This document shows positions 1 to 62,094 of a stretch of DNA of 62,094 bases, piece after piece. Below the pieces are notes generated by a model. That model made no database searches. It saw only the letters and a list, made by a program, of their open reading frames with translations, and was not told the origin of the DNA. Source of the stretch: Bernardetiaceae bacterium (GTDB lineage: Bacteria > Bacteroidota > Bacteroidia > Cytophagales > Bernardetiaceae); the NCBI GenBank assembly GCA_020832465.1, contig JAFIER010000250.1, forward strand, positions 1-62,094, in the 5' to 3' direction. Made by a program: the position numbers and the translations under genes. Positions within the stretch are counted from its first letter, which is position 1, and every line of letters begins with the position of its first letter.

Positions 1-21
1 GATTAAAAAAGTTTGGTGCTT

Positions 22-300
22 CTATCGCTTTCTTTTGTCTTTCTTAGCGACGTGCCCCCTAAAATTGCGTGTCGGTGCAAATTCACCCAGCTTATGCCCT
101 ACCATATTTTCGGTAACATAAACAGGAATAAACTTATTACCATTGTGAACAGCGAAGGTATGCCCGATAAAATCAGGTGAAATCATTGACCTTCTAGACC
201 ATGTTTTAATGACAGTTTTACGCCCAGCAGCGTCTAAGGCTGCAATTTTTTTCTCGAGGCGGTTGTCTATATACGGTCCTTTTTTAAGCGATCGTCCCAT
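22..300 (-). CDS. rpsS: 30S ribosomal protein S19
   Basis: Component of the 30S subunit head that contacts 16S rRNA together with S13. The 92 residues match the normal family length. The start MGRSLKKGP and the segments [11 protein letters not shown] and [10 protein letters not shown] are the conserved S19 signatures. It starts 2 bp after the rplB stop on the same strand, as in the standard S10 operon, and is expected to be followed beyond the left window edge by rplV and rpsC. Nothing is unusual in the protein. Confidence 0.98.
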
Positions 301-302
301 AA

Positions 303-1139
303 TTATTTTTTCTTATTTTTGCGTCGTGTAACAATAAAGCGGTCTGAATACTTCTTCGGTTTACGAGTCTTCTTGCCTTTAGCATAGAGTCCGTTGCGCG
401 AGCGAGGGTGTCCGCCAGAGGCTTTACCTTCACCACCACCCATAGGGTGATCCACGGGGTTCATCGCTACGCCACGAGTACGGGGTCTTCGTCCGAGCCA
501 TCTTTTACGACCAGCTTTTCCGAGTCTAACGTTCATGTGCTCTGCATTGGATACACTACCTACGGTAGCAAAACATTCAGCCAGTACCATACGCATTTCG
601 CCCGAGGGCAATTTAATCGTTGCGTACTTACCGTCTTTTGCCACGAGCTGGGCATAAGTGCCTGCGCTTCTTGCCATTACGCCACCTCGTCCTGGTTTGA
701 GTTCTATGTTATGAACTACAGTACCAAGCGGGATATCAGAGAGTGGGAGTGCGTTGCCCACTTCAGGCGCAATGCCTTTTCCGGCTACAACTTCTTGCCC
801 TACTTTCAGTCCTTCGGGTGCTAAGATGTAGGCTTTTTTGCCGTCTTCGTATTGCAAAAGTGCAATACGTGCAGTGCGGTTCGGGTCATACTCGATGCTT
901 TGCACCGTAGCTTTAAGGTCAAGCTGTGCGTTACGGTGAAAATCAATCACACGGTAACGACGCTTATGACCGCCCCCTCTTTGGCGCACTGTCATTCGCC
1001 CTTGGTTGTTGCGTCCGCCTGTTCTTTTCAACGGTCTGAGAAGCGATTTTTCGGGTTTCGAAGTCGTTATCTCCTCAAATGACGGTGCAATGCGGAATCT
1101 ACGTCCCGGCGTTGTGGGTCTTAACTTTTTAACTGCCAT
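303..1139 (-). CDS. rplB: 50S ribosomal protein L2
   Basis: Core 23S rRNA-binding protein near the peptidyl transferase centre. Its 278 residues fit the family. It carries the RNA-binding stretch [13 protein letters not shown], the segment [17 protein letters not shown] with the conserved histidine of the L2 C-terminal domain, and a basic C-terminus. It is translated from the minus strand, directly upstream of rpsS. Unlike its neighbours it is separated from rplW by 213 bp, an unusually large gap for this operon. Confidence 0.98.
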
Positions 1140-1352
1140 TATGATGAAAACTTAATGCCTCTGCTTTGCCTTTGCAATACACTAACTGCTATGCACTACA
1201 CAAAGCTTTGCTGTATTATTACTGACAAAGGGGCTTTTTGAAAAATGAAATTTAAAAGATGCAATAGGTAGCAAAAAAAAAAAATTTGATTTTGAGCTTT
1301 GCCTGTGCACCTACAAAATATGCGATTTGCTTAGTTTCGCTTAGAGTTTAGC
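1140..1352. other. 213-bp spacer inside the S10 operon
   Basis: Non-coding stretch between rplW and rplB, where ribosomal operons are normally packed within a few bases. It is A/T-rich with poly-A runs and I see no ORF with a plausible start. I could not find a clear TAnnTTTG promoter or a stable terminator on the minus strand. It may hold a processing site or an internal leader, but that is inference. Confidence 0.6.
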
Positions 1353-1661
1353 TTATGCTTCCTCCTCTTCGCCGTAAATGTCAATCATTTGACCCTCGGC
1401 AAGCTGCACGTAAGCCTTTTTATACTCGGGTGTACGTCCTTTAGACACACCTCTTTTTGTATAGCGAGACTTAGGTTTGCCTAAATAGTTGGCAGTGCGT
1501 ACACTTACCACTTGTATCTCTTCGTCAGCATACATCTCTTCGATGGCTGATTTGATCTGTTCCTTAGTCGCTTTAGGCTGTACTTTAAAGGTATATACAC
1601 CCTTTTCGTGCATTTGGCTTGTTTTTTCAGTAACAAGCGGTCTTTTTAGAACCTCAATCAT
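1353..1661 (-). CDS. rplW: 50S ribosomal protein L23
   Basis: L23 lies at the polypeptide exit tunnel and docks trigger factor and SRP. The 102-residue product begins MIEVLKRPLVTEKT, the standard L23 opening, and contains the conserved K-x-x-I-x-x-A-I-E-x-x-Y segment. The C-terminus is acidic (GEEEEA). Its start overlaps the rplD stop by 4 bp, indicating translational coupling. Confidence 0.97.
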   Translation of the reverse strand: MIEVLKRPLVTEKTSQMHEKGVYTFKVQPKATKEQIKSAIEEMYADEEIQVVSVRTANYLGKPKSRYTKRGVSKGRTPEYKKAYVQLAEGQMIDIYGEEEEA

Positions 1662-2356
1662 GATTCCTTAGGTGTTTTGCTAAGTAAAGAATTAATTTTA
1701 TCAACAGCACTTGGTAGCATAACGAGCGCATCAGCGTGTAAAATATCATACGTATTGAGTTGCTCTGCAATTACCACTTTAGCACGTGGAAGATTGCGTG
1801 CCGAGAGAAAGGCGTTTCTATCAGCCTCACCTACAACAACAAGCGTTTTGCGCAATCTTTGAATAGCATCGCGTTTGTGCTCTTTTTTACTATGACGTGC
1901 TACGGTCTCTACAAGATTTAGATTTTCTAAAATACTCAAAAGCCCTTTTGTTTGTGGCTTATCGAAGTTAATCTCGTCGAGGATAAGTACTGCGTTGTCT
2001 TGGGCTTTATAGCTAAGTGCAGAACGGCGTGCGAGCTGCTTAACTTTTTTGTTGAGCTTAAAGCGATAGTCTCTTGGACGGGGGCCGAATATTCGTCCAC
2101 CGCCTTTAAATACAGGCGATTTAATACTGCCAGCACGTGCCGTACCGGTGCCTTTTTGCCTTTTGATTTTGCGCGTAGAGCCTGCAATTTCCGCACGCTC
2201 TTTGGATTTGTGCGTACCCTGACGCTGATTAGCGAGGTACTGCCTCACGTCCAAATAAATGGCGTGGTCGTTTGGTTCTATGCCAAACACGGAAGCATCA
2301 AGGGCTACATTTTGCCCGGTCGGCTGTCCGTCTTTATTAAGCACTTCGAGTTGCAT
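1658..2356 (-). CDS. rplD: 50S ribosomal protein L4
   Basis: L4 binds 23S rRNA and lines the exit tunnel. The basic internal loop (KGTGTARAGSIKSPVFKGGG) and the segment FGPRPRDYRFKLNKK are diagnostic. At 232 residues it is somewhat longer than the roughly 205 residues of many bacterial L4 proteins; the extra residues lie partly near the N-terminus and partly at the C-terminus (SLLSKTPKES). It follows rplC by 55 bp on the same strand. In other bacteria L4 autoregulates this operon; I cannot show that here. Confidence 0.97.
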   Translation of the reverse strand: MQLEVLNKDGQPTGQNVALDASVFGIEPNDHAIYLDVRQYLANQRQGTHKSKERAEIAGSTRKIKRQKGTGTARAGSIKSPVFKGGGRIFGPRPRDYRFKLNKKVKQLARRSALSYKAQDNAVLILDEINFDKPQTKGLLSILENLNLVETVARHSKKEHKRDAIQRLRKTLVVVGEADRNAFLSARNLPRAKVVIAEQLNTYDILHADALVMLPSAVDKINSLLSKTPKES

Positions 2357-2411
2357 GGATTTAAAAATTTTGTCGAATTCTGGGATTCAAATAAAAGAAA
2401 AAGGTTTGTGC

Positions 2412-3047
2412 TTATTTTTGAATAAGAACAAATGAATTTTTAGCACCAGGAACAGAGCCCGATACTACAAGCAGGTTGGCTTCAGGCATCACTTTCAACA
2501 CACGCAAGTTTTTGATTTTTACGCGGTCGTTACCCATTCTACCCGCCATTCGCATACCTTTAAATACGCGTGAGGGAAATGAAGATGCACCAATAGAACC
2601 TGGGGCGCGTTGGCGGTTGTGCTGACCGTGCGTCGCTTGACCTACACCACCAAATCCATGTCTTTTGACAACGCCTTGGAAACCTTTTCCTTTTGAAGTT
2701 CCTACGATGTCGACAAATTCGCCTTCATCAAAAAGGTCTTGAAAATTAAGTTCCTCGCCGAGCTCGAGGCTTTTCTTTGCTAACTCCGCCATATTGCGAA
2801 ATTCTACAACGGTACGTTTAGGCTCTGTATTGGCGCGCTTAAAATGACCCTTCAATGCAGAAGGTGTATTTTTTTCTTTGCGTTCGCCAAATCCGAGTTG
2901 TATTGCGTTATAACCGTCGGTCTCGGGCGTTTTGACTTGTGTTACTACACAAGGACCAGCTTGTATCACTGTGCATGCGACTTTATGTCCATTGGCATCG
3001 TACACACTGGTCATTCCGATTTTTTTACCGATAAATCCTACTGGCAT
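2412..3047 (-). CDS. rplC: 50S ribosomal protein L3
   Basis: Early-assembly 50S protein near the peptidyl transferase centre. The 211 residues open with [13 protein letters not shown] and contain the L3 signature around [20 protein letters not shown], including the glutamine that is methylated in other bacteria, followed by [12 protein letters not shown]. It is the first gene of the ribosomal block here; no rpsJ (S10) lies upstream, where a membrane-protein gene follows instead. A candidate promoter lies about 98 bp upstream. Confidence 0.98.
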
Positions 3048-3144
3048 GACTCAAATTTTGGTTTGCCGTGAATAATAATTATTAAAACAAAAGAGATAGC
3101 ATTTAGCCTCGAAAAGACTAAAGCCACTCTGAAATCAGGAATGC

Positions 3145-3152
3145 AAAGGTAA
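3145..3152 (-). promoter_or_regulatory. Candidate -7 promoter element for rplC operon
   Basis: On the minus strand this reads TACCTTTG, matching the Bacteroidota housekeeping -7 consensus TAnnTTTG. A clear -33 TTTG at 19-21 bp was not seen, so the call is moderate. It would give a 5' leader of roughly 90 nt before rplC, in line with the operon starting at rplC rather than at rpsJ. Confidence 0.5.
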
Positions 3153-3208
3153 GAATTTTTTTGTTTTAATAAAAATTATAGCACCTAAATTTTATTCTTT
3201 TTGCTTGA

Positions 3209-3988
3209 CTATAAACTTTTTAGCTCGCCCTCAACCCTGAAAATACCCAAACCCGCAGCTACACAAGCCCAAATCGGAGAAAAAAGAACGCCTAAAATAG
3301 GTACTAAAAGCAAAGCATAATGAAGCAAACCAACAGATAAAGTAAACCCTAAACGATTAAATATCAAACGTTTACTGAATTTTGCCGATAACCGTGCCCA
3401 TTCATTACGCAAATCTATAACACCAAAACCTAAAAAATAAGACTCGATAAGGATTATCAGCAAAGTAAAAAATAAAGAAAGCACAGGAAAAAATAAAGAT
3501 AACAACAAAAGAGGAATTGTCAAAGCAAGTTCTATACTAATGCAATACAAACTCAAACCTAAGCCACGCCATATATCAGAAATAAATTGCTTCCAAGAAA
3601 AAGGCTGATTGGCCAAGGCAGGGTGCAAAATATCCTGTACCTTACCCGCCAAAATCCCAAGAGAAGGCAATAAAAATATCATCATCAAATAACGATAAGA
3701 CTTCAAATAAAGTAAGCCCATAAGCATATAAATCACAAAACGAAGCAGGTAGCTCAAAGCTAATGCCCACCAAGCCATGCGCTCAGCAGGTAGAAGCTGA
3801 GCCTCTAAATAAGCCAATACCTCCGCACCTATTTGATAAAACGCAAGCGCAGAAATCCCAAAAAGAAATAAATTGATAGCAATAGGTATCCATACAAAAG
3901 CCCACAAATTATGTTCCCTAACAAAACTAAAAGCTGTTTTGTATGAAGTTATACCTATCCGAAACTCATTAAAAAAATTCCTATTCAT
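3209..3988 (-). CDS. EI24/CysZ-like integral membrane protein
   Basis: About 259 residues from the ATG at 3988. A longer frame up to 4090 is open, but it would overlap the preceding gene and adds a non-conserved basic stretch, so I chose MNRNFFNEFRIG. The opening F-x-x-G-x-x-S-Y-K-x-A-F followed by about four hydrophobic segments resembles the EI24 domain family (etoposide-induced 2.4 / CysZ). The last part carries the FGVIDLRNEWARLSAKFSKRLIFNRLGF-type amphipathic region found in such proteins. The role is unknown; CysZ is a sulfate permease, but substrate cannot be inferred. It follows the SpoIIM-like gene by 31 bp on the same strand, so the two are probably co-transcribed. Confidence 0.7.
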   Translation of the reverse strand: MNRNFFNEFRIGITSYKTAFSFVREHNLWAFVWIPIAINLFLFGISALAFYQIGAEVLAYLEAQLLPAERMAWWALALSYLLRFVIYMLMGLLYLKSYRYLMMIFLLPSLGILAGKVQDILHPALANQPFSWKQFISDIWRGLGLSLYCISIELALTIPLLLLSLFFPVLSLFFTLLIILIESYFLGFGVIDLRNEWARLSAKFSKRLIFNRLGFTLSVGLLHYALLLVPILGVLFSPIWACVAAGLGIFRVEGELKSL

Positions 3989-4019
3989 AAATGTAAATGC
4001 TAAATTATACCCCCCCCTT

Positions 4020-5882
4020 TTACAGCTTTTTTGATTTAATGCTAAGTGTGGCAATCTCTTCGCGAAGCGAACGGTGCTCGCTCCGCTCAATTACATCTGT
4101 ATATACAAAACCTAAGCCCAGCATAACAAATGGAACAACAAGCCAAAAAAATGACATATACAACGATAAATAAAATATACGAGATAGGGTATAAGACAAA
4201 CTCTCATGCTCAAGAAAATGTGTATCTAAAATACTGATATGAAGTAGCGTTAAGGGCGAAGACAAGAAACTATAACAAAGCAAAACAATAAAAAGTGAAA
4301 AAAAGCACCAAACTAATGTATTGCCTACGGAACGCCCCAGCACAAAAAATCCCATAGTTATGGATTTACCTACTGTTTTGTTATCTACAAACTTAGCATT
4401 GAGTATGTACCAGTAAAGAGGGAAAAGCAAAAATACAACTAAAACAAAAATAACAGAAACCTTCAGTAGCATATACAAAAAGGCTATAAAAGGAAACCAA
4501 AGTAAGGGGTAAATCCAGCCTTTTTTCCAAAAAAGAGATTGTGCGTTATTTACTTTTGCTTTATTTTCTGTTAGCGCTTCATTGAACATAAAATGCAAAA
4601 AACTCACAAGCAACGTGCAAATATAAATTTGTATAAGGGCTGCAAAAGAGAGAATATCTGGAAATAGCGCATCGTAATATACATCGCGTGAACTATGATA
4701 TTCTATATCGTAAGGGAAGTTTGTCTGTGCTAAACTGCTATACGCCATGAGCAACTGCACAAGCAAAGGTAGCCACATAAAGCGTAGCACAAAGCTACTA
4801 ATGCTCGAAAAGTGATTACGCCAAAAGGCTAAGGTATCGGTAAAAATATCACCCACTTCGCGAAAAGCATAAAAACTATAAGTCTCCTCAGGCAGGGGCG
4901 TAGGCTCATCTAATAATTGATTAACTTGCTTTGAGGACGATTGAGCCAATCGCTTAGGATACCATACAAAGTAAATATACATCGTAAATGCCATTGTTAT
5001 GATAATAGTGGCGCGTAGCATATCTGGAATTTCTGTATAGCGTGTAACAAAAGACTCTATAACACCCGCAAAAATCGTAACAGGCACTACGCCTGCAAGT
5101 ATCATCAAACCCCGCTTGGCACTCATTTGAAAAGAGGCCGCACGGCTATAACTGCCCGGAAAAAGTAAGCCTTTTCCCATTGTAACGCCTGCCGTACAAG
5201 CTATGACCATACCCAGTAGCTCGGGCGTACCGTGCATCCATATTGTAAGTGCAGACTCCCAAAACAAATCCCTTTCGTAAAAAAAGTATTGAAATACGCC
5301 TACCATGATGCCATTATAAAATGTAATAAAAACCGAACCCACGGCAGCAAAAATACCCATGACGAAAGTAAGCAAATCCACACGCAAGTTGTTGATTGTA
5401 ATTCCTAAAAACATATCTACTTGATTAGCAGATTTATAGACTGCCATAGGGTCGCCTTTTTCAATATAAGCCTCTGTCATAGCGATATAACTATCACCCA
5501 AAATAAGGCGTGAAATTTCAGGATAATAAATAGAGGAAACAACACCAAAAAATACAGCCAGCACAAAAACAATCATAGAAAAAAGCAACTCAAAACGCGC
5601 TTGATGCATGGTGAGCGGAAGCGTCGTACGCCAAAAATCTATGAAAGTACTGCGCTTCGAACTGCGATTCGTATAGAGTTTATAATATATGCCTTTAGCT
5701 GCATCATTGAGGTAAATACGAACAGAACGGGCACTATAAAACGTGCGGGCGTAAGCTAAATCATCTACAAGCTGTATGAACAGCTCGGATAGCGTATTCG
5801 GATTAGGCTTTTTGCTTTTTTGCAACTGCTCGAGCTGCTTCCAGTTATCCTTGTTTTTGTCTATAAACGAAGATTCGCGCAT
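4020..5882 (-). CDS. SpoIIM-like (DUF95) multi-pass membrane protein
   Basis: 620-residue membrane protein. The N-terminal third has the stage II sporulation protein M / DUF95 pattern: a helical soluble head, then TM segments around VFVLAVFFGVVSS, and the conserved block FITFYNGIMVGVF, WMHGTPELLGMVIACTAGVTMGKGLLFPG. The H-G-x-x-E-L motif is typical of the family. The C-terminal half has at least five more hydrophobic helices and is poorly conserved. Bacteroidota do not sporulate; related proteins outside Firmicutes usually sit in RDD/MoxR/DUF58 clusters, none of which are visible. The immediately downstream EI24-like gene may be its partner. Confidence 0.75.
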   Translation of the reverse strand: MRESSFIDKNKDNWKQLEQLQKSKKPNPNTLSELFIQLVDDLAYARTFYSARSVRIYLNDAAKGIYYKLYTNRSSKRSTFIDFWRTTLPLTMHQARFELLFSMIVFVLAVFFGVVSSIYYPEISRLILGDSYIAMTEAYIEKGDPMAVYKSANQVDMFLGITINNLRVDLLTFVMGIFAAVGSVFITFYNGIMVGVFQYFFYERDLFWESALTIWMHGTPELLGMVIACTAGVTMGKGLLFPGSYSRAASFQMSAKRGLMILAGVVPVTIFAGVIESFVTRYTEIPDMLRATIIITMAFTMYIYFVWYPKRLAQSSSKQVNQLLDEPTPLPEETYSFYAFREVGDIFTDTLAFWRNHFSSISSFVLRFMWLPLLVQLLMAYSSLAQTNFPYDIEYHSSRDVYYDALFPDILSFAALIQIYICTLLVSFLHFMFNEALTENKAKVNNAQSLFWKKGWIYPLLWFPFIAFLYMLLKVSVIFVLVVFLLFPLYWYILNAKFVDNKTVGKSITMGFFVLGRSVGNTLVWCFFSLFIVLLCYSFLSSPLTLLHISILDTHFLEHESLSYTLSRIFYLSLYMSFFWLVVPFVMLGLGFVYTDVIERSEHRSLREEIATLSIKSKKL

Positions 5883-5931
5883 AGTGAGATCAATAGTTTA
5901 CTATGTATAAGTTGATTTAGTTATTACAAAC

Positions 5932-6054
5932 CATACCATTATACGTTTTTCCATAGCATGGGGGTTGCAACCCCCACGCTATCGAAAAATGGGCTTAGCA
6001 ATAATATTTCTAAAAGAAATGTTATTGCTGGCAGGCGAATGCCTATGTAGTATG
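5932..6054. mobile_element. MITE family 1, copy 1
   Basis: Terminal sequence CATAC.ATTATAC at the left and its inverted form (CTATGTAGTATG) at the right enclose two hairpins: one with CCATAGC..GGGGGTTGCAACCCCC, the other around AATATTTCTAAAAGAAATGTTATT. It is flanked by 9-bp direct repeats attacaaac (5923-5931) and ataacaaac (6055-6063), 8 of 9 identical, as expected for a target duplication. No coding capacity. Related to 28446-28569, 38629-38750 and 60091-60212. It occupies the spacer between two divergent genes. Confidence 0.8.
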
Positions 6055-6275
6055 ATAACAAACTCTTAAAGTTTTGGAAAAAGCTACTCAAAAGGAGTGC
6101 TTTGGGTTATTTCTATCGGATAATATTACGCAAAAGATTTCAAAAAAGACGCATTCAACGAACTTTATCTGAGAATATTTGTATTTGCATAGTGGTATTT
6201 TTTTCGTAAATTTACAAAAAACACCAAAACTCGATAAAACAGTAACATCTAAAAACTACTAATAGTCAAAGTTTT

Positions 6276-7463
6276 ATGAATGATTTTGAAGTGCAACATC
6301 GTGAAAACGAACAAAAACAGATTCTTATCAATCGAATTCGTAAATTACATGATGCTGATGCTTTAGCACAGATAGCGCAGATTTTGGATAAGCAAACTAC
6401 AAGTCAAAATACGAGTGAAGACAGCGATTATCTGAAAATTATTGATGAAGTGCTGGCGCAATACGACGTGCAAGATGAGCCATTACGCCTTGGCGAAACT
6501 CCACCCTCTACGGATACACCGCTCGGGCGTTTTGAAAATAAAATGGCTGCGCCTATGTTTTATTTGAGTATTGTGTCCTTGATTTTGGCGGGTTTGATAC
6601 TCATGTTTGTAACCTCGAACGAAGTACGCACACATTTGCAGGCTTGGGTTTGGCCCTTTCTTATCATAAGCTATGGGCTTACAAACTTAGTCTTTGTTTA
6701 TGAATATATTATGCTATGGCGACTGCGAGGTCGGCATAAAATCCCAGCCCGTATTATGCTTTGGCGTAGCTTAGAAGTGATTTTCCCCGCAGTGCGAATG
6801 GGCGCACGCCGTTTGAGTGCTAAGGATTGGATGTGGTTTCCGATATGGGGGTGGTGCAAAGTCAATTTATCCCTATTCAATCATTTAAAAGACCTTTTTA
6901 GCAAGCCATTGATTATTATTGCGCTCTGCATTATTCCCATTATGATTATTGATTTGAAGTTTAAAAAACGCATTATTGAGTATTTGCCCGATATCAATAT
7001 TTATTTAGAAATTGCACACGCCACAATTTGGATTGCCTTTACCTTAGAATTTATTATGATGATTTCGGTATCGAACGAAAAAAAGGATTATGTAACCCGC
7101 AACTGGATTGATTTAGTCATTATTGTGCTTCCACCGTTTTCATTTTTGTTAGATGCTTTTAGTGGGTCGGCTATATTGCGTATGCTAAGGCTCAATCAAT
7201 TAGCAAGGGTATATAGGGTGCGTGGCCTTGTTACTAAAATCCGTCAAACCATGATTCTGCTCTCTGCTTTTCAAAGAATGATGTATCCGAAGCCAAGTAT
7301 GCACTTGCGTTCGTTACAAAAACAAATTGAAAAAAACCGGCGTGAACGCGTATTTATTGAAAAACAAGTAAGTCAAGCCGTAGAGAGAATCAAAAAACAA
7401 AATAAGAAAAAAGCTGCCAAGCAAGAAAAAAAAGCCCAAAAAGAAGCGTCTAAAACAAGTTGA
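6276..7463 (+). CDS. Voltage-sensor-like membrane protein without pore
   Basis: 395 residues: a polar N-terminus (1-85), two TM segments (about 90-145), a linker, then a four-helix unit (about 205-335) that looks like an ion-channel voltage sensor. S2 has an acidic residue in FTLEFIMMIS, S3 reads NWIDLVIIVLPPFSFLLDAF, and S4 carries spaced arginines in ILRMLRLNQLARVYRVRG. What should follow is S5, a selectivity filter and S6, but instead there is a Lys/Glu-rich coiled-coil tail (about 345-395) with no T-x-G-Y-G-like filter. Related proteins are usually annotated as ion transporters. It may be a stand-alone voltage sensor or a degenerate channel. hpt follows 20 bp downstream, suggesting one transcript. 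Confidence 0.65.
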   Translation: MNDFEVQHRENEQKQILINRIRKLHDADALAQIAQILDKQTTSQNTSEDSDYLKIIDEVLAQYDVQDEPLRLGETPPSTDTPLGRFENKMAAPMFYLSIVSLILAGLILMFVTSNEVRTHLQAWVWPFLIISYGLTNLVFVYEYIMLWRLRGRHKIPARIMLWRSLEVIFPAVRMGARRLSAKDWMWFPIWGWCKVNLSLFNHLKDLFSKPLIIIALCIIPIMIIDLKFKKRIIEYLPDINIYLEIAHATIWIAFTLEFIMMISVSNEKKDYVTRNWIDLVIIVLPPFSFLLDAFSGSAILRMLRLNQLARVYRVRGLVTKIRQTMILLSAFQRMMYPKPSMHLRSLQKQIEKNRRERVFIEKQVSQAVERIKKQNKKKAAKQEKKAQKEASKTS

Positions 7464-7483
7464 ATCAAAAAATAAAAACGATT

Positions 7484-8014
7484 ATGACTATTACTGTCCG
7501 AGATAAATCTTTCGTTCCTTTTATCTCTGCGCAAGCCATCCAAGCGCGAATAGCTACCTTGGGAGAGCAAATAACCCAAGATTATGCCGATAAAAACCCA
7601 CTATGTATTGGTATCCTAAATGGTGCATTTGTATTTGCTGCCGATTTGGTGCGTGCCGTAGCATGCCCCTTAGAAATTTCGTTTCTCAAATACGCATCTT
7701 ACGAAAAAATGCAGTCTTCGGGTAAAGTTAAACAGTTATTAGGCATAAATGAAAACCTCGAGGGTAGGCATATCATTATCATAGAGGACATTGTCGATAC
7801 GGGAGCTACGATGCAACAAGTCAGAAAAGACCTAAAAAGTGCTGGAGCAAGCTCTGTTAAGCTCGCTGCTTTGCTATTCAAACCCAAAGCAGTGCGTAGC
7901 GATATTCATATAGACTACTTGGGTTTTGAAATTGAAAACCGATTTGTCGTCGGCTACGGACTCGATTACGACGGTGCCGGGCGTAACCTCGATGCCATAT
8001 ACGTGATTGCATAA
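7484..8014 (+). CDS. hpt: Hypoxanthine phosphoribosyltransferase
   Basis: Purine salvage enzyme that converts hypoxanthine (and usually guanine) plus PRPP to IMP/GMP in the cytosol. The 176-residue product carries the PRPP-binding motif IIIIEDIVDTGATM and the upstream segment IGILNGAFVFAADLVRA. I chose the ATG at 7484 (MTITVRDKSF); an in-frame TTG at 7460 overlapping the previous stop codon is possible but less likely. Family length is normal. Confidence 0.92.
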   Translation: MTITVRDKSFVPFISAQAIQARIATLGEQITQDYADKNPLCIGILNGAFVFAADLVRAVACPLEISFLKYASYEKMQSSGKVKQLLGINENLEGRHIIIIEDIVDTGATMQQVRKDLKSAGASSVKLAALLFKPKAVRSDIHIDYLGFEIENRFVVGYGLDYDGAGRNLDAIYVIA

Positions 8015-8219
8015 CTTTAGAGCCTAATCGTGAGCTATAGCGACCGCAGGGTGATATAGGCTCGGTAGCATAATCTTATGCACCAAAACCATTGCGCCTG
8101 CAGTGTTTCCTCTCTTGTACGGTCAAGAATATCAAAAAACAAACTGCTATTTGTGCAATACAGCTTACAAAAAACCAGAAAATTTTATCATTTAATACCT
8201 CATTATATTTATACAAAAA

Positions 8220-9374
8220 GTGAAACATACATCAATTATCGAACTTAGCCTTTCGGCACTCAAAAATAATATCAACTTCATACGTCGCAGAATAGGAAAG
8301 GAAGCAAAAATATGCTCTGTCGTAAAAGCTAATGCCTATGGACATGGCATTAGCACCTATATCCCCATGCTTGAAAAGGCAGGGGTTAAATACTTTGCCG
8401 TTGCCTCTTCTTTTGAAGCCGATGAAGTTTACGAAGCAGCAAGCCCTGATGCACGCATCATGATTATGGGTATTCTCTACGACCGAGACCTCGAGGAAAT
8501 TATTGGGAAAGGCATGGAGTTCTATGTGTTTCACTATGATAAACTAGTCAAAGCCGTTGAAATTGCTAAAAAACTGGGTAAGCCAGCCAAAGTGCACCTC
8601 GAAGTAGAAACAGGTTGCAACCGAACGGGGCTTAGTCAAGAGGATTTGGATAACTGTATCAAATTAATGAAAAAAAATCCTGAATGGGTTGAATTTGTAG
8701 GTTTGTGTACGCATTTTGCCGGTATTGAATCATTAAGTAATCATTTTCGTACGACCCGTCAATATGTACGCTACAAAGAATTTTTGAGTTACTTAAAAAA
8801 GAAAAAAATGGAACCAGAGCTTCGCCATATTGCTTGCTCGGCAGCGGCTATTGCTTTTCCTGATACTGCTTTGGATATGGTACGTGTCGGTGTAGCTCAA
8901 TTTGGCTTTTGGCCCAGCCCTGATGTATATAATCTGTATATCTCGGAGCAAGGCAACCGCCGTGAACGCCCACTCAAACGTGTAATTACTTGGAAAACAG
9001 ATATTATGGATATTAAGCATGTGCAGGAACACGAGTTTATTGGCTACGGAACGAGCTATCAGGCGCAGCGAGATATGCGTGTAGCGGTTTTGCCATTAGG
9101 CTATTCTAATGGGTATAGCCGTAGCCTATCTAATAAGGGATATGTGCTTATTCACGGTAGAAAAGCACCTATCGTCGGACTTATCAATATGAATCTTTTT
9201 ACCGTAGATATTACGCACATTCCAGAAGCACAACTCGGCGATGAAGTAGTGCTTATTGGCAAACAAAAAAATAATACCATCTCGGTAAGCTCTTTTACCA
9301 ATTTTTCTAATCAGCTCAACAATGAACTTATTAGCCGCCTGCCCGCTGCTATACCACGTGTAGCAAAAGTATAA
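8220..9374 (+). CDS. alr: Alanine racemase (stand-alone paralogue)
   Basis: PLP enzyme interconverting L- and D-alanine for peptidoglycan. The 384 residues start at a GTG. The PLP lysine lies in VVKANAYGHG (Lys36) and the second catalytic base is probably Tyr276 in IGYGTSY. Substrate-loop residues deviate slightly: VETGCNRTGL replaces the usual D-T-G-M-x-R-x-G, and INMNLFTVD has Asn where most Alr have M-D. A second alanine racemase domain is fused to MurF at 51502-53970, so this copy is redundant or has another substrate (for example a broad-specificity amino acid racemase). The gene stands alone between hpt and a MscS-type channel. Confidence 0.85.
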   Translation: MKHTSIIELSLSALKNNINFIRRRIGKEAKICSVVKANAYGHGISTYIPMLEKAGVKYFAVASSFEADEVYEAASPDARIMIMGILYDRDLEEIIGKGMEFYVFHYDKLVKAVEIAKKLGKPAKVHLEVETGCNRTGLSQEDLDNCIKLMKKNPEWVEFVGLCTHFAGIESLSNHFRTTRQYVRYKEFLSYLKKKKMEPELRHIACSAAAIAFPDTALDMVRVGVAQFGFWPSPDVYNLYISEQGNRRERPLKRVITWKTDIMDIKHVQEHEFIGYGTSYQAQRDMRVAVLPLGYSNGYSRSLSNKGYVLIHGRKAPIVGLINMNLFTVDITHIPEAQLGDEVVLIGKQKNNTISVSSFTNFSNQLNNELISRLPAAIPRVAKV

Positions 9375-9401
9375 TAAAGTGATCTGATGCTGATAGTAGC
9401 A

Positions 9402-9436
9402 ACCTCTGCCGTTGCTTGTGGCTCACAAGCAACGAG
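9402..9436. terminator. Hairpin downstream of alr
   Basis: GTTGCTTGTG and CACAAGCAAC form a 10-bp perfect stem with a 3-base loop (GCT), extended by CCTC/GAGG outer pairs. There is no strong T-tract, so it is a hairpin that could end or protect the alr transcript rather than a textbook intrinsic terminator. Confidence 0.5.
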
Positions 9437-9487
9437 GAGTTTAGCATATTTCTTGTAGTAATGCATCTTTATATTGACAAGGCAGTC

Positions 9488-9597
9488 GGGGGGGCGTTTT
9501 ATGTTGATGCGGTGATATAATTTTATGCCCTTAAACAACTCCTCTCTTCGTGTTTGGTGTTCATACCAAACACCAGCGGTAGTTTTGAGATGCGCCC
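9488..9597. mobile_element. MITE family 4, copy 1 (degenerate)
   Basis: About 110 bp sharing a long stretch with the copy at 57845-57954: both contain a variant of CCTTAAA.CAACT.CTCTC..CGTGTTTG.TGT, then ACCAAACAC and AGTTTTGA.ATGC.CCC. The ends are GGGGGCG on the left and CGCCC on the right. No direct target duplication is seen here. Non-coding, inside the 337-bp spacer upstream of the MscS-type gene. Confidence 0.65.
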
Positions 9598-9711
9598 AAT
9601 TTGGAAGAGGCACTTATAAGTTGATCGTATATCCAACTACCGCAAAATACTATGATTATCCTACCTAAGACTTTTACTTTTGTTTTTTTACAGTAAAAAT
9701 CTATCAAAGCA

Positions 9712-11241
9712 ATGAAATTTAGCGATGTAACCGTTTTAGTCTTAGCGTATTGTATTGAGTTTTCGGTGTTGCTTATCTTAGGAAGGCTTATTTTTTTGAT
9801 GAAAATAGGTATTAGGCAACGCTTTATTTTGTGGGGATTTTTTAGTTTTTTGCTCACGTCTCTGCTTTTAGTAGTAAGGGAGTTGCAACCAGAGCTTTTT
9901 GTACTGCGCAGCGAGCTTTTGCCTTATGCTTTTATAGGCATTCGCTGTGTATGGTGGTTTGCTATAGCAATTATTTTGAGTAATTTATTGCATTACTTTT
10001 TATGGAATGGCATTTTTCATAAAAATGGTCAGACGCGCGTGCATCGCTATGTGATTCAGTTTTTTGATGCTACAATTTATGTATTAGCTGTTGTTTTGAT
10101 ATTGAATCAAGTTTTTGAGCAATCTATATCGGGTTTGCTGATTACCTCGGGTGTATTGGCTATCATACTTGGTCTTTCGGCACAAACAACTTTAGGGGGT
10201 GTTTTTGCCGGGCTTGCGCTCAACCTTAATAACTCGTTCAATAAAGGTGATTACATAATCCTCGACCGTATAAGAGGCTATGTCATTGATATGAATTGGC
10301 ACTCCGTAACCATACAAGGGCGTGATGAGCGCATGGCAATTATACCGAACAAACTTATCGACGACTCTTTGATTATCAATAGCAATGCTATGAGCAAACG
10401 CCGTTTGCACGATATAGAAATTTGTATAGACTATGCTGTGCGTCCCGAGTTAGTTAAATCAATTATCATAGAAGCAGTAAAGCACTCTCCTTATGTAGAG
10501 GGTGAAGCCCAAGTTTTTGTATCTAAGTTTGCTGAAACAGGAATTTTTTATAAAATTGAGATTTATACTTCGGAGTTTGAAGATATTCCCGTAAATAATG
10601 ATTTACTGACGCTTGTTTGGTATGCTTTAGCACGCGAGCATATCTCTGCACGCCCCTCGATTTGGCAAAGAGAAAGTGAGTTTACGCCGCCTTTAATAGA
10701 GCAGGTAAGTATGCTTGATTCTAGTGATACGATTTTGAAAACCTTACGTAGCATTTCTTTTTTTGAAGTTTTATCAGAATCTGAATTGCAACAGTTAGCG
10801 CAAAAAACAGTTCATTTCATAGCCCCTCCGCCTCAACGTATAACTGTAGAAGGCGAAGCAGAATATGCCCTTTATATTGTTCAAAAAGGCAGGCTTAGCG
10901 TCTGGGTAAAAAATAATGAAGGGCAGGATATACAAATTGCAAGCCTCAAAGTCGGTGATGTTTTTGGTGAAATGGCATTACTCACAGGAGAGCTGCGCAA
11001 AGCAACGGTTGTCGTAGAGCAGGAAGCCTCCCTCTATGAAATTTCTAAATCGGCTATCCTTCCGATTATAACCAAAAGAAAAGAAATTCTAAACGACTTA
11101 AGCAAGCTACTTGCAGAACGACAATTAGCCGTAGAGCAAGTACAAGCCAATGAAGATAAACCAAAAGCAAGAGAAGCGCATATTGAAAAATTAAATATAC
11201 AGCTACTAGCGCTGATGCGGAATTTTTTTGCCTCTAATTAA
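9712..11241 (+). CDS. MscS-type mechanosensitive channel with cyclic-nucleotide-binding domain
   Basis: 509-residue inner-membrane protein. Residues 1-140 hold several TM helices. The pore-lining TM3 region is ITSGVLAIILGLSAQTTLGGVFAGLALNL-like (Gly/Ala spaced, ending in the NxFxxGD motif NSFNKGDYI). A beta domain follows (about 180-330). The C-terminus (about 345-470) is a CAP_ED domain with a phosphate-binding cassette FGEMALLTGELRKATVV that keeps the Gly-Glu and Arg of ligand-binding members. This is the architecture of bacterial cyclic-nucleotide-gated MscS relatives (bCNG); in characterised members cNMP gates the pore and mechanosensitivity is weak. A TACTTTTG element at 9675-9682 could be the -7 box. 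Confidence 0.88.
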   Translation: MKFSDVTVLVLAYCIEFSVLLILGRLIFLMKIGIRQRFILWGFFSFLLTSLLLVVRELQPELFVLRSELLPYAFIGIRCVWWFAIAIILSNLLHYFLWNGIFHKNGQTRVHRYVIQFFDATIYVLAVVLILNQVFEQSISGLLITSGVLAIILGLSAQTTLGGVFAGLALNLNNSFNKGDYIILDRIRGYVIDMNWHSVTIQGRDERMAIIPNKLIDDSLIINSNAMSKRRLHDIEICIDYAVRPELVKSIIIEAVKHSPYVEGEAQVFVSKFAETGIFYKIEIYTSEFEDIPVNNDLLTLVWYALAREHISARPSIWQRESEFTPPLIEQVSMLDSSDTILKTLRSISFFEVLSESELQQLAQKTVHFIAPPPQRITVEGEAEYALYIVQKGRLSVWVKNNEGQDIQIASLKVGDVFGEMALLTGELRKATVVVEQEASLYEISKSAILPIITKRKEILNDLSKLLAERQLAVEQVQANEDKPKAREAHIEKLNIQLLALMRNFFASN

Positions 11242-11270
11242 GCTTAAATACGCACTAATAGCTTTACTGC

Positions 11271-11332
11271 CTGTAGTACGAAGCTCCAGCTTCGCTATAA
11301 GCCACTTCCGAAGCTGGAGCTTAGGGCTACAG
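11271..11332. repeat. GCTCCAGC palindrome, copy A
   Basis: 62-bp inverted repeat bounded by CTGTAG..CTACAG with long arms GAAGCTCCAGCTTCG and CGAAGCTGGAGCTT. Each arm is itself nearly self-complementary (GAAGCT/AGCTTC), so one long hairpin or two short ones can form. Other copies are at 12564-12625 and 45404-45466. About 30 bp further right (11360-11390) lies a MITE family 3 terminus. Confidence 0.8.
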
Positions 11333-11359
11333 CTTTAAAAACGGTGAAGGTTGAAACTA

Positions 11360-11390
11360 CCTAAGTTGATTTACCAACTTGATGTACACC
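11360..11390. repeat. MITE family 3 terminus (solitary)
   Basis: CCTAAGTTGATTTACC followed by AACTTGATGTACACC is the inverted form of the family 3 end seen at 14904 and 45354. No matching second end is found to the left of the adjacent GCTCCAGC palindrome, so this looks like a decayed composite. Confidence 0.55.
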
Positions 11391-11475
11391 TGTATGATGG
11401 GCGTATGCGAACTAATCATAATTTTTGCTATATTTCATTTTGAATGCGTAGCAAAACCCTAAACAAACATAAAAC

Positions 11476-12501
11476 GTGCTGATAAAAAAGAAAAAAATAC
11501 CTTTTGTGGTAGCTAAGGATTTACAAGATTTTTTGATAAAATACAAAAAATACAGACCGCTACCTATTGCTTATAGCGACCTTTTTCGCTACTCGAATGC
11601 CATTGCTCACTATGATCGCTTTGGTGAAGATACGCTTTGGAACACCCTTTTTTATGACCCAAGTGATAGAAACGAAATTTATGACGGGCTTAAAGCAATT
11701 TATGCCCTACTTAAAGCCGACGGAGACCTCTCCGTTATGGCACACCTCTACATAGATCGCGTAGATTTGTGTACCTACGGCAATACACAACCTTTTAGAG
11801 TGCGTATCGTAAACCGAATCAATGATAATTTTGACTATTTTTACCTCAAAAAAGCTGATGCTTCAAGAGTTTATGGATTAGAACTCGAGGACTTGGTCTC
11901 GCCCAATCATATCACTTATTTGATATACGAGGATACACTCATCGAAGAGCATATTGCAGGCATGCCAGGCTATCAGTTTATGAATGAATATTTGCAACGC
12001 AAGCAACTCAACAAAACCCGTTTGGGTAAAGAGTTTGTTAAATTTAACGAACGCTGTTTTGTACGCCTACTCGGAGATATGCACGCAAATAATTTTATTG
12101 TAGATGTTACCCCTGACTTCGAAGATGAGCACTACAGAATCAGAGCTATTGATTTTGACCAGCAGTCCTTTGAAGGAAAAAGTGCTGTATATATGCCAAA
12201 ATACTACAAAGAAAATAATCCAATTATTCAAATAGGCATCGAGACAATGACACCCGAAACCGTTCGCCAATACCAAAGAGAAGAGCGTTCGCTTATCGCC
12301 ACACGTATCAAAGCCTCTTATTATGCTCTTAATGCACTCGTAGAGGCAATGCGCAAAGATACAATTTCATTACCCGAAAACGAAAAAAGACTCAAAACCG
12401 AACTCGCTGATTATTACAAAGATAAAAGATTTGAAAAAGCCCATAATATGGGAGATATACTGAGATTGAGCCTCAGCAGATTACTCGAGGAGAGTGAATA
12501 A
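11476..12501 (+). CDS. Kinase-fold protein of unknown substrate
   Basis: 341 residues from a GTG start. The central part resembles the aminoglycoside phosphotransferase / choline kinase-like fold: an N-lobe lysine in DYFYLKKAD, an IEEHIAG hinge, the catalytic loop LLGDMHANNFIV (D-x-H-x-x-N) and a metal-binding AIDFDQQ. The C-terminus is helical. It is soluble and has no signal peptide. I do not recognise a named family; small-molecule or protein phosphorylation is inferred from the loops only. It stands alone, with MITE-type sequence on both sides. Confidence 0.6.
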   Translation: MLIKKKKIPFVVAKDLQDFLIKYKKYRPLPIAYSDLFRYSNAIAHYDRFGEDTLWNTLFYDPSDRNEIYDGLKAIYALLKADGDLSVMAHLYIDRVDLCTYGNTQPFRVRIVNRINDNFDYFYLKKADASRVYGLELEDLVSPNHITYLIYEDTLIEEHIAGMPGYQFMNEYLQRKQLNKTRLGKEFVKFNERCFVRLLGDMHANNFIVDVTPDFEDEHYRIRAIDFDQQSFEGKSAVYMPKYYKENNPIIQIGIETMTPETVRQYQREERSLIATRIKASYYALNALVEAMRKDTISLPENEKRLKTELADYYKDKRFEKAHNMGDILRLSLSRLLEESE

Positions 12502-12528
12502 ACAATAAATGCAAATCATAGAAAAAAA

Positions 12529-12649
12529 CATACTAATAGACATTCGATAACCAGAAATAATGCCTGTAGTACGAAGCTCCAGCTTCGTTATAAGCCACTT
12601 CCGAAGCTGGAGCTTCGGGCTACAGGTTTAAAAAATGTATAGTGGTATA
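12529..12649. mobile_element. MITE family 1 termini enclosing the GCTCCAGC palindrome
   Basis: Left end CATACTAATAGACATTCG plus AACCAGAAATAA equals the family 1 left arm; right end AAAAATGTATAGTGGTATA equals the family 1 right arm. The usual CCATAGCG hairpins are replaced by the palindrome at 12564-12625. The flanks agaaaaaaa (12520-12528) and agaaaaaac (12650-12658) match in 8 of 9 bases, indicating that the hybrid transposed as a unit. Confidence 0.75.
12564..12625. repeat. GCTCCAGC palindrome, copy B
   Basis: 62-bp palindrome almost identical to copy A (11271-11332). It is inserted between the left and right arms of a MITE family 1 element. Confidence 0.85.
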
Positions 12650-12654
12650 AGAAA

Positions 12655-12704
12655 AAACTAACAGCTCTTCAGGAAACACCATGAAGAACGGTTAGTTTTT
12701 TTAT
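12655..12704. terminator. Bidirectional intrinsic terminator
   Basis: AACTAAC..CTCTTCA pairs with TGAAGA..GGTTAGTT and is followed by seven T on the plus strand; the minus strand has a preceding run of A. It lies between the convergent kinase-fold gene (plus) and the lipoprotein gene (minus) and can serve both. Its stem shares the word AACTAACAG with MITE cores. Confidence 0.7.
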
Positions 12705-12815
12705 GCATGAACAAAATGCGATAGCAATAACATTGCCCCAAGCCTTATTGCTTCTAAACCTATTTTTCTTATGGAAAAATGTTGTAGTAGTCTGTTGTAT
12801 CAGTATGAAACACGA

Positions 12816-13241
12816 CTAACGAAAGCCTATGGCAGTGTATTGGTCGGCACTTGTATTGCCATCAACGAATACTCTAAAATTGATGCGCAACTCCTCATCA
12901 AAACCACTAGGGGAACTGGCGAGCTGTCCCGTACCTTCAACCTCAAAAACACCTATACGCTGTCTTGATATTGCAAAACGATTGCGAGAGACTACTGTAG
13001 CCTCTATAGTGCGGTTCGTATTAAAAAAGTTTTCAATATGGATGAGCGAGTCGCTATGTGCCACTTCTCTAATTCTTATACGATAAAAATCTTGAAAACC
13101 TGTAAATATTTCAATTTCTTCAATATCATAAGAACCGACAAATCGCCGTCTCGGGTCGGGGTCTGCCCCTTCACAAGCCGTAAAAAGCACAACAAATACT
13201 AAAAGCAACAGAGATAGATAGGGTAATTTTTTGAATAACAT
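12816..13241 (-). CDS. Small secreted lipoprotein, unknown function
   Basis: 141 residues with an N-terminal signal LPYLSLLLLVFVVLFTAC ending in a lipobox (FTA-Cys), followed by an acidic segment EGADPDP. The mature part is predicted to be beta-rich (alternating hydrophobic/polar in GSYDIEEIEIF and FRIRI-like segments), like many small Bacteroidota lipocalin-type lipoproteins. I see no diagnostic motif. The gene is isolated, convergent with the upstream kinase-fold gene. Confidence 0.7.
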   Translation of the reverse strand: MLFKKLPYLSLLLLVFVVLFTACEGADPDPRRRFVGSYDIEEIEIFTGFQDFYRIRIREVAHSDSLIHIENFFNTNRTIEATVVSRNRFAISRQRIGVFEVEGTGQLASSPSGFDEELRINFRVFVDGNTSADQYTAIGFR

Positions 13242-13525
13242 AAAAAAACGTTTAGAGAATAAAATAATGACTGTTTAATGCAGGAGTTAGCTCTCAAATT
13301 TCGGCTATAACTATTTCACAAACTCCTAAAATAAAGTGCTAAACACTTGCTTTACGGATTTATAAAGGCATTAGATGCAAAAATCAAAAGAATATTTTGG
13401 TTTATCTTATAAATTCTCTTATATTTCAGCCTCAAAGCCCATAAAGGGCAAAAAAATGTGAGCAAAAATAAAGCCTTAATCATTACACACAAGCACATTC
13501 TTACAAAATAAATACTTTTTTTGAT

Positions 13526-14767
13526 ATGCCTTTTACGAACGACGCAATAGTACTTGGGCTTTTGTTAGCCGTACTTGCCTTTATATTTTATACGGCTGGA
13601 CTGAAGGGAACGGTATGGGAAAAAATTTATCGTTTTTGCCCGCCGCTCTTACTTTGTTATTTTTTGCCCGCCCTATTGCATTATCCTTTGGGGCTTATAG
13701 ACCCAGAGAGCTCAAGGCTTTATTTTGTGGCCTCTCGATATTTACTACCAGCTTCTTTAGTGCTTTTTTGTTTGGGTATTGATTTAAAAGGCGTACTCAA
13801 CCTCGGTCCTAAAGCACTGATTATGTTTCTTACCGCTACAATGGGCATTGTAATTGGAGGTCCATTGGCTATTTTGATTGTGGCTGTAGTTTCGCCAGAT
13901 ACCGTAGCGGGCGATATTTGGAGAGGATTATCTACAGTAGCTGGTAGTTGGATAGGAGGCGGTGCCAACCAAACTGCCATGAAAGAAATCTATGAAGTAG
14001 GTGAAGACCTTTTTGCTTCTATGATTGTTGTTGATGTCATTTGTGCTAATATTTGGATGGGGGTTTTGCTCTACGGTGCGGGTATTTCAGATAAAATAGA
14101 CCGTTTTCTCAAAGCAGATTCCTCTGCTATCGAGCAACTGCGTCAAAAAGTAGAAAATTATCGCAACCGTATTGCTAAAATACCGACCACTACGGACTAT
14201 TTTGTGTTGCTTGCTATGGCATTTGGTGCTACGGCTTTAGCCCATTTGGGGGCTGATATTATCACGCCTTTTATGGAAAAACATAAAGATACCTTAGATA
14301 CACTCAATCTAAACTCCCTCACCTCAGGATTCTTTTGGCTTGTGGTTATTGCCACTACCATTGGTTTCTCGGCTTCTTTTACGAAGGCTAAGGCTTTAGA
14401 AGGCGTAGGGGCTTCGCGCTTAGGTAGTGTATTTATCTACGTACTCGTTACTACTATCGGTATGCAAATGAATTTTAAAGATGTATTCGAGCGTTTAGAC
14501 CTCTTTGCCGTAGGTATTTTGTGGATGCTTATTCACGTTATTACACTGCTTATTGTGGCTAAACTAATTCGGGCACCCTTCTTTTTTGTAGCCGTAGGCA
14601 GCCAAGCCAATGTAGGCGGCGCAGCCTCGGCACCGATTGTAGCCTCAGCATTTAGCCCCGCATTAGCGCCCGTAGGCGTATTGCTTGCCGTACTCGGCTA
14701 TGCCGTAGGTACTTATGGTGCTATACTTTGCGCACAGCTTATGCAATGGGCTGCTGGCGGTATATAA
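13526..14767 (+). CDS. DUF819 family integral membrane protein
   Basis: 413 residues with about ten TM helices. The Gly/Ala-rich blocks GSWIGGGANQTAMKEIY and GSQANVGGAASAPIVASAF, placed symmetrically in the two halves, match DUF819 (YjcL-like) proteins, which resemble inverted-repeat carriers. Substrate is unknown. A hydrophilic loop (about residues 195-225) separates the halves. Standalone gene. Confidence 0.85.
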   Translation: MPFTNDAIVLGLLLAVLAFIFYTAGLKGTVWEKIYRFCPPLLLCYFLPALLHYPLGLIDPESSRLYFVASRYLLPASLVLFCLGIDLKGVLNLGPKALIMFLTATMGIVIGGPLAILIVAVVSPDTVAGDIWRGLSTVAGSWIGGGANQTAMKEIYEVGEDLFASMIVVDVICANIWMGVLLYGAGISDKIDRFLKADSSAIEQLRQKVENYRNRIAKIPTTTDYFVLLAMAFGATALAHLGADIITPFMEKHKDTLDTLNLNSLTSGFFWLVVIATTIGFSASFTKAKALEGVGASRLGSVFIYVLVTTIGMQMNFKDVFERLDLFAVGILWMLIHVITLLIVAKLIRAPFFFVAVGSQANVGGAASAPIVASAFSPALAPVGVLLAVLGYAVGTYGAILCAQLMQWAAGGI

Positions 14768-14779
14768 AAAACAATATTA

Positions 14780-14817
14780 GCCAGAACTAACAGCTTCCGA
14801 AAACGGTTAGTTCTGGC
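14780..14817. terminator. Hairpin 12 bp after the DUF819 gene
   Basis: GCCAGAACTAAC pairs perfectly with GTTAGTTCTGGC (12 bp). No T-tract follows, so termination is uncertain. The stem word AGAACTAAC is the same as in MITE families 2 and 3. Confidence 0.55.
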
Positions 14818-14903
14818 ATGCAGGCGCAAGTTAAAATGAAGTAGCCAAATAAAAAAGTAGTGGAACTAACTAAGAGCGTAGCAAAATAAATAATTCAATT
14901 AGG

Positions 14904-15004
14904 GGGGGGCGTCAAGTTGGTAAATCGACTTAGGAAGATTCAAAACTAACAGTTTTTCGAAAACTGTTAGTTCTGAACTAATTTAACAAAGTTGTCGTAC
15001 ACCC
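14904..15004. mobile_element. MITE family 3, intact copy
   Basis: 101 bp. Left end GGGGGGCGTCAAGTTGG and right end (inverted) GGGTGTACGACAACTTTG form imperfect terminal repeats around the hairpin AACTAACAG..CTGTTAGTT. It is flanked by a perfect 8-bp direct repeat caattagg (14896-14903 and 15005-15012). Non-coding. Partial relatives: 11360-11390, 25425-25462, 43040-43072, 45354-45383. Confidence 0.8.
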
Positions 15005-15012
15005 CAATTAGG

Positions 15013-15232
15013 CAAAAAATTAAATAAATGTTTTGAGGTAGAATGAGCGGACTTGCCATACTGTGCTACCTAAGGCCTATTATGACTAAGATTGCCGCCG
15101 ATACTATGTCTATGAAAAGTGATTTTAGGCGTATTTTTTTTCGCATGCTCACATGCCTAAAATATTTGTTTTGGGTTGAATCATGAAGTGGCTTTAAAAA
15201 ATTTTGATTTTAAGATAAGCAACACTAGGCCT
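15013..15232. other. Spacer without recognised content
   Basis: AT-rich stretch between the MITE and the 3' end of the Fur-family gene. I see no ORF, tRNA or clear hairpin terminator in it. Confidence 0.5.
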
Positions 15233-15664
15233 TCACCCATTGCACTCCGCACAAAGCCCTTCCAATAAAAAACTCGCTGTTTTGACTTGATAGCCCTTAG
15301 GGGCTGCTGTCTCTGGTAGCGGAATATCTTCCATACAAAGTACTTTTTCGCAAGTCTGGCATTTAAAATGTACGTGTGCATCGTGGTGGGCATGTTCGCT
15401 ACATTTTTCCGAACAAAGGGCGTATTTTGCCTGACCTTCAAGATCGGGCACACGGTGCAAAATGCCCTTCTCTTCGAAAGTTGTAAGTGTGCGGTAGATA
15501 GTAACCCTATCAAAGTTACTGTTTTGTGTTTGCTGTTCTATATTTTGATGAGAAAGGGCTGCGCGCTCTCTAAAAAATAACTCGAGTACTGCCAAGCGGC
15601 AGGGGGTTTTGCGCAAGCCGTGCAATTTCAATAAATCCAAACTTGTTGATTCTAAATGGGTCAT
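15233..15664 (-). CDS. Fur-family metal-responsive repressor (possibly Zur)
   Basis: 143 residues. N-terminal winged helix (about 1-80) with the recognition segment NFDRVTIYRTLTTFEEKGI. The C-terminal dimerisation/metal domain has HAHHDAHVHFKC and two structural zinc pairs, Cys102/Cys105 and Cys138/Cys141. It is divergent from a TonB-dependent receptor with a shared 17-bp palindrome between them, which suggests direct metal-dependent repression. The His-rich stretch and pairing with the receptor favour zinc, but iron or manganese cannot be excluded. Confidence 0.88.
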   Translation of the reverse strand: MTHLESTSLDLLKLHGLRKTPCRLAVLELFFRERAALSHQNIEQQTQNSNFDRVTIYRTLTTFEEKGILHRVPDLEGQAKYALCSEKCSEHAHHDAHVHFKCQTCEKVLCMEDIPLPETAAPKGYQVKTASFLLEGLCAECNG

Positions 15665-15703
15665 AATGCGTTGTACTAATATGATTTATGCCAATAATTT
15701 AAT

Positions 15704-15725
15704 TATCTTTGCAACTTAGTTGCAA
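15704..15725 (+). promoter_or_regulatory. Palindromic operator overlapping a promoter
   Basis: TTGCAACT-T-AGTTGCAA (15709-15725) is a perfect 8+1+8 palindrome. TATCTTTG at 15704-15711 matches the Bacteroidota -7 element and overlaps its left arm, so a bound Fur-family dimer would block the receptor promoter. A good -33 box is not evident. It lies 44 bp from the regulator start. Confidence 0.7.
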
Positions 15726-15840
15726 TATTTTTAGTTTACCCAGCATCTAAGTGTTTATGCCCGAGTTATCAATGCTATTTTAAATGAACTTTGTCTGCAT
15801 TTTATACAGCCTAAATTTACGAAAAAAAACTCTTTTTTCT

Positions 15841-18213
15841 ATGCGTTTACTGCTACTTATACTTTTTTTATTTGCTTTTGCACCCGTATTACAAGCACAA
15901 TCAGACCAAAGTTGCCGGCTTGTAGTAGAAGGTAAAGTCATTGATGCAAATACACAAGAACCGCTCATAGGTGCTACAATTCTAATAAAACAACTCGATA
16001 AAGGCTGCCCGAGTAATACCAAAGGAAATTTTAGACTTCACAAAATATGCGAAGGTACTTATCTTTTTGAAGTGCGTATGGTAGGATACAAAACCCTGCG
16101 CAAAGAAGTACACTTACACGAAGATACCCCACAAATTACTTTTAACCTCACGCCCAATGAACAATTACTACAAAATCTTATTGTAGAAGACCATATAGAC
16201 AAAACAAGCATCACACAGTCCACCATACAGATAGATAAAGATTTTTTGTTAGAAAATCAAGCCACTACATTTGTCAATAGCATCTCCGAACTGCCCGGCA
16301 TTCAAGCACTCAATACTGGTGTAGGTATTGCCAAACCCGTTATCAGGGGAATGAGTATGAACCGAGTAGCTGTCAATGATGCGGGTATCCGACAAGAAGA
16401 ACAGCAGTGGGGCGCAGACCATGGCTTACTTATAGACCCATACAGCGTCGAAGCCGTAGAAATTGTAAAAGGTGCAAGTGCCTTAAGGTATGGTGCAGAA
16501 GCTATAGGTGGGGTTATCAATATCCTACCACCTGCTATCCCCGAGAGCGACAAGCTCGGTATCAATTATCAAGCAAATTATCAAGGCTATAACCACCTTT
16601 ACGGAAACTCGATACAAATGCAAGCGCACAAAAATAACGTTTTTGCTAGCTTACAAGTTTCACATCAAAGTTATGCCGATTACAGAGTCCCTGCCGAAGA
16701 GTTTAACTATAACCGATGGATTCTGCCCCTCGAAAACGGAAAACTCAAAAATACGGCGGGGAGAGAGCTTAATTTTAAGGCTTTTGGTGGATTCCGAACT
16801 GAAAAAGTACTCACACAAGTTATTGTAAGTCAGTTTAACCAGCGTGTTGGATTATTCCCCGGAGCGATGGGCATTCCACGCGCTTATCAACTCCGCGATG
16901 ACGGCGACCCTCGAAATATAGATTTGCCAAGCCAAGATAATAGCCATTTTAGAGCCATTCTAAACCAAGACATTTTTCTTGATAAGCAACATTTTTTGCA
17001 TATAGAAGCGGGCTTTCAGCGCAATGTAAGGTTAGAAAAATCACTGCCTCATGCACACGGACAAGTAGAACCGCCAGCAGGGAATTTGGCACTTGGCTTA
17101 GACTTAGATACTTATTCTTTGAATGTGCGCTGGGAGCGCGAAATGCGTCAGAACAATAAGCTAGAAATTGGTATTCAATCTCAATATCAACAAAATCGCA
17201 TCGATGGATTTGAGTATTTGATTCCCAATTATGAAAGTGCGAGCGCAGGGCTTTATGCCTTACGGCAATGGCAATGGCATCCGCATTGGCAATTTGAGGG
17301 CGGTTTGCGCTTTGATTATGCCTATCAAAATTCCGAAGCCGGTATGTTGAGATGGTATGGAGAAGGGGGGAACTTGGCTTTCGAGCAGGAACGCAGCGCA
17401 CCACTTTTGCGTCATTATCAAAACTTTTCTACAGCTTGGGGGCTATCCTATCAGCCTTCGCAAAAATGGGAGTTTAGTGCACAGGCCGGCAGTATGTTTA
17501 GAGTCCCCAACCTTGCCGAGCTTACTGCAAATGGCATACACCACGGTACGTTTAGGCACGAACAAGGCGATGCCTCTCTCGAGGCCGAAAGGGGAATCCA
17601 GCTCGAGATGGGGTTGCATTACAAAACAGAAAAAATGAGCTTTGAGCTTACGCCCTTTGCAAATTTTTTTAGTAATTATTTATTTTTGCGCCCTATGGGT
17701 ATATTTTCAGATTTACCCGAAGCAGGGCAGTTGCACCGCTACTCACAAGGAAGAGTGCAGATGTATGGCGGCGAACTTGTAGTAGAATATCGCCCCACTT
17801 CTTTTTTGAGTCTATATTCAGCTACAGAATATGTATGGAATAAAAATTTGGATACGCGCCTACCGCTGCCTTTTTCGCCTCCATTCTCATCGCTTGGGCG
17901 TGCAAGCCTGAAAATAGCACAAGCCGCAGGGCGGTTTTCAGATATAAGTTTGAGCCTTACCGTACATCATTTTGCTGCCCAAAATCGTGTAGATAGAAAC
18001 GAACTCCCTACAGCAGGTTATACCCTCGTGCATGCACAAGCAAGTACGTACGTACAAATTAAAGGACAAAAAATAGGTATCTTCTTGCAACTTCGAAATC
18101 TGACTAATCAGCATTATATCAACCACCTAAGTCGTTACAAACTTTTGAACCTGCCCGAGCCAGCGCGCTTTGTATCGGCTACTTTGCGTGTGCCTCTGAG
18201 TATCAAAATATAA
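15841..18213 (+). CDS. TonB-dependent outer membrane receptor, likely metal uptake
   Basis: 790 residues from the ATG at 15841 (an upstream ATG at 15784 adds a basic stretch before the signal peptide). Signal peptide MRLLLLILFLFAFAPVLQAQ, a carboxypeptidase-regulatory-like beta domain (VEGKVIDANTQEPLIGATI), a plug domain (about 120-230, with GVGIAKPVIRGMSMNRV), then a 22-strand-type barrel ending in an aromatic-poor LRVPLSIKI. Extracellular loop segment LPHAHGQVEPP is His-containing. The divergent Fur-family gene and palindrome suggest regulation by metal; a ZnuD-like zinc role is inferred. Confidence 0.88.
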   Translation: MRLLLLILFLFAFAPVLQAQSDQSCRLVVEGKVIDANTQEPLIGATILIKQLDKGCPSNTKGNFRLHKICEGTYLFEVRMVGYKTLRKEVHLHEDTPQITFNLTPNEQLLQNLIVEDHIDKTSITQSTIQIDKDFLLENQATTFVNSISELPGIQALNTGVGIAKPVIRGMSMNRVAVNDAGIRQEEQQWGADHGLLIDPYSVEAVEIVKGASALRYGAEAIGGVINILPPAIPESDKLGINYQANYQGYNHLYGNSIQMQAHKNNVFASLQVSHQSYADYRVPAEEFNYNRWILPLENGKLKNTAGRELNFKAFGGFRTEKVLTQVIVSQFNQRVGLFPGAMGIPRAYQLRDDGDPRNIDLPSQDNSHFRAILNQDIFLDKQHFLHIEAGFQRNVRLEKSLPHAHGQVEPPAGNLALGLDLDTYSLNVRWEREMRQNNKLEIGIQSQYQQNRIDGFEYLIPNYESASAGLYALRQWQWHPHWQFEGGLRFDYAYQNSEAGMLRWYGEGGNLAFEQERSAPLLRHYQNFSTAWGLSYQPSQKWEFSAQAGSMFRVPNLAELTANGIHHGTFRHEQGDASLEAERGIQLEMGLHYKTEKMSFELTPFANFFSNYLFLRPMGIFSDLPEAGQLHRYSQGRVQMYGGELVVEYRPTSFLSLYSATEYVWNKNLDTRLPLPFSPPFSSLGRASLKIAQAAGRFSDISLSLTVHHFAAQNRVDRNELPTAGYTLVHAQASTYVQIKGQKIGIFLQLRNLTNQHYINHLSRYKLLNLPEPARFVSATLRVPLSIKI

Positions 18214-18232
18214 GAAGTACGTATCTATGTGC

Positions 18233-19270
18233 TTAAAATTTGGTTTTGCTTAGTTCGCTATATTTTTTCTTTCCTCTTAGGAAAAAATCTACAACTATGC
18301 TTCCTTTGTAAGTTTTGGGCGGTATGCCATGTCCAGTTAATTTTTGTATTTTCTTTCTTTTCGCAAGAATACTTTTTCTATGCCGTAGCAAATAGCGATA
18401 GGCTTGCCCTACGGCACTGCCATGTGCGGCTTTCCCACTAAGAAAAAATTGCAAAGCAGCGACGGCATCTAAGGTTATGCGAATGGGTAGTCTGCTCCAT
18501 AGCATTTTTTGAGGCAGGTTTTTGAGTAGCATGACAATGCCATTGCGAAAATTAAAATAAGTTTTGCGCGGGTTGAGTTGCGAAAGCGTTCCACCACCGA
18601 CGTGAAAAACAGTGCTTCCGGCACAATATCCAATTGTATATCCAGCATTTTGCAACCTCCAGCAGAGGTCTATCTCTTCCATGTGAGCAAAAAAATCAGC
18701 ATCTAAGCCTTCGTATTTATGATAAAGCTCGGCACGGATAAATAATGCAGCCCCTGTTGCCCATACGACTGTAGAGTTGTCATCGTATTGCGCTGTATCT
18801 TGCTCGGCTTCATCAAAAAGCCGTCCTCTACAAAAAGGATAGCCATAACGGTCTAAAAAACCACCTGCCGCCCCCGCATATTCAAAGTATGCTTTACGAT
18901 GATAGGCTTTAATTTTGGGTTGGCAGGCAGCCATCTCGGGGTTTGCATCCATGTATGCAAGCAGGGGAGATAGCCAATTGGGCGTAACTTCAACATCAGA
19001 ATTGAGCAGTACATAATACTCAAACTCTGCTTCTATATGCTTGAGCGCACTATTATAGCCCTGTGCAAATCCTTGATTTTCAGAATTTTGAATAATACGA
19101 AGCTGGGGATACGCCTTTTCTAAAAAAGCTATAGATTGGTCTGTAGAGGCGTTATCGGCAACGATAACCTCCGCTTCCGGGCTATAAGCGCATACAGAAG
19201 GCAAAAAATCGGCTAAGTATTGCTCACCGTTATAATTTAAAATAACGACAGCTATTCGAGTGCTTGACAA
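18233..19270 (-). CDS. Family 2 glycosyltransferase
   Basis: GT-A glycosyltransferase transferring sugars from nucleotide donors to cell-surface glycans. Segments: IAVVILNYNGEQYLADFLPS, VIVADNASTDQS, NSDVEVTPNWL and HMEEIDLCWRLQNAGYTIGY. This is the rhamnosyltransferase/WbbL type. The longest frame opens at a TTG (19303), but that codon lies inside a TATCTTTG promoter-like element (19301-19308), so the TTG at 19270 (SSTRIAVVILNYN) is preferred. The end is convergent with the TonB receptor, 19 bp apart. Confidence 0.85.
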   Translation of the reverse strand: MSSTRIAVVILNYNGEQYLADFLPSVCAYSPEAEVIVADNASTDQSIAFLEKAYPQLRIIQNSENQGFAQGYNSALKHIEAEFEYYVLLNSDVEVTPNWLSPLLAYMDANPEMAACQPKIKAYHRKAYFEYAGAAGGFLDRYGYPFCRGRLFDEAEQDTAQYDDNSTVVWATGAALFIRAELYHKYEGLDADFFAHMEEIDLCWRLQNAGYTIGYCAGSTVFHVGGGTLSQLNPRKTYFNFRNGIVMLLKNLPQKMLWSRLPIRITLDAVAALQFFLSGKAAHGSAVGQAYRYLLRHRKSILAKRKKIQKLTGHGIPPKTYKGSIVVDFFLRGKKKYSELSKTKF

Positions 19271-19419
19271 AATCTTATGGTTTTGAGGTACGGAATACCA
19301 CAAAGATAAGCATAAGCCAAGAAGAAATCATACACTTTGCGAGTTAATCTATAAACTGTTTTAGAAATAGCATGCCCAATGCGCGCGTCCTTTTTGAGCA
19401 TATTTTAGTCTGCTTGTGT

Positions 19420-20955
19420 TTATAAATTTTCAATTTGTTGTAGGTAGTCTTCTGCTTGTTTCAGAATTTCGCTTTTTTGCTGTGCGCTCATACGCTCCCA
19501 ATTGCGATAGACCATACCTATTCTCGGGTTTTTAGCTAATTTTTCATTGTGTCTATGGTGAAAATGCCAGTATAGGCTGTTAAAAGGGCAGGCATTGTTG
19601 CCTACTTTGATTTTAGGATTATAGGCACATTCTGTACAGTAACGGCTCATTTTCTGGATATAATTTGCACTGCTTGTGTAGGGTTTGCTTGCGAGCAGCC
19701 CGCCGTCTGCAAATTGGCTCATGCCTCTGGTGTTCGTAATTTCTACCCATTGTATAGCATCGATATAGATGCCGAGATACCAGGTATCAACTTCATCGGG
19801 GTGGATACCTGCAAGGAGTGCAAAATTTCCTGTAATCATAAGCCTTTGTATATGGTGTGCGTAGGCTTTTTCTAAGGATTGTTTTATAGTTTGTGAGAGG
19901 CAGTGCATTTTGGTGTCAGCAGTCCAGTACCAATTGGGTAGTTTTCGTTCGTGAGCAAAAAAGTTTTCGGTTTCGTATTTTGGCATTTTAGCCCAATATA
20001 CACCTCGCATATACTCACGCCAGCCGATAATTTGACGCACAAAACCTTCTATTTGAGCTAAGTCTATGCAGTTTGAATTCTGCTTCCAGGCTTTGATTGC
20101 TGCTTTTACGACTTCTAAGGGGGAAATCATTTTGGTATTGAGTGCAAAAGAAAGTCGCGAATGAAAAAGATAAGGCTCATCAGGCTCCATAGCATCTTGA
20201 AAATGCCCAAAATAAGGCAACAACTTGTCATTGAAATAAGCAAGTAACTCAAGGGCTTCGCTGCGTTCGAGCACGTGTTCGAAGGGAAAGGGATTGCCTA
20301 TCGTGGGTATTTCCGCGGCTATGATTTCACGATGAATCTGCTGGAGACCTTCTCTATTTCTTTCGTAGCGTAAGGGTGGCGGAATGGGAATTTTTTTATC
20401 GTATTTTTTGCGATTTTTTGCGTCGTAGTTCCAGCTATCACCTATGGGTTTATCGCCTTGCATGAGTAGGTTGTATTTTTTTCTCATTTCACGGTAAAAT
20501 GATTCCATAAGATAGGTTTTTTTTCCTTCAAAAAAACGTTTTACCTCGTTTCGCTCAGTGAGAAAGTGTGCTGTATCATAAGATTTTGTTGTGATGGGCA
20601 AATTATGGCACATCTCGAGCAGGGCTTGGTCTAAGCGATACTCATCGGGAAGCTGGTACTCGAAATGCTCGTAGGCTTCTTTCCTTATCATTTCGTTGAG
20701 ATAGGCCGTGATGCTATGGTGCGGATTGTCTTTGAGTTGGATATAACGAACTTGATGCCCCTTTGCTTTTATGTTGTCTGCAAAGCGACGCATAGCGAGA
20801 AAAAACGCCATAATTTTTTGAATGTGGTGGCGTACATAAGTAGCTTCTCTCTTTGCTTCTATGAGTATATAGGTAATACTGGGGTCTATATTGGCAAACC
20901 AATGGTGTTGGCTATTGAGTTGGTCACCGAGTATGAGTCTGAGTGTTTTGGGCAT
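19420..20955 (-). CDS. FeS-type bacterial cryptochrome/photolyase (PhrB-like)
   Basis: 511 residues. The opening TLRLILGDQLN and the helical FAD domain belong to the FeS-BCP photolyases (COG3046). Four cysteines, Cys352, Cys440, Cys443 and Cys456, have the spacing of the [4Fe-4S] ligands in Agrobacterium PhrB, a (6-4) photolyase. FAD-pocket segments such as WREYMRGVYWA and WVEITNTRGMSQFADGG are present. It probably repairs UV (6-4) photoproducts using blue light. Its upstream region contains the split terminator and MITE of 20955-21116. Confidence 0.9.
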   Translation of the reverse strand: MPKTLRLILGDQLNSQHHWFANIDPSITYILIEAKREATYVRHHIQKIMAFFLAMRRFADNIKAKGHQVRYIQLKDNPHHSITAYLNEMIRKEAYEHFEYQLPDEYRLDQALLEMCHNLPITTKSYDTAHFLTERNEVKRFFEGKKTYLMESFYREMRKKYNLLMQGDKPIGDSWNYDAKNRKKYDKKIPIPPPLRYERNREGLQQIHREIIAAEIPTIGNPFPFEHVLERSEALELLAYFNDKLLPYFGHFQDAMEPDEPYLFHSRLSFALNTKMISPLEVVKAAIKAWKQNSNCIDLAQIEGFVRQIIGWREYMRGVYWAKMPKYETENFFAHERKLPNWYWTADTKMHCLSQTIKQSLEKAYAHHIQRLMITGNFALLAGIHPDEVDTWYLGIYIDAIQWVEITNTRGMSQFADGGLLASKPYTSSANYIQKMSRYCTECAYNPKIKVGNNACPFNSLYWHFHHRHNEKLAKNPRIGMVYRNWERMSAQQKSEILKQAEDYLQQIENL

Positions 20956-20956
20956 A

Positions 20957-21096
20957 AAAAAAGCGTTTTTGATTTGAATTAAAAACGCTTGGTAGTCTTA
21001 AAGATGTAATGCTCAAAGTCTTTCAAAACTAACAGTTCTCAAAGAACTGTTAGTTCTAAGCATTACTTGTTATACACTACCAAACGCTTTTTTGAG
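20957..21096. terminator. Intrinsic terminator split by a MITE
   Basis: AAAAAAGCGTTTTT (from 20957) would pair with AAAAACGCTTTTTT if the element at 20991-21081 and one copy of its 8-bp duplication were removed. On the minus strand this is the terminator of the large sensor gene ending at 21117. With the insertion the stem arms are separated by more than 90 bp. The left half still has a short stem of its own with the sequence up to 20990. Confidence 0.65.
20991..21081. mobile_element. MITE family 2, copy 1
   Basis: 91 bp with terminal inverted repeats GGTAGTCTTAAAGATGTAAT and GGTAGTGTATAACAAGTAAT around the hairpin AACTAACAGTTCTC/GAGAACTGTTAGTT-type core. Flanked by perfect 8-bp direct repeats aaacgctt (20983-20990 and 21082-21089). 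Nearly identical to 38811-38901 (inverted) and 61709-61799. Confidence 0.9.
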
Positions 21097-21116
21097 TTTT
21101 ATGTTCTTACTTTTTT

Positions 21117-24100
21117 TTAGACCCTAAAACCTATGACAAGTATGTCATCGATTTGTACTTGCCCCTCCATCCATTTATCTAATACTTGCGAGATAAAAAG
21201 GTGTTGGTCTTTCATGGGTTTATGGTGTATTTTAAAAAGCATTTCGCGAAAGCGTTTTTTCATAAACTTTTTGTTTTTAGTGCCGCCGAATTGGTCTTGG
21301 TAGCCATCTGAAAACATATAAAAAGCAGCGTCTCGCTCGCTTGCTACAATTTGATGCGATTTAAAGGTGGGCTTTTCGCCTTTGCGGTTATATCCTCCAA
21401 TAGCAAACTTACTGCCTTTGATATGATACAAACGGTCATCTTGCACAAATACAAGCGGGTTTTTAGCTCCTGCAAACTGCACTAAACGGCTTTTTTTGTG
21501 AATGACACAAATTGTCATATCCAGACCATCTTGGTTTTGATTTGTTTCTTGGTTGAGCGAGCCTTGAATGCGTCGGTGCAATTCTGCAAGGATTAAATCA
21601 GGCGATTCGATGTTGTCTGTATTGATAATTTGATTGAGCTTGGCTTCTGCCATTACGGACATAAATGCCCCTGGTACGCCGTGCCCTGTGCAGTCTATCG
21701 CTGCCAAAAATATTTTATCTTCTTTTTCAAAAAAAGCATAAAAATCTCCTGATACAATATCACGGGGTTTGAATAGGATAAAGGATTCGGGTAGTGCTTT
21801 GCGTACTAATGCTTCGGGTGGTAGCAATGCACTTTGCAAACGACTTGCATATCGGATACTATCTGTTAGGTCGCTGCTTCTTTTTTCTAATTGTGCTTTT
21901 TGGGTTTCTATTTCTGTTTTTTGTGCTTCTATTCTCCTATAAGACTGTGCATTTTCGATAGCAGTAGTGATATAGATAGATAGGTTGCTGAGCATATTCA
22001 CTTGATAGTCTGTATAGGCATTCTTACGAAAGCTTTGTACGGTAATTACCCCCAATTTTTGGTCTTTAGAGTGGAGTGGCATATAAATCAATGACTGTGG
22101 GACTTCTCCAATAAGGACGTTCGGCTTTTCATTGAAAAGTTTTTCGTATTCTTTTTCGATGTCTGCCACAATAACTTCTTTATCCACTAAAAAACTCCTT
22201 ACAGCAATTCTTTTTGTATTGTTTAGTGGCATGGAGTGCGTCGGTAGTGTTTTACCTTTTTCAATATACCCCATAAAATCGAGCGTTTCGGTTTCTGGAT
22301 TATAAAGTCCGATACCAAAGCCTTCAGCATCCATGAGTTTATTGACGTTATCATATACGGAACGAATAACGAGTTCAAGGTCTATATGTGTTGTAATTTT
22401 TCGTCCTGCTTCGCTCAGGATATTGATATTGTTATAGGCATTTTCGAGTTCTTTGTTTTTGTCTTGCAACTCACCAGTACGCTCGGCTACGAGGCGTTCG
22501 AGTTTTTGATTTTGCAAGCGCACACTTTGAATGCGTGTACGGTAAGCAATAAATATGAGTATAATAGCCAAGAAAAATATAAAAACTTTAAACCAAATCG
22601 TACTCCAAAAAGGTGGGTGAACCTCTATTTCTAAGGCAATTCCTTGCTCGTTCCATACACCGTCGTGGTTGCAGGCTTTGACTCTGAATGTATATTTTCC
22701 AGGCGGGATTTGATTGTAAGAAGCAAAACGGCGAGTGTCTGCATAGTTCCAATCGTCTTCTAATCCGTCCATTTTATAGGCATAGCGATTTTTGTCTGCG
22801 AGCCTAAAACTCAGGGCTGCAAACTCAAAGGCTATAGTATTTTGGGTGTATTCAAGATTGATTTTTTCGCTTACAGAAATATGTTGTAATAATGGAGACT
22901 CGGGGTTGAGCGAATCTCGTATGCCAACGACTTCGTTATGTATCAAAAACTGTGTAAGCACTATAGGTGGTTTAAACGTAGAAATTTCTATTTTTGTGGG
23001 GTAGAAGGCATTAAATCCATTTATACCCCCAAAATAAAGTCTTCCACTTTTAGGGCTTTTGTAGAACGCCCCGCTATTAAACTCATTACTTTGCAAGCCC
23101 GAGCGTTGGGTATATACGCGCATATTGTTATTTTCAAAATGCAAAAGACCATTATTAGTGCTACACCAGAGTGCATTTTTATCATCTCCTAAGATTCCGT
23201 ACACGCTGTAATTAGCCTGTTCGATATACTCTCCGAAGTGGCGTGCTTTTCCAATTTTGGGGTCGAATCTGTTGATACCATTTTCAGTACCAAGCCAAAA
23301 AATACCTTTTTTATCCTCCCAAAACATCATTACATTATTACTACTAATGCTACTTGTATCGTTAGGGTTGTGTTGGTAATTGATAAATCCATCTCTATCA
23401 TTGAGTAGCCTCGAAAGCCCAGCATCGGTGCAAGTCCATATATTTCTGTATTTGTCTTCGCCGACATACATAATACTCATGGAGGGTATTGACTTTTTGT
23501 TTTTGGGGTCGTGGGCAAATACTTTTTTTTCTTTGATTCGCCCGCTTACTTTATCAACGCTTAATCTAATTAGCCCTTCACCCGAGCTAGCTATCCAAAT
23601 ATTTTTTTGGCTATCTTCGAAAATAGATAAAATCAAGCGGTCTTGGCTTAAAATATCACGACTTACCTTCTCGATCTTGAGGTTGCCTTGCGTGTCGCAG
23701 TGAGTGCTTCTGTAGAGTCCACCATCTAATGTAGCAATCCAAAGTTGCTGACGGCTATCCATAAGCAGATAGGTAATATTGTCATCAGTAAGAGGGGGCA
23801 GGTCGCGCTTATAATACCTTTTGATTTTTCCATTTTCTTTGGAAATAAAATTCAAACCCTCCTCAGTGCCGACCCATAAATTTTCTTTTGCATCTTCGGT
23901 TATAGTCCATACAAGGGGGTTGCTAAGGCTATTACTATTTTGAGCGTCGTGGTAGTAATGGTCAAATCGATTTCGTAAATTGTCGTATTGCAACACACCC
24001 ATATTAGAAGTTCCTATCCATAACAATCCAGAGGCATCTTTTATAATGTCATTGATTAACCCTGTATTGGGAGGCAGAGGGATGGTTTGCGCAAGGAGTG

Positions 24101-24965
24101 TTTTGCGATTTATACTCAAAACTTGCTCGCCAGTGCTAATCCAGAAATAATCAGTATCTACTGTAAAACTTCTTATCTCTACGGGCGAATCGAGATAGGT
24201 CTCGACATCGTCATTTTCTGAATTATATACCAATATTGTCTGTTCGTATGCAAGTAGCAATCGTTTTGTTTTATCATACTTCATATCTACGACATAGAAC
24301 TCTTCTTCTTGAAAAGATTTAGGTACGAAAGGCGTAAATTTTTGTGTTTTTTGTTCATAACGAAATACACCCTTTGCGCTTAATGCCCAAATATTATTTT
24401 GTGCATCGCAAAAAAGCATAAAAACTTTGTTGTCATCTTTATATAAAGCCTCAGATTCGATGTGAGTCCATTTTCCGCTTGGATAGTGATAATAGCTTAT
24501 GCCGAGCCGCCCTACTACCCATATATTTTGTGTAGAGTCTTCGCATATATGATTGATTTCTTGTTCTCTTTTGCCTTCCATGCCCTTTTCGGGAATATCA
24601 ATTCTATGAAAATGGTGTGTAGAGGGGGAGAATTGGTTAAGCCCCACATTCGTACCTATCCATATATTGCCGTCGGAGGCTTCCATAATGGTATTGATAT
24701 AATTGCCGTTAAGGCTTTGTGGCTGCCCGCGTTTGTGCCTAAAGACTTCTATTTCATAGCCATTGTACCGATTTAGTCCATCTTGTGTACCTATCCAAAG
24801 AAATCCTTTTTTATCTTGTGCAAGCGCAGCAGTTGTATTTTGAGAAAGTCCATTTTCAATCGATAGGGATTCTAAGCGTAATTTTACACTTTGAGCCTGT
24901 GCTGCTGTATTGAACCATAAAAAGCTCAACCAAAATCCTAAAAAGATAAAAAAACGAATAGGCAT
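21117..24965 (-). CDS. Two-component-type propeller sensor with GAF and SpoIIE phosphatase output
   Basis: 1,282 residues. Signal peptide (1-24), then many reg_prop beta-propeller blades of the form G-x-x-W-I-G-T-x-x-G-L-x-x-(Y/F) (about 30-690), a Y_Y_Y domain (about 700-785), one TM helix (about 786-808), a coiled coil, a GAF domain (about 845-1000) and a PP2C/SpoIIE phosphatase (about 1035-1282) with DIVSGDFYAFF, AIDCTGHGVPGAFMS and YMFSDGYQDQFGG. In hybrid two-component systems the propeller senses polysaccharide-derived ligands and signals to a histidine kinase; here the output is a Ser/Thr phosphatase. It ends at a terminator into which a MITE has inserted. Substrates are unknown. Confidence 0.88.
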   Translation of the reverse strand: MPIRFFIFLGFWLSFLWFNTAAQAQSVKLRLESLSIENGLSQNTTAALAQDKKGFLWIGTQDGLNRYNGYEIEVFRHKRGQPQSLNGNYINTIMEASDGNIWIGTNVGLNQFSPSTHHFHRIDIPEKGMEGKREQEINHICEDSTQNIWVVGRLGISYYHYPSGKWTHIESEALYKDDNKVFMLFCDAQNNIWALSAKGVFRYEQKTQKFTPFVPKSFQEEEFYVVDMKYDKTKRLLLAYEQTILVYNSENDDVETYLDSPVEIRSFTVDTDYFWISTGEQVLSINRKTLLAQTIPLPPNTGLINDIIKDASGLLWIGTSNMGVLQYDNLRNRFDHYYHDAQNSNSLSNPLVWTITEDAKENLWVGTEEGLNFISKENGKIKRYYKRDLPPLTDDNITYLLMDSRQQLWIATLDGGLYRSTHCDTQGNLKIEKVSRDILSQDRLILSIFEDSQKNIWIASSGEGLIRLSVDKVSGRIKEKKVFAHDPKNKKSIPSMSIMYVGEDKYRNIWTCTDAGLSRLLNDRDGFINYQHNPNDTSSISSNNVMMFWEDKKGIFWLGTENGINRFDPKIGKARHFGEYIEQANYSVYGILGDDKNALWCSTNNGLLHFENNNMRVYTQRSGLQSNEFNSGAFYKSPKSGRLYFGGINGFNAFYPTKIEISTFKPPIVLTQFLIHNEVVGIRDSLNPESPLLQHISVSEKINLEYTQNTIAFEFAALSFRLADKNRYAYKMDGLEDDWNYADTRRFASYNQIPPGKYTFRVKACNHDGVWNEQGIALEIEVHPPFWSTIWFKVFIFFLAIILIFIAYRTRIQSVRLQNQKLERLVAERTGELQDKNKELENAYNNINILSEAGRKITTHIDLELVIRSVYDNVNKLMDAEGFGIGLYNPETETLDFMGYIEKGKTLPTHSMPLNNTKRIAVRSFLVDKEVIVADIEKEYEKLFNEKPNVLIGEVPQSLIYMPLHSKDQKLGVITVQSFRKNAYTDYQVNMLSNLSIYITTAIENAQSYRRIEAQKTEIETQKAQLEKRSSDLTDSIRYASRLQSALLPPEALVRKALPESFILFKPRDIVSGDFYAFFEKEDKIFLAAIDCTGHGVPGAFMSVMAEAKLNQIINTDNIESPDLILAELHRRIQGSLNQETNQNQDGLDMTICVIHKKSRLVQFAGAKNPLVFVQDDRLYHIKGSKFAIGGYNRKGEKPTFKSHQIVASERDAAFYMFSDGYQDQFGGTKNKKFMKKRFREMLFKIHHKPMKDQHLFISQVLDKWMEGQVQIDDILVIGFRV

Positions 24966-25202
24966 ATTACTGTAGTGTAAATAAATAGCTAAAAAATGAG
25001 TGTTTGAGGGCTAGTCTCTATATTTACATTAGAAATTATCAGGTTTAGTTGTTAGATATAAACATGGCTGCCAGAGTTGTTGTTTCTAACAGCAATTTGC
25101 GAGTACCTACAACAGCACGATAATCCTTGTTCAATCTTGAGTGCGTATGTATGGGTTATCAAAATTGCGATTTTAGCAAGTTTTATTATGCTTATAAACA
25201 GA

Positions 25203-25233
25203 CAAATATACATAATATTTGTTAAGGTACAAA
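25203..25233 (-). promoter_or_regulatory. Candidate promoter of the propeller-SpoIIE gene
   Basis: On the minus strand TTTG (25230-25233) and TATATTTG (25203-25210) are spaced by 19 bp, matching the Bacteroidota -33/-7 consensus. The predicted leader is about 230 nt. Confidence 0.6.
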
Positions 25234-25306
25234 AATTATGCGTTTTACTTTAAAACGAATGCCTTATTTTTTTGTAACGGCATAAATAGGCTTTAGCGCA
25301 ATAACA

Positions 25307-25344
25307 AAAAAACTCTTGAAACATAAAGTTGTTTCAAGAGTTTT
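25307..25344 (-). terminator. Intrinsic terminator of the ECF sigma gene
   Basis: AAAACTCTTGAAAC pairs with GTTTCAAGAGTTTT (about 14 bp) around a short loop. On the minus strand it is followed by a T run, placing it correctly downstream of the sigma factor gene. Confidence 0.75.
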
Positions 25345-25375
25345 AAAGAAATGCTATTCCATAGATTAGCATTAA

Positions 25376-25462
25376 ATTTTAGAAATAACATTTCTTTGAG
25401 AAATGTTATTTCTAAAATATTAGTTCTGACACTGCCTAAGTTTATTGATCAACTTAACGTAT
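25376..25462. repeat. MITE remnant: AGAAATAAC hairpin plus family 3 terminus
   Basis: TTTTAGAAATAACATTTCT pairs with AGAAATGTTATTTCTAAAA (hairpin 25377-25419), the same core as in MITE family 1. It is followed by TTAGTTCTGACACTGCC and CCTAAGTTTATTGATC, AACTTAACGTATAT, a family 3 type right end. No left terminus or target duplication is seen. It lies directly 3' of the sigma gene. Confidence 0.6.
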
Positions 25463-25469
25463 ATGCTGC

Positions 25470-25982
25470 CTAAGCCTTAGGTGCATATATTTTCAAATTG
25501 TCTTTAAGCTCTTTGCGTGCAATATGAATGCGATTCTTGACCGTACCAATTGGAATGCCGAGTCTTTCAGCAATTTCGTAATATTTGAACCCACGGTAGT
25601 GCATCAAAAACGGGCGTTTGTAAGGCTCGTCAAGTTTATCAATGGCTCTGTAAATATCTTCTAAGGCAAAGGTTGAATAAGCTGTATTGCCTATAAGATT
25701 ATCAGCAGAATTGATATAATGCAGATTATCTGTAGTATCTATGAAAGTATTACGGCGGACTAACCTTTGGTAGTTTGTGATAAAGGTATTTTTCATAATC
25801 GTATAAAGCCAAGCTTTAAGATTTGTACCTTCTGTAAATTTATCACGGTTAGTAAACGCTTTCAATACCGTTTCTTGAAGCAAGTCATTTGCCTCTTCCA
25901 TGTCTTTTGTTAGCTTTAAAGCAAAAGGCTTTAAAGAATGTGCTATCTTGTGTAATGCGTAACCAAACTCTGTTGCTGTCAT
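25470..25982 (-). CDS. ECF-type sigma-70 factor
   Basis: 170 residues. Region 2 spans about 15-80 (MEEANDLLQETVLKAFTNRDKF, LKAWLYTIMKNTFIT) and region 4 about 110-165 (HYRGFKYYEIAERLGIPIGTVKNRIHIARKELK, a clear helix-turn-helix). Anti-sigma factors are often encoded next to ECF genes; none is here, so control may be transcriptional. This resembles the abundant stand-alone ECF proteins of Bacteroidota. It has a good candidate promoter and its own terminator. Confidence 0.93.
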   Translation of the reverse strand: MTATEFGYALHKIAHSLKPFALKLTKDMEEANDLLQETVLKAFTNRDKFTEGTNLKAWLYTIMKNTFITNYQRLVRRNTFIDTTDNLHYINSADNLIGNTAYSTFALEDIYRAIDKLDEPYKRPFLMHYRGFKYYEIAERLGIPIGTVKNRIHIARKELKDNLKIYAPKA

Positions 25983-26041
25983 GAGGATTCGATGTTTTGA
26001 GTAAAAAATGTAACTTGCTTAGATTCTTGCTTTGTTTAATG

Positions 26042-26073
26042 CAAAGCTAATAAAGTTTAAACAAAAAAACAAA
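26042..26073 (-). promoter_or_regulatory. Candidate promoter of the ECF sigma gene
   Basis: Minus strand TTTG (26070-26073), 20-bp spacer, TAGCTTTG (26042-26049). It is a full match to the Bacteroidota primary-sigma consensus, about 60 bp before the start codon. Confidence 0.7.
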
Positions 26074-26467
26074 TAAATCGCTCTTTTTTTTTGTTTTTTT
26101 TGCCTACTTATTGGCTTTAAACCAATAGATTAAAAAAAGAGGCTATACTAAATATCATTACGCTTGTTTTATTAGCCTATTTGCAAGGCGTTTATTAGGC
26201 ATCAGAACTAAGACTTCTGTCAGAATCCTTGGTTCTAACTTCTAAACGTAATAATCTTTATTGATTTTTATTTGCTTGCTATTCGCTATATATACGAATA
26301 GATTTTGTGTATGGATTTCTATACAACAAATAAACAAAAAAAAATTTTTTCTTTGATATTTGAGTGCCTTGGTTTTGCCCTAAATCTAAAAAGTGCAAAT
26401 CAAGCCGTTTAGAATGCTCAATATGCACTTTTTATATGAGAGTTACAAGTTTTTAAACTTCTTTAAA
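26074..26467. other. Non-coding spacer with a possible decayed inverted-repeat element
   Basis: About 26157-26255 has imperfect ends ATCATTACGCTTG and its inverted ATTATTACGTTTAG, with the hairpin AGAACTAAGACTTCTG/AGAATCCTTGGTTCT inside. This resembles the other MITE-like units, but no target duplication is seen. The rest is AT-rich with no recognisable gene. Confidence 0.45.
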
Positions 26468-27169
26468 TCAGTTAGTACCGATGTTTTGTCTCATGCGCTC
26501 TAAATTTTCAGTAGCCTGCTTTATTTTTTCATCGGCTTGTTTGATTTTAGGCTCATTTTCTTTGATTTTATTTTCGTTGTTTTCGAGCTCCTTTTTTAAA
26601 GATACAATTTTATTTTTTGCATTTTCAGACTCTTTTTCAAGGTTTTGCTTTTCTTTTTCAGCAGCGGCTAAGGCAGCAGCAGCCTCTTTGATAAGTTTAT
26701 CGTAATAGGCTTTGTTAAATTCAATGGCAAAATTGCGTACAAGTACTTGCAATTTATCAAACTCATCAGGGTATCGCTGCGGGCTGATAATTAAATCATA
26801 ACCTTTAGCAGCTGCTACATAAAGTATCGCACCAGTATTTCCTTTTTTAGATTCTATGCGTACAAAAAGGTCTATGCGCTCGGGCGTAACGGCTGTGAGT
26901 GTTGCTTTTTCGGCTGTATAATTTTTACCTCCAAAAAAACCGCTTTTGAGTTTTACTTTATGTGCTTTGCGCAAATGTTTGTCAAAGGCATCTATTACCT
27001 CGTCGCTCTCGGCTTCAAAACTTACAGTAATAGTAGTCATTTGCCGCTTATCAAATTTCTGCTCCGTAACGCTAACAAGCTCTTGTGGCTGTGCAACTAC
27101 TTGCTCGCAGCAGGAGAGTATATAAAAAAACACAAAAAATCCGAAGCATAAAGTATAGTATTTGTTCAT
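26468..27169 (-). CDS. Secreted coiled-coil protein, unknown function
   Basis: 233 residues with an N-terminal signal peptide (MNKYYTLCFGFFVFFYILSCCEQVVAQ, where a Cys pair may also act as a lipobox). A globular part (about 30-155) follows, with SFEAESDEVIDAFDKHLRKAHKVKLKSGFFGGKNYTAEKATLTAV. The C-terminal 75 residues are a charged Glu/Lys/Asn coiled coil. I do not recognise the family. Probably periplasmic or surface-attached. Confidence 0.65.
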   Translation of the reverse strand: MNKYYTLCFGFFVFFYILSCCEQVVAQPQELVSVTEQKFDKRQMTTITVSFEAESDEVIDAFDKHLRKAHKVKLKSGFFGGKNYTAEKATLTAVTPERIDLFVRIESKKGNTGAILYVAAAKGYDLIISPQRYPDEFDKLQVLVRNFAIEFNKAYYDKLIKEAAAALAAAEKEKQNLEKESENAKNKIVSLKKELENNENKIKENEPKIKQADEKIKQATENLERMRQNIGTN

Positions 27170-27246
27170 TTGAATAAGGTTTTAATGAATTGAATAAATT
27201 TTATATGGCTATTGCTATGCTAATAGTTCAAAAATATTGCCAATAA

Positions 27247-28329
27247 CTACGTTTTTTTTCTGAACCCGTATATGGCACCGCTCACGTGGTCATGCGTTGC
27301 GCCCGTAACGGAGGCGAGGCAGTTATTTTGTCCAGCTAATCGTAAGGAAGCCAGTAGCCCAAAGATGAGTGCTTCTTTGTATTCAATGATATTTTTTTCG
27401 GCAATTTGTACTTCTATGTTGGGCAAAAAGCGTGTAATGGTATCGCAAAGGAAGGTATTATAAGCCCCGCCGCCACTAATAAGCATACGTGCTTGTTTTT
27501 TATCTGTCAATTTATTGATAGCTCTTGCAATTTGCTGGGTAATATGGGCTGTAAAAGTAGCGAGCAAATCAGCAACAGTAGCATTTCCTTGTTCTAACAA
27601 AGGCAAAACCTGTGCTTCTATGTACTCTCTGCCCAATGATTTAGGATAATTTTTAGCATAAAAATCAAGCTCGTCGAGCTCTGCGAGCAGAATACCTATA
27701 ACACGCCCGCCTGCGGCGAGCTTACCATCGGCATCATAGTTTTTGCCTAATTTTTCGGCAAGGTGATTAAGGACAATATTACAAGGGCATATATCAAACG
27801 CAATGCGTTTGCCCGCTTTGAGGCAGGATATATTTGCAATACCGCCAAGATTTAGGCATAAATCATAGTCTGGAAAGAGCAAACCATCGCCTATGGGCAC
27901 AAGTGGCGCGCCCTGCCCGCCCAAGGCTAAGTCTTGTTTTCTAAAATCACAAATAACAGGAATACCCGTAAGTGCAAAAATTTCTGCGGGGTTGCCGATT
28001 TGGCTACTCAAGCCCCGCTCGGGCTGATGAAATACGGTATGCCCGTGCAAAGCAATAGCTGTATAAGGCTGATTATTGGCAAATTCTCTAAGAAAAAAAC
28101 CCATTTCTTTGCCTAACTCTTTGTCTAACAACAAATAATCAAAAGCTGAAAAACGATGGGCATGGGCTAATTTTTGCCTTAAATCAGGGCGATAGCGAAA
28201 AGTGCGACCTTTGTGTAAGGTATAATGCCAATGGTTATTTTCAAACTTAAAACTGCAATCAGCAATATCAAAACCATCGAGCGAAGTGCCAGACATAGTG
28301 CCCAGCATGCGAAAATTGTATTCAGACAT
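27247..28329 (-). CDS. anmK: Anhydro-N-acetylmuramic acid kinase
   Basis: Peptidoglycan recycling enzyme that phosphorylates and opens 1,6-anhydro-MurNAc to MurNAc-6-phosphate. The 360 residues from the ATG at 28329 begin MSEYNFRMLGTMSGTSLDGFDIADC, the diagnostic G-T-M-S-G-T-S-x-D-G motif; an upstream ATG at 28383 adds a hydrophobic leader that the family lacks. Other signatures: ALHGHTVFHQP, GNPAEIFALTGIPVICDFR, NLGGIANIS and ISGGGAYNTFL. No murQ or nagZ is adjacent. Confidence 0.95.
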   Translation of the reverse strand: MSEYNFRMLGTMSGTSLDGFDIADCSFKFENNHWHYTLHKGRTFRYRPDLRQKLAHAHRFSAFDYLLLDKELGKEMGFFLREFANNQPYTAIALHGHTVFHQPERGLSSQIGNPAEIFALTGIPVICDFRKQDLALGGQGAPLVPIGDGLLFPDYDLCLNLGGIANISCLKAGKRIAFDICPCNIVLNHLAEKLGKNYDADGKLAAGGRVIGILLAELDELDFYAKNYPKSLGREYIEAQVLPLLEQGNATVADLLATFTAHITQQIARAINKLTDKKQARMLISGGGAYNTFLCDTITRFLPNIEVQIAEKNIIEYKEALIFGLLASLRLAGQNNCLASVTGATHDHVSGAIYGFRKKT

Positions 28330-28445
28330 AGTAAAAAAGCAAAGAATAAAAACTACGTAAGTGCGTAAGACAATAGGATACACCTTTAATTAGTGAGCTA
28401 AAATATAGCGTGAAGCAGCTATATACTTGCACCCCTACAATAGCT

Positions 28446-28569
28446 CATTCTACTACACTTTTTTTCATAGGGTGGGGGGCAAACTCCACGCTATGGAAAA
28501 ATAAACTTAGCAATAACAGGGCTCAAAGCAGTGTTATTGCTGAATGGCGAATGTATAGTAAGTAGTATG
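28446..28569. mobile_element. MITE family 1, copy 2 (degenerate)
   Basis: Left CATTCTACTACAC, hairpins CATAGGGTGGGG/CCACGCTATGGAAAAAT and AATAACAGGGCTCAAAG..GTGTTATTGCT, right GAATGTATAGTAAGTAGTATG. It is clearly related to 38629-38750 but more diverged, and the flanks (acaatagct and aggttatta) show no duplication. Probably an old insertion. Confidence 0.7.
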
Positions 28570-29236
28570 AGGTTATTAGAGGTTATTATAGATAAGCCTG
28601 CAAATTGTGTAAAAAACAAAAACTTATCGCTATACCCAAACATTTTGCAAAGAAATGCTATTTTTAACTTAAAAAAATGCCTTAGAAACGATATTTATTG
28701 AAAAAAAGTCAATTTCTAAATTGCGCATATATAAGCAACATGATAGCACAAACTTGCGGTATCCCTTCTTATCATCAAAAGCATAAATTTACGATTTTTA
28801 TCGCAAATATTGCTATCTAAGGCTGTTAAATTTATGTATAAGGTGCTGGATTTGTATATTATTATGCGCAAAATTGGAACTAAGTGCTTTTTATTCGCAA
28901 TTATTCAGTATTTTTGTATTCTGTACTGCTTTTTATTCGTATTTTTGGGCCGTATATCACAAAATTTATAGCCTATATGCAGTGCTTATATTTGGCTTTT
29001 CAGTTTGTAATCCATAAAAAATAACGCTTCATGGCTTACACTAACTTTTTGAAAACAAAAATTTAATGCCTAAATTAGCATAATGGTTTGGCCCCTAATT
29101 CAGAATTTTGAAATTCTTGTTTTAATTTGCCTTTACTAAACTTTGTATGTCAAACTTTTCAGGCTTTTTAGTGGCTGGTTTATGTAAGTTTTGTTTTTTA
29201 GAAAAATAATTTGTACTCAAAATAAATCGATATATA
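28570..29236. other. Non-coding region upstream of the peptide-binding lipoprotein
   Basis: About 670 bp, strongly AT-rich. I find no ORF of useful length, tRNA or clear hairpin on either strand. It may hold the promoter and long leader of the following gene, but no perfect TTTG/TAnnTTTG pair was seen. Confidence 0.5.
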
Positions 29237-31042
29237 ATGAGACTAATGAAATACACGTCTGTTATTTTCATTTTCAATGCCTTAATGGCTCTATTTCTGC
29301 TCAGTGCCGTTGTTTCTTGTCAAATATCTGATAGTCAAAAAGATGAGTCTTTGCAAGAAATTGAAGGAGGGCGTTTTGCTGGCGGTGTTTTTAATGTCAA
29401 CGAAACCGAATACATCCGTACGCTTTTTCCACATAATATCGTAGATATTATTTCCCATAGGGTAGCCTCACAGATTTATGAAGGACTTTTCGAGTTTAAC
29501 CCTAAAACTCTCAAGGTGCAACCCGCCCTTGCCGCTTCTTATCAAATAAGCGAGGATTTGATGACTTATACAATAAACATCAAAAAAGGAGTTAAATTTC
29601 ACGATTCGCCCGTCTTCGAAGGAGGTGTAGGGCGCGAACTCACGGCTAAAGATGTAGCTTATTGTTTTACTTTGCTTTGCACACGCAACAAAGACAACCA
29701 AGGCTTTCATATTTTTGACGGGGTTGTCAAAGGGGCACGTACCTATTACGACAACTCTAAAGATGGACTAAAAAACCCTGAATATGTAGAGGGTATAGAA
29801 ATTCTTGATTCGCACACCATTAAAATACAACTTCTACGCCCCAATGCCATGTTTTTAAATTATTTGGCACGCCCCGAAGGATTTATTTTTCCACGTGAAT
29901 TGTATGAAAAAAGCCGTGATAACCTCGGAGAGCAAGCCGTAGGCACAGGCGCATTTAAGCTCGGCAATATCGATGATAACCGTACGATTATACTCAATAG
30001 AAACCCAAAATATCACCGAAAAGATGAGTTTGGAAATCAATTGCCATACCTTGATGCCGTTAAAGTTTCTTTTATCAAAGATAAGCAAACAGAACTCTTG
30101 GAGTTTAAAAGTGGTAAGTTAGACCTCCTTTATAGGTTGCCTACAGATCATATTATTCAAATTTTAGACGAGTACAAAACCGATGACGACAAGTCGCCAT
30201 TTGTATTAGATAGAGAGCCTGAAATGCAAACACAAATGCTTGTGATGATGAACAAAGACAATGCTTTTCAAGATGTAAACGTGCGTAAAGCTATTTCTTT
30301 TGCTATCAATAGGCAAGATATTGTCGATTATGTACTCGGTGGAGAAGCTTTTGGCGCAGGGCATAATGGCATAACACCGCCCGCTTTTAGCCAAAGAGCA
30401 TACAATACAGATAAAATTCCTGGTTACGAATACAATCCCGATTCAGCGCGTTATTATTTAGCAAAAGCAGGCTATCCTAATGGCAAAGGATTCCCCGCGC
30501 TCAATTTAGAGTTTCATGCAGAAGGAGATAGAAATACTTCTATTGTTGTAGAAATTAAGAAAAATTTAAAAAATGTGCTCAATATAGATGTAAACCTTGC
30601 TACATTATCCTTAGCCCAAGTTACAGATAAAAGCTACGAAGGTAACTATACAATGCTACGACTCGCCTGGATTGCAGATTTCCCCAGTCCAGAGCCTTTT
30701 TTGCGTATGTTTTATGGAAAAAACCTACCAGAGCGCATAGGAGAATCTTCATATCCTAACCTCACAAGATATTCAAATCCAGCATTTGATGCACTATACG
30801 AAAAGGCTATGGACGCACGCACGGAAGAGGAATCTTTTAAGTATTTTATGGAAGCGGAAATATTAGCCATGCAAGATGCACCCGTAGTAGTACTTTGGTA
30901 CGACGAAGCCTATAGAATCTTGCAAAATAAAGTCAAAAACTTGCCCAACAATTCTATGCAATACAGAGACTACTCGCAGGTTTATTTCGTCCCACAAAAG
31001 GAACAAAAAAACGAGAGTACTATCGAGTCAAACCCAAACTAA
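29237..31042 (+). CDS. Oligopeptide ABC transporter substrate-binding lipoprotein
   Basis: 601 residues of the SBP_bac_5 (OppA/DppA) family. The signal ends in a lipobox (LLSAVVSC, Cys about residue 30). Family segments: ALAASYQISEDLMTYTINIKKGVKFHDS, VGTGAFKLGNIDD, VNVRKAISFAINRQDIVDYVLGG and the C-terminal WIADFPSPEPFLRMFYG. It would bind peptides in the periplasm. No permease or ATPase genes are adjacent, so the partner transporter must be elsewhere. Confidence 0.9.
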   Translation: MRLMKYTSVIFIFNALMALFLLSAVVSCQISDSQKDESLQEIEGGRFAGGVFNVNETEYIRTLFPHNIVDIISHRVASQIYEGLFEFNPKTLKVQPALAASYQISEDLMTYTINIKKGVKFHDSPVFEGGVGRELTAKDVAYCFTLLCTRNKDNQGFHIFDGVVKGARTYYDNSKDGLKNPEYVEGIEILDSHTIKIQLLRPNAMFLNYLARPEGFIFPRELYEKSRDNLGEQAVGTGAFKLGNIDDNRTIILNRNPKYHRKDEFGNQLPYLDAVKVSFIKDKQTELLEFKSGKLDLLYRLPTDHIIQILDEYKTDDDKSPFVLDREPEMQTQMLVMMNKDNAFQDVNVRKAISFAINRQDIVDYVLGGEAFGAGHNGITPPAFSQRAYNTDKIPGYEYNPDSARYYLAKAGYPNGKGFPALNLEFHAEGDRNTSIVVEIKKNLKNVLNIDVNLATLSLAQVTDKSYEGNYTMLRLAWIADFPSPEPFLRMFYGKNLPERIGESSYPNLTRYSNPAFDALYEKAMDARTEEESFKYFMEAEILAMQDAPVVVLWYDEAYRILQNKVKNLPNNSMQYRDYSQVYFVPQKEQKNESTIESNPN

Positions 31043-31060
31043 GCATCATAGACTAAACAT

Positions 31061-31092
31061 AGCACTGAGAGCTCGCAAAAACTGTCAGTGCT
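31061..31092. terminator. Weak hairpin after the peptide-binding gene
   Basis: AGCACTGA pairs with TCAGTGCT over a 16-base loop. There is no T-tract. It could stabilise the 3' end or mark the break before folK. Confidence 0.35.
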
Positions 31093-31123
31093 TATGCCAA
31101 AATAAAATAACCAATTCAAAACT

Positions 31124-31651
31124 TTGGAGCAGTCTTTTTATCATACGTATCTTTTGCTTGGCGCAAACTTAGGCAACCGCCAGCATACACTTGAGCAAGC
31201 TGTTGTGCATCTAAGCAGAATCGCTGGCGAAGTAGTCTCGGCTTCTGCCCTCTACGAAACGCAAGCTTGGGGCATAAGCGAGCAGCCCATTTTTCTTAAC
31301 CAAGTTTTGTGTTTGCGCACCATACTAAGCCCAATGGAACTCTTGGAATGTACGCAAAGCATAGAAAACCTATTGGGTAGAGTCCGCAAAAATAAATGGG
31401 GCGCACGAAAAATTGATATTGATATTCTTTATTACGAAAACTATACCTTACATACCGAAAGACTTACCATTCCACACCCCTACTTACAAGAAAGGCGTTT
31501 TACGCTTGTACCACTCTGCGAAATCGCTGCCGAAAAGCAGCACCCAATTTTAGGCAAAACCAATGAGCAACTCCTCGAGATTTGTCATGATAAACTTGCT
31601 GTAAATAAGATCCCCCATAGTGTAGCGCTTACAAGAGGTGTGCAGTATTGA
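31124..31651 (+). CDS. folK: 2-amino-4-hydroxy-6-hydroxymethyldihydropteridine pyrophosphokinase
   Basis: Folate pathway enzyme that transfers pyrophosphate from ATP to the pterin alcohol. The 175 residues contain LLLGANLGNRQHTLEQAV, ALYETQAWG, FLNQVLCLRT, the ATP/Mg segment ENLLGRVRKNKWGARKIDIDIL and IPHPYLQERRFTLVPLCEIA. The start is a TTG at 31124 with no ATG near; the frame cannot be extended sensibly. The gene stands alone. Confidence 0.95.
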   Translation: MEQSFYHTYLLLGANLGNRQHTLEQAVVHLSRIAGEVVSASALYETQAWGISEQPIFLNQVLCLRTILSPMELLECTQSIENLLGRVRKNKWGARKIDIDILYYENYTLHTERLTIPHPYLQERRFTLVPLCEIAAEKQHPILGKTNEQLLEICHDKLAVNKIPHSVALTRGVQY

Positions 31652-31784
31652 GTTTGTTAGCCCTCTTAAAATTACCGTTTTTTGCTTACGCAAAAATATG
31701 TAGTTAAGCCCTAAAACTGTTGCCTTTGAAATTTGTATTTCTTACAAAAAATTCATAACTTGAAGCAACAATAAAGCTATTTTT

Positions 31785-32360
31785 ATGCACGATATAGAAC
31801 CCTTTTATAGTTGGGAAAAATACTACTCCGTAACCCAAGACGAACGCTCTCCATTTTATGGAAAAGAGTATCCTTTATTCGAATATGTACATACCATTTA
31901 CGGCTACTACATACACCCTTATTGGGACGATATAGGCTCCGAAACCTTATATTTAAAGGTTTTATTTACGGATTACGAGCGCGGTTTTGTTATAATAGAA
32001 TTGCTTGGCGAGTGGAATGATGCCATTTATAATGATATTATGCACTTTAAACGCAATTTAATAGACTACTTGTGCAAGCAAGGCATTAAGTATTTTATTT
32101 TGATTGGAGAAAACGTACTTAACTTTCACGGTTCTGATGACTGTTATTACGAAGAGTGGTTCGAAGATGTAGAGGACGGCTGGATAGCAGCAATCAATTT
32201 CAGGGATTTCGTGTTGAAAGAAATGAGTATATACAACATAGATTCTTATCTTATTTCTGGTGGCGAGCTCGATGATTTTTACAACTGGCGCACCCTTCCA
32301 CCGCTTTTAGTTTGCCAAAAAGTAAGGCAAGCTATAGAAAAACGTATTGCTTTGTTTTAA
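31785..32360 (+). CDS. Conserved-looking hypothetical protein
   Basis: 191 residues, acidic and rich in Tyr, Trp and Asp, with no signal peptide or TM. The order of hydrophobic strands and helices (LYLKVLFTDYERGFVIIELLGEW, IKYFILIGENVLNFHG, EDGWIAAINFRDFVLKEM) suggests a compact alpha/beta fold. I do not recognise a family. Normal codon use for the window; coding potential is supported by length and composition. Confidence 0.65.
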   Translation: MHDIEPFYSWEKYYSVTQDERSPFYGKEYPLFEYVHTIYGYYIHPYWDDIGSETLYLKVLFTDYERGFVIIELLGEWNDAIYNDIMHFKRNLIDYLCKQGIKYFILIGENVLNFHGSDDCYYEEWFEDVEDGWIAAINFRDFVLKEMSIYNIDSYLISGGELDDFYNWRTLPPLLVCQKVRQAIEKRIALF

Positions 32361-32397
32361 AAAGTGCTTAAAACTATGTAAATTAGCTTTGTATAAA

Positions 32398-32429
32398 TTT
32401 GCAAATGCAAAATACTTTATTTATTTTTG
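32398..32429 (+). promoter_or_regulatory. Candidate promoter of rimP-nusA-infB
   Basis: TTTG (32398-32401), 20-bp spacer, TATTTTTG (32422-32429) match the Bacteroidota consensus. Predicted start is near 32436, giving a leader of about 190 nt before rimP. Confidence 0.65.
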
Positions 32430-32458
32430 CAAATAATTCTGAATCTGTAAATTGAGAC

Positions 32459-32485
32459 AGGGGGCATAAGTCCCCTATTTTTATT
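32459..32485 (+). terminator. Terminator-like hairpin in the rimP leader
   Basis: AGGGG pairs with CCCCT around GCATAAGT and is followed by ATTTTTATTT. It lies about 25 nt after the predicted transcription start and 140 nt before rimP. It could attenuate the nusA operon or be the 3' end of an upstream transcript. Confidence 0.5.
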
Positions 32486-32625
32486 TCTTATTCTTACTTG
32501 AGCTACGCACTTAGCGTAAGCATAGCCTAAAAATAATAGATAGCTGAGGCTATTTATGCGCTAATTTTTTTCAAAAAGGATTTAGTGCTACAAATATTCG
32601 TTTAAAGATTGGTATTCAATAAAGT

Positions 32626-33102
32626 ATGTTAGATAAATTACGCCAAGTTGTTGAGCATTGCATAGAAGACCCACAAGTTTTTATTGTCAATATTGACTTT
32701 AAAGCTACCCCGCCGCACAACCTGACTGTTATTATTGATGGTGATGAAGGGGTTACGATTCGCACTTGTGCAGATTTGAGCCGCAAAGTGGGCGAAGCCT
32801 TAGAAGAGACACCGCTTTTTGAAGGTGCATATCTTTTGGAGGTAACCTCGCCAGGAGCTGAAGAGGCTTTGTCTTTGCTTAGACAATACCCACAGCATAT
32901 AGGTCGCAAATTGAGAATTTTGCAAACAGATGGCAAAGAACGAAAAGGAAAGTTGCAAAGTATTGAAGGCGAAAACTTACATATTACAGAAGAGTATGAA
33001 GTCGTAGAAGGCAAAAGCAAAAAGCCTAAGGTTAAATTTAAACCCGCTCAAATTGCTTTTCAAAACATTGATAAAAGTTTTGTCGAGCTGTCTTTTAAAT
33101 AA
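32626..33102 (+). CDS. rimP: Ribosome maturation factor RimP
   Basis: 30S maturation factor. 158 residues with the N-terminal alpha/beta domain (VIIDGDEGVTIRTCADLSRKVGEALEE, LLEVTSPGAEEALS, the standard E-V-S-S-P-G variant) and a C-terminal SH3-like domain. It is the first gene of the rimP-nusA-infB cluster, 93 bp before nusA. Confidence 0.93.
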   Translation: MLDKLRQVVEHCIEDPQVFIVNIDFKATPPHNLTVIIDGDEGVTIRTCADLSRKVGEALEETPLFEGAYLLEVTSPGAEEALSLLRQYPQHIGRKLRILQTDGKERKGKLQSIEGENLHITEEYEVVEGKSKKPKVKFKPAQIAFQNIDKSFVELSFK

Positions 33103-33195
33103 GCACAGCTCAAAATTTGACAAAAATGCTTTGTGCTATTGTCCAAATTATTTTGATTTTAAGGAATTAACACCTATTGATAACTGTTAGGAATT

Positions 33196-34470
33196 ATGGA
33201 AAGCGTAAGTTTAATAGATTCTTTCTCGGAGTTTGCGAGCCGCAAAAAAATAGACCGCCCTACAATGATTCGCATTTTAGAGGACGTGTTCCGCACCGTG
33301 ATTCGCAAAAAGTATCGTTCTGATGAAAATATTGATATTATTATCAATATCGAAAAAGGCGACCTCGAGATTTGGCGTTACCGTCAAATCGTCGAAGACG
33401 ATGCCGAGATTGTAGATAAAAATATGCAAATCAAACTTTCAGAAGCCCGTAAATTTGAAGAAGATTTAGAAGTAGGGGAAGATTTTGCCGAAATTGTAAC
33501 AATAGAATCCTTCGGAAGAAGACTCGTGCAAACAGCAAGGCAAACACTTATTCAAAAAGTAAGAGACTTAGAAAAAGATTTGCTTTTTCAAAAATATAAA
33601 GACCTTGTAGGCGATATCGTTACCTGCGAAGTGTATCAAACCCTACGAAGGGAAACAATTTTGATAGATGCAGAAGGCAAAGAGTTGAGCCTGCCATATA
33701 GCGAAAAAATTCGTAAAGACCATTTTCACAAAGGTGATATGGTAAGGGCTATTGTGCATAGAGTTGAATTTCAAAACAATAACCCACGTATATTGCTCTC
33801 GCGCACTTCGCCACTTTTCTTAGCCAAACTTTTTGAATTAGAAATTCCAGAGGTTGCCGACGGAATTATTACAGTAAAAAAAGTAGTCAGAGACCCAGGA
33901 GAGCGTGCAAAAGTAGCTGTTGAATCTTATGACGACCGCATAGACCCCGTAGGCGCATGCGTCGGTATGAAAGGTTCGCGTATTCACGCTATTGTCAGAG
34001 AACTCAAAAACGAAAATATTGATGTTATCAACTATACGGCAAACCTCGAACTGCTTATTGCACGTGCGTTAAGCCCCGCAAAGGTTACAAACGTACAGCT
34101 TGATGACGAAGATAGAAGAGCTATTGTTACCCTCAAAAGAGATCAAATTTCCTTAGCCATTGGCAAAGGAGGGCAAAATATCCGACTTGCAAGCGATCTT
34201 GTTGGGCTTGAAATCGACGTATTTAGAGAGGAAGCATTAGAAGAGTATGAAGAAGACATCGACCTCGACGAGTTTAAAGATGTTATAGAAGACTGGGTCG
34301 TCGATGAATTCCGCCGTGTAGGACTCGATACAGCAAAAGCAGTACTTGACTATAGCAGAGAAGACCTACTCGTACGTGTGGACTTGGAAGAAGAAACAAT
34401 TGATTTCGTACTCGAAACTATCAAAAGAGAATTCGAAGAAAACGAAAGCGAAGCCGAGCCCGAAGGATAA
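33196..34470 (+). CDS. nusA: Transcription termination/antitermination factor NusA
   Basis: 424 residues. N-terminal RNA-polymerase-binding domain (1-125), S1 domain (about 130-200, GDIVTCEVYQTLRRETILID), KH1/KH2 (about 200-345, DPVGACVGMKGSRIHAIVREL and LAIGKGGQNIRLASDL), and an acidic C-terminal helical segment (about 355-424). Lengths match Bacteroidota NusA, which lacks the full E. coli acidic repeats. Confidence 0.96.
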   Translation: MESVSLIDSFSEFASRKKIDRPTMIRILEDVFRTVIRKKYRSDENIDIIINIEKGDLEIWRYRQIVEDDAEIVDKNMQIKLSEARKFEEDLEVGEDFAEIVTIESFGRRLVQTARQTLIQKVRDLEKDLLFQKYKDLVGDIVTCEVYQTLRRETILIDAEGKELSLPYSEKIRKDHFHKGDMVRAIVHRVEFQNNNPRILLSRTSPLFLAKLFELEIPEVADGIITVKKVVRDPGERAKVAVESYDDRIDPVGACVGMKGSRIHAIVRELKNENIDVINYTANLELLIARALSPAKVTNVQLDDEDRRAIVTLKRDQISLAIGKGGQNIRLASDLVGLEIDVFREEALEEYEEDIDLDEFKDVIEDWVVDEFRRVGLDTAKAVLDYSREDLLVRVDLEEETIDFVLETIKREFEENESEAEPEG

Positions 34471-34806
34471 GCCTAATACCTGTTTTGCTTTTTGCGTCTA
34501 TAAAAAAGACGAATAAGCAAAGCCAAAGGCGTGGTATAGCTCATATAAAAAGCCTTAGATAATTGTCATTTTGTGCAAATATCTAAGGCTAAGGAATCAA
34601 AAATGCTAAAAAAATAGCTTATTAGATTGAAAATCCGTAACTTTATCCCACTTTAGTGTGGAAAAAAACTGAAATTGTTGTAATTTTGTAAACTATTCGT
34701 ATATTAAGTGCAATAAAGGCGAAGATACAGTTTCTGTTTTAATTATTTTATTTATATTTTGTATCCAAAGCAGCACTTAATAACTTTCATTACGAAGAAA
34801 TCCTTT
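34471..34806. other. Spacer between nusA and infB with two hairpins
   Basis: 336 bp where other genomes often have tight coupling or ylxR-like genes. AGCCTTAGATA (34551-34561) and TATCTAAGGCT (34580-34590) form a perfect 11-bp stem without T-tract. A second imperfect hairpin lies at about 34489-34521 (GTCT/AGAC core). TAATTTTG at 34681-34688 could be a -7 element for a separate infB promoter; its -33 is unclear. Confidence 0.5.
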
Positions 34807-37800
34807 ATGTCAGAAAAAAAGACGAAAATAAGACTATCAAAAGCAGCCCGAGACCTAAATGTGAGTACGCAACGAATTGCAGAGTACCTTGGCATAGAAA
34901 ATTCTACGCCCAATACACCCCTATCCAACGAACAGTTCGAAATGGTGTCAAAGCAATTCGAAAATTCTAAAAAGGTCAAAAAAGAAGCCGCTGAAATCGC
35001 TATTGGAAACAACAGCGGTAGGGATATTGTGGTAACTTCTAAGCAGAGCGAACAAAGAAAATCTGAACAAGATGACGACGATGCAAAAGAAGAAAAAACA
35101 TTCAATATACAAGATAACTCCCCTAAAGTCAGAACCTCCATCAAAATAAAAGGAGACGACCACAAAGAACCCGAGACTATCACCGGAAAATCAAAGGGAT
35201 ATAGACCTATTGGCAAAATCGAACTCGACAAAAACAATAACCCCGTTCGAAAAAAAGAGCCTAAAAAAGAAGATGCCAAAAAAGATGTGCAAGAGACGAA
35301 AGCGCCCGAAAATAAAAAAGAAATCGAGCCCGTCAAAAAAATTACAGATGCACCCAAAGAGCAACAAATAAAAAAGCCCGAGCAAAATGTAGAAGGAATA
35401 AAAAATCAGACAAAAACTGATGACAAAACTTCGCAAGCTCCCCCGAAAAAAGAAGCCCTAAAAGAAAACGAAATTAACGCAGAAAGCGATGCTAAAAATA
35501 CTGTAAAAAACGAGGCAAAGCCTGAAAAAATAGAACAACAAAAAACAACAGAAAACCTGAAAACTGTTGATATAACACCTAAAGCAAAAGAAACCAAACA
35601 AGAAAAAACAGAATCGCAAAATGATATATTGCCCAATGCAACGGCAAAAACACCGAAAAGCGAAGAAACTTTACACACTAAAGACGAAAATCAAGAACCG
35701 ATAGTGTCAGAGAAAAAAACACCTAAGAAGCAAAGTCCGAAAAATACAAATTCTGAAAATACTTCTAAAACAACAATAGAAGATAAAGAGGGCGTAAAAG
35801 GACCTGCAAAGCAAGACATGCGAAAAGAGACAGAGCCAAAAAGCCAAGCGCAAAAGCCACCCAAAAAAGAGGTGAAGCAAGAAGTCAAAATTGAGCCTAC
35901 GGCCATACACATCGATGACGACGACGACGATGACGAAGATGTAATTGCTGGAAAAGCAAAAAGATTGCCCGGACTAAAAGTCTTAGGCAAAATCGAGCTG
36001 CCAGGCAAGAAAAAAAGAAAAACAGCCGTAGCTGCCGACGACGACGAGGCTAACCCTAAGAAAAAAAGACGCAGAAGACGAAGACGAACAAGACGTAAAT
36101 CCGCAACAGCAGCTGGTGATGCAACAACAACAACAACAGCTACTACTACAGCCACGCCTAAGACTACCGAAGGCGATGACAAAGCAGCGGCTTCTACCTC
36201 TACAACCACAGAGAGACCTAAGAAAAAAAGACGCACTAAGCGCAAAAAAGAATCCGCTTCTGACAAAGAGGTACAAGAGCAAATGAAGGCTACACTTGCT
36301 AAAATGAGTGGAACTAACACCAAATCCTCGGCCAGAAGAAGCCAAAGAAAAGAACGAAAAGCGGCAAATGCCAAAGCCGAAGAAGAAAGACAAAAAGTAG
36401 CACAAGAAGAAGCTACCGTAATCAAAGTAACAGAATTTATATCGGCTAACGAATTGGCTGGTATAATGGACGTACACGTAAACGAGGTCATTGCAAAAAG
36501 TATATCACTCGGAACTCTTGTTACAATAAACCAAAGACTCGACGGCGATACAATTACGCTAATCGCTGATGAATTTGGATTTAATGTGGAGTTTATATCA
36601 GCAGAAGAGGAAGCTGATATCGCCGTAGAAGAAGAAATCGATAAGCAAGACGACCTCCTCCCACGTGCACCTATTGTTACTATAATGGGACACGTAGATC
36701 ACGGTAAAACAAGTCTGCTTGATTATATCCGAAAAGCTAACGTAGCAGGAGGAGAAGCAGGCGGTATTACACAGCATATCGGTGCTTATACCGTAGATGC
36801 AGGTGAAGGAAAGTCTATTACATTCTTAGATACACCCGGACACGAAGCATTTACAGCCATGAGAGCCAGAGGTGCAAAGGTTACTGACGTGGTAATTATT
36901 GTAGTCGCTGCTGACGACGGCGTAATGCCTCAAACAAAAGAGGCTATAAACCACGCACAGCTCGCAGAAGTGCCCATTATAATCGCAATAAATAAAATAG
37001 ATAAAGACGGGGCAGACCCCGAAAGAATCAAAAAAGAATTAGCAGAACTCAATATCCTTGTTGATGACTGGGGCGGTAAGTACCAATGTCAAGAAATATC
37101 TGCTAAAACTGGATTAGGCGTAGATGACCTCCTCGAAAAAATCGTCTTTGAAGCAGACGTCCTCGAGTTGCAAGCTAATCCTAACAGACCTGCCGTAGGC
37201 ACAGTCGTGGAAGCATCGCTTGATAGAGGTAGAGGATATGTTACAAACCTACTTATACAAAGCGGTACACTCAAAATTGGAGATGTCGTACTCGCCGGTG
37301 CACATTACGGAAAAGTCAAAGCCATGTTAGACCACTACGGGCAACGAATAACAGAGGCTAAACCCTCTGCACCCGTACAAATATTAGGACTCGACGGCGC
37401 ACCACAAGCTGGTGATAGATTTAACGTCATGACCACCGATAGAGAAGCAAGAGACATCGCCTCTAAAAGAGAGCAAATCCTAAGAGAACAGTCTATAAGA
37501 GCAAGTAGAAGACTTACACTTAGCGACATCGGACGAAGAAGAGCCATAGGAAACTTCCAGCAGCTCAATCTTATTATCAAAGGAGACGTTGACGGCTCGA
37601 TTGAAGCCATTGCTGATGCACTGCTCAAACTCTCCTCAGAAGAAGTCGAAGTCAATATCATACACAAAGCCGTAGGGCAAGTGTCTGAATCAGACGTGCT
37701 TCTCTCTACAGCCTCAGATGCTGTAATTATTGGATTCCAAGTAAGACCCTCGCGTAATGCTAAACGATTAGCAGAAACCGAAAACGTCGAAATCCGAACT

Positions 37801-38205
37801 TATTCTATTATTTATCAAGTCATTGACGATGTCAAACTCGCCATTGAAGGATTGCTCGCACCAAAAATTGAAGAGTCTATACTCGGTACTGTCGAAGTCA
37901 GAGATGTATTCAAAATCTCGAAAGTCGGTACGATTGCAGGCTGTATGGTAACGAGCGGTACTATCAAAAGAAATAGCAGAGTACGCATTATTAGAGAAGG
38001 TGTGGTTGTATTTACAGGAGAAGTCGATACGCTCAAACGATTTAAAGACGATGCTAACGAAGTCAAAAACGGATTTGAATGCGGCTTGAAAATCAAAGGA
38101 TACAATGATTTGCAAGTAGAAGACGAAATTGAAGTCTTTGAAGAAATTGAAATCAAACGTACTTTTGAAGAAGCAAGTAATGCACAACAGCAAGCTCAAA
38201 AATAA
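34807..38205 (+). CDS. infB: Translation initiation factor IF-2
   Basis: GTPase that brings initiator tRNA to the 30S subunit. 1,132 residues from the ATG at 34807 ([11 protein letters not shown]); an ATG at 34759 is open but not conserved-looking. The first 600 residues are a low-complexity, Lys/Glu-rich extension with an Asp run, an Arg/Lys run and Thr/Ala repeats; a small IF2_N domain is at each end of it (first: [20 protein letters not shown]). GTPase: GHVDHGKTS (about 627), [12 protein letters not shown]; domains II-IV follow and end in the C2 fMet-tRNA-binding region. Confidence 0.97.
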
Positions 38206-38216
38206 AGACCATTGCC

Positions 38217-38546
38217 ATGACCATAGCCGATATCGGAATAGCCATGAACGCTTTAGACAAAGCTTTCAATAACAGAATCAGATTAGGCATTATGTCAGCC
38301 GTACTCAAACATGAAGGTATCGATTTTAATGCCCTTAAAGATATGCTCGAACTCACAGATGGAAATCTGGCAAGCCATACAGCGGCGCTCGAGAAGTACG
38401 ATTATATAAGAATAAAGAAAAGGTTCATAGGTAAAAGACCGAATACAACCTATTTCCTAACTGCACAAGGCAAAAATGCTTATATAGCGCATCTCAAGCA
38501 ATTGCGTACGCTCGTTGCGCTCTCAATAGAAAACGAAAATACATAG
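38217..38546 (+). CDS. Winged-helix transcriptional regulator
   Basis: 109 residues of the small MarR/ArsR-like group often annotated as transcriptional regulator (HTH_34 type). LDKAFNNRIRLGIMSAVLKHEGIDFNALKDMLELTDGNLASHTAALEKYDYIRIKKRFIGKRPNTTYFLTAQGK covers the whole winged helix. It starts 11 bp after infB and may be co-transcribed. An ATG at 38244 is an alternative start. Its targets are unknown; no membrane partner gene is next to it. Confidence 0.82.
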   Translation: MTIADIGIAMNALDKAFNNRIRLGIMSAVLKHEGIDFNALKDMLELTDGNLASHTAALEKYDYIRIKKRFIGKRPNTTYFLTAQGKNAYIAHLKQLRTLVALSIENENT

Positions 38547-38580
38547 CCTTATGCAATTTATATATGGCTAAATCTTTTTT

Positions 38581-38617
38581 AAATAAGCCTTTGCAAAATC
38601 ATGTAAAGGCTTATTTT
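38581..38617 (+). terminator. Intrinsic terminator after infB operon
   Basis: AAATAAGCCTTT pairs with AAAGGCTTATTT and continues into TTTTATA, with A run on the other side. It ends the transcript through the winged-helix gene. Confidence 0.75.
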
Positions 38618-38628
38618 ATATGAAAAAA

Positions 38629-38750
38629 CATACTACTATACATTTTTACATAGCGTGGGGTTTGCAAACCACACGCTATGGAAAAATGGGCTTAGCAATA
38701 ATATTGCTCAAAGAAATCTTATTGCTTGATAGCGAATGTATAGTAGTATG
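38629..38750. mobile_element. MITE family 1, copy 3
   Basis: 122 bp with ends CATACTACTATACATT and AATGTATAGTAGTATG, perfect inverted repeats of each other. Inside: ATAGCGTGGGGTTTGCAAACC-type hairpin and AATAATATTGCTC..ATCTTATTGCTT. Flanked by perfect 9-bp repeats atgaaaaaa (38620-38628 and 38751-38759). It is in inverted orientation relative to 60091-60212. Confidence 0.9.
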
Positions 38751-38810
38751 ATGAAAAAATAAATAAAATTCGCTTGAAAAACGTATTTCTAAAAATAGAT
38801 TTTATTATTC

Positions 38811-38901
38811 GGTAGTGTATAACAAGTAATGCTTAGAACTAACAGTTCTTTGAGAACTGTTAGTTTTGAAAGACTTTGAGCATTACATCTTTAAGACTAC
38901 C
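38811..38901. mobile_element. MITE family 2, copy 2 (inverted)
   Basis: 91 bp, reverse complement of the copies at 20991-21081 and 61709-61799. Perfect 8-bp direct repeat tattattc on both sides (38803-38810 and 38902-38909). It lies 41 bp upstream of fabH and so may affect its promoter. Confidence 0.9.
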
Positions 38902-38942
38902 TATTATTCTTATCGCTTGACCCTCAAAATATCAAGTTTTAT

Positions 38943-39932
38943 ATGCAAAAAATAACTGCTGCCATTAGAGGCGTACACGGATACGTCCCAGATCATATAC
39001 TCACAAATAAAGATTTTGAAAAAATGATGGAAACCTCCGACGAGTGGATTCGTTCGCGCACAGGCATAAGCGAAAGGCACATTCTAAAAGGAGAAGGAAA
39101 AGGTGCATCTGTAATGGGAATTGAAGCCGTCAAAGGGCTACTCGAAAAAACAAATACTAATCCCGAAGACATCGAAATGCTTATCTGTAGCACGGCTACG
39201 CCGGATATGATGTTCCCTGCTACTGGAAATATCATTGCACACAAAACAGGGCTCAAAAATGCCTATAGCTTTGATATGATGGCGGCCTGCTCTGGTTTCC
39301 TTTATGCCATCGTAACCGCTTCTAAATTTATAGAAACAGGATTACACAAAAAAGTTATCGTGGTTGGTGCGGATAAAATGTCTTCTATTGTTGATTATAC
39401 CGATAGAAAAACTGCCGTCCTTTTTGGAGACGGAGCCGGCGCAGTCCTTTTAGAAGCTAATACCGACGGATACGGTATCATCGATGCAAGCTTACACACT
39501 GATGGAAGCGGGGCAGAACACCTCTATATGAAATCCGGTGGAAGCAGATACCCACCCTCAGAAGAAACCGTTAGAAATAAAGAACACTTTATCATGCAAG
39601 ACGGTCCTAAAGTTTTCAAAAGTGCTGTAAAGCACATGGCAGAAGTATCCGAAAGTGTTATGCTAAGAAATAAACTTGCACCAGAAGACGTAGCCTATCT
39701 CGTCCCACACCAAGCTAACTTGAGAATTATAGATGCTACCGCACAGAGAATGGGAATCGGAACAGATAAAGTCCTTATCAATATAGACAGGTACGGCAAC
39801 ACAACAACAGCTACTATACCGCTATGCCTTTGGGATAACGAAAATATAATTAAAAAAGACGACAACCTTATCCTCGCCGCTTTTGGCGGAGGCTTTACAT
39901 GGGGCGCTGCCTATATCAAATGGGGTTTCTAA
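38943..39932 (+). CDS. fabH: 3-oxoacyl-ACP synthase III
   Basis: Starts fatty acid synthesis by condensing acetyl-CoA (or branched acyl-CoA) with malonyl-ACP. 329 residues with catalytic Cys116 (AACSGFLYA), His256 (VPHQAN) and Asn286 (YGNTTTA). TGISERH and [11 protein letters not shown] are family segments. It leads an accB-accC-containing cluster; plsX and rpmF, often upstream, are absent. MITE copies replace the normal upstream region. Confidence 0.95.
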
Positions 39933-40143
39933 CATAAAAATGCAAATTTATCATAAGCAAAAACAGACTAATACCAATCTTTTTTGTATTTTTGCTTAAG
40001 CCTTTGGGCTATATTGGGCTTGCAAAGCAAATTTTATAGAGGCAATCATAAAATTAAATGCAATCCTTTGATAATATTGGATTATCATAGCATACATTTA
40101 TTATTTTAACAATAAAGGACTGTTTTTTTTAGCATTTAGCAAT

Positions 40144-40710
40144 ATGGCAACAACATCAGACATAAAAAATGGCATTTGTATAGAGTTCAATAACGACCTC
40201 TATATCGTAACCGAGTTCTTACACGTAAAACCCGGTAAAGGACCCGCTTTCGTACGTACAAAACTTAAAAATGTACGAAGTGGAAAAAATATTGATCATA
40301 CCTTCTCCGCAGGGCATAAAATCACTATCACACAAATAGAACGAAGAAGCTATCAATACCTATATAAAGATGATATGGGATTGCACTTTATGAACAACGA
40401 AACCTTCGAGCAAATACCTATACAAGAGCACATGGTAGATAACCCCGGTTTGCTCAAAGAAGGGGATAGTGTAGAGCTACTCGTACACGTAGATACTGAA
40501 GAAGTATTGCTTTGCGACCTCAAAGACTTCGTAGAACTCGAAGTAACTTATACCGAACCCGGACTCAAAGGAGACACCGCTACCAATGCAAGCAAACCCG
40601 CTACCCTCGAAACAGGGGCAGAAATTCAAGTACCTTTATTTGTCAATAACGGCGACTTAATCAAAATAGATACACGCAAAAATGCTTACGTAGAGCGAGT
40701 TAAAAAATAA
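40144..40710 (+). CDS. efp: Elongation factor P
   Basis: Relieves ribosome stalling at polyproline. 188 residues with three beta-barrel domains. The modifiable loop is KPGKGPAFVRTKLKN; the loop-tip Lys is that of the K-type EF-P group. It is 211 bp after fabH and 63 bp before accB. Confidence 0.96.
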   Translation: MATTSDIKNGICIEFNNDLYIVTEFLHVKPGKGPAFVRTKLKNVRSGKNIDHTFSAGHKITITQIERRSYQYLYKDDMGLHFMNNETFEQIPIQEHMVDNPGLLKEGDSVELLVHVDTEEVLLCDLKDFVELEVTYTEPGLKGDTATNASKPATLETGAEIQVPLFVNNGDLIKIDTRKNAYVERVKK

Positions 40711-40773
40711 ACTAACTACTACGAAAACTAAGAAAAGCATATTTTTTTATTCTAACTCCTGACAAACAAAATC

Positions 40774-41256
40774 ATGAAAGTCAAAGAAATTCAAGACCTT
40801 ATTACCTTTATCTCTGATTTAGGATTAGCAGAGGTACATATCAAAACCGATAAAATTGAGGTAAGTGTAAAGCGTGATAACGAAGTGCGACAAATAGCCG
40901 CACCAGCACCAACGCAAAATCTACCGCAAGTTGTCGCTCCTACGCCACAAGCAAAACCACAACAAGTAGAAAGCAAAGACGAACAGGGCGAAACACCGCC
41001 TAAAAGTAATGCAAATTACCTGCCCGTCAAATCACCCATGATTGGTACGTTTTATAGAGCTGCAAGCCCAGAAGCACCCGCGTTTGTGCAAGTAGGAGAT
41101 AAAGTAGAAAAAGGGCAAACCATTTGCATTATAGAAGCCATGAAACTTTTTAATGAAATCGAAACCGAAGTCTCTGGTACTGTTGTGCAAGTTATGGTAG
41201 AGAACGCATCGCCAGTAGAATATGACCAAGTGCTATTTCTTGTCGACCCCGCCTAA
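40774..41256 (+). CDS. accB: Acetyl-CoA carboxylase biotin carboxyl carrier protein
   Basis: Carries CO2 on biotin for malonyl-CoA synthesis. 160 residues: N-terminal helix, a Pro/Ala/Gln-rich linker (about 45-80), and the biotinyl domain with EAMKL; Lys124 is the biotin site. Lies upstream of accC by 176 bp. Confidence 0.95.
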   Translation: MKVKEIQDLITFISDLGLAEVHIKTDKIEVSVKRDNEVRQIAAPAPTQNLPQVVAPTPQAKPQQVESKDEQGETPPKSNANYLPVKSPMIGTFYRAASPEAPAFVQVGDKVEKGQTICIIEAMKLFNEIETEVSGTVVQVMVENASPVEYDQVLFLVDPA

Positions 41257-41354
41257 AATAGGCCTATACGTCGCAAAAAAATAAAATCAAAAAAAAGCGA
41301 CACAAGAATATTTAGGTAGTGAAAAGTCTTGAAAAATACAAAGCATATATCTAC

Positions 41355-41385
41355 TTGATTATGATGTAATTAAAACATAACTTTG
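41355..41385 (+). promoter_or_regulatory. Candidate promoter of accC
   Basis: TTG (41355-41357), 20-bp spacer, TAACTTTG (41378-41385). A -7 match with a partial -33; suggests accC can be transcribed separately from accB. Confidence 0.5.
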
Positions 41386-41432
41386 CACTACCAAAACTTA
41401 TTTTTTCCCAATTAAGCACACACAAAACACCC

Positions 41433-42788
41433 ATGTTTAAAAAAATACTGATTGCCAATAGAGGAGAAATTGCACTGCGCATTATCCGAACCTGTCGAGA
41501 AATGGGTATCAAAACCGTTGCTGTATATTCCGTAGCGGATAAAGAAAGTTTGCACGTGCGTTTTGCAGACGAAGCCGTATGTATTGGCGCAGCCTCCTCT
41601 GCCGACTCATACTTGAATATCCCACGCATTATAGCCGCTGCCGAAATTACAAACGCTGATGCTATACACCCCGGATATGGATTCCTTTCCGAAAATGCAG
41701 AATTTTCTGCAATATGCGAAGAGTATGGAATTAAATTTATAGGTGCTTCTGCTGATGCTATCAATGCAATGGGGGATAAAGCCACTGCAAAAGATTATAT
41801 GAAAAAAGCGGGCGTACCCGTAGTGCCAGGCTCACAAGGGTTGCTCTCTTCACTCGATGAAGGCATAAAAGTCGCAGAAGAAATTGGATACCCCGTTATT
41901 ATCAAAGCCACTGCCGGTGGTGGTGGAAGAGGTATGCGCATTATCAACAACAAAGAAACTTTTAAAAAGGCCTGGGACGATGCAAGAAGAGAATCCAAAG
42001 CCGCATTTGGAAATGATGCAATGTACCTCGAAAAATTTGTCGTCGAACCAAGACACGTCGAAATTCAAGTCTTTGGAGACGGAAAAGGAGGAGCATGCCA
42101 CCTCTCAGAAAGAGATTGTACCATACAAAGAAGACATCAAAAACTCGTCGAAGAAACACCATCGCCAGTACTCACCACAGAACTAAGAGACGAAATGGGG
42201 CAAGCCGCACTCGCAGCTACCGCATTTATCAACTACGAAGGTGCAGGTACAATCGAGTTTCTTGTAGATAAATTCGGTAAGTTTTATTTCATGGAAATGA
42301 ATACCCGAATTCAGGTTGAGCACCCCATCACAGAGGAAGTTACAGGCTTCGACCTTGTCAAAGAACAAATCAAAACCGCAGCAGGAATTCCTATATCGGG
42401 TAGAAATTACTATCCCAAAAAATACGCTATGGAGTGCCGTATCAATGCCGAAGACCCCGCAAAAGATTTCAGACCCTCACCTGGTAAAATTACACAACTA
42501 CACGTACCCGGAGGGCATGGAGTGCGAGTCGATACTCACGTATATGCTGGATACGTAATACCGCCTTTTTATGATTCGATGATTGCCAAACTCATCGTTA
42601 CAGGACAAAGCAGGGAAGAGGTCATCGTCCGAATGAAAAGAGCATTAGATGAATTTGTCATAGAGGGCGTAAAAACAACAATTCCATTCCACAGAAAACT
42701 CATGGACGACGAGCAGTTCAATAAAGGTATTTTTACTACTAAGTTCTTAGAAACTTTTGATTTCTCCGACCTCCCAAAGTCTATATAA
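41433..42788 (+). CDS. accC: Acetyl-CoA carboxylase biotin carboxylase subunit
   Basis: ATP-grasp enzyme that carboxylates biotin on AccB. 451 residues: [24 protein letters not shown], the glycine loop [50 protein letters not shown] and the C-terminal domain. Full length. Ends before a strong terminator. Confidence 0.97.
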
Positions 42789-42810
42789 GCCTATAAACTC
42801 CTACTTTGAT

Positions 42811-42860
42811 AAGCCAGAAGTCAAATTTCTTTATGAAATGCCACTTCTGGCTTAAAGTTT
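42811..42860 (+). terminator. Intrinsic terminator after accC
   Basis: AAGCCAGAAGT (42811-42821) pairs perfectly with ACTTCTGGCTT (42843-42853), followed by AAAGTTTTTT. Confidence 0.8.
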
Positions 42861-42964
42861 TTTAAGAAGCAAAAATGCTAAAAACTTCTAACCTTGGTGT
42901 ATAAGGCTATTTTATCCTTACAGCTGTACGAAAATTTGGCTAAATTAGCTCAGAAAGAACAGGG

Positions 42965-43072
42965 CTGTCAGAAATGTTATTTCTATCAGCAGAACTAATA
43001 GTTTTTGAAAAACTGTGAGTGAGTGCTGACACTATCGCAGGCGATGTAATAAATCGACGTACACACTATCCT
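42965..43072. repeat. Decayed MITE with two hairpin cores and a family 3 end
   Basis: Contains GTCAGAAATGTTATTTCT (half of the AGAAATAAC core), AGAACTAATAGTTTTTG/AAAAACTGTGAGT (AACTAACAG core, decayed) and GTAATAAATCGACGTACAC, a family 3 right terminus. No left terminus or duplication. The remaining spacer up to mgtE (43286) shows no gene; TATTTTTG at 43106-43113 may be a -7 element. Confidence 0.5.
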
Positions 43073-43285
43073 AAAACATAGGTATCTTGTAGAAGACTAA
43101 TCCCCTATTTTTGCATAAGCAACTATAGCGAGTAAGGAGGTTATTAACATTCAAAAAACTTTTTGTTTTAGTGCCCTAAATCTACTTTTTTTTACGAATT
43201 TGCAAAGCAAATACCTAAAAAAATGCTCAAGTCATAACTTATCAATAGTACCAATTGCCCAAGAGCAAAAAACAAAAGTACGCTT

Positions 43286-44653
43286 ATGAATAATCCTACA
43301 CAGCCTTTTGTCCTTACAAAGGAGTTTTTAGAAATTTTTAAAAATGCCGTTGAAAGCAAAAACGATGTATATGTCAATGAAATAACAACCGGGCTTTTCC
43401 CCGCAGATATTTCTACGTTATTAGATGAAATTGATGCGGACGGTTGCAAATACGTCTTAGATCTACTCGATAAAGATGTAAGGGCTGATATTATCAGCGA
43501 TTTAGATCCCGATATCCGAAAAACATTTCTAAAAATATACTCACCCAAAGAAATTGCTGAATTTATAGACTATACAGACTCTGACGATGCCGTAGATATT
43601 CTCAATGAGTTGCCTATTCAACTCCGAGAAGAGGCTATTGCTTATATCAAAGATGAAGAAAAATCAAGCCATATCACAGACTTATTGCGATACGACGAAG
43701 ACTGTGCCGGCGGTCTGATGGCAAAAGAATTTATTGCTGTCAAAATACATTGGACAACAGTGCAGTGCATCGAAGAAATTCGTAGGCAAGCAGAAAAAGT
43801 AGAAAAAATTCATACAATTTATGTCGTCGACGAGCAAAATGTCTTGAAAGGAAGACTATCGGTCAAGAAACTCCTGCTAAGTGATGACAAAACCCAAATA
43901 GAAGATATTTATTCGCAAGATATTATTGCTGTATATTCTTATGACCACGAGGAAGATATTGCTAATATTATGCAAAAATACGACTTAGAATCCGTCCCTG
44001 TCATCAACAAACAAAGGCAACTACTCGGGCGAATTACAGTAGATGATATTATAGATGTCATTACAGAACTTGCAGAGCTAAATCAGCAAGCTATGGCGGG
44101 CATTTCAGAAGATGTCGAAGAGGCTGATAGCGTCCTCAAACTATCAAGGGCAAGGTTGCCCTGGCTTTTTATTGGTATGGTTGGCGGTTTGCTGGGCGCA
44201 CAATTTATGGAACTTTTTGAGAAAGATTTGATTGCCGTCCCAGCTATGGCATTTTTTATACCACTTATTACAGCCACAGGAGGAAATGTAGGCATTCAAT
44301 CAGCAACACTTGTCGTACAAGCACTATCGGGAAGCAGTATTCAAGATACGGTCGGGCAACGCTTATTCAAATCATTATTAGTGGCACTGCTCAACGGCAT
44401 AGTCATCGCTACTTCTGTGTTTTTGATGAATTGGCTTTTTACAATGAATATGAAACTCTCTCTTATCGTAGCTATTGCTCTTTTTTGTGTCGTTTTGATC
44501 GCTTCTATTATGGGTACAATTACGCCCATAGTCTTAAATAAAGCCGGTATTAACCCCGCAATAGCCTCTGGTCCTTTTATTACTACGGCTAATGATTTAG
44601 TAGGCTTAGCAGTATATTTTAGCGTCGCGCGTTTGCTGTATGGATTAGCTTAG
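43286..44653 (+). CDS. mgtE: Magnesium transporter MgtE
   Basis: 455 residues. MgtE_N domain (about 20-125, helical repeats with EIAEFIDYTDSDDAVDILNELP), two CBS domains (about 135-255, SVPVINKQRQLLGRITVDDIIDVITE), a plug helix and five TM helices (about 285-455) with the pore motif PALxxxTGGNVGxQSATL (here PLITATGGNVGIQSATLVVQAL). Mg2+ channel gated by cytosolic Mg2+. The last 9 bp overlap the convergent 2H phosphoesterase gene. Confidence 0.96.
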   Translation: MNNPTQPFVLTKEFLEIFKNAVESKNDVYVNEITTGLFPADISTLLDEIDADGCKYVLDLLDKDVRADIISDLDPDIRKTFLKIYSPKEIAEFIDYTDSDDAVDILNELPIQLREEAIAYIKDEEKSSHITDLLRYDEDCAGGLMAKEFIAVKIHWTTVQCIEEIRRQAEKVEKIHTIYVVDEQNVLKGRLSVKKLLLSDDKTQIEDIYSQDIIAVYSYDHEEDIANIMQKYDLESVPVINKQRQLLGRITVDDIIDVITELAELNQQAMAGISEDVEEADSVLKLSRARLPWLFIGMVGGLLGAQFMELFEKDLIAVPAMAFFIPLITATGGNVGIQSATLVVQALSGSSIQDTVGQRLFKSLLVALLNGIVIATSVFLMNWLFTMNMKLSLIVAIALFCVVLIASIMGTITPIVLNKAGINPAIASGPFITTANDLVGLAVYFSVARLLYGLA

Positions 44654-45181
44654 CGGATATTCACAGTATTTTTCCCATTCCGTGTCGCTTTTCTTTTCAT
44701 AAATACAGACGCTCCATTGAATCTGAGCAGGTAGCATAGGAAGCAGTTTATCTATCTGCTCAAGAATAAGTGCCCGCTGGGGGGGGAGGAAGTAATAAGC
44801 CAAACTCAAGTGCAACTCACGATCAGTAGGTACGATGCGCACACCACGCTTTGATGCCGTGCTCTTGAGAATAACTTGCTGTACAAAACGGCGCAAGCGA
44901 ATATCTTCTATCGATATAAAAATAGCATTACTCTCTACATTCACTCGCCTTAGTTCAATATCCGAAGAACGCAAAGGTTGAGCTGAAAGCGTATCGCTTA
45001 TGGCTTTTTCGTAATGACTCAGACGAACGGGTTGCTCCTCGAATCGTTTACTCAGCGTGCAGTGCACTGGAAACTCACTCGCTTTATTCTGAATTTTATT
45101 TGATTTACACCAATCATAAAAAGATTGAATCAAGGCAGTGGTTGTTGCATCTGGTGTAAGATATAGGAAAAATGTAGCCAT
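44645..45181 (-). CDS. 2H phosphoesterase superfamily protein
   Basis: 178 residues with the two H-x-(T/S)-x motifs that define the fold: His40-Cys-Thr42 in FPVHCTLSK and His124-Leu-Ser126 in ELHLSLAYYF. Length matches LigT/CPDase-like members, which cleave or ligate 2',5'- or cyclic phosphodiester bonds in RNA or nucleotides. Its own substrate is unknown. It converges on mgtE (9-bp overlap) and is the gene directly downstream (347 bp) of the sacsin-like ATPase on the same strand. Confidence 0.8.
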   Translation of the reverse strand: MATFFLYLTPDATTTALIQSFYDWCKSNKIQNKASEFPVHCTLSKRFEEQPVRLSHYEKAISDTLSAQPLRSSDIELRRVNVESNAIFISIEDIRLRRFVQQVILKSTASKRGVRIVPTDRELHLSLAYYFLPPQRALILEQIDKLLPMLPAQIQWSVCIYEKKSDTEWEKYCEYPLS

Positions 45182-45353
45182 GTTGCGTATAGAATATCTA
45201 TGGTTTCGTGTAAAGGTACAAAAATGTCTTTTTGTGTTTTTTTACAAATATAACCGATTTCTACAGTTTTCCAAAAATAAAGTACGCCTACACCACAAAA
45301 TTTGACTTAATTTGCATTTTTTATTTGTATCCAACCACCTGATAGAATTGATA

Positions 45354-45466
45354 GGGTGCACGTCAAATTAGTAAACAGACTTAACGATTTAATATTTATG
45401 CACCTGTAGCAACGAAGCTCCAGCTTCGTTTTAGGCTATTTTCGAAGCTGGAGCTTCCGGCTACAG
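45354..45466. repeat. Family 3 terminus joined to GCTCCAGC palindrome (copy C)
   Basis: GGGTGCACGTCAAATTAGT (45354-45372) is the family 3 left end; 45404-45466 is the palindrome CTGTAG..GAAGCTCCAGCTTCG..CGAAGCTGGAGCTTC..CTACAG. No right terminus follows. The palindrome therefore occurs in both a family 1 and a family 3 setting. Confidence 0.7.
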
Positions 45467-45528
45467 TGCTGGTGCTGTCTATTGCAAATCCCTCATCATG
45501 GTCAAAGACCTTGTGAGTGAGTCTGAAT

Positions 45529-48500
45529 CTAATCCTTATGAATAATCATTTTTGCATCGAACGCTACGGAAAGTAGCGACTCTATTTGTGAGAGCGACTG
45601 CGCATCGAGCGTCTCGAGGTCTAACTCCAAACGAAAACGACCTTTTTGCGACAAAAGCGCATCGCCCGTGAGCTCCTCTTGTTTCTCTGCGCCAATGAGC
45701 AAAACACGCGCTTCGCTATCTTGACGCAACAGCTGCCACTCGGCTAATCCCAAACTCACTTTGCCCTCGCGAGAAGCCTTGACAATAAAACTTCTATCGG
45801 GCGCATCTCTGCGCAAACCTTTGATAATCGAACTCGCCGATTGCAATTTTTCTACATCATAAACTTCGGTATCAATTTGCTCACTGGCTATTACATCGAG
45901 GCTCGACTCCGCCGTTTCACTCTCGTGCTCGAGGCGAATCAAAGCGAGCAACTCATTTTGAGAAATCGGACTCGAGGAAAGCTCGTCGTGCAAAGCATCG
46001 CTAATATGCTTGACTTTGCCATTGACGTAAGTCGCCCCTTCATATTCGGCGACGTTTCCTTTGCGGAAAAGCCCTAAATTTGTATCCAAGTAAGTAATTT
46101 GATAAGGCATCTGTCCTTGAATGAGCCAAATTTCTTTGCCTACCTGCCCTTTCCAAGCGAGGTAATGCGGTGCGTCCCACTCACGGCTTTCGGCTTCGAG
46201 CACCTCGAGGGCAAGTGTTTCTTGAATGCGCGAAGTGGGTAGCTCCAGATGGCGCAAATCTATGCAAGTCATGCGCTTTTTATCCTGCTCGAGCTTTTCT
46301 AAAAGCCACTCGAGCGAAAAGCCGTATTTTTCTTGCAACTGCTTTTGGCGCGCCTCGTCGGAGTAGTAAAGCTGATAATCACCTTTGGGCGCAAGGGTGT
46401 AACGCATTTCGCCCTCTTCCACTTGCGAGACATAAGGTAGCGGCAGCGCCTGCTCGAAATGCTCGATGTTGTTGTAGAGCTTTCTGACCCAAAAAAGTCG
46501 CTCATCGGCTTCTGTAATTTCAGGAATTTCGAGTTCTTGTTCCATCAGCCAATAAAGCGTCGCCCTATCCAAATCGGCTTCGAAAGCAACTATGGCATTG
46601 ACTTGTTTTTGGCTCGGAATGCCTTCATTTTCTTTCAAATAGCGGCGCATTTGCAGCAACGGACTCTCGGCAGTGTGTACGCCTAAGGCTTGCAAAAATG
46701 CCGTTTTGCGCTCGCTATCGCCTGCTTCTAACCAAGCCGTGAGCGAATCTGGCAGTTGCTCTTCGTGGCGGGCGTAATCTGAAAGCAACAAACAGCGTTT
46801 GGGCTCAAAGCCCAAAGCACGGGCGGGGCTATCGTTTTGGCTTATCGCAAAATCGATATGCGCATCTTCGGTTGGCAACCAATTTTCATACAAAGTTTGT
46901 AAAAAACTTTGATGCAAATCTGCATTCATCGGCACTTTGAGCGGTTGGCACTCAAATCCCACCTTCGAGAAACAAGGACGCACCAGCAGTTTGCTTTCCG
47001 CAAAATCCCATATAGGCTGTTTTTCTAAGTTCAAAATATCGCCCATATCGGCATAATCCGATGCCAAAATCGCCTCTTCACGAATAAAATCTGCCCCCTC
47101 GACATACCAATGCGAAGAGGATGCCAGCGGCTGATTGCCACCTAAGGTACGCACTTCAAAATCGTTGAGCAAGCTCTTATCCTGTGTCAAATAAATCTGC
47201 GCAAGCACAAAAGTGAGTTGGCTTGCATTTTCCAAAAGGCTGTATTGCGCACGTAACTCCTCGAGTAAAAATTCTGCTGAAAGGCTGCGCTCATTATAAA
47301 ATACTTTTTGGCGCAAAGCCTCCTCTTGCTCGGGCGCAAATTGTGCGATAAGCTGTTCGCAAAGCGCAAAATAGCCTTCCCAATGGGGGAGCAGTGCGGC
47401 GGTTTGAAGTTCGATTTTGCCTTGCTTACCCAAGTCGAGGGTTTGTGTGGGGCTGTAGGCGTAGTCTTCGAGTTTGAAAATATTGCCGTCTTTGTCCTCA
47501 AGTAGAATTTTTTGTCTTAGCGCATCGCTATCGGCATTTTTTTGTGTCAGGCTTTGCAGGGCTTGCGCCTCCATGCTTTCAGTGGCGTAGGCTACGCTTT
47601 CTTTGATGCGTACTTCTTGTAGCTTTTCGAAGAAATGTACCTGTGCTTTTGCGCTTCCGCTTTCGCTGATGAGTTTTGAAATCTCTTCGGCAGAGCTATC
47701 TTCGAGTAAGATTTTGAAAATGTCCTCCTCCAAAAGTAAGCCTTCGTTTTCGGCTTGTGCGTTATAAAAACGGTGAGGCAGGAGTTTGTACGTATCGGGC
47801 AGTTTTTCGGCAACAGCCTCGACGAGTTTTTGCTTGCCTTTGCCTAAGTAATACTGTTTCGCTTCGCTATCTACAATCAAATTGTAGTGCTTGCCTTCGG
47901 CATCTTCCTCGATACAAAAATGCGTAAAAAAGGGCTCGCTACAGCGTTCGTAAAAAGCCAAAAACTCTTGCATCTGGCTTTTGTTGAGAGCGGCTGGTGT
48001 AATCATTCGGGGTTCTAAAAGTCGCTCAGTGCAGGCAAAGGGTTTTACGCCTAAATAAGGTAAAGCCTCCTCTGTGGGGAGTTGCAATCCCGTAAGGATT
48101 TCGATGGCTTTCGCCAAATGCTTATAATTTTTAGCCTCTTGCAATTGCTTATGAAAAAAACTCTGCTCTTCGTAAAGAAAACCTTCTGCCGTATCGCTAT
48201 AAATAAAGCTTACCGACTCGAGCGGTTTGTTTTTGCGATGCTGTCGGAAGTAGTGCAATACTTTTTCGTAGAAATCCTTGACATTTTTCTTGGCATCTTC
48301 TTGTTCGATGATAACCTCCCAGTTTGCCTGAATAATATCTTGGTACAAATGTGCCTCGTCGACGCAAAGCGACTCGAGCGGTAGATTAGATTCTAAAAGC
48401 AAAGTTGCTTCCTCTTCCTTGATTTTGAAGGGCTCGAGCCAGGCGGGCACTTGCGTTTGTGGTGCGATAAGTTCGTTGAGGTGGGCTTGCAATCCCAAGC

Positions 48501-51159
48501 GATTCGTAAAAAGTGCCAGGCGGGTGAGGCGTGCCTTATCAACGGTTTTGAGCAGCAACTCAAAAAGTTCGGATTTTTCGGCAGGTTCTAAAGTCATCTG
48601 CTCGGAGCGAATGACCATTTCCATATACATGGCATTCCAATTGCTGCGGTATTGCACGGAAGGCGTTTTGAAGGGGGCTTCATTTAAAAAAGGCAAAACT
48701 GCCTCGTCGGGTGTCGGCAGGTCTGTCATTTTCATAATCGCACTTTGCAAGGCTTTATAATCGGCTGCCTCTTGCAGGTTTTTATGATAAAAAATAGCCT
48801 CAGCTTTCGCTAAATCTCGATTTTCTTCGACAAAAATATAGGCTTTATCCTCGAGGCTTTTATGAAATTTGCGCAACTCGAAATAGGCTTTTATACTTTC
48901 GTAAAACTCCGCTACGGGCGTTTCGGCTAAAGCCGCTGGAGCTACGCTTTCCCAGTTGGGGTAAATAATTTGCGTATAAATTTCGCCTCGTTCTTTCTGA
49001 ATCAAAAACTCGCTGAGGCTTTCGTCATATTCTTTTTCGGCAATTTTATAAGGCTCGAGCCACGCCTCTACGCTCACTTGTGGTGCGATGAGTGCGCTCA
49101 CGGGCATGGCTTCTCCCTTTTGGTTTTGGAAAAGTTTCCATTGCAAGAGGCTCTCTTTGGGGAGTTTTTTCCATTTTTGCGCCTCTACGAAAAGGGCATT
49201 TTTATGCTCGGGCGTGAGGTCGTGGTGCAAACTGCGCTCTGCAATTTTATTGAAAAGTAATTTTTCGTCTTCCAAATAAGGAAAACGCTTTTGCAAATCT
49301 TCGTAAATGCTTTTGTACTCGGCGATATTAAAATCCAATACTGCAAACTCGAGCGCACGCAGCACTTCAGTGATGGGTTGCGTTTTTTCGTTGATGAGCA
49401 GATTGTTTTCGTTTTTTGCTAAGTCATCAATGGCATAAAAATGCGATTTGCCTTTGCCGTCTTTAAATCGGAAACATTTAATAGCAGAAAATTTTTGTAA
49501 AAATTCCTCATCGCTACGGACTTTGCGCAGCTCCTCTATGAATTGGGCGTAATGCGTATCTGAAAGTTTTTCAATCCAAGCATTGATAAGGTTCGTATCG
49601 CCTGCTTTGATAAGTTGCTTGAGTCCCCATTTCGGGAGGTTGAGCTTTTCTTTGAGGTTGGCTTCCTTCAAGATTTCGGCATCAGCTTCGGGGTCGTTCC
49701 AATAAAACCACTCTTTGGCAACGCCAAAATTCATGGGCTCGAGCGGTAGCTTGGTGTTTTTGAGCACGATGATTTCTTTTGGATAAAAACCTTTTTTTGC
49801 CGTTGGCAAATTGTTTTGTATCAGCTCGAGGAGCGGTTCGTAGAGATGCGTATTGAGCAATTGTTTGTTGTACTCGGCAGAGGCATCGGAGAGCAAAATG
49901 GCTTTGAAAATATGCGCAAACCGCTCAAAATTATTTTCCTTATAGTCGTTTAATCGGGCTTCGAGCTGTTCTACGATATAGGAAAAAGTCTCGATATTGG
50001 CTTCGCCTTGGTCGTCTAGTCGGGTGCGGTCTGTGATTTTGGCAAACGAACTGGCGTGGATAAAAAAGGCAAAACGGTGTCGCTCGTTGCGCATCGGAAA
50101 AAACTGGTACAAACTCGGTGCTTCTTTGAGCTCGAGGGCGGCTTGTGTGTCTTTGGGGTATCCAAAGGTAATATCAATCGGACAAAACGGAAACTCGGGG
50201 TCTATGCGTTTGAATGCTTCCTCTTCGGGTTGGATACGAAATTTTTCGGCTTCGATAGGAAATCGCTCTATCTGACGGTCTTGGAGGACAACGCTTTGCA
50301 GGGTTTTGAGCGTATTTAAGGAGTAGCCTATGCCTGCGCTGACGTTGAGCAGCGATTGCTTGAGCTTTTCGTGTTTTTTTTCACCAAACTTGAGAAAGAA
50401 AAGTGAGCCTTGTTTCAAGTCCAAGTTTTCGAGTTGTGCTTTGTGCTTTTGCAAAAATTGGTGCAAGGCGGTGTATTCTTCGTTTTCAAATACAGCACGC
50501 TCGGCGTATTGCAAATCCCTTACTTTTTCGTCGGGCGAAGCGGGGAAGCAAGAGAGTACGATTTTGAAAAGCCATGGTAGGTCTTTGTTTTTGCCTTCGG
50601 CATCGGCGATGCTTTCGAGCTTTGGTGCGGCATCGGCAGCGAGGAGCTGCTGGAGCTGCTCGGCTTTTTGCCAGCTAAAAATCACGGGACCTGCTAAATC
50701 ACGGATAAGCTCATCTGCGCCATCGGATTTGCCGACAAGGCGGTGTGCGAGCTTGAAACCAATGCCATAGCGACCGATTTTATCGCAATTATGCGCTTTT
50801 GTTTTATCTGCTTTTGTGCCTTGAAAGGAGTTGAGTATTGCCTGTACATCGGCTTTTGAAAAGGGTTTGCCGTTGTTTATGACCATAAAATAATGCTCGT
50901 CGTAGATAACGGCGCAGTCGGTAGAGAGGCTATCAGCGGCGTTTTGCAAAAACTCATAAATGGCTTGTTCGTCTTGCGCATTTTGTAGCTTAGGCGTGAG
51001 GTCGGCTTTGATATTGCTGACAATACCGTTGACCATTTTATAAAAACCGCTTTTGTTTTCGTGAATGCTTCCGATAAAGTGCTCGTCCCACTCTGGCATA
51101 TCGTAGCCTTGTGCTTTTTTCCAATCGGTGCGGAAAGTGCGAATATCTTTGATTTGCAT
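45529..51159 (-). CDS. Giant sacsin/HSP90-like ATPase protein
   Basis: 1,876 residues from the ATG at 51159 (MQIKDIRTFRTDWKK); an upstream start at 51234 only adds an unlikely hydrophobic stretch. The first 250 residues are a GHKL/HSP90-type ATPase: N-box AIYEFLQNAADS (Glu and Asn), G1-like FMVINNGKPFS (Asn where Hsp90 has Asp), and G2 KIGRYGIGFKLAHR. The rest is large and mostly helical with no TM or signal. About residues 650-830 and 857-1041 are tandem copies (ALIAPQVSVEAWLEPYKI versus ELIAPQTQVPAWLEPFKI; FYHKNLQEAADYKAL versus FFHKQLQEAKNYKHL), period about 207. Sacsin-like ATPases in bacteria are poorly characterised; some occur in defence islands. The gene stands alone apart from the 2H gene. 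It is densely populated with CTCGAG. Confidence 0.8.
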   Translation of the reverse strand: MQIKDIRTFRTDWKKAQGYDMPEWDEHFIGSIHENKSGFYKMVNGIVSNIKADLTPKLQNAQDEQAIYEFLQNAADSLSTDCAVIYDEHYFMVINNGKPFSKADVQAILNSFQGTKADKTKAHNCDKIGRYGIGFKLAHRLVGKSDGADELIRDLAGPVIFSWQKAEQLQQLLAADAAPKLESIADAEGKNKDLPWLFKIVLSCFPASPDEKVRDLQYAERAVFENEEYTALHQFLQKHKAQLENLDLKQGSLFFLKFGEKKHEKLKQSLLNVSAGIGYSLNTLKTLQSVVLQDRQIERFPIEAEKFRIQPEEEAFKRIDPEFPFCPIDITFGYPKDTQAALELKEAPSLYQFFPMRNERHRFAFFIHASSFAKITDRTRLDDQGEANIETFSYIVEQLEARLNDYKENNFERFAHIFKAILLSDASAEYNKQLLNTHLYEPLLELIQNNLPTAKKGFYPKEIIVLKNTKLPLEPMNFGVAKEWFYWNDPEADAEILKEANLKEKLNLPKWGLKQLIKAGDTNLINAWIEKLSDTHYAQFIEELRKVRSDEEFLQKFSAIKCFRFKDGKGKSHFYAIDDLAKNENNLLINEKTQPITEVLRALEFAVLDFNIAEYKSIYEDLQKRFPYLEDEKLLFNKIAERSLHHDLTPEHKNALFVEAQKWKKLPKESLLQWKLFQNQKGEAMPVSALIAPQVSVEAWLEPYKIAEKEYDESLSEFLIQKERGEIYTQIIYPNWESVAPAALAETPVAEFYESIKAYFELRKFHKSLEDKAYIFVEENRDLAKAEAIFYHKNLQEAADYKALQSAIMKMTDLPTPDEAVLPFLNEAPFKTPSVQYRSNWNAMYMEMVIRSEQMTLEPAEKSELFELLLKTVDKARLTRLALFTNRLGLQAHLNELIAPQTQVPAWLEPFKIKEEEATLLLESNLPLESLCVDEAHLYQDIIQANWEVIIEQEDAKKNVKDFYEKVLHYFRQHRKNKPLESVSFIYSDTAEGFLYEEQSFFHKQLQEAKNYKHLAKAIEILTGLQLPTEEALPYLGVKPFACTERLLEPRMITPAALNKSQMQEFLAFYERCSEPFFTHFCIEEDAEGKHYNLIVDSEAKQYYLGKGKQKLVEAVAEKLPDTYKLLPHRFYNAQAENEGLLLEEDIFKILLEDSSAEEISKLISESGSAKAQVHFFEKLQEVRIKESVAYATESMEAQALQSLTQKNADSDALRQKILLEDKDGNIFKLEDYAYSPTQTLDLGKQGKIELQTAALLPHWEGYFALCEQLIAQFAPEQEEALRQKVFYNERSLSAEFLLEELRAQYSLLENASQLTFVLAQIYLTQDKSLLNDFEVRTLGGNQPLASSSHWYVEGADFIREEAILASDYADMGDILNLEKQPIWDFAESKLLVRPCFSKVGFECQPLKVPMNADLHQSFLQTLYENWLPTEDAHIDFAISQNDSPARALGFEPKRCLLLSDYARHEEQLPDSLTAWLEAGDSERKTAFLQALGVHTAESPLLQMRRYLKENEGIPSQKQVNAIVAFEADLDRATLYWLMEQELEIPEITEADERLFWVRKLYNNIEHFEQALPLPYVSQVEEGEMRYTLAPKGDYQLYYSDEARQKQLQEKYGFSLEWLLEKLEQDKKRMTCIDLRHLELPTSRIQETLALEVLEAESREWDAPHYLAWKGQVGKEIWLIQGQMPYQITYLDTNLGLFRKGNVAEYEGATYVNGKVKHISDALHDELSSSPISQNELLALIRLEHESETAESSLDVIASEQIDTEVYDVEKLQSASSIIKGLRRDAPDRSFIVKASREGKVSLGLAEWQLLRQDSEARVLLIGAEKQEELTGDALLSQKGRFRLELDLETLDAQSLSQIESLLSVAFDAKMIIHKD

Positions 51160-51501
51160 GCGTATAGATTTGAGTCTGTATTTATTGAAATTAAAAAACA
51201 ATAACCTGCTATTCAAGCCCAAAAAAATGAGCAAAAACCGTTTTCAAAATCCGAAAAAAAAGTGATACTAACAAACTTTAGACGAGTTTTTGTTCTAAAA
51301 AACAACTTATAGGCGAGGTATCTTGTGCTTGAAATTGCGAAATATAGGGTGATAATATTTGTTTTACGTCTTTTTTGCTTATCTTGTTGTGTATTACGGC
51401 ATGTATTAACAATTCTTTTTGAGCTGTTAGTTTTGCTTGTTGTAAAATGTTTCTTATTTTATGGCATTAAGATTTTTATTCAGAAACAGACAATTCATTG
51501 T
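51160..51501. other. Divergent spacer between the sacsin-like ATPase and murF-alr
   Basis: An ORF reading into murF-alr from a GTG at 51325 would add about 59 hydrophobic residues, which the cytosolic MurF family lacks, so I treat it as non-coding. No clear promoter pair or inverted-repeat element seen. Confidence 0.5.
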
Positions 51502-53970
51502 ATGAACAATAGCATTTCACAATTATATGAGCGGCTCAAAAATTATAAAATATGTATAGATAGCCGTCGTATTGTCCAGCCTTCTCAAAGTGTATTTTTT
51601 GCATTGAAGGGTAAGCATCACGATGGTCATGACTTTGTTAGGGCTGCTTATAAGGAGTCTGTTCGTTATTTTGTAATTCATGAAGCGCACTTGCTTGATT
51701 TTGAAGATTTAGCGGGGGCTCATTTTTTTGTGGTTGAAAACCCTTTGCTTTGTTTGCAAGAATTAGCAGCTTATCATCGGCAGCAGTTTAGTATGCCCTT
51801 ATTAGCAATTACGGGTAGCAATGGCAAAACGATCGTAAAAGAGTGGCTTTATCAGTTGCTCAATGACCGTTATCAAATCAGTAAAAGCCCTAAGAGTTAT
51901 AACTCTCAAGTGGGCGTACCTCTTTCTTTGTGGCAGCTACAATCGGAGACGGAATTGGCAATTTTAGAGGCTGGGATTTCTGAACGTGGCGAGATGGATA
52001 AACTTACAGATATGCTTGCGCCTACGGAGGGTATTTTTACTAACATAGGTACAGCCCATGATAATGGATTTGCATCTTTACAAGAAAAAATACAAGAAAA
52101 AATAAAATTGTTTAAGGGTGTAAAAACGCTTATATTCAGGGTTGATAATCCACTTGTATATGCAGAGTTACAAAAACTATCTTGTGAGAAAGTGATGTGG
52201 TCTTGGAATCCGATAGCCCTTCACAAGGATTTACATTTTCGTATTCAGACGCTTTTGCAAGATGAGTGCCGCACGGAGCTTATTGTATCTAACCTAAAAA
52301 CGGGTAAAGACTTTTTAATACGTCTTCCATTTGCAGATGTCGCGCAGATAGAAAATGCTTTGCACTGCATGGTATGGATGCTTATACACCAGTTTACGCC
52401 CGATGAGGTTCGTGCACGTATTTCGGGTTTGCGCAATATACCTATGCGCCTTGAGCTTAAAAATGGCAAAGGTAATGCACGAATTATTGACGATAGTTAT
52501 AATAATGATTGGGGTGGGCTAATTGTGGCCTTAGATTTTATGTCGCAGCATCACCAAAAGACTCGCAAAACGGTTATTTTATCTGATATGCTTGAGGTGG
52601 CTACCAATGAGGAGCGTCTCTATGAAGAGATTTTTAACCTTTGTGAGGCTCAGAAAATTACTCGTTTTATAGGGGTAGGTGAGCAGATGGTACGCTTTCA
52701 ACTTAAAGCTGAAAAGCTACCACAAACAGATTTTTTTGCCACTACTAAGGAGTTAGAACAAGCGATTACGAATGGCATGCTTCATTTTTTTGATGAGACA
52801 ATCCTTATCAAAGGGGCACGTGCTTTTGAATTTGAGCGTATAAGCCATCTTTTACAACAAAAAACGCATGGTACAAGGCTTGAAATAAATTTAGATGCAC
52901 TTACGCATAATCTCAATTTTTATCGCTCCTGCCTCTCTCCTAAGACTAAACTGATGGTTATGGTTAAGGCTTTTGCTTATGGCAATGGCAACTTTGAAGT
53001 AGCGAATCTTTTGCAGTTCCATGGCGTTGATTATTTGGGTGTAGCTTTTGCTGATGAAGGCGTGGCTTTGCGTCAAAACGGCATTCGCATACCTATTATG
53101 GTGTTGAACCCCCGTCCAGAAAGTTTTGCTACTATGGTGGCGCACGATTTAGAACCCGAGATGTATAGCCTTGAGCTTTTGTATCAGTTTAAGGAGTTTT
53201 ATCAAAGGCAGTACATAAAACGCGAAGATAAGCACATCAAAATTCATTTAAAAATTGATACGGGTATGCACCGCTTAGGTTTTCAAGCTGATGAAATCGA
53301 TGCTTTATGCGACTTTTTGCGCACCGACCCCCCTTTAGATGTGCAAGTAGCATCTGTATTTAGTCATTTAGCAGCTTCTGATATGGAATCTGAAAGGAAC
53401 TTTACACAGCACCAAATCCGTCTTTTTAAGGATTTAGCTACACAAATAGAGGCGGCTTTAGGCTATCGCACACTAAAGCATATTGCTAATACAGCAGCTA
53501 TTACACGTTTTCCAGAAGCGCATTACGATATGGTACGTCTCGGTATCGGACTTTATGGGGCTGACCAAGACGTGGCACTTAAATCTGTAAGTAGCCTCAA
53601 AACAACGATTTCACAAATCAAAAAAGTAAAGGCTGGTGATACTGTCGGCTATTCACGTAAAGGGCAGGTGTCTGAGGATATGCGCATAGCTACTATTGCC
53701 ATTGGCTATGCTGATGGTTATGACCGACGCTTTAGCAACGGCGTAGGTAAGGTATTAGTAAATGGAAAGTTAGCCCCTGTTATTGGTAATGTTTGTATGG
53801 ATATGACTATGATTGCCTTAGGCAATATAGAAGCAGAGGTAGGTGATGAGGTTATTATTTTTGGTAAGGATTTACCTATGTCAGAGTTAGCAGCGACTAT
53901 CGGCACGATTCCTTATGAAATATTGACTAACGTGAGCGAGCGCGTAAAACGGGTTTTTCATACAGAATAA
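51502..53970 (+). CDS. murF: Bifunctional MurF ligase / alanine racemase
   Basis: 822 residues from the ATG at 51502. The N-terminal part (1-450) is MurF, which adds D-Ala-D-Ala to UDP-MurNAc-tripeptide: AITGSNGKT (about 101-109, ATP), KSYNSQVGVPLS, ILEAGISERGE, GIFTNIGTAH, IIDDSYNND. The C-terminal part (about 455-822) is an alanine racemase: PLP lysine in MVKAFAYGNG, IDTGMHRLGF, GYSRKG with the catalytic Tyr, IGYADGYDRR and CMDMTMI. This fusion is known from Bacteroidota and couples D-alanine supply to its use. It coexists with the separate alr at 8220. Confidence 0.95.
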   Translation: MNNSISQLYERLKNYKICIDSRRIVQPSQSVFFALKGKHHDGHDFVRAAYKESVRYFVIHEAHLLDFEDLAGAHFFVVENPLLCLQELAAYHRQQFSMPLLAITGSNGKTIVKEWLYQLLNDRYQISKSPKSYNSQVGVPLSLWQLQSETELAILEAGISERGEMDKLTDMLAPTEGIFTNIGTAHDNGFASLQEKIQEKIKLFKGVKTLIFRVDNPLVYAELQKLSCEKVMWSWNPIALHKDLHFRIQTLLQDECRTELIVSNLKTGKDFLIRLPFADVAQIENALHCMVWMLIHQFTPDEVRARISGLRNIPMRLELKNGKGNARIIDDSYNNDWGGLIVALDFMSQHHQKTRKTVILSDMLEVATNEERLYEEIFNLCEAQKITRFIGVGEQMVRFQLKAEKLPQTDFFATTKELEQAITNGMLHFFDETILIKGARAFEFERISHLLQQKTHGTRLEINLDALTHNLNFYRSCLSPKTKLMVMVKAFAYGNGNFEVANLLQFHGVDYLGVAFADEGVALRQNGIRIPIMVLNPRPESFATMVAHDLEPEMYSLELLYQFKEFYQRQYIKREDKHIKIHLKIDTGMHRLGFQADEIDALCDFLRTDPPLDVQVASVFSHLAASDMESERNFTQHQIRLFKDLATQIEAALGYRTLKHIANTAAITRFPEAHYDMVRLGIGLYGADQDVALKSVSSLKTTISQIKKVKAGDTVGYSRKGQVSEDMRIATIAIGYADGYDRRFSNGVGKVLVNGKLAPVIGNVCMDMTMIALGNIEAEVGDEVIIFGKDLPMSELAATIGTIPYEILTNVSERVKRVFHTE

Positions 53971-54253
53971 ATACAGTTTGAGTAAATAAATGCAAATACA
54001 AGTAAAAACGGCAAGTATTTTGCAAAAATGTAAAACAAAATGTAAAACTTTATATTTTACACAATATATTTTGCATTTAATTAGTCAATAAGCAATTTTT
54101 ATTGTTTATTGTCGTTATGTTAAGAGCATCAAGCAGTTTGAGTTTAAATTTTGTATCTAATATTGCGATTTGTGTTGTAATTTTAGATAGTATTTATGCT
54201 TATGCTGTGCTTACAAATATACACACACAACACACACGTAAATAGAATATACT

Positions 54254-56452
54254 TTGAGGATTTTGTCCCAAATAACGCTTGTTTTTGGGGTTCTATGCAC
54301 TTTAAGTCCCTTTTGGCTTTTGGCGCAGAATTCCGATACCACTTCTTGGCTCAAGATTCAGTCAGGGCAGGAGAGTTATTTGGTTTCTGAGCTTATCGAA
54401 ATTCTCCCTGATTCAGAACAAACATTAGGTATAGCAGAAGTTATAGAGGCTGATAAGCAGGGTGATTTTTTACCTTTTAGTACTGATTTGGTCTCGTCAG
54501 TAACTCAAGTGCATTGGCTTAAATTAGCGGTATCCAATGAATTAGACAAAGAGCAACATTGGTATTTGAGTATTGATTACATAGACCATATAGACATTTA
54601 CATACCACAATCTGATGGTAGTTTTAAAGTTTCTAAGAACAGCAGTCTTAGCCCTCTTCGTAGTCGTAGTGTGCCTGTGGGTCAGTTTTTGTTTGTAGAT
54701 ATTCCTATTCCCGCCGAGAGTAAGCAAATTTATTATATCAAGATGTATTCCGAGACAATTTTTTCTCGTCAGATGCAGAATTTTGCTTTTCGTAAATTTC
54801 ATTTGCACTCTCCCGAGAGCTATGTAGAGCAGTTCGAGAAACCGCGTATTTTTTATGCTTTTTGTCTTGGCGCTATTTTGATTATGCTTTTGTATAATCT
54901 TGTTATCTGGGGTTATACACGCGATGTTAGTTATTTTTATTATGTACTGTACGTTTTCCTCATCGGTGTTTTTATCTATGCTCAGACGGGTTATATTTTT
55001 GAAGTTATTATTCCTGACTATCCAGTAGTTAATCGCTACGTTCGTTTTTTAGCAGCCCCTTCTTTTATTATTTCTTATTTACTTTTTGCCCAAAGTTATT
55101 TGCGCACAAAAATTTATGTCCCTGTGCTTCATTATTTGATGAAGGGGCTTATCTATGCTTTTGTGCTTTTGATTATTACATTTTTTGGTCAGTTTTGGAT
55201 ATTTGGTAGGCAGAGTGGTTATTTAATGGCACTTGGTGCTTTTTTCATAATGATTACTGCCAGCATTATTTGTATTCGTAAGGGCTATCAGCCCGCCCAC
55301 TTTTTTGTTTGGGCAAATATTCTTTTCATTTCATCTGGGATTATTTATACGCTTTATAGCCTTACAATTATTCCGAATACGCCCTTTACTAAGCCTATTG
55401 AGATGATTGTTCCTTTTACGATTGTTGTCAATTTGGCAATTTTTTCATTGGGTTTGGCAAGTCGTTTTAATCTTATGAAAAAAGAGTTGGTGCGCCGCCG
55501 TCTTGAGCAAGAGCGTGAGCGGCAACGCTTAATCAAACAGCAAAATGAGGAGCTTGAGGGTAAAGTCCTTGAGCGTACTGCCGAGATTATGCAACAAAAA
55601 GAAGAGATTAGGGCACAGCGCGATAATATCCAACAGCAGAATCAAATACTCGAATCTATCAATGACAGAATCGAGAATCAAAACCGTAAAATTACGGATA
55701 GCATTCGTTATGCCAATACGATTCAGAAGGCAATGCTGCCGCCCATAAAGTCTTGGGAAAATGTATTTTCTGAATATTTTTTGATTTACCTACCTAAGGA
55801 TATTGTTTCTGGTGATTTTTATTGGTATAGTAAAATTGAAAATAAGGTTTTTATTGCCGTAGTAGATTGCACTGGGCATGGGGTGCCAGGTGCTTTTATG
55901 AGCATGGTCGGCAACTCTATTTTAGATGATATTATCAACTCCCAACATAAGTTTGAGCCAAGTCAAATTTTAGAATGTTTAGATAAAGAGGTCAAGAAAA
56001 GTTTGCATCAAGAAGACAATGCCAATAACGACGGCATGGACATTGCCTTATGTATGATAGAAAATGCAGCAGACGGAAATCAAGTAAAAGTAAGTTATGT
56101 AGGGGCAAAAAGACCGCTTTTTGTCATCAGAAAAGATAGCCAACAAGTAGAAACTATCAAAGGTAATAATCGCTCAATAGGAGGTGTTTCTTTGCGCAAA
56201 AAATGTGCGTTTAAAACGCAAGTCTTAGACTTACAAAAAGGTGATGCTATTTATCTCACAACAGACGGATTTGTCGATCAAAATGATGACGATCGCAATA
56301 AATACGGCACTTGGCAACTCAAGCGTATGCTCTTAGAAAACAAAGACCTTCCAATGCGCATGCAAGGCAATATCCTTCGCAACGAACTCCAACAACATCA
56401 AGGCAATGCCGAGCAAAGAGATGACATTACCTTCCTTGGCATCAGGCTCTAA
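54254..56452 (+). CDS. 7TMR-DISM sensor with SpoIIE-type phosphatase
   Basis: 732 residues from a TTG at 54254. Signal peptide, a 7TMR-DISMED2-type extracellular beta domain (about 45-185, LKLAVSNELDKEQHWYLSIDYIDHIDIYI), a seven-TM region (about 205-400, the DISM pattern), a coiled coil (about 405-480), then a SpoIIE/PP2C domain (about 485-732) with SIRYANTIQKAMLPP, DIVSGDFYWYS, VDCTGHGVPGAFMS and YLTTDGFVDQND. It would relay an extracellular signal to a Ser/Thr phosphatase. It resembles the C-termini of the other two phosphatases in the window. Confidence 0.88.
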   Translation: MRILSQITLVFGVLCTLSPFWLLAQNSDTTSWLKIQSGQESYLVSELIEILPDSEQTLGIAEVIEADKQGDFLPFSTDLVSSVTQVHWLKLAVSNELDKEQHWYLSIDYIDHIDIYIPQSDGSFKVSKNSSLSPLRSRSVPVGQFLFVDIPIPAESKQIYYIKMYSETIFSRQMQNFAFRKFHLHSPESYVEQFEKPRIFYAFCLGAILIMLLYNLVIWGYTRDVSYFYYVLYVFLIGVFIYAQTGYIFEVIIPDYPVVNRYVRFLAAPSFIISYLLFAQSYLRTKIYVPVLHYLMKGLIYAFVLLIITFFGQFWIFGRQSGYLMALGAFFIMITASIICIRKGYQPAHFFVWANILFISSGIIYTLYSLTIIPNTPFTKPIEMIVPFTIVVNLAIFSLGLASRFNLMKKELVRRRLEQERERQRLIKQQNEELEGKVLERTAEIMQQKEEIRAQRDNIQQQNQILESINDRIENQNRKITDSIRYANTIQKAMLPPIKSWENVFSEYFLIYLPKDIVSGDFYWYSKIENKVFIAVVDCTGHGVPGAFMSMVGNSILDDIINSQHKFEPSQILECLDKEVKKSLHQEDNANNDGMDIALCMIENAADGNQVKVSYVGAKRPLFVIRKDSQQVETIKGNNRSIGGVSLRKKCAFKTQVLDLQKGDAIYLTTDGFVDQNDDDRNKYGTWQLKRMLLENKDLPMRMQGNILRNELQQHQGNAEQRDDITFLGIRL

Positions 56453-56495
56453 AAAACTATTTTTCAGCAAAAAACTACACAAAAAAGATAAGTAT

Positions 56496-56529
56496 TTGCC
56501 TATTTATCTAAAATATCCTCTTAATTTTG
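56496..56529 (+). promoter_or_regulatory. Candidate promoter of asd
   Basis: TTTG (56496-56499), 22-bp spacer (slightly long), TAATTTTG (56522-56529). Leader about 210 nt. Confidence 0.4.
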
Positions 56530-56744
56530 CAGGTGCATAAAAATTACATTTTATTTGACAAACAAGGAACGATATTTCGCAAAGAAATATTATTTCTATG
56601 GTATTGTCAAATCTTGTATCAACGTTCATTTTGTATAACCCCTGGCGGCTTGCTAATGGGCTTGTAAATCCTAAGGATATAAAAAGGGAGTTGATATAAG
56701 ACGGAATAATATTTAGACAACTTCAAACAAAATCTAAAAATAAC

Positions 56745-57752
56745 ATGAAAATAGCCGTTATTGGTGCTACTGGGCTTGTCGGTAGCGAAATGCTTAGAGT
56801 CCTTTCAGAACGCAATTTCCCAATTAGTGAGCTACTACCAGTAGCTTCTGAAAAATCTATTGGAAAAACCATAAATTTTAAAGGCAAGGCCTTTGAAATT
56901 GTATCTATGCAAGATGCTATTGATGCAAAGCCTGATATTGCCATTTTTTCGGCGGGTGGAAGTGTCTCCCTCGAGTTTGCACCTAAGTTTGCAGAAGTTG
57001 GTACAAGAGTAATTGATAACTCATCGGCTTGGCGTATGAAAGAAGGGTATAAACTCATCGTACCCGAAGTAAATGCTGATGCTATAGAGGCTACTGATTT
57101 TATTATAGCTAATCCTAACTGCTCTACTATTCAAATGGTGGTAGCGCTTGCACCCTTGCATCGCAAATATAACATTAAACGTATTGTTGTATCTACCTAT
57201 CAATCTGTTACAGGCACGGGAAAAGCTGCCGTAGATCAAATGATGCAGGAACGAACCAATACCAAGAATATCGCACAAGTATATCCACATCGCATAGATT
57301 TGAATGTACTACCTCATATTGATGTTTTCTTAGATAATGGCTATACCAAAGAAGAAATGAAAATGGTCAATGAAACAAAGAAAATTTTCAATAATCAAAA
57401 TATACAAGTTACGGCTACTGCTGTGCGTATTCCTGTAATTGGCGGGCACTCCGAGGCCGTCAATGTAGAGTTTGAGCAAGAGTTTGATTTAAAAGAAGTC
57501 TCTCGCTTATTATCAGAAGCAGAAGGTGTGATTTTAGAAGATGAGCCTAATGAAAACCGCTACCCCATGCCTCTTTTTGCACACGGCAAAGATGAAGTGT
57601 TTGTAGGGCGAATCCGAAGAGATGAAAGCCAAGCCAAAACTTTAAATATGTGGATCGTAGCTGATAATTTACGCAAAGGCGCAGCTACTAATGCCGTGCA
57701 AATTGCAGAATACATATTTGAAAACTTTTTTGCCGAAGCGCAGCAAGTTTAA
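56745..57752 (+). CDS. asd: Aspartate-semialdehyde dehydrogenase
   Basis: NADPH-dependent enzyme at the branch to lysine/diaminopimelate, threonine and methionine. 335 residues: IGATGLVGSEMLRVL (Rossmann), FSAGGSVSLEFAP, active-site Cys126 in NPNCSTIQMV, and the histidine in IPVIGGHSEAVNVEFE. Stands alone. Confidence 0.97.
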   Translation: MKIAVIGATGLVGSEMLRVLSERNFPISELLPVASEKSIGKTINFKGKAFEIVSMQDAIDAKPDIAIFSAGGSVSLEFAPKFAEVGTRVIDNSSAWRMKEGYKLIVPEVNADAIEATDFIIANPNCSTIQMVVALAPLHRKYNIKRIVVSTYQSVTGTGKAAVDQMMQERTNTKNIAQVYPHRIDLNVLPHIDVFLDNGYTKEEMKMVNETKKIFNNQNIQVTATAVRIPVIGGHSEAVNVEFEQEFDLKEVSRLLSEAEGVILEDEPNENRYPMPLFAHGKDEVFVGRIRRDESQAKTLNMWIVADNLRKGAATNAVQIAEYIFENFFAEAQQV

Positions 57753-57793
57753 TAGCTTAAAGCGACGCTATAAGGGCAAAACCAGCAGTTTTT

Positions 57794-57830
57794 ATAAGAA
57801 ATAGCATCTTGCAATGCTATTTCTTATTTT
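57794..57830 (+). terminator. Intrinsic terminator after asd
   Basis: ATAAGAAATAGCA pairs perfectly with TGCTATTTCTTAT (13 bp) over an 8-base loop and is followed by TTTT. Its stem is a variant of the AGAAATAAC core found in MITE family 1. Confidence 0.8.
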
Positions 57831-57844
57831 ATGCTATGCTAAAT

Positions 57845-57954
57845 GGGTGCAATTCATATTAACGCAGTAGCATAAGCTACTGCCTTAAAGCAACTACTCT
57901 CGCCGTGTTTGCTGTCCCTACCAAACACAAACTGCGTAGTTTTGAAATGCACCC
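57845..57954. mobile_element. MITE family 4, copy 2
   Basis: 110 bp with ends GGGTGCA and TGCACCC and contents shared with 9488-9597. Flanked by perfect 8-bp direct repeats tgctaaat (57837-57844 and 57955-57962). It ends 37 bp before the lipoprotein start at 57992, so it must lie in that gene's promoter region. Confidence 0.85.
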
Positions 57955-57991
57955 TGCTAAATTGTTTTATAACGCACTTATTTCTTGTCTT

Positions 57992-58996
57992 ATGAATTTA
58001 ATTTCTGCCCCTCGATACGTTATTATCGCCATGATAACAAGCCTATTACTCTTTGGCTGTGGAAGCGATAGTAAGCAGACTAAGCAAACAGAGTCCGTAG
58101 ATAGTTTGCAAATTGATGCTACACTTCAAGAACAAGAGAGTGTTGAGCAGCCTAATGAACCTAAGTCTTTTGTTACAAAGCCTAAGGCTCGTTTTACGTT
58201 TGCAGAAGCGCACGGCATTACGCCGGATACTTATGATACACCTTATAGCTATGTTATGCTTAATGTAGAAGCGAGCAGTACGGTTATAGGTAGCCGAGTA
58301 GTGGCGATGGTATCGGGCAGTGCGCAGCCTATGGATAAAGAAGAGCAACAGCGTTTGGGCTTTCCTGCTGATGCACTCGATGCCTTTACGAGCTTTTGGG
58401 GAGGGTTATCTACTATGGGATATGTTATCTATGATGTAGAAAAAGGTTTGCGCGTACAGCTTGTCTATGCTGATGAAAGTACGGAGTTGCCTCTTGATTT
58501 TTACGCAGTAGAATCTTTCGAAATTTCTTATCAAGATATTGAAGCATATAGTTCAGATGAAGCGCCCAATCCTTTGAGTTTAGACGAAGCTAAAACTCTT
58601 GTAGCTAATGCAAGCGATGCCTATTGGTACATAAAAAGTGGAGGGAATGGCGAGCAGGTCTCACGCTTCGATTATGGGCGCACGCTCGGTACGGATTTGG
58701 ATAATTTAGATAAGGTAAGAAGCTATCTTGCACCTTATTTTACAGGTGAGGCTATATCTATACTTGCCTCAAGTTTATTTGTCATAGAAGGCAAACTCGG
58801 ACAGCGAGAAGCCGATGGTGGTAGCTTATTGCAATGGAAACAAGCTAAAATTGCATTGAAAGAAGACGAGACAAATAAAAAAACGTATAAATTTGCAGTA
58901 CCCTTAGGCGACTCAGGTAAAAGCGAACCTATAGAAGTCGTTTTAGGCTACGAAAGAGGGCAAGGCTGGCGTGTGCATGAGCCTCTACCTTTTTAA
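57992..58996 (+). CDS. Lipoprotein of unknown function
   Basis: 334 residues from the ATG at 57992; an open reading frame continues upstream through the MITE, but this start gives a proper lipoprotein signal (YVIIAMITSLLLFGC). Mature N-terminus is a Ser/Gln/Glu-rich linker. The rest is a globular domain with ITPDTYDTPYSYVMLNVEASS and a second half (FDYGRTLGTDLDNLDKVRSYLAPYF). I do not recognise a family. Followed closely (52 bp) by a TauE-like permease gene, possibly one operon. Confidence 0.65.
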   Translation: MNLISAPRYVIIAMITSLLLFGCGSDSKQTKQTESVDSLQIDATLQEQESVEQPNEPKSFVTKPKARFTFAEAHGITPDTYDTPYSYVMLNVEASSTVIGSRVVAMVSGSAQPMDKEEQQRLGFPADALDAFTSFWGGLSTMGYVIYDVEKGLRVQLVYADESTELPLDFYAVESFEISYQDIEAYSSDEAPNPLSLDEAKTLVANASDAYWYIKSGGNGEQVSRFDYGRTLGTDLDNLDKVRSYLAPYFTGEAISILASSLFVIEGKLGQREADGGSLLQWKQAKIALKEDETNKKTYKFAVPLGDSGKSEPIEVVLGYERGQGWRVHEPLPF

Positions 58997-59048
58997 TAAC
59001 ACGAAATAGTATATACACGCGCTCGTACACCACAAAACAATTAGAATA

Positions 59049-59852
59049 TTGCTGACCCTTGTCGAGACCTATGAATGGTATCAATACGTGCTTATTATCA
59101 CCGCTAGTCTAATAGCGGGGATGATCAATACAGTAGCTGGTAGTGGCTCTCTTATTACGCTGACTGTCCTCTCTTTTATAGGACTTTCTACAGGCATGGC
59201 AAATGGTAGTAACCGAATTGGCGTAATTATTCAAAGCGTCGTTGGGCTTCATGCTATGCGTAGAGGCTTAGATATAAAATGGAAAGAAGTAAGGGTATCT
59301 TTGCTTACCGCTATTTTGTTTGGTATGATAGGTGCATATACGGCTGTATATGTAGGTAGGCTCAACGAAATATGGTTAGATAGAAGCATCGGGATTATTA
59401 TGCTGCTTATGCTTGTTCTAATTTTAAATAATCCTAAAAAATGGGCAGCCAAACAAGATAGCGTAAAAAGTAAAAAACGTCCCCTATGGTTAGATGTATT
59501 ACTTTTTGCTTTGATAGGTTTTTATGCAGGTTTTGTGCAAGCAGGCGTAGGTGTGCTTATATTGGTATTGCTTGTAGCTATTGCTGGTTACTTACTTACG
59601 AATGCTAATGGCATAAAATTAGTTATGGTTTTTTGTATCAATTTACCTGCTTTTGCGATATTTGTGTACGAAGGCGAGGTAGAATGGGTCTCTGGCATAC
59701 TTATGGGAGTAGGCCAGGCATTTGGTGCGCGCTTAGGCGGCCTGTTTGCAGTCAGAAATCCAAAAGCTAATATATGGATACGCTGGCTTATGATTGTGAT
59801 TGTAATTATAGCTATTATTCGTTTTCTAAAGCTATATGCGTATTTTTTATAG
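59049..59852 (+). CDS. TauE/SafE family membrane protein
   Basis: 267 residues from a TTG at 59049. Seven to eight TM helices; the signature IAGMINTVAGSGSLITLTVL at the start is the TauE/SafE (DUF81) motif, with a second repeat FYAGFVQAGVGVLILVLLVA. Members export sulfite or other organosulfur anions; the substrate here is unknown. The start is not well supported by a ribosome binding site. Confidence 0.85.
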   Translation: MLTLVETYEWYQYVLIITASLIAGMINTVAGSGSLITLTVLSFIGLSTGMANGSNRIGVIIQSVVGLHAMRRGLDIKWKEVRVSLLTAILFGMIGAYTAVYVGRLNEIWLDRSIGIIMLLMLVLILNNPKKWAAKQDSVKSKKRPLWLDVLLFALIGFYAGFVQAGVGVLILVLLVAIAGYLLTNANGIKLVMVFCINLPAFAIFVYEGEVEWVSGILMGVGQAFGARLGGLFAVRNPKANIWIRWLMIVIVIIAIIRFLKLYAYFL

Positions 59853-60090
59853 TGATGCCGAGCACTCATGTACAAGTAGGTACATAGGTATTTTGAAATT
59901 TTAGCTAAAAAATGCGTATATAAATGAGCTTAAAATTTTTTTTATGCAAAATAAATGCTTATTTTGCTAAATATAATATGAGTAAAGCAAAAATACTGCA
60001 TACGCATAGCCTTTTGTAGCAAGATTTCTTACAGTTTGTAGCAAAACTGACTAATATACTCTGATAAAAGCTATAAAGTTTGAGTAATGC

Positions 60091-60212
60091 CATACTACTA
60101 TACATTCGATAGCCAGAAATAACATTGCTTTGAGACATGTTATTTCTAAGCCCATTTTTCCATAGCGTGGGGTTTGCAAACCCCACGCTATGGAAAAATG
60201 TATAGTAGTATG
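60091..60212. mobile_element. MITE family 1, copy 4
   Basis: 122 bp, ends CATACTACTATACATT and AATGTATAGTAGTATG. It contains both hairpins in perfect form: AGAAATAACATTGC..ATGTTATTTCT and CCATAGCGTGGGGTTTG/CAAACCCCACGCTATGG. Flanked by gagtaatgc (60082-60090 and 60213-60221), a perfect 9-bp duplication. Confidence 0.92.
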
Positions 60213-60335
60213 GAGTAATGCCTATTTTTACTCTAAATTAAATCCTATACGCACAAAAAGCACACTTTTGCATTATTATTGCCAAAGTATAAATAAATAA
60301 TTTTCTTTTGAGCATTAAGACTGATTTTAGTATAA

Positions 60336-61664
60336 ATGGAAGACGCAAACGAGCATATAGAGCAAAACGCACAGGCAGATACGGATTTGTCGGCTACGAT
60401 TATGATGGTTGTTGATGACGAACCTGATATTCAACTTCTTATGAAGCAAAAGTTTAGAAGGGAAATCAGAAATAATGATTATAAATTTATTTTTGCAAGC
60501 AACGGAGTTGAAGCCATAGAAAAGCTCAAGGCGCACCCCGAAGTTGATGTAATTTTGTGTGATGTCAATATGCCTGAAATGGACGGTATTACATTGCTAT
60601 CAAAAACAAGAGATATAAGCCCCACAGTACAGACAATCATTGTCTCTGCTTATGGGGATATGAGAAATATCCGAAGAGCTATGAACAACGGCGCTTTTGA
60701 TTTTGTTACTAAGCCCATTAATTTTAATGACTTAGGTGCAACAATATCCAAAACAATTAGGCACGTCAAAAGGCTCAAAGAAACACTTACCGAAAAAGAA
60801 CAACTCTATCAACAACTCGAAAAATATAGCAAAAACCTCGAGCAAAAGGTAGAAGCAAGAACTGCCGAAATTCGAAGACAAAAAGAAGTTATAGAAGCCA
60901 AAAATCAAAGCATTACTGAAAGTATAAATTATGCTAAGAGAATCCAAGAGGCTACACTACCTCGATTAGGCGAAATCAAAACCGCTATACCTAACTCCTT
61001 TGTTTTTTATAGACCAAGAGATATTGTCAGTGGCGATTTTTATTGGTTTAGCGAAACCAATGAAAAAATCGTAATTACCGCCGCCGATTGCACAGGGCAT
61101 GGCGTCCCAGGAGCATTTATGTCTCTTATAGGTAATGATTTGCTCAACGAAATCGTAAATGCAAGAGCCATATACGAACCCGATGACATCTTAAGAGAAC
61201 TGCATAAAGGCGTACAGCGTGCGCTTAGGCAAAAAGAAAACAATAGCAGAGATGGTATGGATATAGCCCTTTGTGTTGTTGATAAAGATTTGAAAAAAGT
61301 TCATTTTGCAGGAGCAAAAAACTCGCTCGTATATTTCAAAGACGGAAAAATGAATGTAATCAAAGGAGAAAAGCACGGCATCGGAGGCGCGCAATTTGAT
61401 GCAGATAGAGTTTTTAGAAAGCACGTAGTATCCCTCGAAGAAGGACCGCTCATGATTTATATCTATTCTGATGGATACCAAGACCAATTCGGCGGTGAAA
61501 AAGGAAGTAAATATATGAGCAAAAACTTTAAACAACTACTCACCGACATACACGAAGCCCCACTCGACGAACAAGCCGAAAAGCTCGAACAAGAATGGCT
61601 CAAATGGAGAGGAAGCTACCCACAAGTCGATGATATCTTAATCGTAGGCATGAGATTGCCATAA
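60336..61664 (+). CDS. Response regulator with SpoIIE-type phosphatase output
   Basis: 442 residues. Receiver domain (about 20-140): acidic pair Asp27/Asp28, phosphoacceptor Asp76 (VILCDVNMP), Ser104 and Lys126. A coiled-coil linker (about 140-195) precedes a PP2C/SpoIIE domain (about 200-442) with SINYAKRIQEATLPR, DIVSGDFYWFS, ADCTGHGVPGAFMS and YSDGYQDQFGG. Phosphorylation probably controls the phosphatase, as in RssB/RsbU-like regulators. No histidine kinase is adjacent. Confidence 0.92.
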   Translation: MEDANEHIEQNAQADTDLSATIMMVVDDEPDIQLLMKQKFRREIRNNDYKFIFASNGVEAIEKLKAHPEVDVILCDVNMPEMDGITLLSKTRDISPTVQTIIVSAYGDMRNIRRAMNNGAFDFVTKPINFNDLGATISKTIRHVKRLKETLTEKEQLYQQLEKYSKNLEQKVEARTAEIRRQKEVIEAKNQSITESINYAKRIQEATLPRLGEIKTAIPNSFVFYRPRDIVSGDFYWFSETNEKIVITAADCTGHGVPGAFMSLIGNDLLNEIVNARAIYEPDDILRELHKGVQRALRQKENNSRDGMDIALCVVDKDLKKVHFAGAKNSLVYFKDGKMNVIKGEKHGIGGAQFDADRVFRKHVVSLEEGPLMIYIYSDGYQDQFGGEKGSKYMSKNFKQLLTDIHEAPLDEQAEKLEQEWLKWRGSYPQVDDILIVGMRLP

Positions 61665-61708
61665 ATCAAGTAAAAAACAAGTGAGCGTTTTCTAATGCTT
61701 AAAAATAT

Positions 61709-61799
61709 GGTAGTCTTAAAGATGTAATGCTCAAAGTCTTTCAAAACTAACAGTTCTCAAAGAACTGTTAGTTCTAAGCATTACTCGTTATACACTACC
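61709..61799. mobile_element. MITE family 2, copy 3
   Basis: 91 bp, differing from 20991-21081 at about one position (ACTCGTTATA for ACTTGTTATA). Perfect 8-bp direct repeat aaaaatat (61701-61708 and 61800-61807). It is between the phosphatase gene and its terminator. Confidence 0.92.
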
Positions 61800-61810
61800 A
61801 AAAATATATC

Positions 61811-61861
61811 AAAAGCCTTTGCACAACATCTTTTTTTAAGATAGTGCAAAGGCTTTTTTTT
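61811..61861 (+). terminator. Intrinsic terminator after the REC-SpoIIE gene
   Basis: AAAAGCCTTTGCAC pairs with GTGCAAAGGCTTTT (14 bp) and is followed by more T. The MITE now separates it from the stop codon by about 150 bp. Confidence 0.85.
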
Positions 61862-61998
61862 GAAAAAATGAAAGTGCTTTGAAAACAACAAATTTCAACG
61901 CAATGTTTGATTAGTAAATAAATATTGAAAACATGCCACTACCACAAAAACAAAGTTTTGATGCACAAACAAAAAAATTAAAAAAAATTAAGTCTAAG

Positions 61999-62032
61999 TT
62001 TGTGGTTAAATACAGTTTTTTTCATATATTTG
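61999..62032 (+). promoter_or_regulatory. Candidate promoter for a gene beyond the window
   Basis: TTTG (61999-62002), 22-bp spacer, TATATTTG (62025-62032). It points out of the right edge. Confidence 0.4.
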
Positions 62033-62094
62033 TTTCAACATATAAAGGGAGATGCTTTTTTTGAAAGTGCTAAATGCGCTTGCTAAATGAGGGT

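Follow-up and report, generated by a model that had tools for sequence, protein, structure and literature searches.

The window, that is, the whole stretch of 62,094 nucleotides analyzed here, corresponds to contig C246 of a 4.6-Mb genome assembled in 289 contigs. At positions 12529-12649, in an A-run between two converging ORFs (11476-12501 on the forward strand and 12816-13241 on the reverse strand), it carries an element of 121 bases which, on direct reading of the sequence, consists of the ends of one repeat family, family 1, around a double palindrome of the GCTCCAGC type. No Pfam or NCBIfam family was found for the upstream gene, and the window as a whole gave no Rfam match. Because the hybrid lies between two converging ORFs, its effect on host expression would be expected to be small. 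Its parts, with the target duplication on either side, are as follows.

12520-12528, no strand: left 9-bp target duplication AGAAAAAAA, from the sequence, 8/9 identical to 12650-12658
12529-12544, forward: left family-1 terminal inverted repeat CATACTAATAGACATT, 14/16 against the family-1 end motif
12545-12560, forward: family-1 left arm CGATAACCAGAAATAA, extending to the start of the lost hairpin, from comparison of the left 32 nt
12558-12560, forward: left junction, TAA common to families 1 and 2 (TAAT with the family-1 variant AAATAAT), from comparison of copies
12558-12634, forward: core derived from family 2, TAATGCC...CTACAGGTTTAAAAA; other copies match 12558-12638 at up to 98% identity
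12566-12587, forward: REP-like unit 1, GTAG at 12566-12569 and palindrome CGAAGCTCCAGCTTCG at 12572-12587, from the sequence
12602-12623, reverse: REP-like unit 2, inverse, palindrome CGAAGCTGGAGCTTCG at 12602-12617 and CTAC at 12620-12623, from the sequence
12631-12634, forward: right junction, bases common to family 2 (TTTAAAAA) and family 1 (AAAAATGTATAG), from comparison of copies
12634-12649, reverse: right family-1 terminal inverted repeat AATGTATAGTGGTATA, 14/16 against the end motif as reverse complement
12650-12658, no strand: right 9-bp target duplication AGAAAAAAC, from the sequence, 8/9 identical to 12520-12528

The palindromic core forms an inverted repeat (12563-12587 with 12602-12626) with 25-nt arms, 92% complementary, around a 14-nt loop. 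The predicted RNA fold of 12520-12660 has an energy of -50.4 kcal/mol (z -7.6, with none of 200 shuffles as stable), and the DNA fold of 12529-12649 gives a z of -8.2. Other hairpin-forming or repeated sequences were noted in the window. The intergenic region of the hybrid also holds, some 70 bp away from it, a sequence at 12715-12799 that resembles a decayed family-1 element (local alignment score of 38; the highest of 500 shuffles reached 35). A hairpin with 20-nt arms, AAAAAACTAACAG...GGTTAGTTTTTT, occupies 12652-12701 and overlaps the right target duplication of the hybrid; it is possibly a two-way terminator, and it is not listed by the terminator scan, whose limit is exceeded by its loop of 10. 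A third repeat family, built around the AACTAACAGTTCT hairpin, is present at 20990-21084, 38808-38901 and 61708-61802 with about 94-99% identity, and a related hairpin is found at 14944.

The ends of the hybrid belong to an abundant family. The family-1 end motif CATACTACTATACATT has 495 matches in the genome at up to 2 mismatches, compared with 9 for the reversed control. An ordinary family-1 element is about 122 bp long and contains two hairpins (CAGAAATAACATT... and CCATAGCGTGGGG...), both of which are present in the copies at 38629-38750 and 60091-60212 of the window, with diverged family-1 hairpins near 5932-6054 and 28446-28560. At 12529-12649 both hairpins are absent, in agreement with the sequence-only reading, in which the palindrome replaces the normal hairpins between family-1 ends. 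The left 32 nt of the hybrid are identical at 29/32 positions to the family-1 copies at L070, L009, L013 and L011, and against single family-1 copies the arms reach up to 29/32 on the left and 18-19/20 over the 20 nt on the right. Among the copies with the best arm fit is L070, which has CATACTAAT, TCGATA, AAATAAT and the TATA right end in common with the hybrid.

Family 1 is a genuine mini-transposon (MITE) with 9-bp target duplications. Among 60 family-1 end pairs, 34 have flanks matching at 8-9 of 9 positions (21 of them perfectly), compared with 7 of 3540 mismatched pairings; these pairs come from loci of the genome (G000) collected through its 40 top-scoring family-1 copies, through the first-listed places of the exact motif and through palindrome copies, so that they are not a random sample and include decayed and nested pairs. 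A likely partner for the family, judging from its sequence, is the IS at L075:1284-2507, an element of 1224 bp with ends (CATACTACTAGACAAA) near-identical to the family-1 motif, of which only one whole copy, at a contig end, was assembled. It encodes a DDE transposase of 384 aa that matches PF01609 above the cut-off (5.5e-22) and scores 149.7 bits (1.1e-43) against the NCBIfam model IS4_2, for which the cut-off is 152. The transposase contains YPLRWQIEVCFKHLK, which fits the IS4-group signature Y-R-E-K. At L071:201-343, a family-1 MITE and the last 31 bp of the IS form one unit between copies of GGTTTGGAT (9/9), which suggests that a single transposase may use both kinds of ends; this joint element probably did move as a unit. 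Shortened or interior-less family-1 elements are common in the sample, and several of them, at L124, L127, L139, L150, L158 and L163, have 9/9 duplications. At L137:151-193, an element of 43 bp retains the two family-1 ends and a few bases.

The core of the hybrid has a different source. When the genome was searched with the hybrid, many copies matched positions of about 12558-12638 only, and a 24-base palindrome pattern gave 170 matches at up to 3 mismatches and none for the control, a count in which some elements figure twice because the pattern is near-palindromic in its context. Most of the well-matching palindrome copies lie within a longer element, GGGTGTACG...CGTACACCC, mostly of 213 bp, which we call family 2. 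Of 28 family-2 pairs, a few of them wrongly paired, 7 have perfectly matching flanks at 8 bp and 12 match with at most one mismatch, compared with 4 among 756 cross pairs, and a length of 9 bp gives 0/28. Since the duplications are of 8 bp in one family and of 9 bp in the other, families 1 and 2 probably use different transposases. The hybrid retains TAATG to the left and TTTAAAAA to the right of the palindrome, as family 2 does, and hence took an interior piece of family 2 and not the bare palindrome. It also spells GTAGTAC as family 2 does, where several other palindrome copies have GTAGTAAC, and its core is one base off the usual family-2 sequence among the copies read (CAGG for CAGC). The palindrome is found in other surroundings as well; the list of its copies has 91 rows, in which many pairs are counted on both strands. 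Around the core of the hybrid, the GGGTGTACG ends and the 8-bp duplication of family 2 are absent, and the core alone was kept. The palindrome had been described as foreign cargo; it does come from another repeat family, but that family is an abundant MITE of the same genome, and the palindrome is part of its interior.

In its anatomy, the core is like a pair of GTAG-tagged REP palindromes, with a GTAG beside each short palindrome and the two units (12566-12587 and 12602-12623) in inverse orientation. One RAYT above its family cut-off is encoded in the genome, at L166 (NF047646, 88.3 bits against a cut-off of 80), and none of the 30 Y1-transposase loci examined has a palindrome of this kind in the surrounding DNA that was covered. 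Similar GTAG-palindromes, some single and some paired in inverse orientation, are also present in G003, a genome of the same family but of another genus, where the stretches examined do not show them within these MITE frames; the GTAG-tagged inverted pairs at L022 and L025 of G003 are made of CGAAGCTCCAGCTTCG palindromes.

The 9-mers on the two sides of the hybrid are identical at 8 of 9 positions, as had been noted before, and a match of this quality has a chance of 2.1e-4 for any two 9-mers of the window at the same spacing. Given the A-rich left 9-mer, the chance becomes 1.4e-3 (86 of 62085 window positions), and the duplication is thus weaker than a match in mixed sequence would be, because it falls in an A-run. 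An empty target site would be expected to read AGAAAAAA(A/C). The earlier description of the inner borders of the palindrome as free of duplication also holds, as no repeat is listed there by the repeat scan. Both junctions between the two families consist of an overlap of 3-4 nt, TAA(T) on the left and AAAA on the right; overlaps of this length can arise by chance in A+T-rich DNA.

We analyzed whether these junctions recur. The left junction has 3 matches in the genome, one exact (the hybrid) and two with 3 mismatches, and its reversed control also has 3; the right junction has 5, one exact (the hybrid) and four that are ordinary family-2 sequence. No second copy of the hybrid that would show its movement was found in the 289-contig assembly. 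In the genome_contigs collection, the left junction has two exact matches, in a cyanobacterium and in Pseudoalteromonas, which is about what chance alone would give for a 19-base sequence in 257 billion, and we discarded them. The search for the core within family-1 elements of related genomes, put forward with the sequence-only reading, yielded nothing of the kind: of 38 other genomes, none of the same genus, two matched the hybrid region, and with palindrome pieces only. Relatives of the upstream gene are present in 8 of the 10 other genomes of the family, and the downstream gene was found at none of these 8 loci, so they offer no comparable empty site.

Elements in which the two families are combined in other ways exist elsewhere. 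At L003, a family-2 element lies inside a family-1 element; the inner element has its own duplication at 7/8 (CATTTTTA/CATTTTTC), and on the outside an 8-bp sequence, ACAAAAAA, is repeated. At L087, a family-1 hairpin contains a family-2 relative, and at L123, family 2 is found within the same kind of hairpin with a perfect 8-bp duplication, in an outer frame that is not clearly family 1. The elements at L002 and L031 are partly collapsed, consisting of a family-1 left arm, one hairpin, the family-2 core and right end, and the right part of family 1. The element at L031 lies at a different place from the hybrid, and on its right it merges into a further family-1 element. Its left end, CATACTAATAG, is similar to that of the hybrid, and its family-2 right end is followed by AAAAAATGTATAG; a deletion between its two A-runs would yield the right junction of the hybrid with six A's, and from such a form the whole hybrid would be reached by deletions between short repeats. 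The element at L052 combines the left end of family 1 with the right end of family 2. At L095:227-382, a palindrome core again lies in a family-1 frame, with other junctions and with flanks matching at 2/9; this is a second, independent hybrid. No intermediate is present at the hybrid's own locus.

On balance, and with moderate confidence, we favor an origin in which a family-2 element nested within a family-1 element and deletions between short repeats then removed the rest. The first step, which is strongly supported, would be the entry of a family-1 MITE into the A-run, with a probable IS4-type transposase acting on the 16-bp ends and duplicating 9 bp. A family-2 MITE with its REP-like double palindrome core would then have entered the family-1 element, either at this site or at a previous one. 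Finally, the family-1 hairpins and the family-2 ends would have been lost through a pair of deletions, each between direct repeats of a few bases (TAA/TAAT at the left, AAAA(A) at the right) and of a kind that strong hairpins favor, leaving the family-2 core between family-1 ends. The order of these events is one that we infer. As both family-1 ends are kept, the hybrid should remain mobilizable by the IS4-type transposase.

Other routes to the same structure were weighed against nesting followed by deletion. A single event, in which replication or repair synthesis crossing the family-1 hairpins switched template to a family-2 core elsewhere and back, would agree with the common sequence of 3-4 nt at both junctions and with a core almost unchanged from family 2; we nevertheless regard it as unlikely, given that two precise switches are required and that nested and collapsed forms able to feed the deletion route exist. 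A possible, if somewhat doubtful, course, which fits either route of formation, is the one suggested in the sequence-only reading, in which the hybrid arose at another place and reached this site by transposition as one unit. The two retained ends, the 8/9 target duplication and the shortened family-1 elements with 9/9 duplications in the sample are consistent with such movement. However, each junction is found only at the hybrid, in an assembly whose 289 contigs may have lost a copy, and the duplication does not separate before from after: it would be no less expected had a normal family-1 element entered this site first and had its interior altered afterwards.

Direct placement of the REP pair by a RAYT into a deleted family-1 element would account for the GTAG next to each palindrome, for the inverted pair, and for the palindromes outside these MITE frames in the other genus, and the genome does encode one RAYT. 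The stretches of family 2 that border the palindrome of the hybrid left and right, and the lack of such a palindrome around the 30 Y1-transposase loci examined, speak against it, and we consider it very unlikely. As for unrelated inverted repeats that merely happen to flank a palindrome, the A+T-rich region and a duplication that falls in an A-run give this explanation some room, but the agreement of both arms with single family-1 copies and the excess of end motifs over the control leave it hardly any probability.

The hybrid is best described as a genuine and well-formed mosaic MITE of an ordinary kind, with steps that are unusually plain within one genome. It illustrates how mini-elements may trade parts through nesting and deletion, and how REP-like pairs may be carried within elements that use another transposase. 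The origin of new MITE interiors is rarely visible, and here nested, half-collapsed and fully collapsed stages stand side by side, which makes the nesting-and-deletion route testable in close relatives. A broader idea, distinctly speculative and in our judgment improbable, is that in this genome a combinatorial pool of hairpin modules, among them the family-1 hairpins and the REP-like pairs, is shuffled between MITE frames served by different transposases, with hybrids staying mobile, new MITE families arising by core exchange and REP pairs spreading in MITEs.

Among the titles and abstract openings that made up our literature search, no MITE with a swapped REP core was found, which is no proof of absence. 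In the portion of their report considered here, Di Nocera et al. (2013, PMC3733652) distinguish 24 families of GTAG REPs and describe GTAG-15 dimers inside longer palindromes. Like the dimers described there, the hybrid has a GTAG by each palindrome and an inverted pair with the tags outside (HH type); its pair differs from them in lying within MITE frames with target duplications, with no link to a RAYT found. Among the BOX, RUP and SPRITE repeats, pneumococcal BOX is modular (PMC3049150), and the corresponding part of that report contains no element with the ends of one family and the core of another, unlike the hybrid. The TIME and TIME-COMP mosaics, as the part of the source considered here presents them (PMC4133298), are likewise small elements that bear transposon ends and are joined with other DNA into mosaics, but they have ends of the Tn3 family and mobilize larger genomic segments. 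With IS-derived MITEs, here with a probable IS4-type partner, the hybrid shares its short, non-coding nature, terminal inverted repeats common to the IS, a duplication of fixed length and end motifs numbering in the hundreds; it differs from them in that its interior has been swapped for that of another MITE family.

Follow-up and report, generated by a model that had tools for sequence, protein, structure and literature searches.

What does an ATPase of 1,876 residues, encoded by a lone gene among housekeeping genes, do for a bacterium of the family Bernardetiaceae (Bacteroidota; Cytophagales)? We addressed this question in a window of 62,094 nucleotides, i.e., the whole stretch of DNA that was analysed (assembly GCA_020832465.1, contig JAFIER010000250.1). 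The reading frame proved real: its 1,876 codons are intact, the translation has a single terminal stop, and homologues start at the same residue. An in-frame TTG at 51234 is a possible upstream start that would add 25 residues, but we do not favour it and regard the length of 1,876 residues as right, because homologues align from the residue at the ATG given in Table 1. The solitary position that the initial annotation described is also correct, the neighbours being accC, MgtE, a MurF-alanine racemase (MurF-Alr) fusion, and Asd; these genes are divergent or separate, and the tmtA-like gene has no operon partner. The MurF-Alr fusion gene (51325-53970) and the tmtA-like gene are divergently oriented. 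We saw no mobile element, integrase, or defence island within the window. The GC3 of the tmtA-like gene is 0.503, compared to 0.307-0.422 in the 17 other genes of the window. A hairpin repeat of ~65 bp (CGAAGCTCCAGCTTCG...CGAAGCTGGAGCTTCCGG) is found directly downstream of the gene, at 45400-45475, and again at 12563-12625; there are ~40 distinct copies genome-wide, with identity up to 95%, and on these sequence features we class it as a REP-like element.

Table 1. Features of the tmtA-like gene and its product, in window coordinates.
Feature	Residues	Position	Strand	Remarks
tmtA-like gene	1,876 aa	45529..51159	minus	ATG at 51159; coordinates include the stop
Sacsin-type GHKL ATPase domain	46-300	50260..51024	minus	Pfam, NCBIfam, structure model
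N-box (EFLQNAAD)	E69, N73, D76	50932..50955	minus	E69/N73/D76 invariant in 57/57
NNGKPF	95-100	50860..50877	minus	Asn for the Hsp90 adenine-binding Asp, as in sacsin
GRYGIGFK, glycine-rich lid motif	129-136	50752..50775	minus	Alignment of homologues
Hsp90/MORC/topo VI-like middle (transducer-like) region	300-512	49624..50262	minus	Model and PDB matches to ~512
~205-aa module, copy 1	628-833	48661..49278	minus	Self-comparison
~205-aa module, copy 2	837-1044	48028..48651	minus	Self-comparison; other clades have a single copy
Helical/beta scaffold	1045-1745	45925..48027	minus	Containing model without PDB match
Putative decayed NOV_C (ex-DUF3883) nuclease-like region	~1757-1830	45670..45891	minus	hhalign chain A6-A5-A4

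The GHKL domain and its ATP pocket

The N-terminus had been assigned to the GHKL ATPases (sacsin/Hsp90-like), and profile and structure comparisons support this. The NCBIfam model of the sacsin N-terminal domain scores 55.7 bits (cut-off 50), and HATPase_c_3, the only Pfam model above its cut-off, passes barely (26.2 bits; cut-off 25), while Pfam SACS remains under its own (26.2 versus 32.8 bits). A phmmer search of PDB chains by sequence found no match to the protein. We found that the AlphaFold model of residues 1-845 (mean pLDDT 86.8) has human sacsin SR1 (5v44) as its top PDB match (Z 12.6, rmsd 2.9, 169 residues aligned, 22% identity), with many Hsp90/TRAP1, topo VI-B, MutL, and other GHKL structures within 1 Z unit of it; GyrB and MORC also match.

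The ATP site, previously described as complete, is so in its N-box, whose three residues are invariant, but not with respect to the standard adenine-binding Asp of Hsp90 (yeast D79), which is replaced by Asn (N95) in all 57 family members. The sacsin pocket has been compared with that of Hsp90 and shows the changes Asp79 to Asn160, Met84 to Phe164, Gly83 to Val/Gln/Pro, Gly100 to Lys180, and Gln119 to Arg189 (PMC9880540). Residues N95, P99, F100, K116, and R130 of the tmtA-like protein correspond to sacsin Asn160, Val163, Phe164, Lys180, and Arg189. The predicted ATP pocket is of the sacsin type at the positions compared, and binding of ATP by it is plausible. The D-x-G-x-G adenine motif of Hsp90 proper is missing (N-N-G-K-P instead), and no Hsp90 family matches in Pfam. 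The likeness to sacsin consists of the SR1 fold and the pocket changes Asp to Asn, Met to Phe, Gly to Lys, and Gln to Arg, whereas the tmtA-like protein has one GHKL copy compared to the three SIRPT units of sacsin; none of the UBL, DnaJ, and HEPN domains of sacsin was detected in it (DnaJ and HEPN by Pfam).

The TmtA scaffold, the duplicated module and the C-terminus

The remaining 1,600 residues had been described as matching nothing recognised, and this is refuted by the PADLOC TmtA model PDLC03970, which spans residues 1 to ~1790 (1198.9 bits, E=0; residues 1-839 and ~846-1790) and matched in none of 14 control genomes. PDLC03968, the sole other TmtA model to match, covers the N-terminal ~350 residues only (81.6 bits). 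The E-values behind TmtA membership depend on the PADLOC clustering. We take TmtA as the Tiamat protein, Tiamat being an anti-phage system that reportedly comes from a 2022 paper by Millman et al. By a profile match over most of its length, the protein qualifies as a member of the TmtA (Tiamat) family, and "unknown function" was too weak a label for a family catalogued under this name; that the present clade defends against phage is what we infer. The protein resembles Tiamat in the profile match, the single-gene layout, and the GHKL N-terminus, and differs from it in having a module doubled with respect to the profile and in matching one TmtA cluster only over its full length. The mechanism of Tiamat has been called unknown or poorly understood (PMC10740426, PMC12926258, PMC10482375), and Tiamat has been located in Pseudomonas defence hotspots (PMC12629846).

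Profile positions 623-818 of PDLC03970 are matched twice because of an internal tandem duplication, the two copies being 33-38% identical in self-comparison (E=1.5e-26). The AlphaFold model of residues 690-1876 has a mean pLDDT of 82.2, and Foldseek and VIA-align comparisons of it with the PDB gave nothing significant, which does not make the fold new.

At the C-terminus, IVKAS (1792-1796) stands where active relatives carry Y[IV][DE]xK; a Pfam scan of the protein for NOV_C (PF13020) gave no match, and the D...[DE]xK motif is missing. Helicase-partnered relatives have a C-terminal domain that retains the neighbourhood of this motif, with VVKS in place of D/E-x-K. By hhalign, this domain matches both the active NOV_C group (E=1.3e-18) and the tmtA-like (IVKAS) group (E=1.2e-21). 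A direct hhalign of the latter two groups aligned the preceding domain alone, and the proposed decay of a nuclease therefore rests on the intermediate, helicase-partnered group. The tmtA-like protein is best described as a scaffold with a putatively decayed nuclease-like end, missing an effector in cis; the motif suggests that NOV_C itself acts as a nuclease. The likeness to plant NO VEIN runs through the NOV_C domain (PF13020, ex-DUF3883), in which relatives with the same scaffold end, whereas the C-terminus of the tmtA-like protein lacks D/E-x-K and is not recognised by PF13020. Tiamat matches in plant-associated metagenomes lay on plant sequences (PMC12409356), which fits this likeness.

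Relatives and their putatively exchangeable effectors

We collected 69 named loci of relatives, with open reading frames called mechanically, and compared 58 proteins for effectors, grouping them by length, context, and a quick tree. Clade A comprises the tmtA-like protein and 17 other full-length proteins (1,783-2,003 aa) from Saprospira, Aureispira, and other Bacteroidota; the B group has about 1,560-1,810 aa and clade C about 2,225-2,318 aa. The Sediminibacterium sequence L032 is placed immediately outside clade A, and these 19 rows group together with support of 100 in the quick tree. All clade A members, and also L034, have two copies of the ~205-aa module, with a third weak stretch in L027; those B and C members that possess the module have one copy.

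We found [YF][IV][DE]xK near the C-terminus of 10 full-length relatives, including L014, a paralogue from the window's genome. Seven of the eight motif carriers scanned exceed the Pfam cut-off for NOV_C (L036, L052, L059, L070, L074, L083, and L014), and the eighth, L035, falls under it. An SF1 helicase gene is located downstream of nine relatives, at a distance of 40 bp or less in eight of them; the partner of L032, 2 bp away, also has a PIN_4 domain, and L032 itself has a single module and a motif-dead C-terminus (VTKS). Among the proteins compared, the catalytic NOV_C motif (10) and a downstream helicase (9) never co-occur, and neither is present in any of the 18 clade A members or in L034. 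Clade C genes lie inside HsdM-HsdS-helicase-TmtA-HsdR operons (type I restriction). Residues 1814-2230, at the end of the L057 TmtA, form an MkoA-like helicase region, its SF1 helicase C-terminal motif can also be seen in the other clade C tails, and no such fused helicase occurs in the clade of the tmtA-like protein. The clade B partner and the clade C fused helicase match models of the MkoA-type SF1 helicase of Mokosh, whereas the tmtA-like protein has no MkoA match and no such helicase is found downstream of clade A genes. At L057 (2198-20783), as at L053, L065, L069, and L073, two extra large genes lie between HsdS and HsdR, one for a RecD-like helicase (PDC-S68) and one for a TmtA-MkoA fusion of 2,300 aa, and a YgjP-like metallopeptidase gene then follows.

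We propose that the tmtA-like protein is probably an accessory anti-phage TmtA (Tiamat) protein of a derived "effector-less" clade that works as an ATP-gated scaffold or clamp. This reading starts from what the comparisons established (kinship with TmtA, the arrangement of the domains, the lost effector motifs, the duplication, and the patchy distribution) and adds to it a presumed defence activity, ATP gating, phage sensing or target recognition by the modules, and action that is either direct or in trans. ATP bound by the sacsin-type GHKL domain would close the N-terminal and middle domains, as in Hsp90, MutL, and MORC, while the long scaffold and duplicated modules would recognise a phage product or complex. 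Closure might then block the phage directly, the target being sequestered or clamped, or call in an effector encoded elsewhere; we propose direct or trans action because the clade is without the NOV_C nuclease-like domain and an operonic or fused SF1 helicase. A broader, more tentative hypothesis is that GHKL scaffolds of the TmtA/NO VEIN type are a general platform for immune sensing with interchangeable effectors (the NOV_C nuclease; an SF1 helicase from the same operon, alone or joined to PIN; a fused helicase in type I restriction operons; a diverged relative beside ZorAB-like genes), in which clade A may have lost its effectors, doubled a putative recognition module, and come to defend by ATP-driven clamp or chaperone-like action in place of nucleic acid cutting. 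The relatives form a natural series (active NOV_C in cis; dead NOV_C with an adjacent helicase; helicase fused in restriction operons; effector-free with a doubled module) that separates sensor from effector and names the parts to delete or swap, and it ties a bacterial defence family to human sacsin pocket chemistry and the NO VEIN C-terminal domain.

Distribution and alternative explanations

Within its own family, the gene occurs in the window's genome and in two genomes of one other genus, and it is missing in the eight others; at E<=1e-60, matches are present in 19 of the 390 genomes examined from the order, and in 13 of 129 genera. MgtE and MurF-Alr are kept in the family yet are not adjacent in the relatives, and an empty site is therefore not readable there. 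No common neighbourhood was found among the homologues of family members. The initial annotation held that homologues in conserved housekeeping neighbourhoods of all Cytophagales would argue against an accessory or defence role; the distribution is instead patchy and the neighbourhoods are not common. Its suspicion of such a role gains support from these two results, the TmtA profile, the GC3 outlier, and relatives in restriction operons or by retron and AbiE genes.

In the survey of homologue neighbourhoods that it suggested, defence genes adjoin some relatives; the majority of clade A neighbours are housekeeping genes. A retron-type RT and AbiEii adjoin the clade-A-like L034 (L012/L034), and the L019 gene begins 28 bp after a DNA methyltransferase gene. 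Other neighbours are ComEC, RimK, and CHAT-TPR (L010), PcrB and WG repeats (L011), and TIM and CvpA (L013); coproporphyrinogen oxidase is found beside the gene in Saprospira grandis. Two proteins encoded next to clade A genes are matched by PtuA/PtuB (Septu) models, and Walker-A inspection places these matches most likely in the two Saprospira grandis loci; L022 and L029 were rejected as carriers of a Septu pair. Inspection by eye suggests a caspase-like (C14-type) protein at L015:8928-11513, two genes downstream of that clade A gene. At a threshold of E 1e-5, the full-length protein had no homologue in plasmid and phage collections, and the weak N-terminal plasmid matches are mostly DUF3883, unnamed ATP-binding, or hypothetical proteins.

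It is also conceivable, but unlikely, that the protein is a bacterial sacsin-like chaperone or proteostasis factor kept for a cellular function, whose scaffold was borrowed by relatives in defence operons. Sacsin SR1 is the structure closest to the N-terminal domain and sacsin is a reported chaperone, no effector domain remains, the neighbourhood is one of housekeeping genes, and the gene recurs across Saprospira and Aureispira, where its wide carriage could reflect vertical, non-defence maintenance. Yet such a function sits poorly with absence from 8 of 10 other family genomes and 371 of 390 order genomes, with the deviating GC3 and unshared neighbourhoods, and with full-scaffold relatives inside restriction operons. 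We consider it more doubtful still that this is a Tiamat-type protein still dependent on a helicase or nuclease supplied in trans, the two genes of a clade B system having become separated in the genome: the sister L032, with its single module, dead C-terminus, and adjoining helicase-PIN gene, points that way, but a search of the window's genome with the partner helicase gave only generic weak matches (best E 3.5e-8 over 168 residues), and no clade A locus has a downstream helicase. That the gene is what remains of a mobile defence gene, decaying and without function, is very improbable, given its intact frame and invariant N-box and the intact frames and two modules of all other full-length clade A members examined, even though effector motif and partner are gone.

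Two further GHKL genes were observed in the same assembly besides the tmtA-like gene, which we continue to regard as a probable defence gene. One (L100; G000:C254:6000-19131, 3085-7959, minus strand) is sacsin-like, has an SF1 helicase fused to it, and adjoins a caspase-like gene; its contig may be an assembly contaminant because of its GC content (0.50, versus 0.40 for the window). The other, L014 (G000:C70:1-12246, 4686-12246, minus strand), encodes a diverged relative of 1,701 aa (TmtA 392.6 bits) without close relatives among 395 genomes of the phylum. Its C-terminal NOV_C carries YIEAKT, and the gene comes directly behind a pair of ZorB/MotB-like genes, which are preceded by a ZorA-like coiled coil truncated where the contig ends. 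Zorya types I-III have been described with ZorCD, ZorE, or ZorFG (PMC11890865); judged by its gene content, the L014 locus is a Zorya-like ZorA-ZorB-ZorB-GHKL/NOV_C arrangement.
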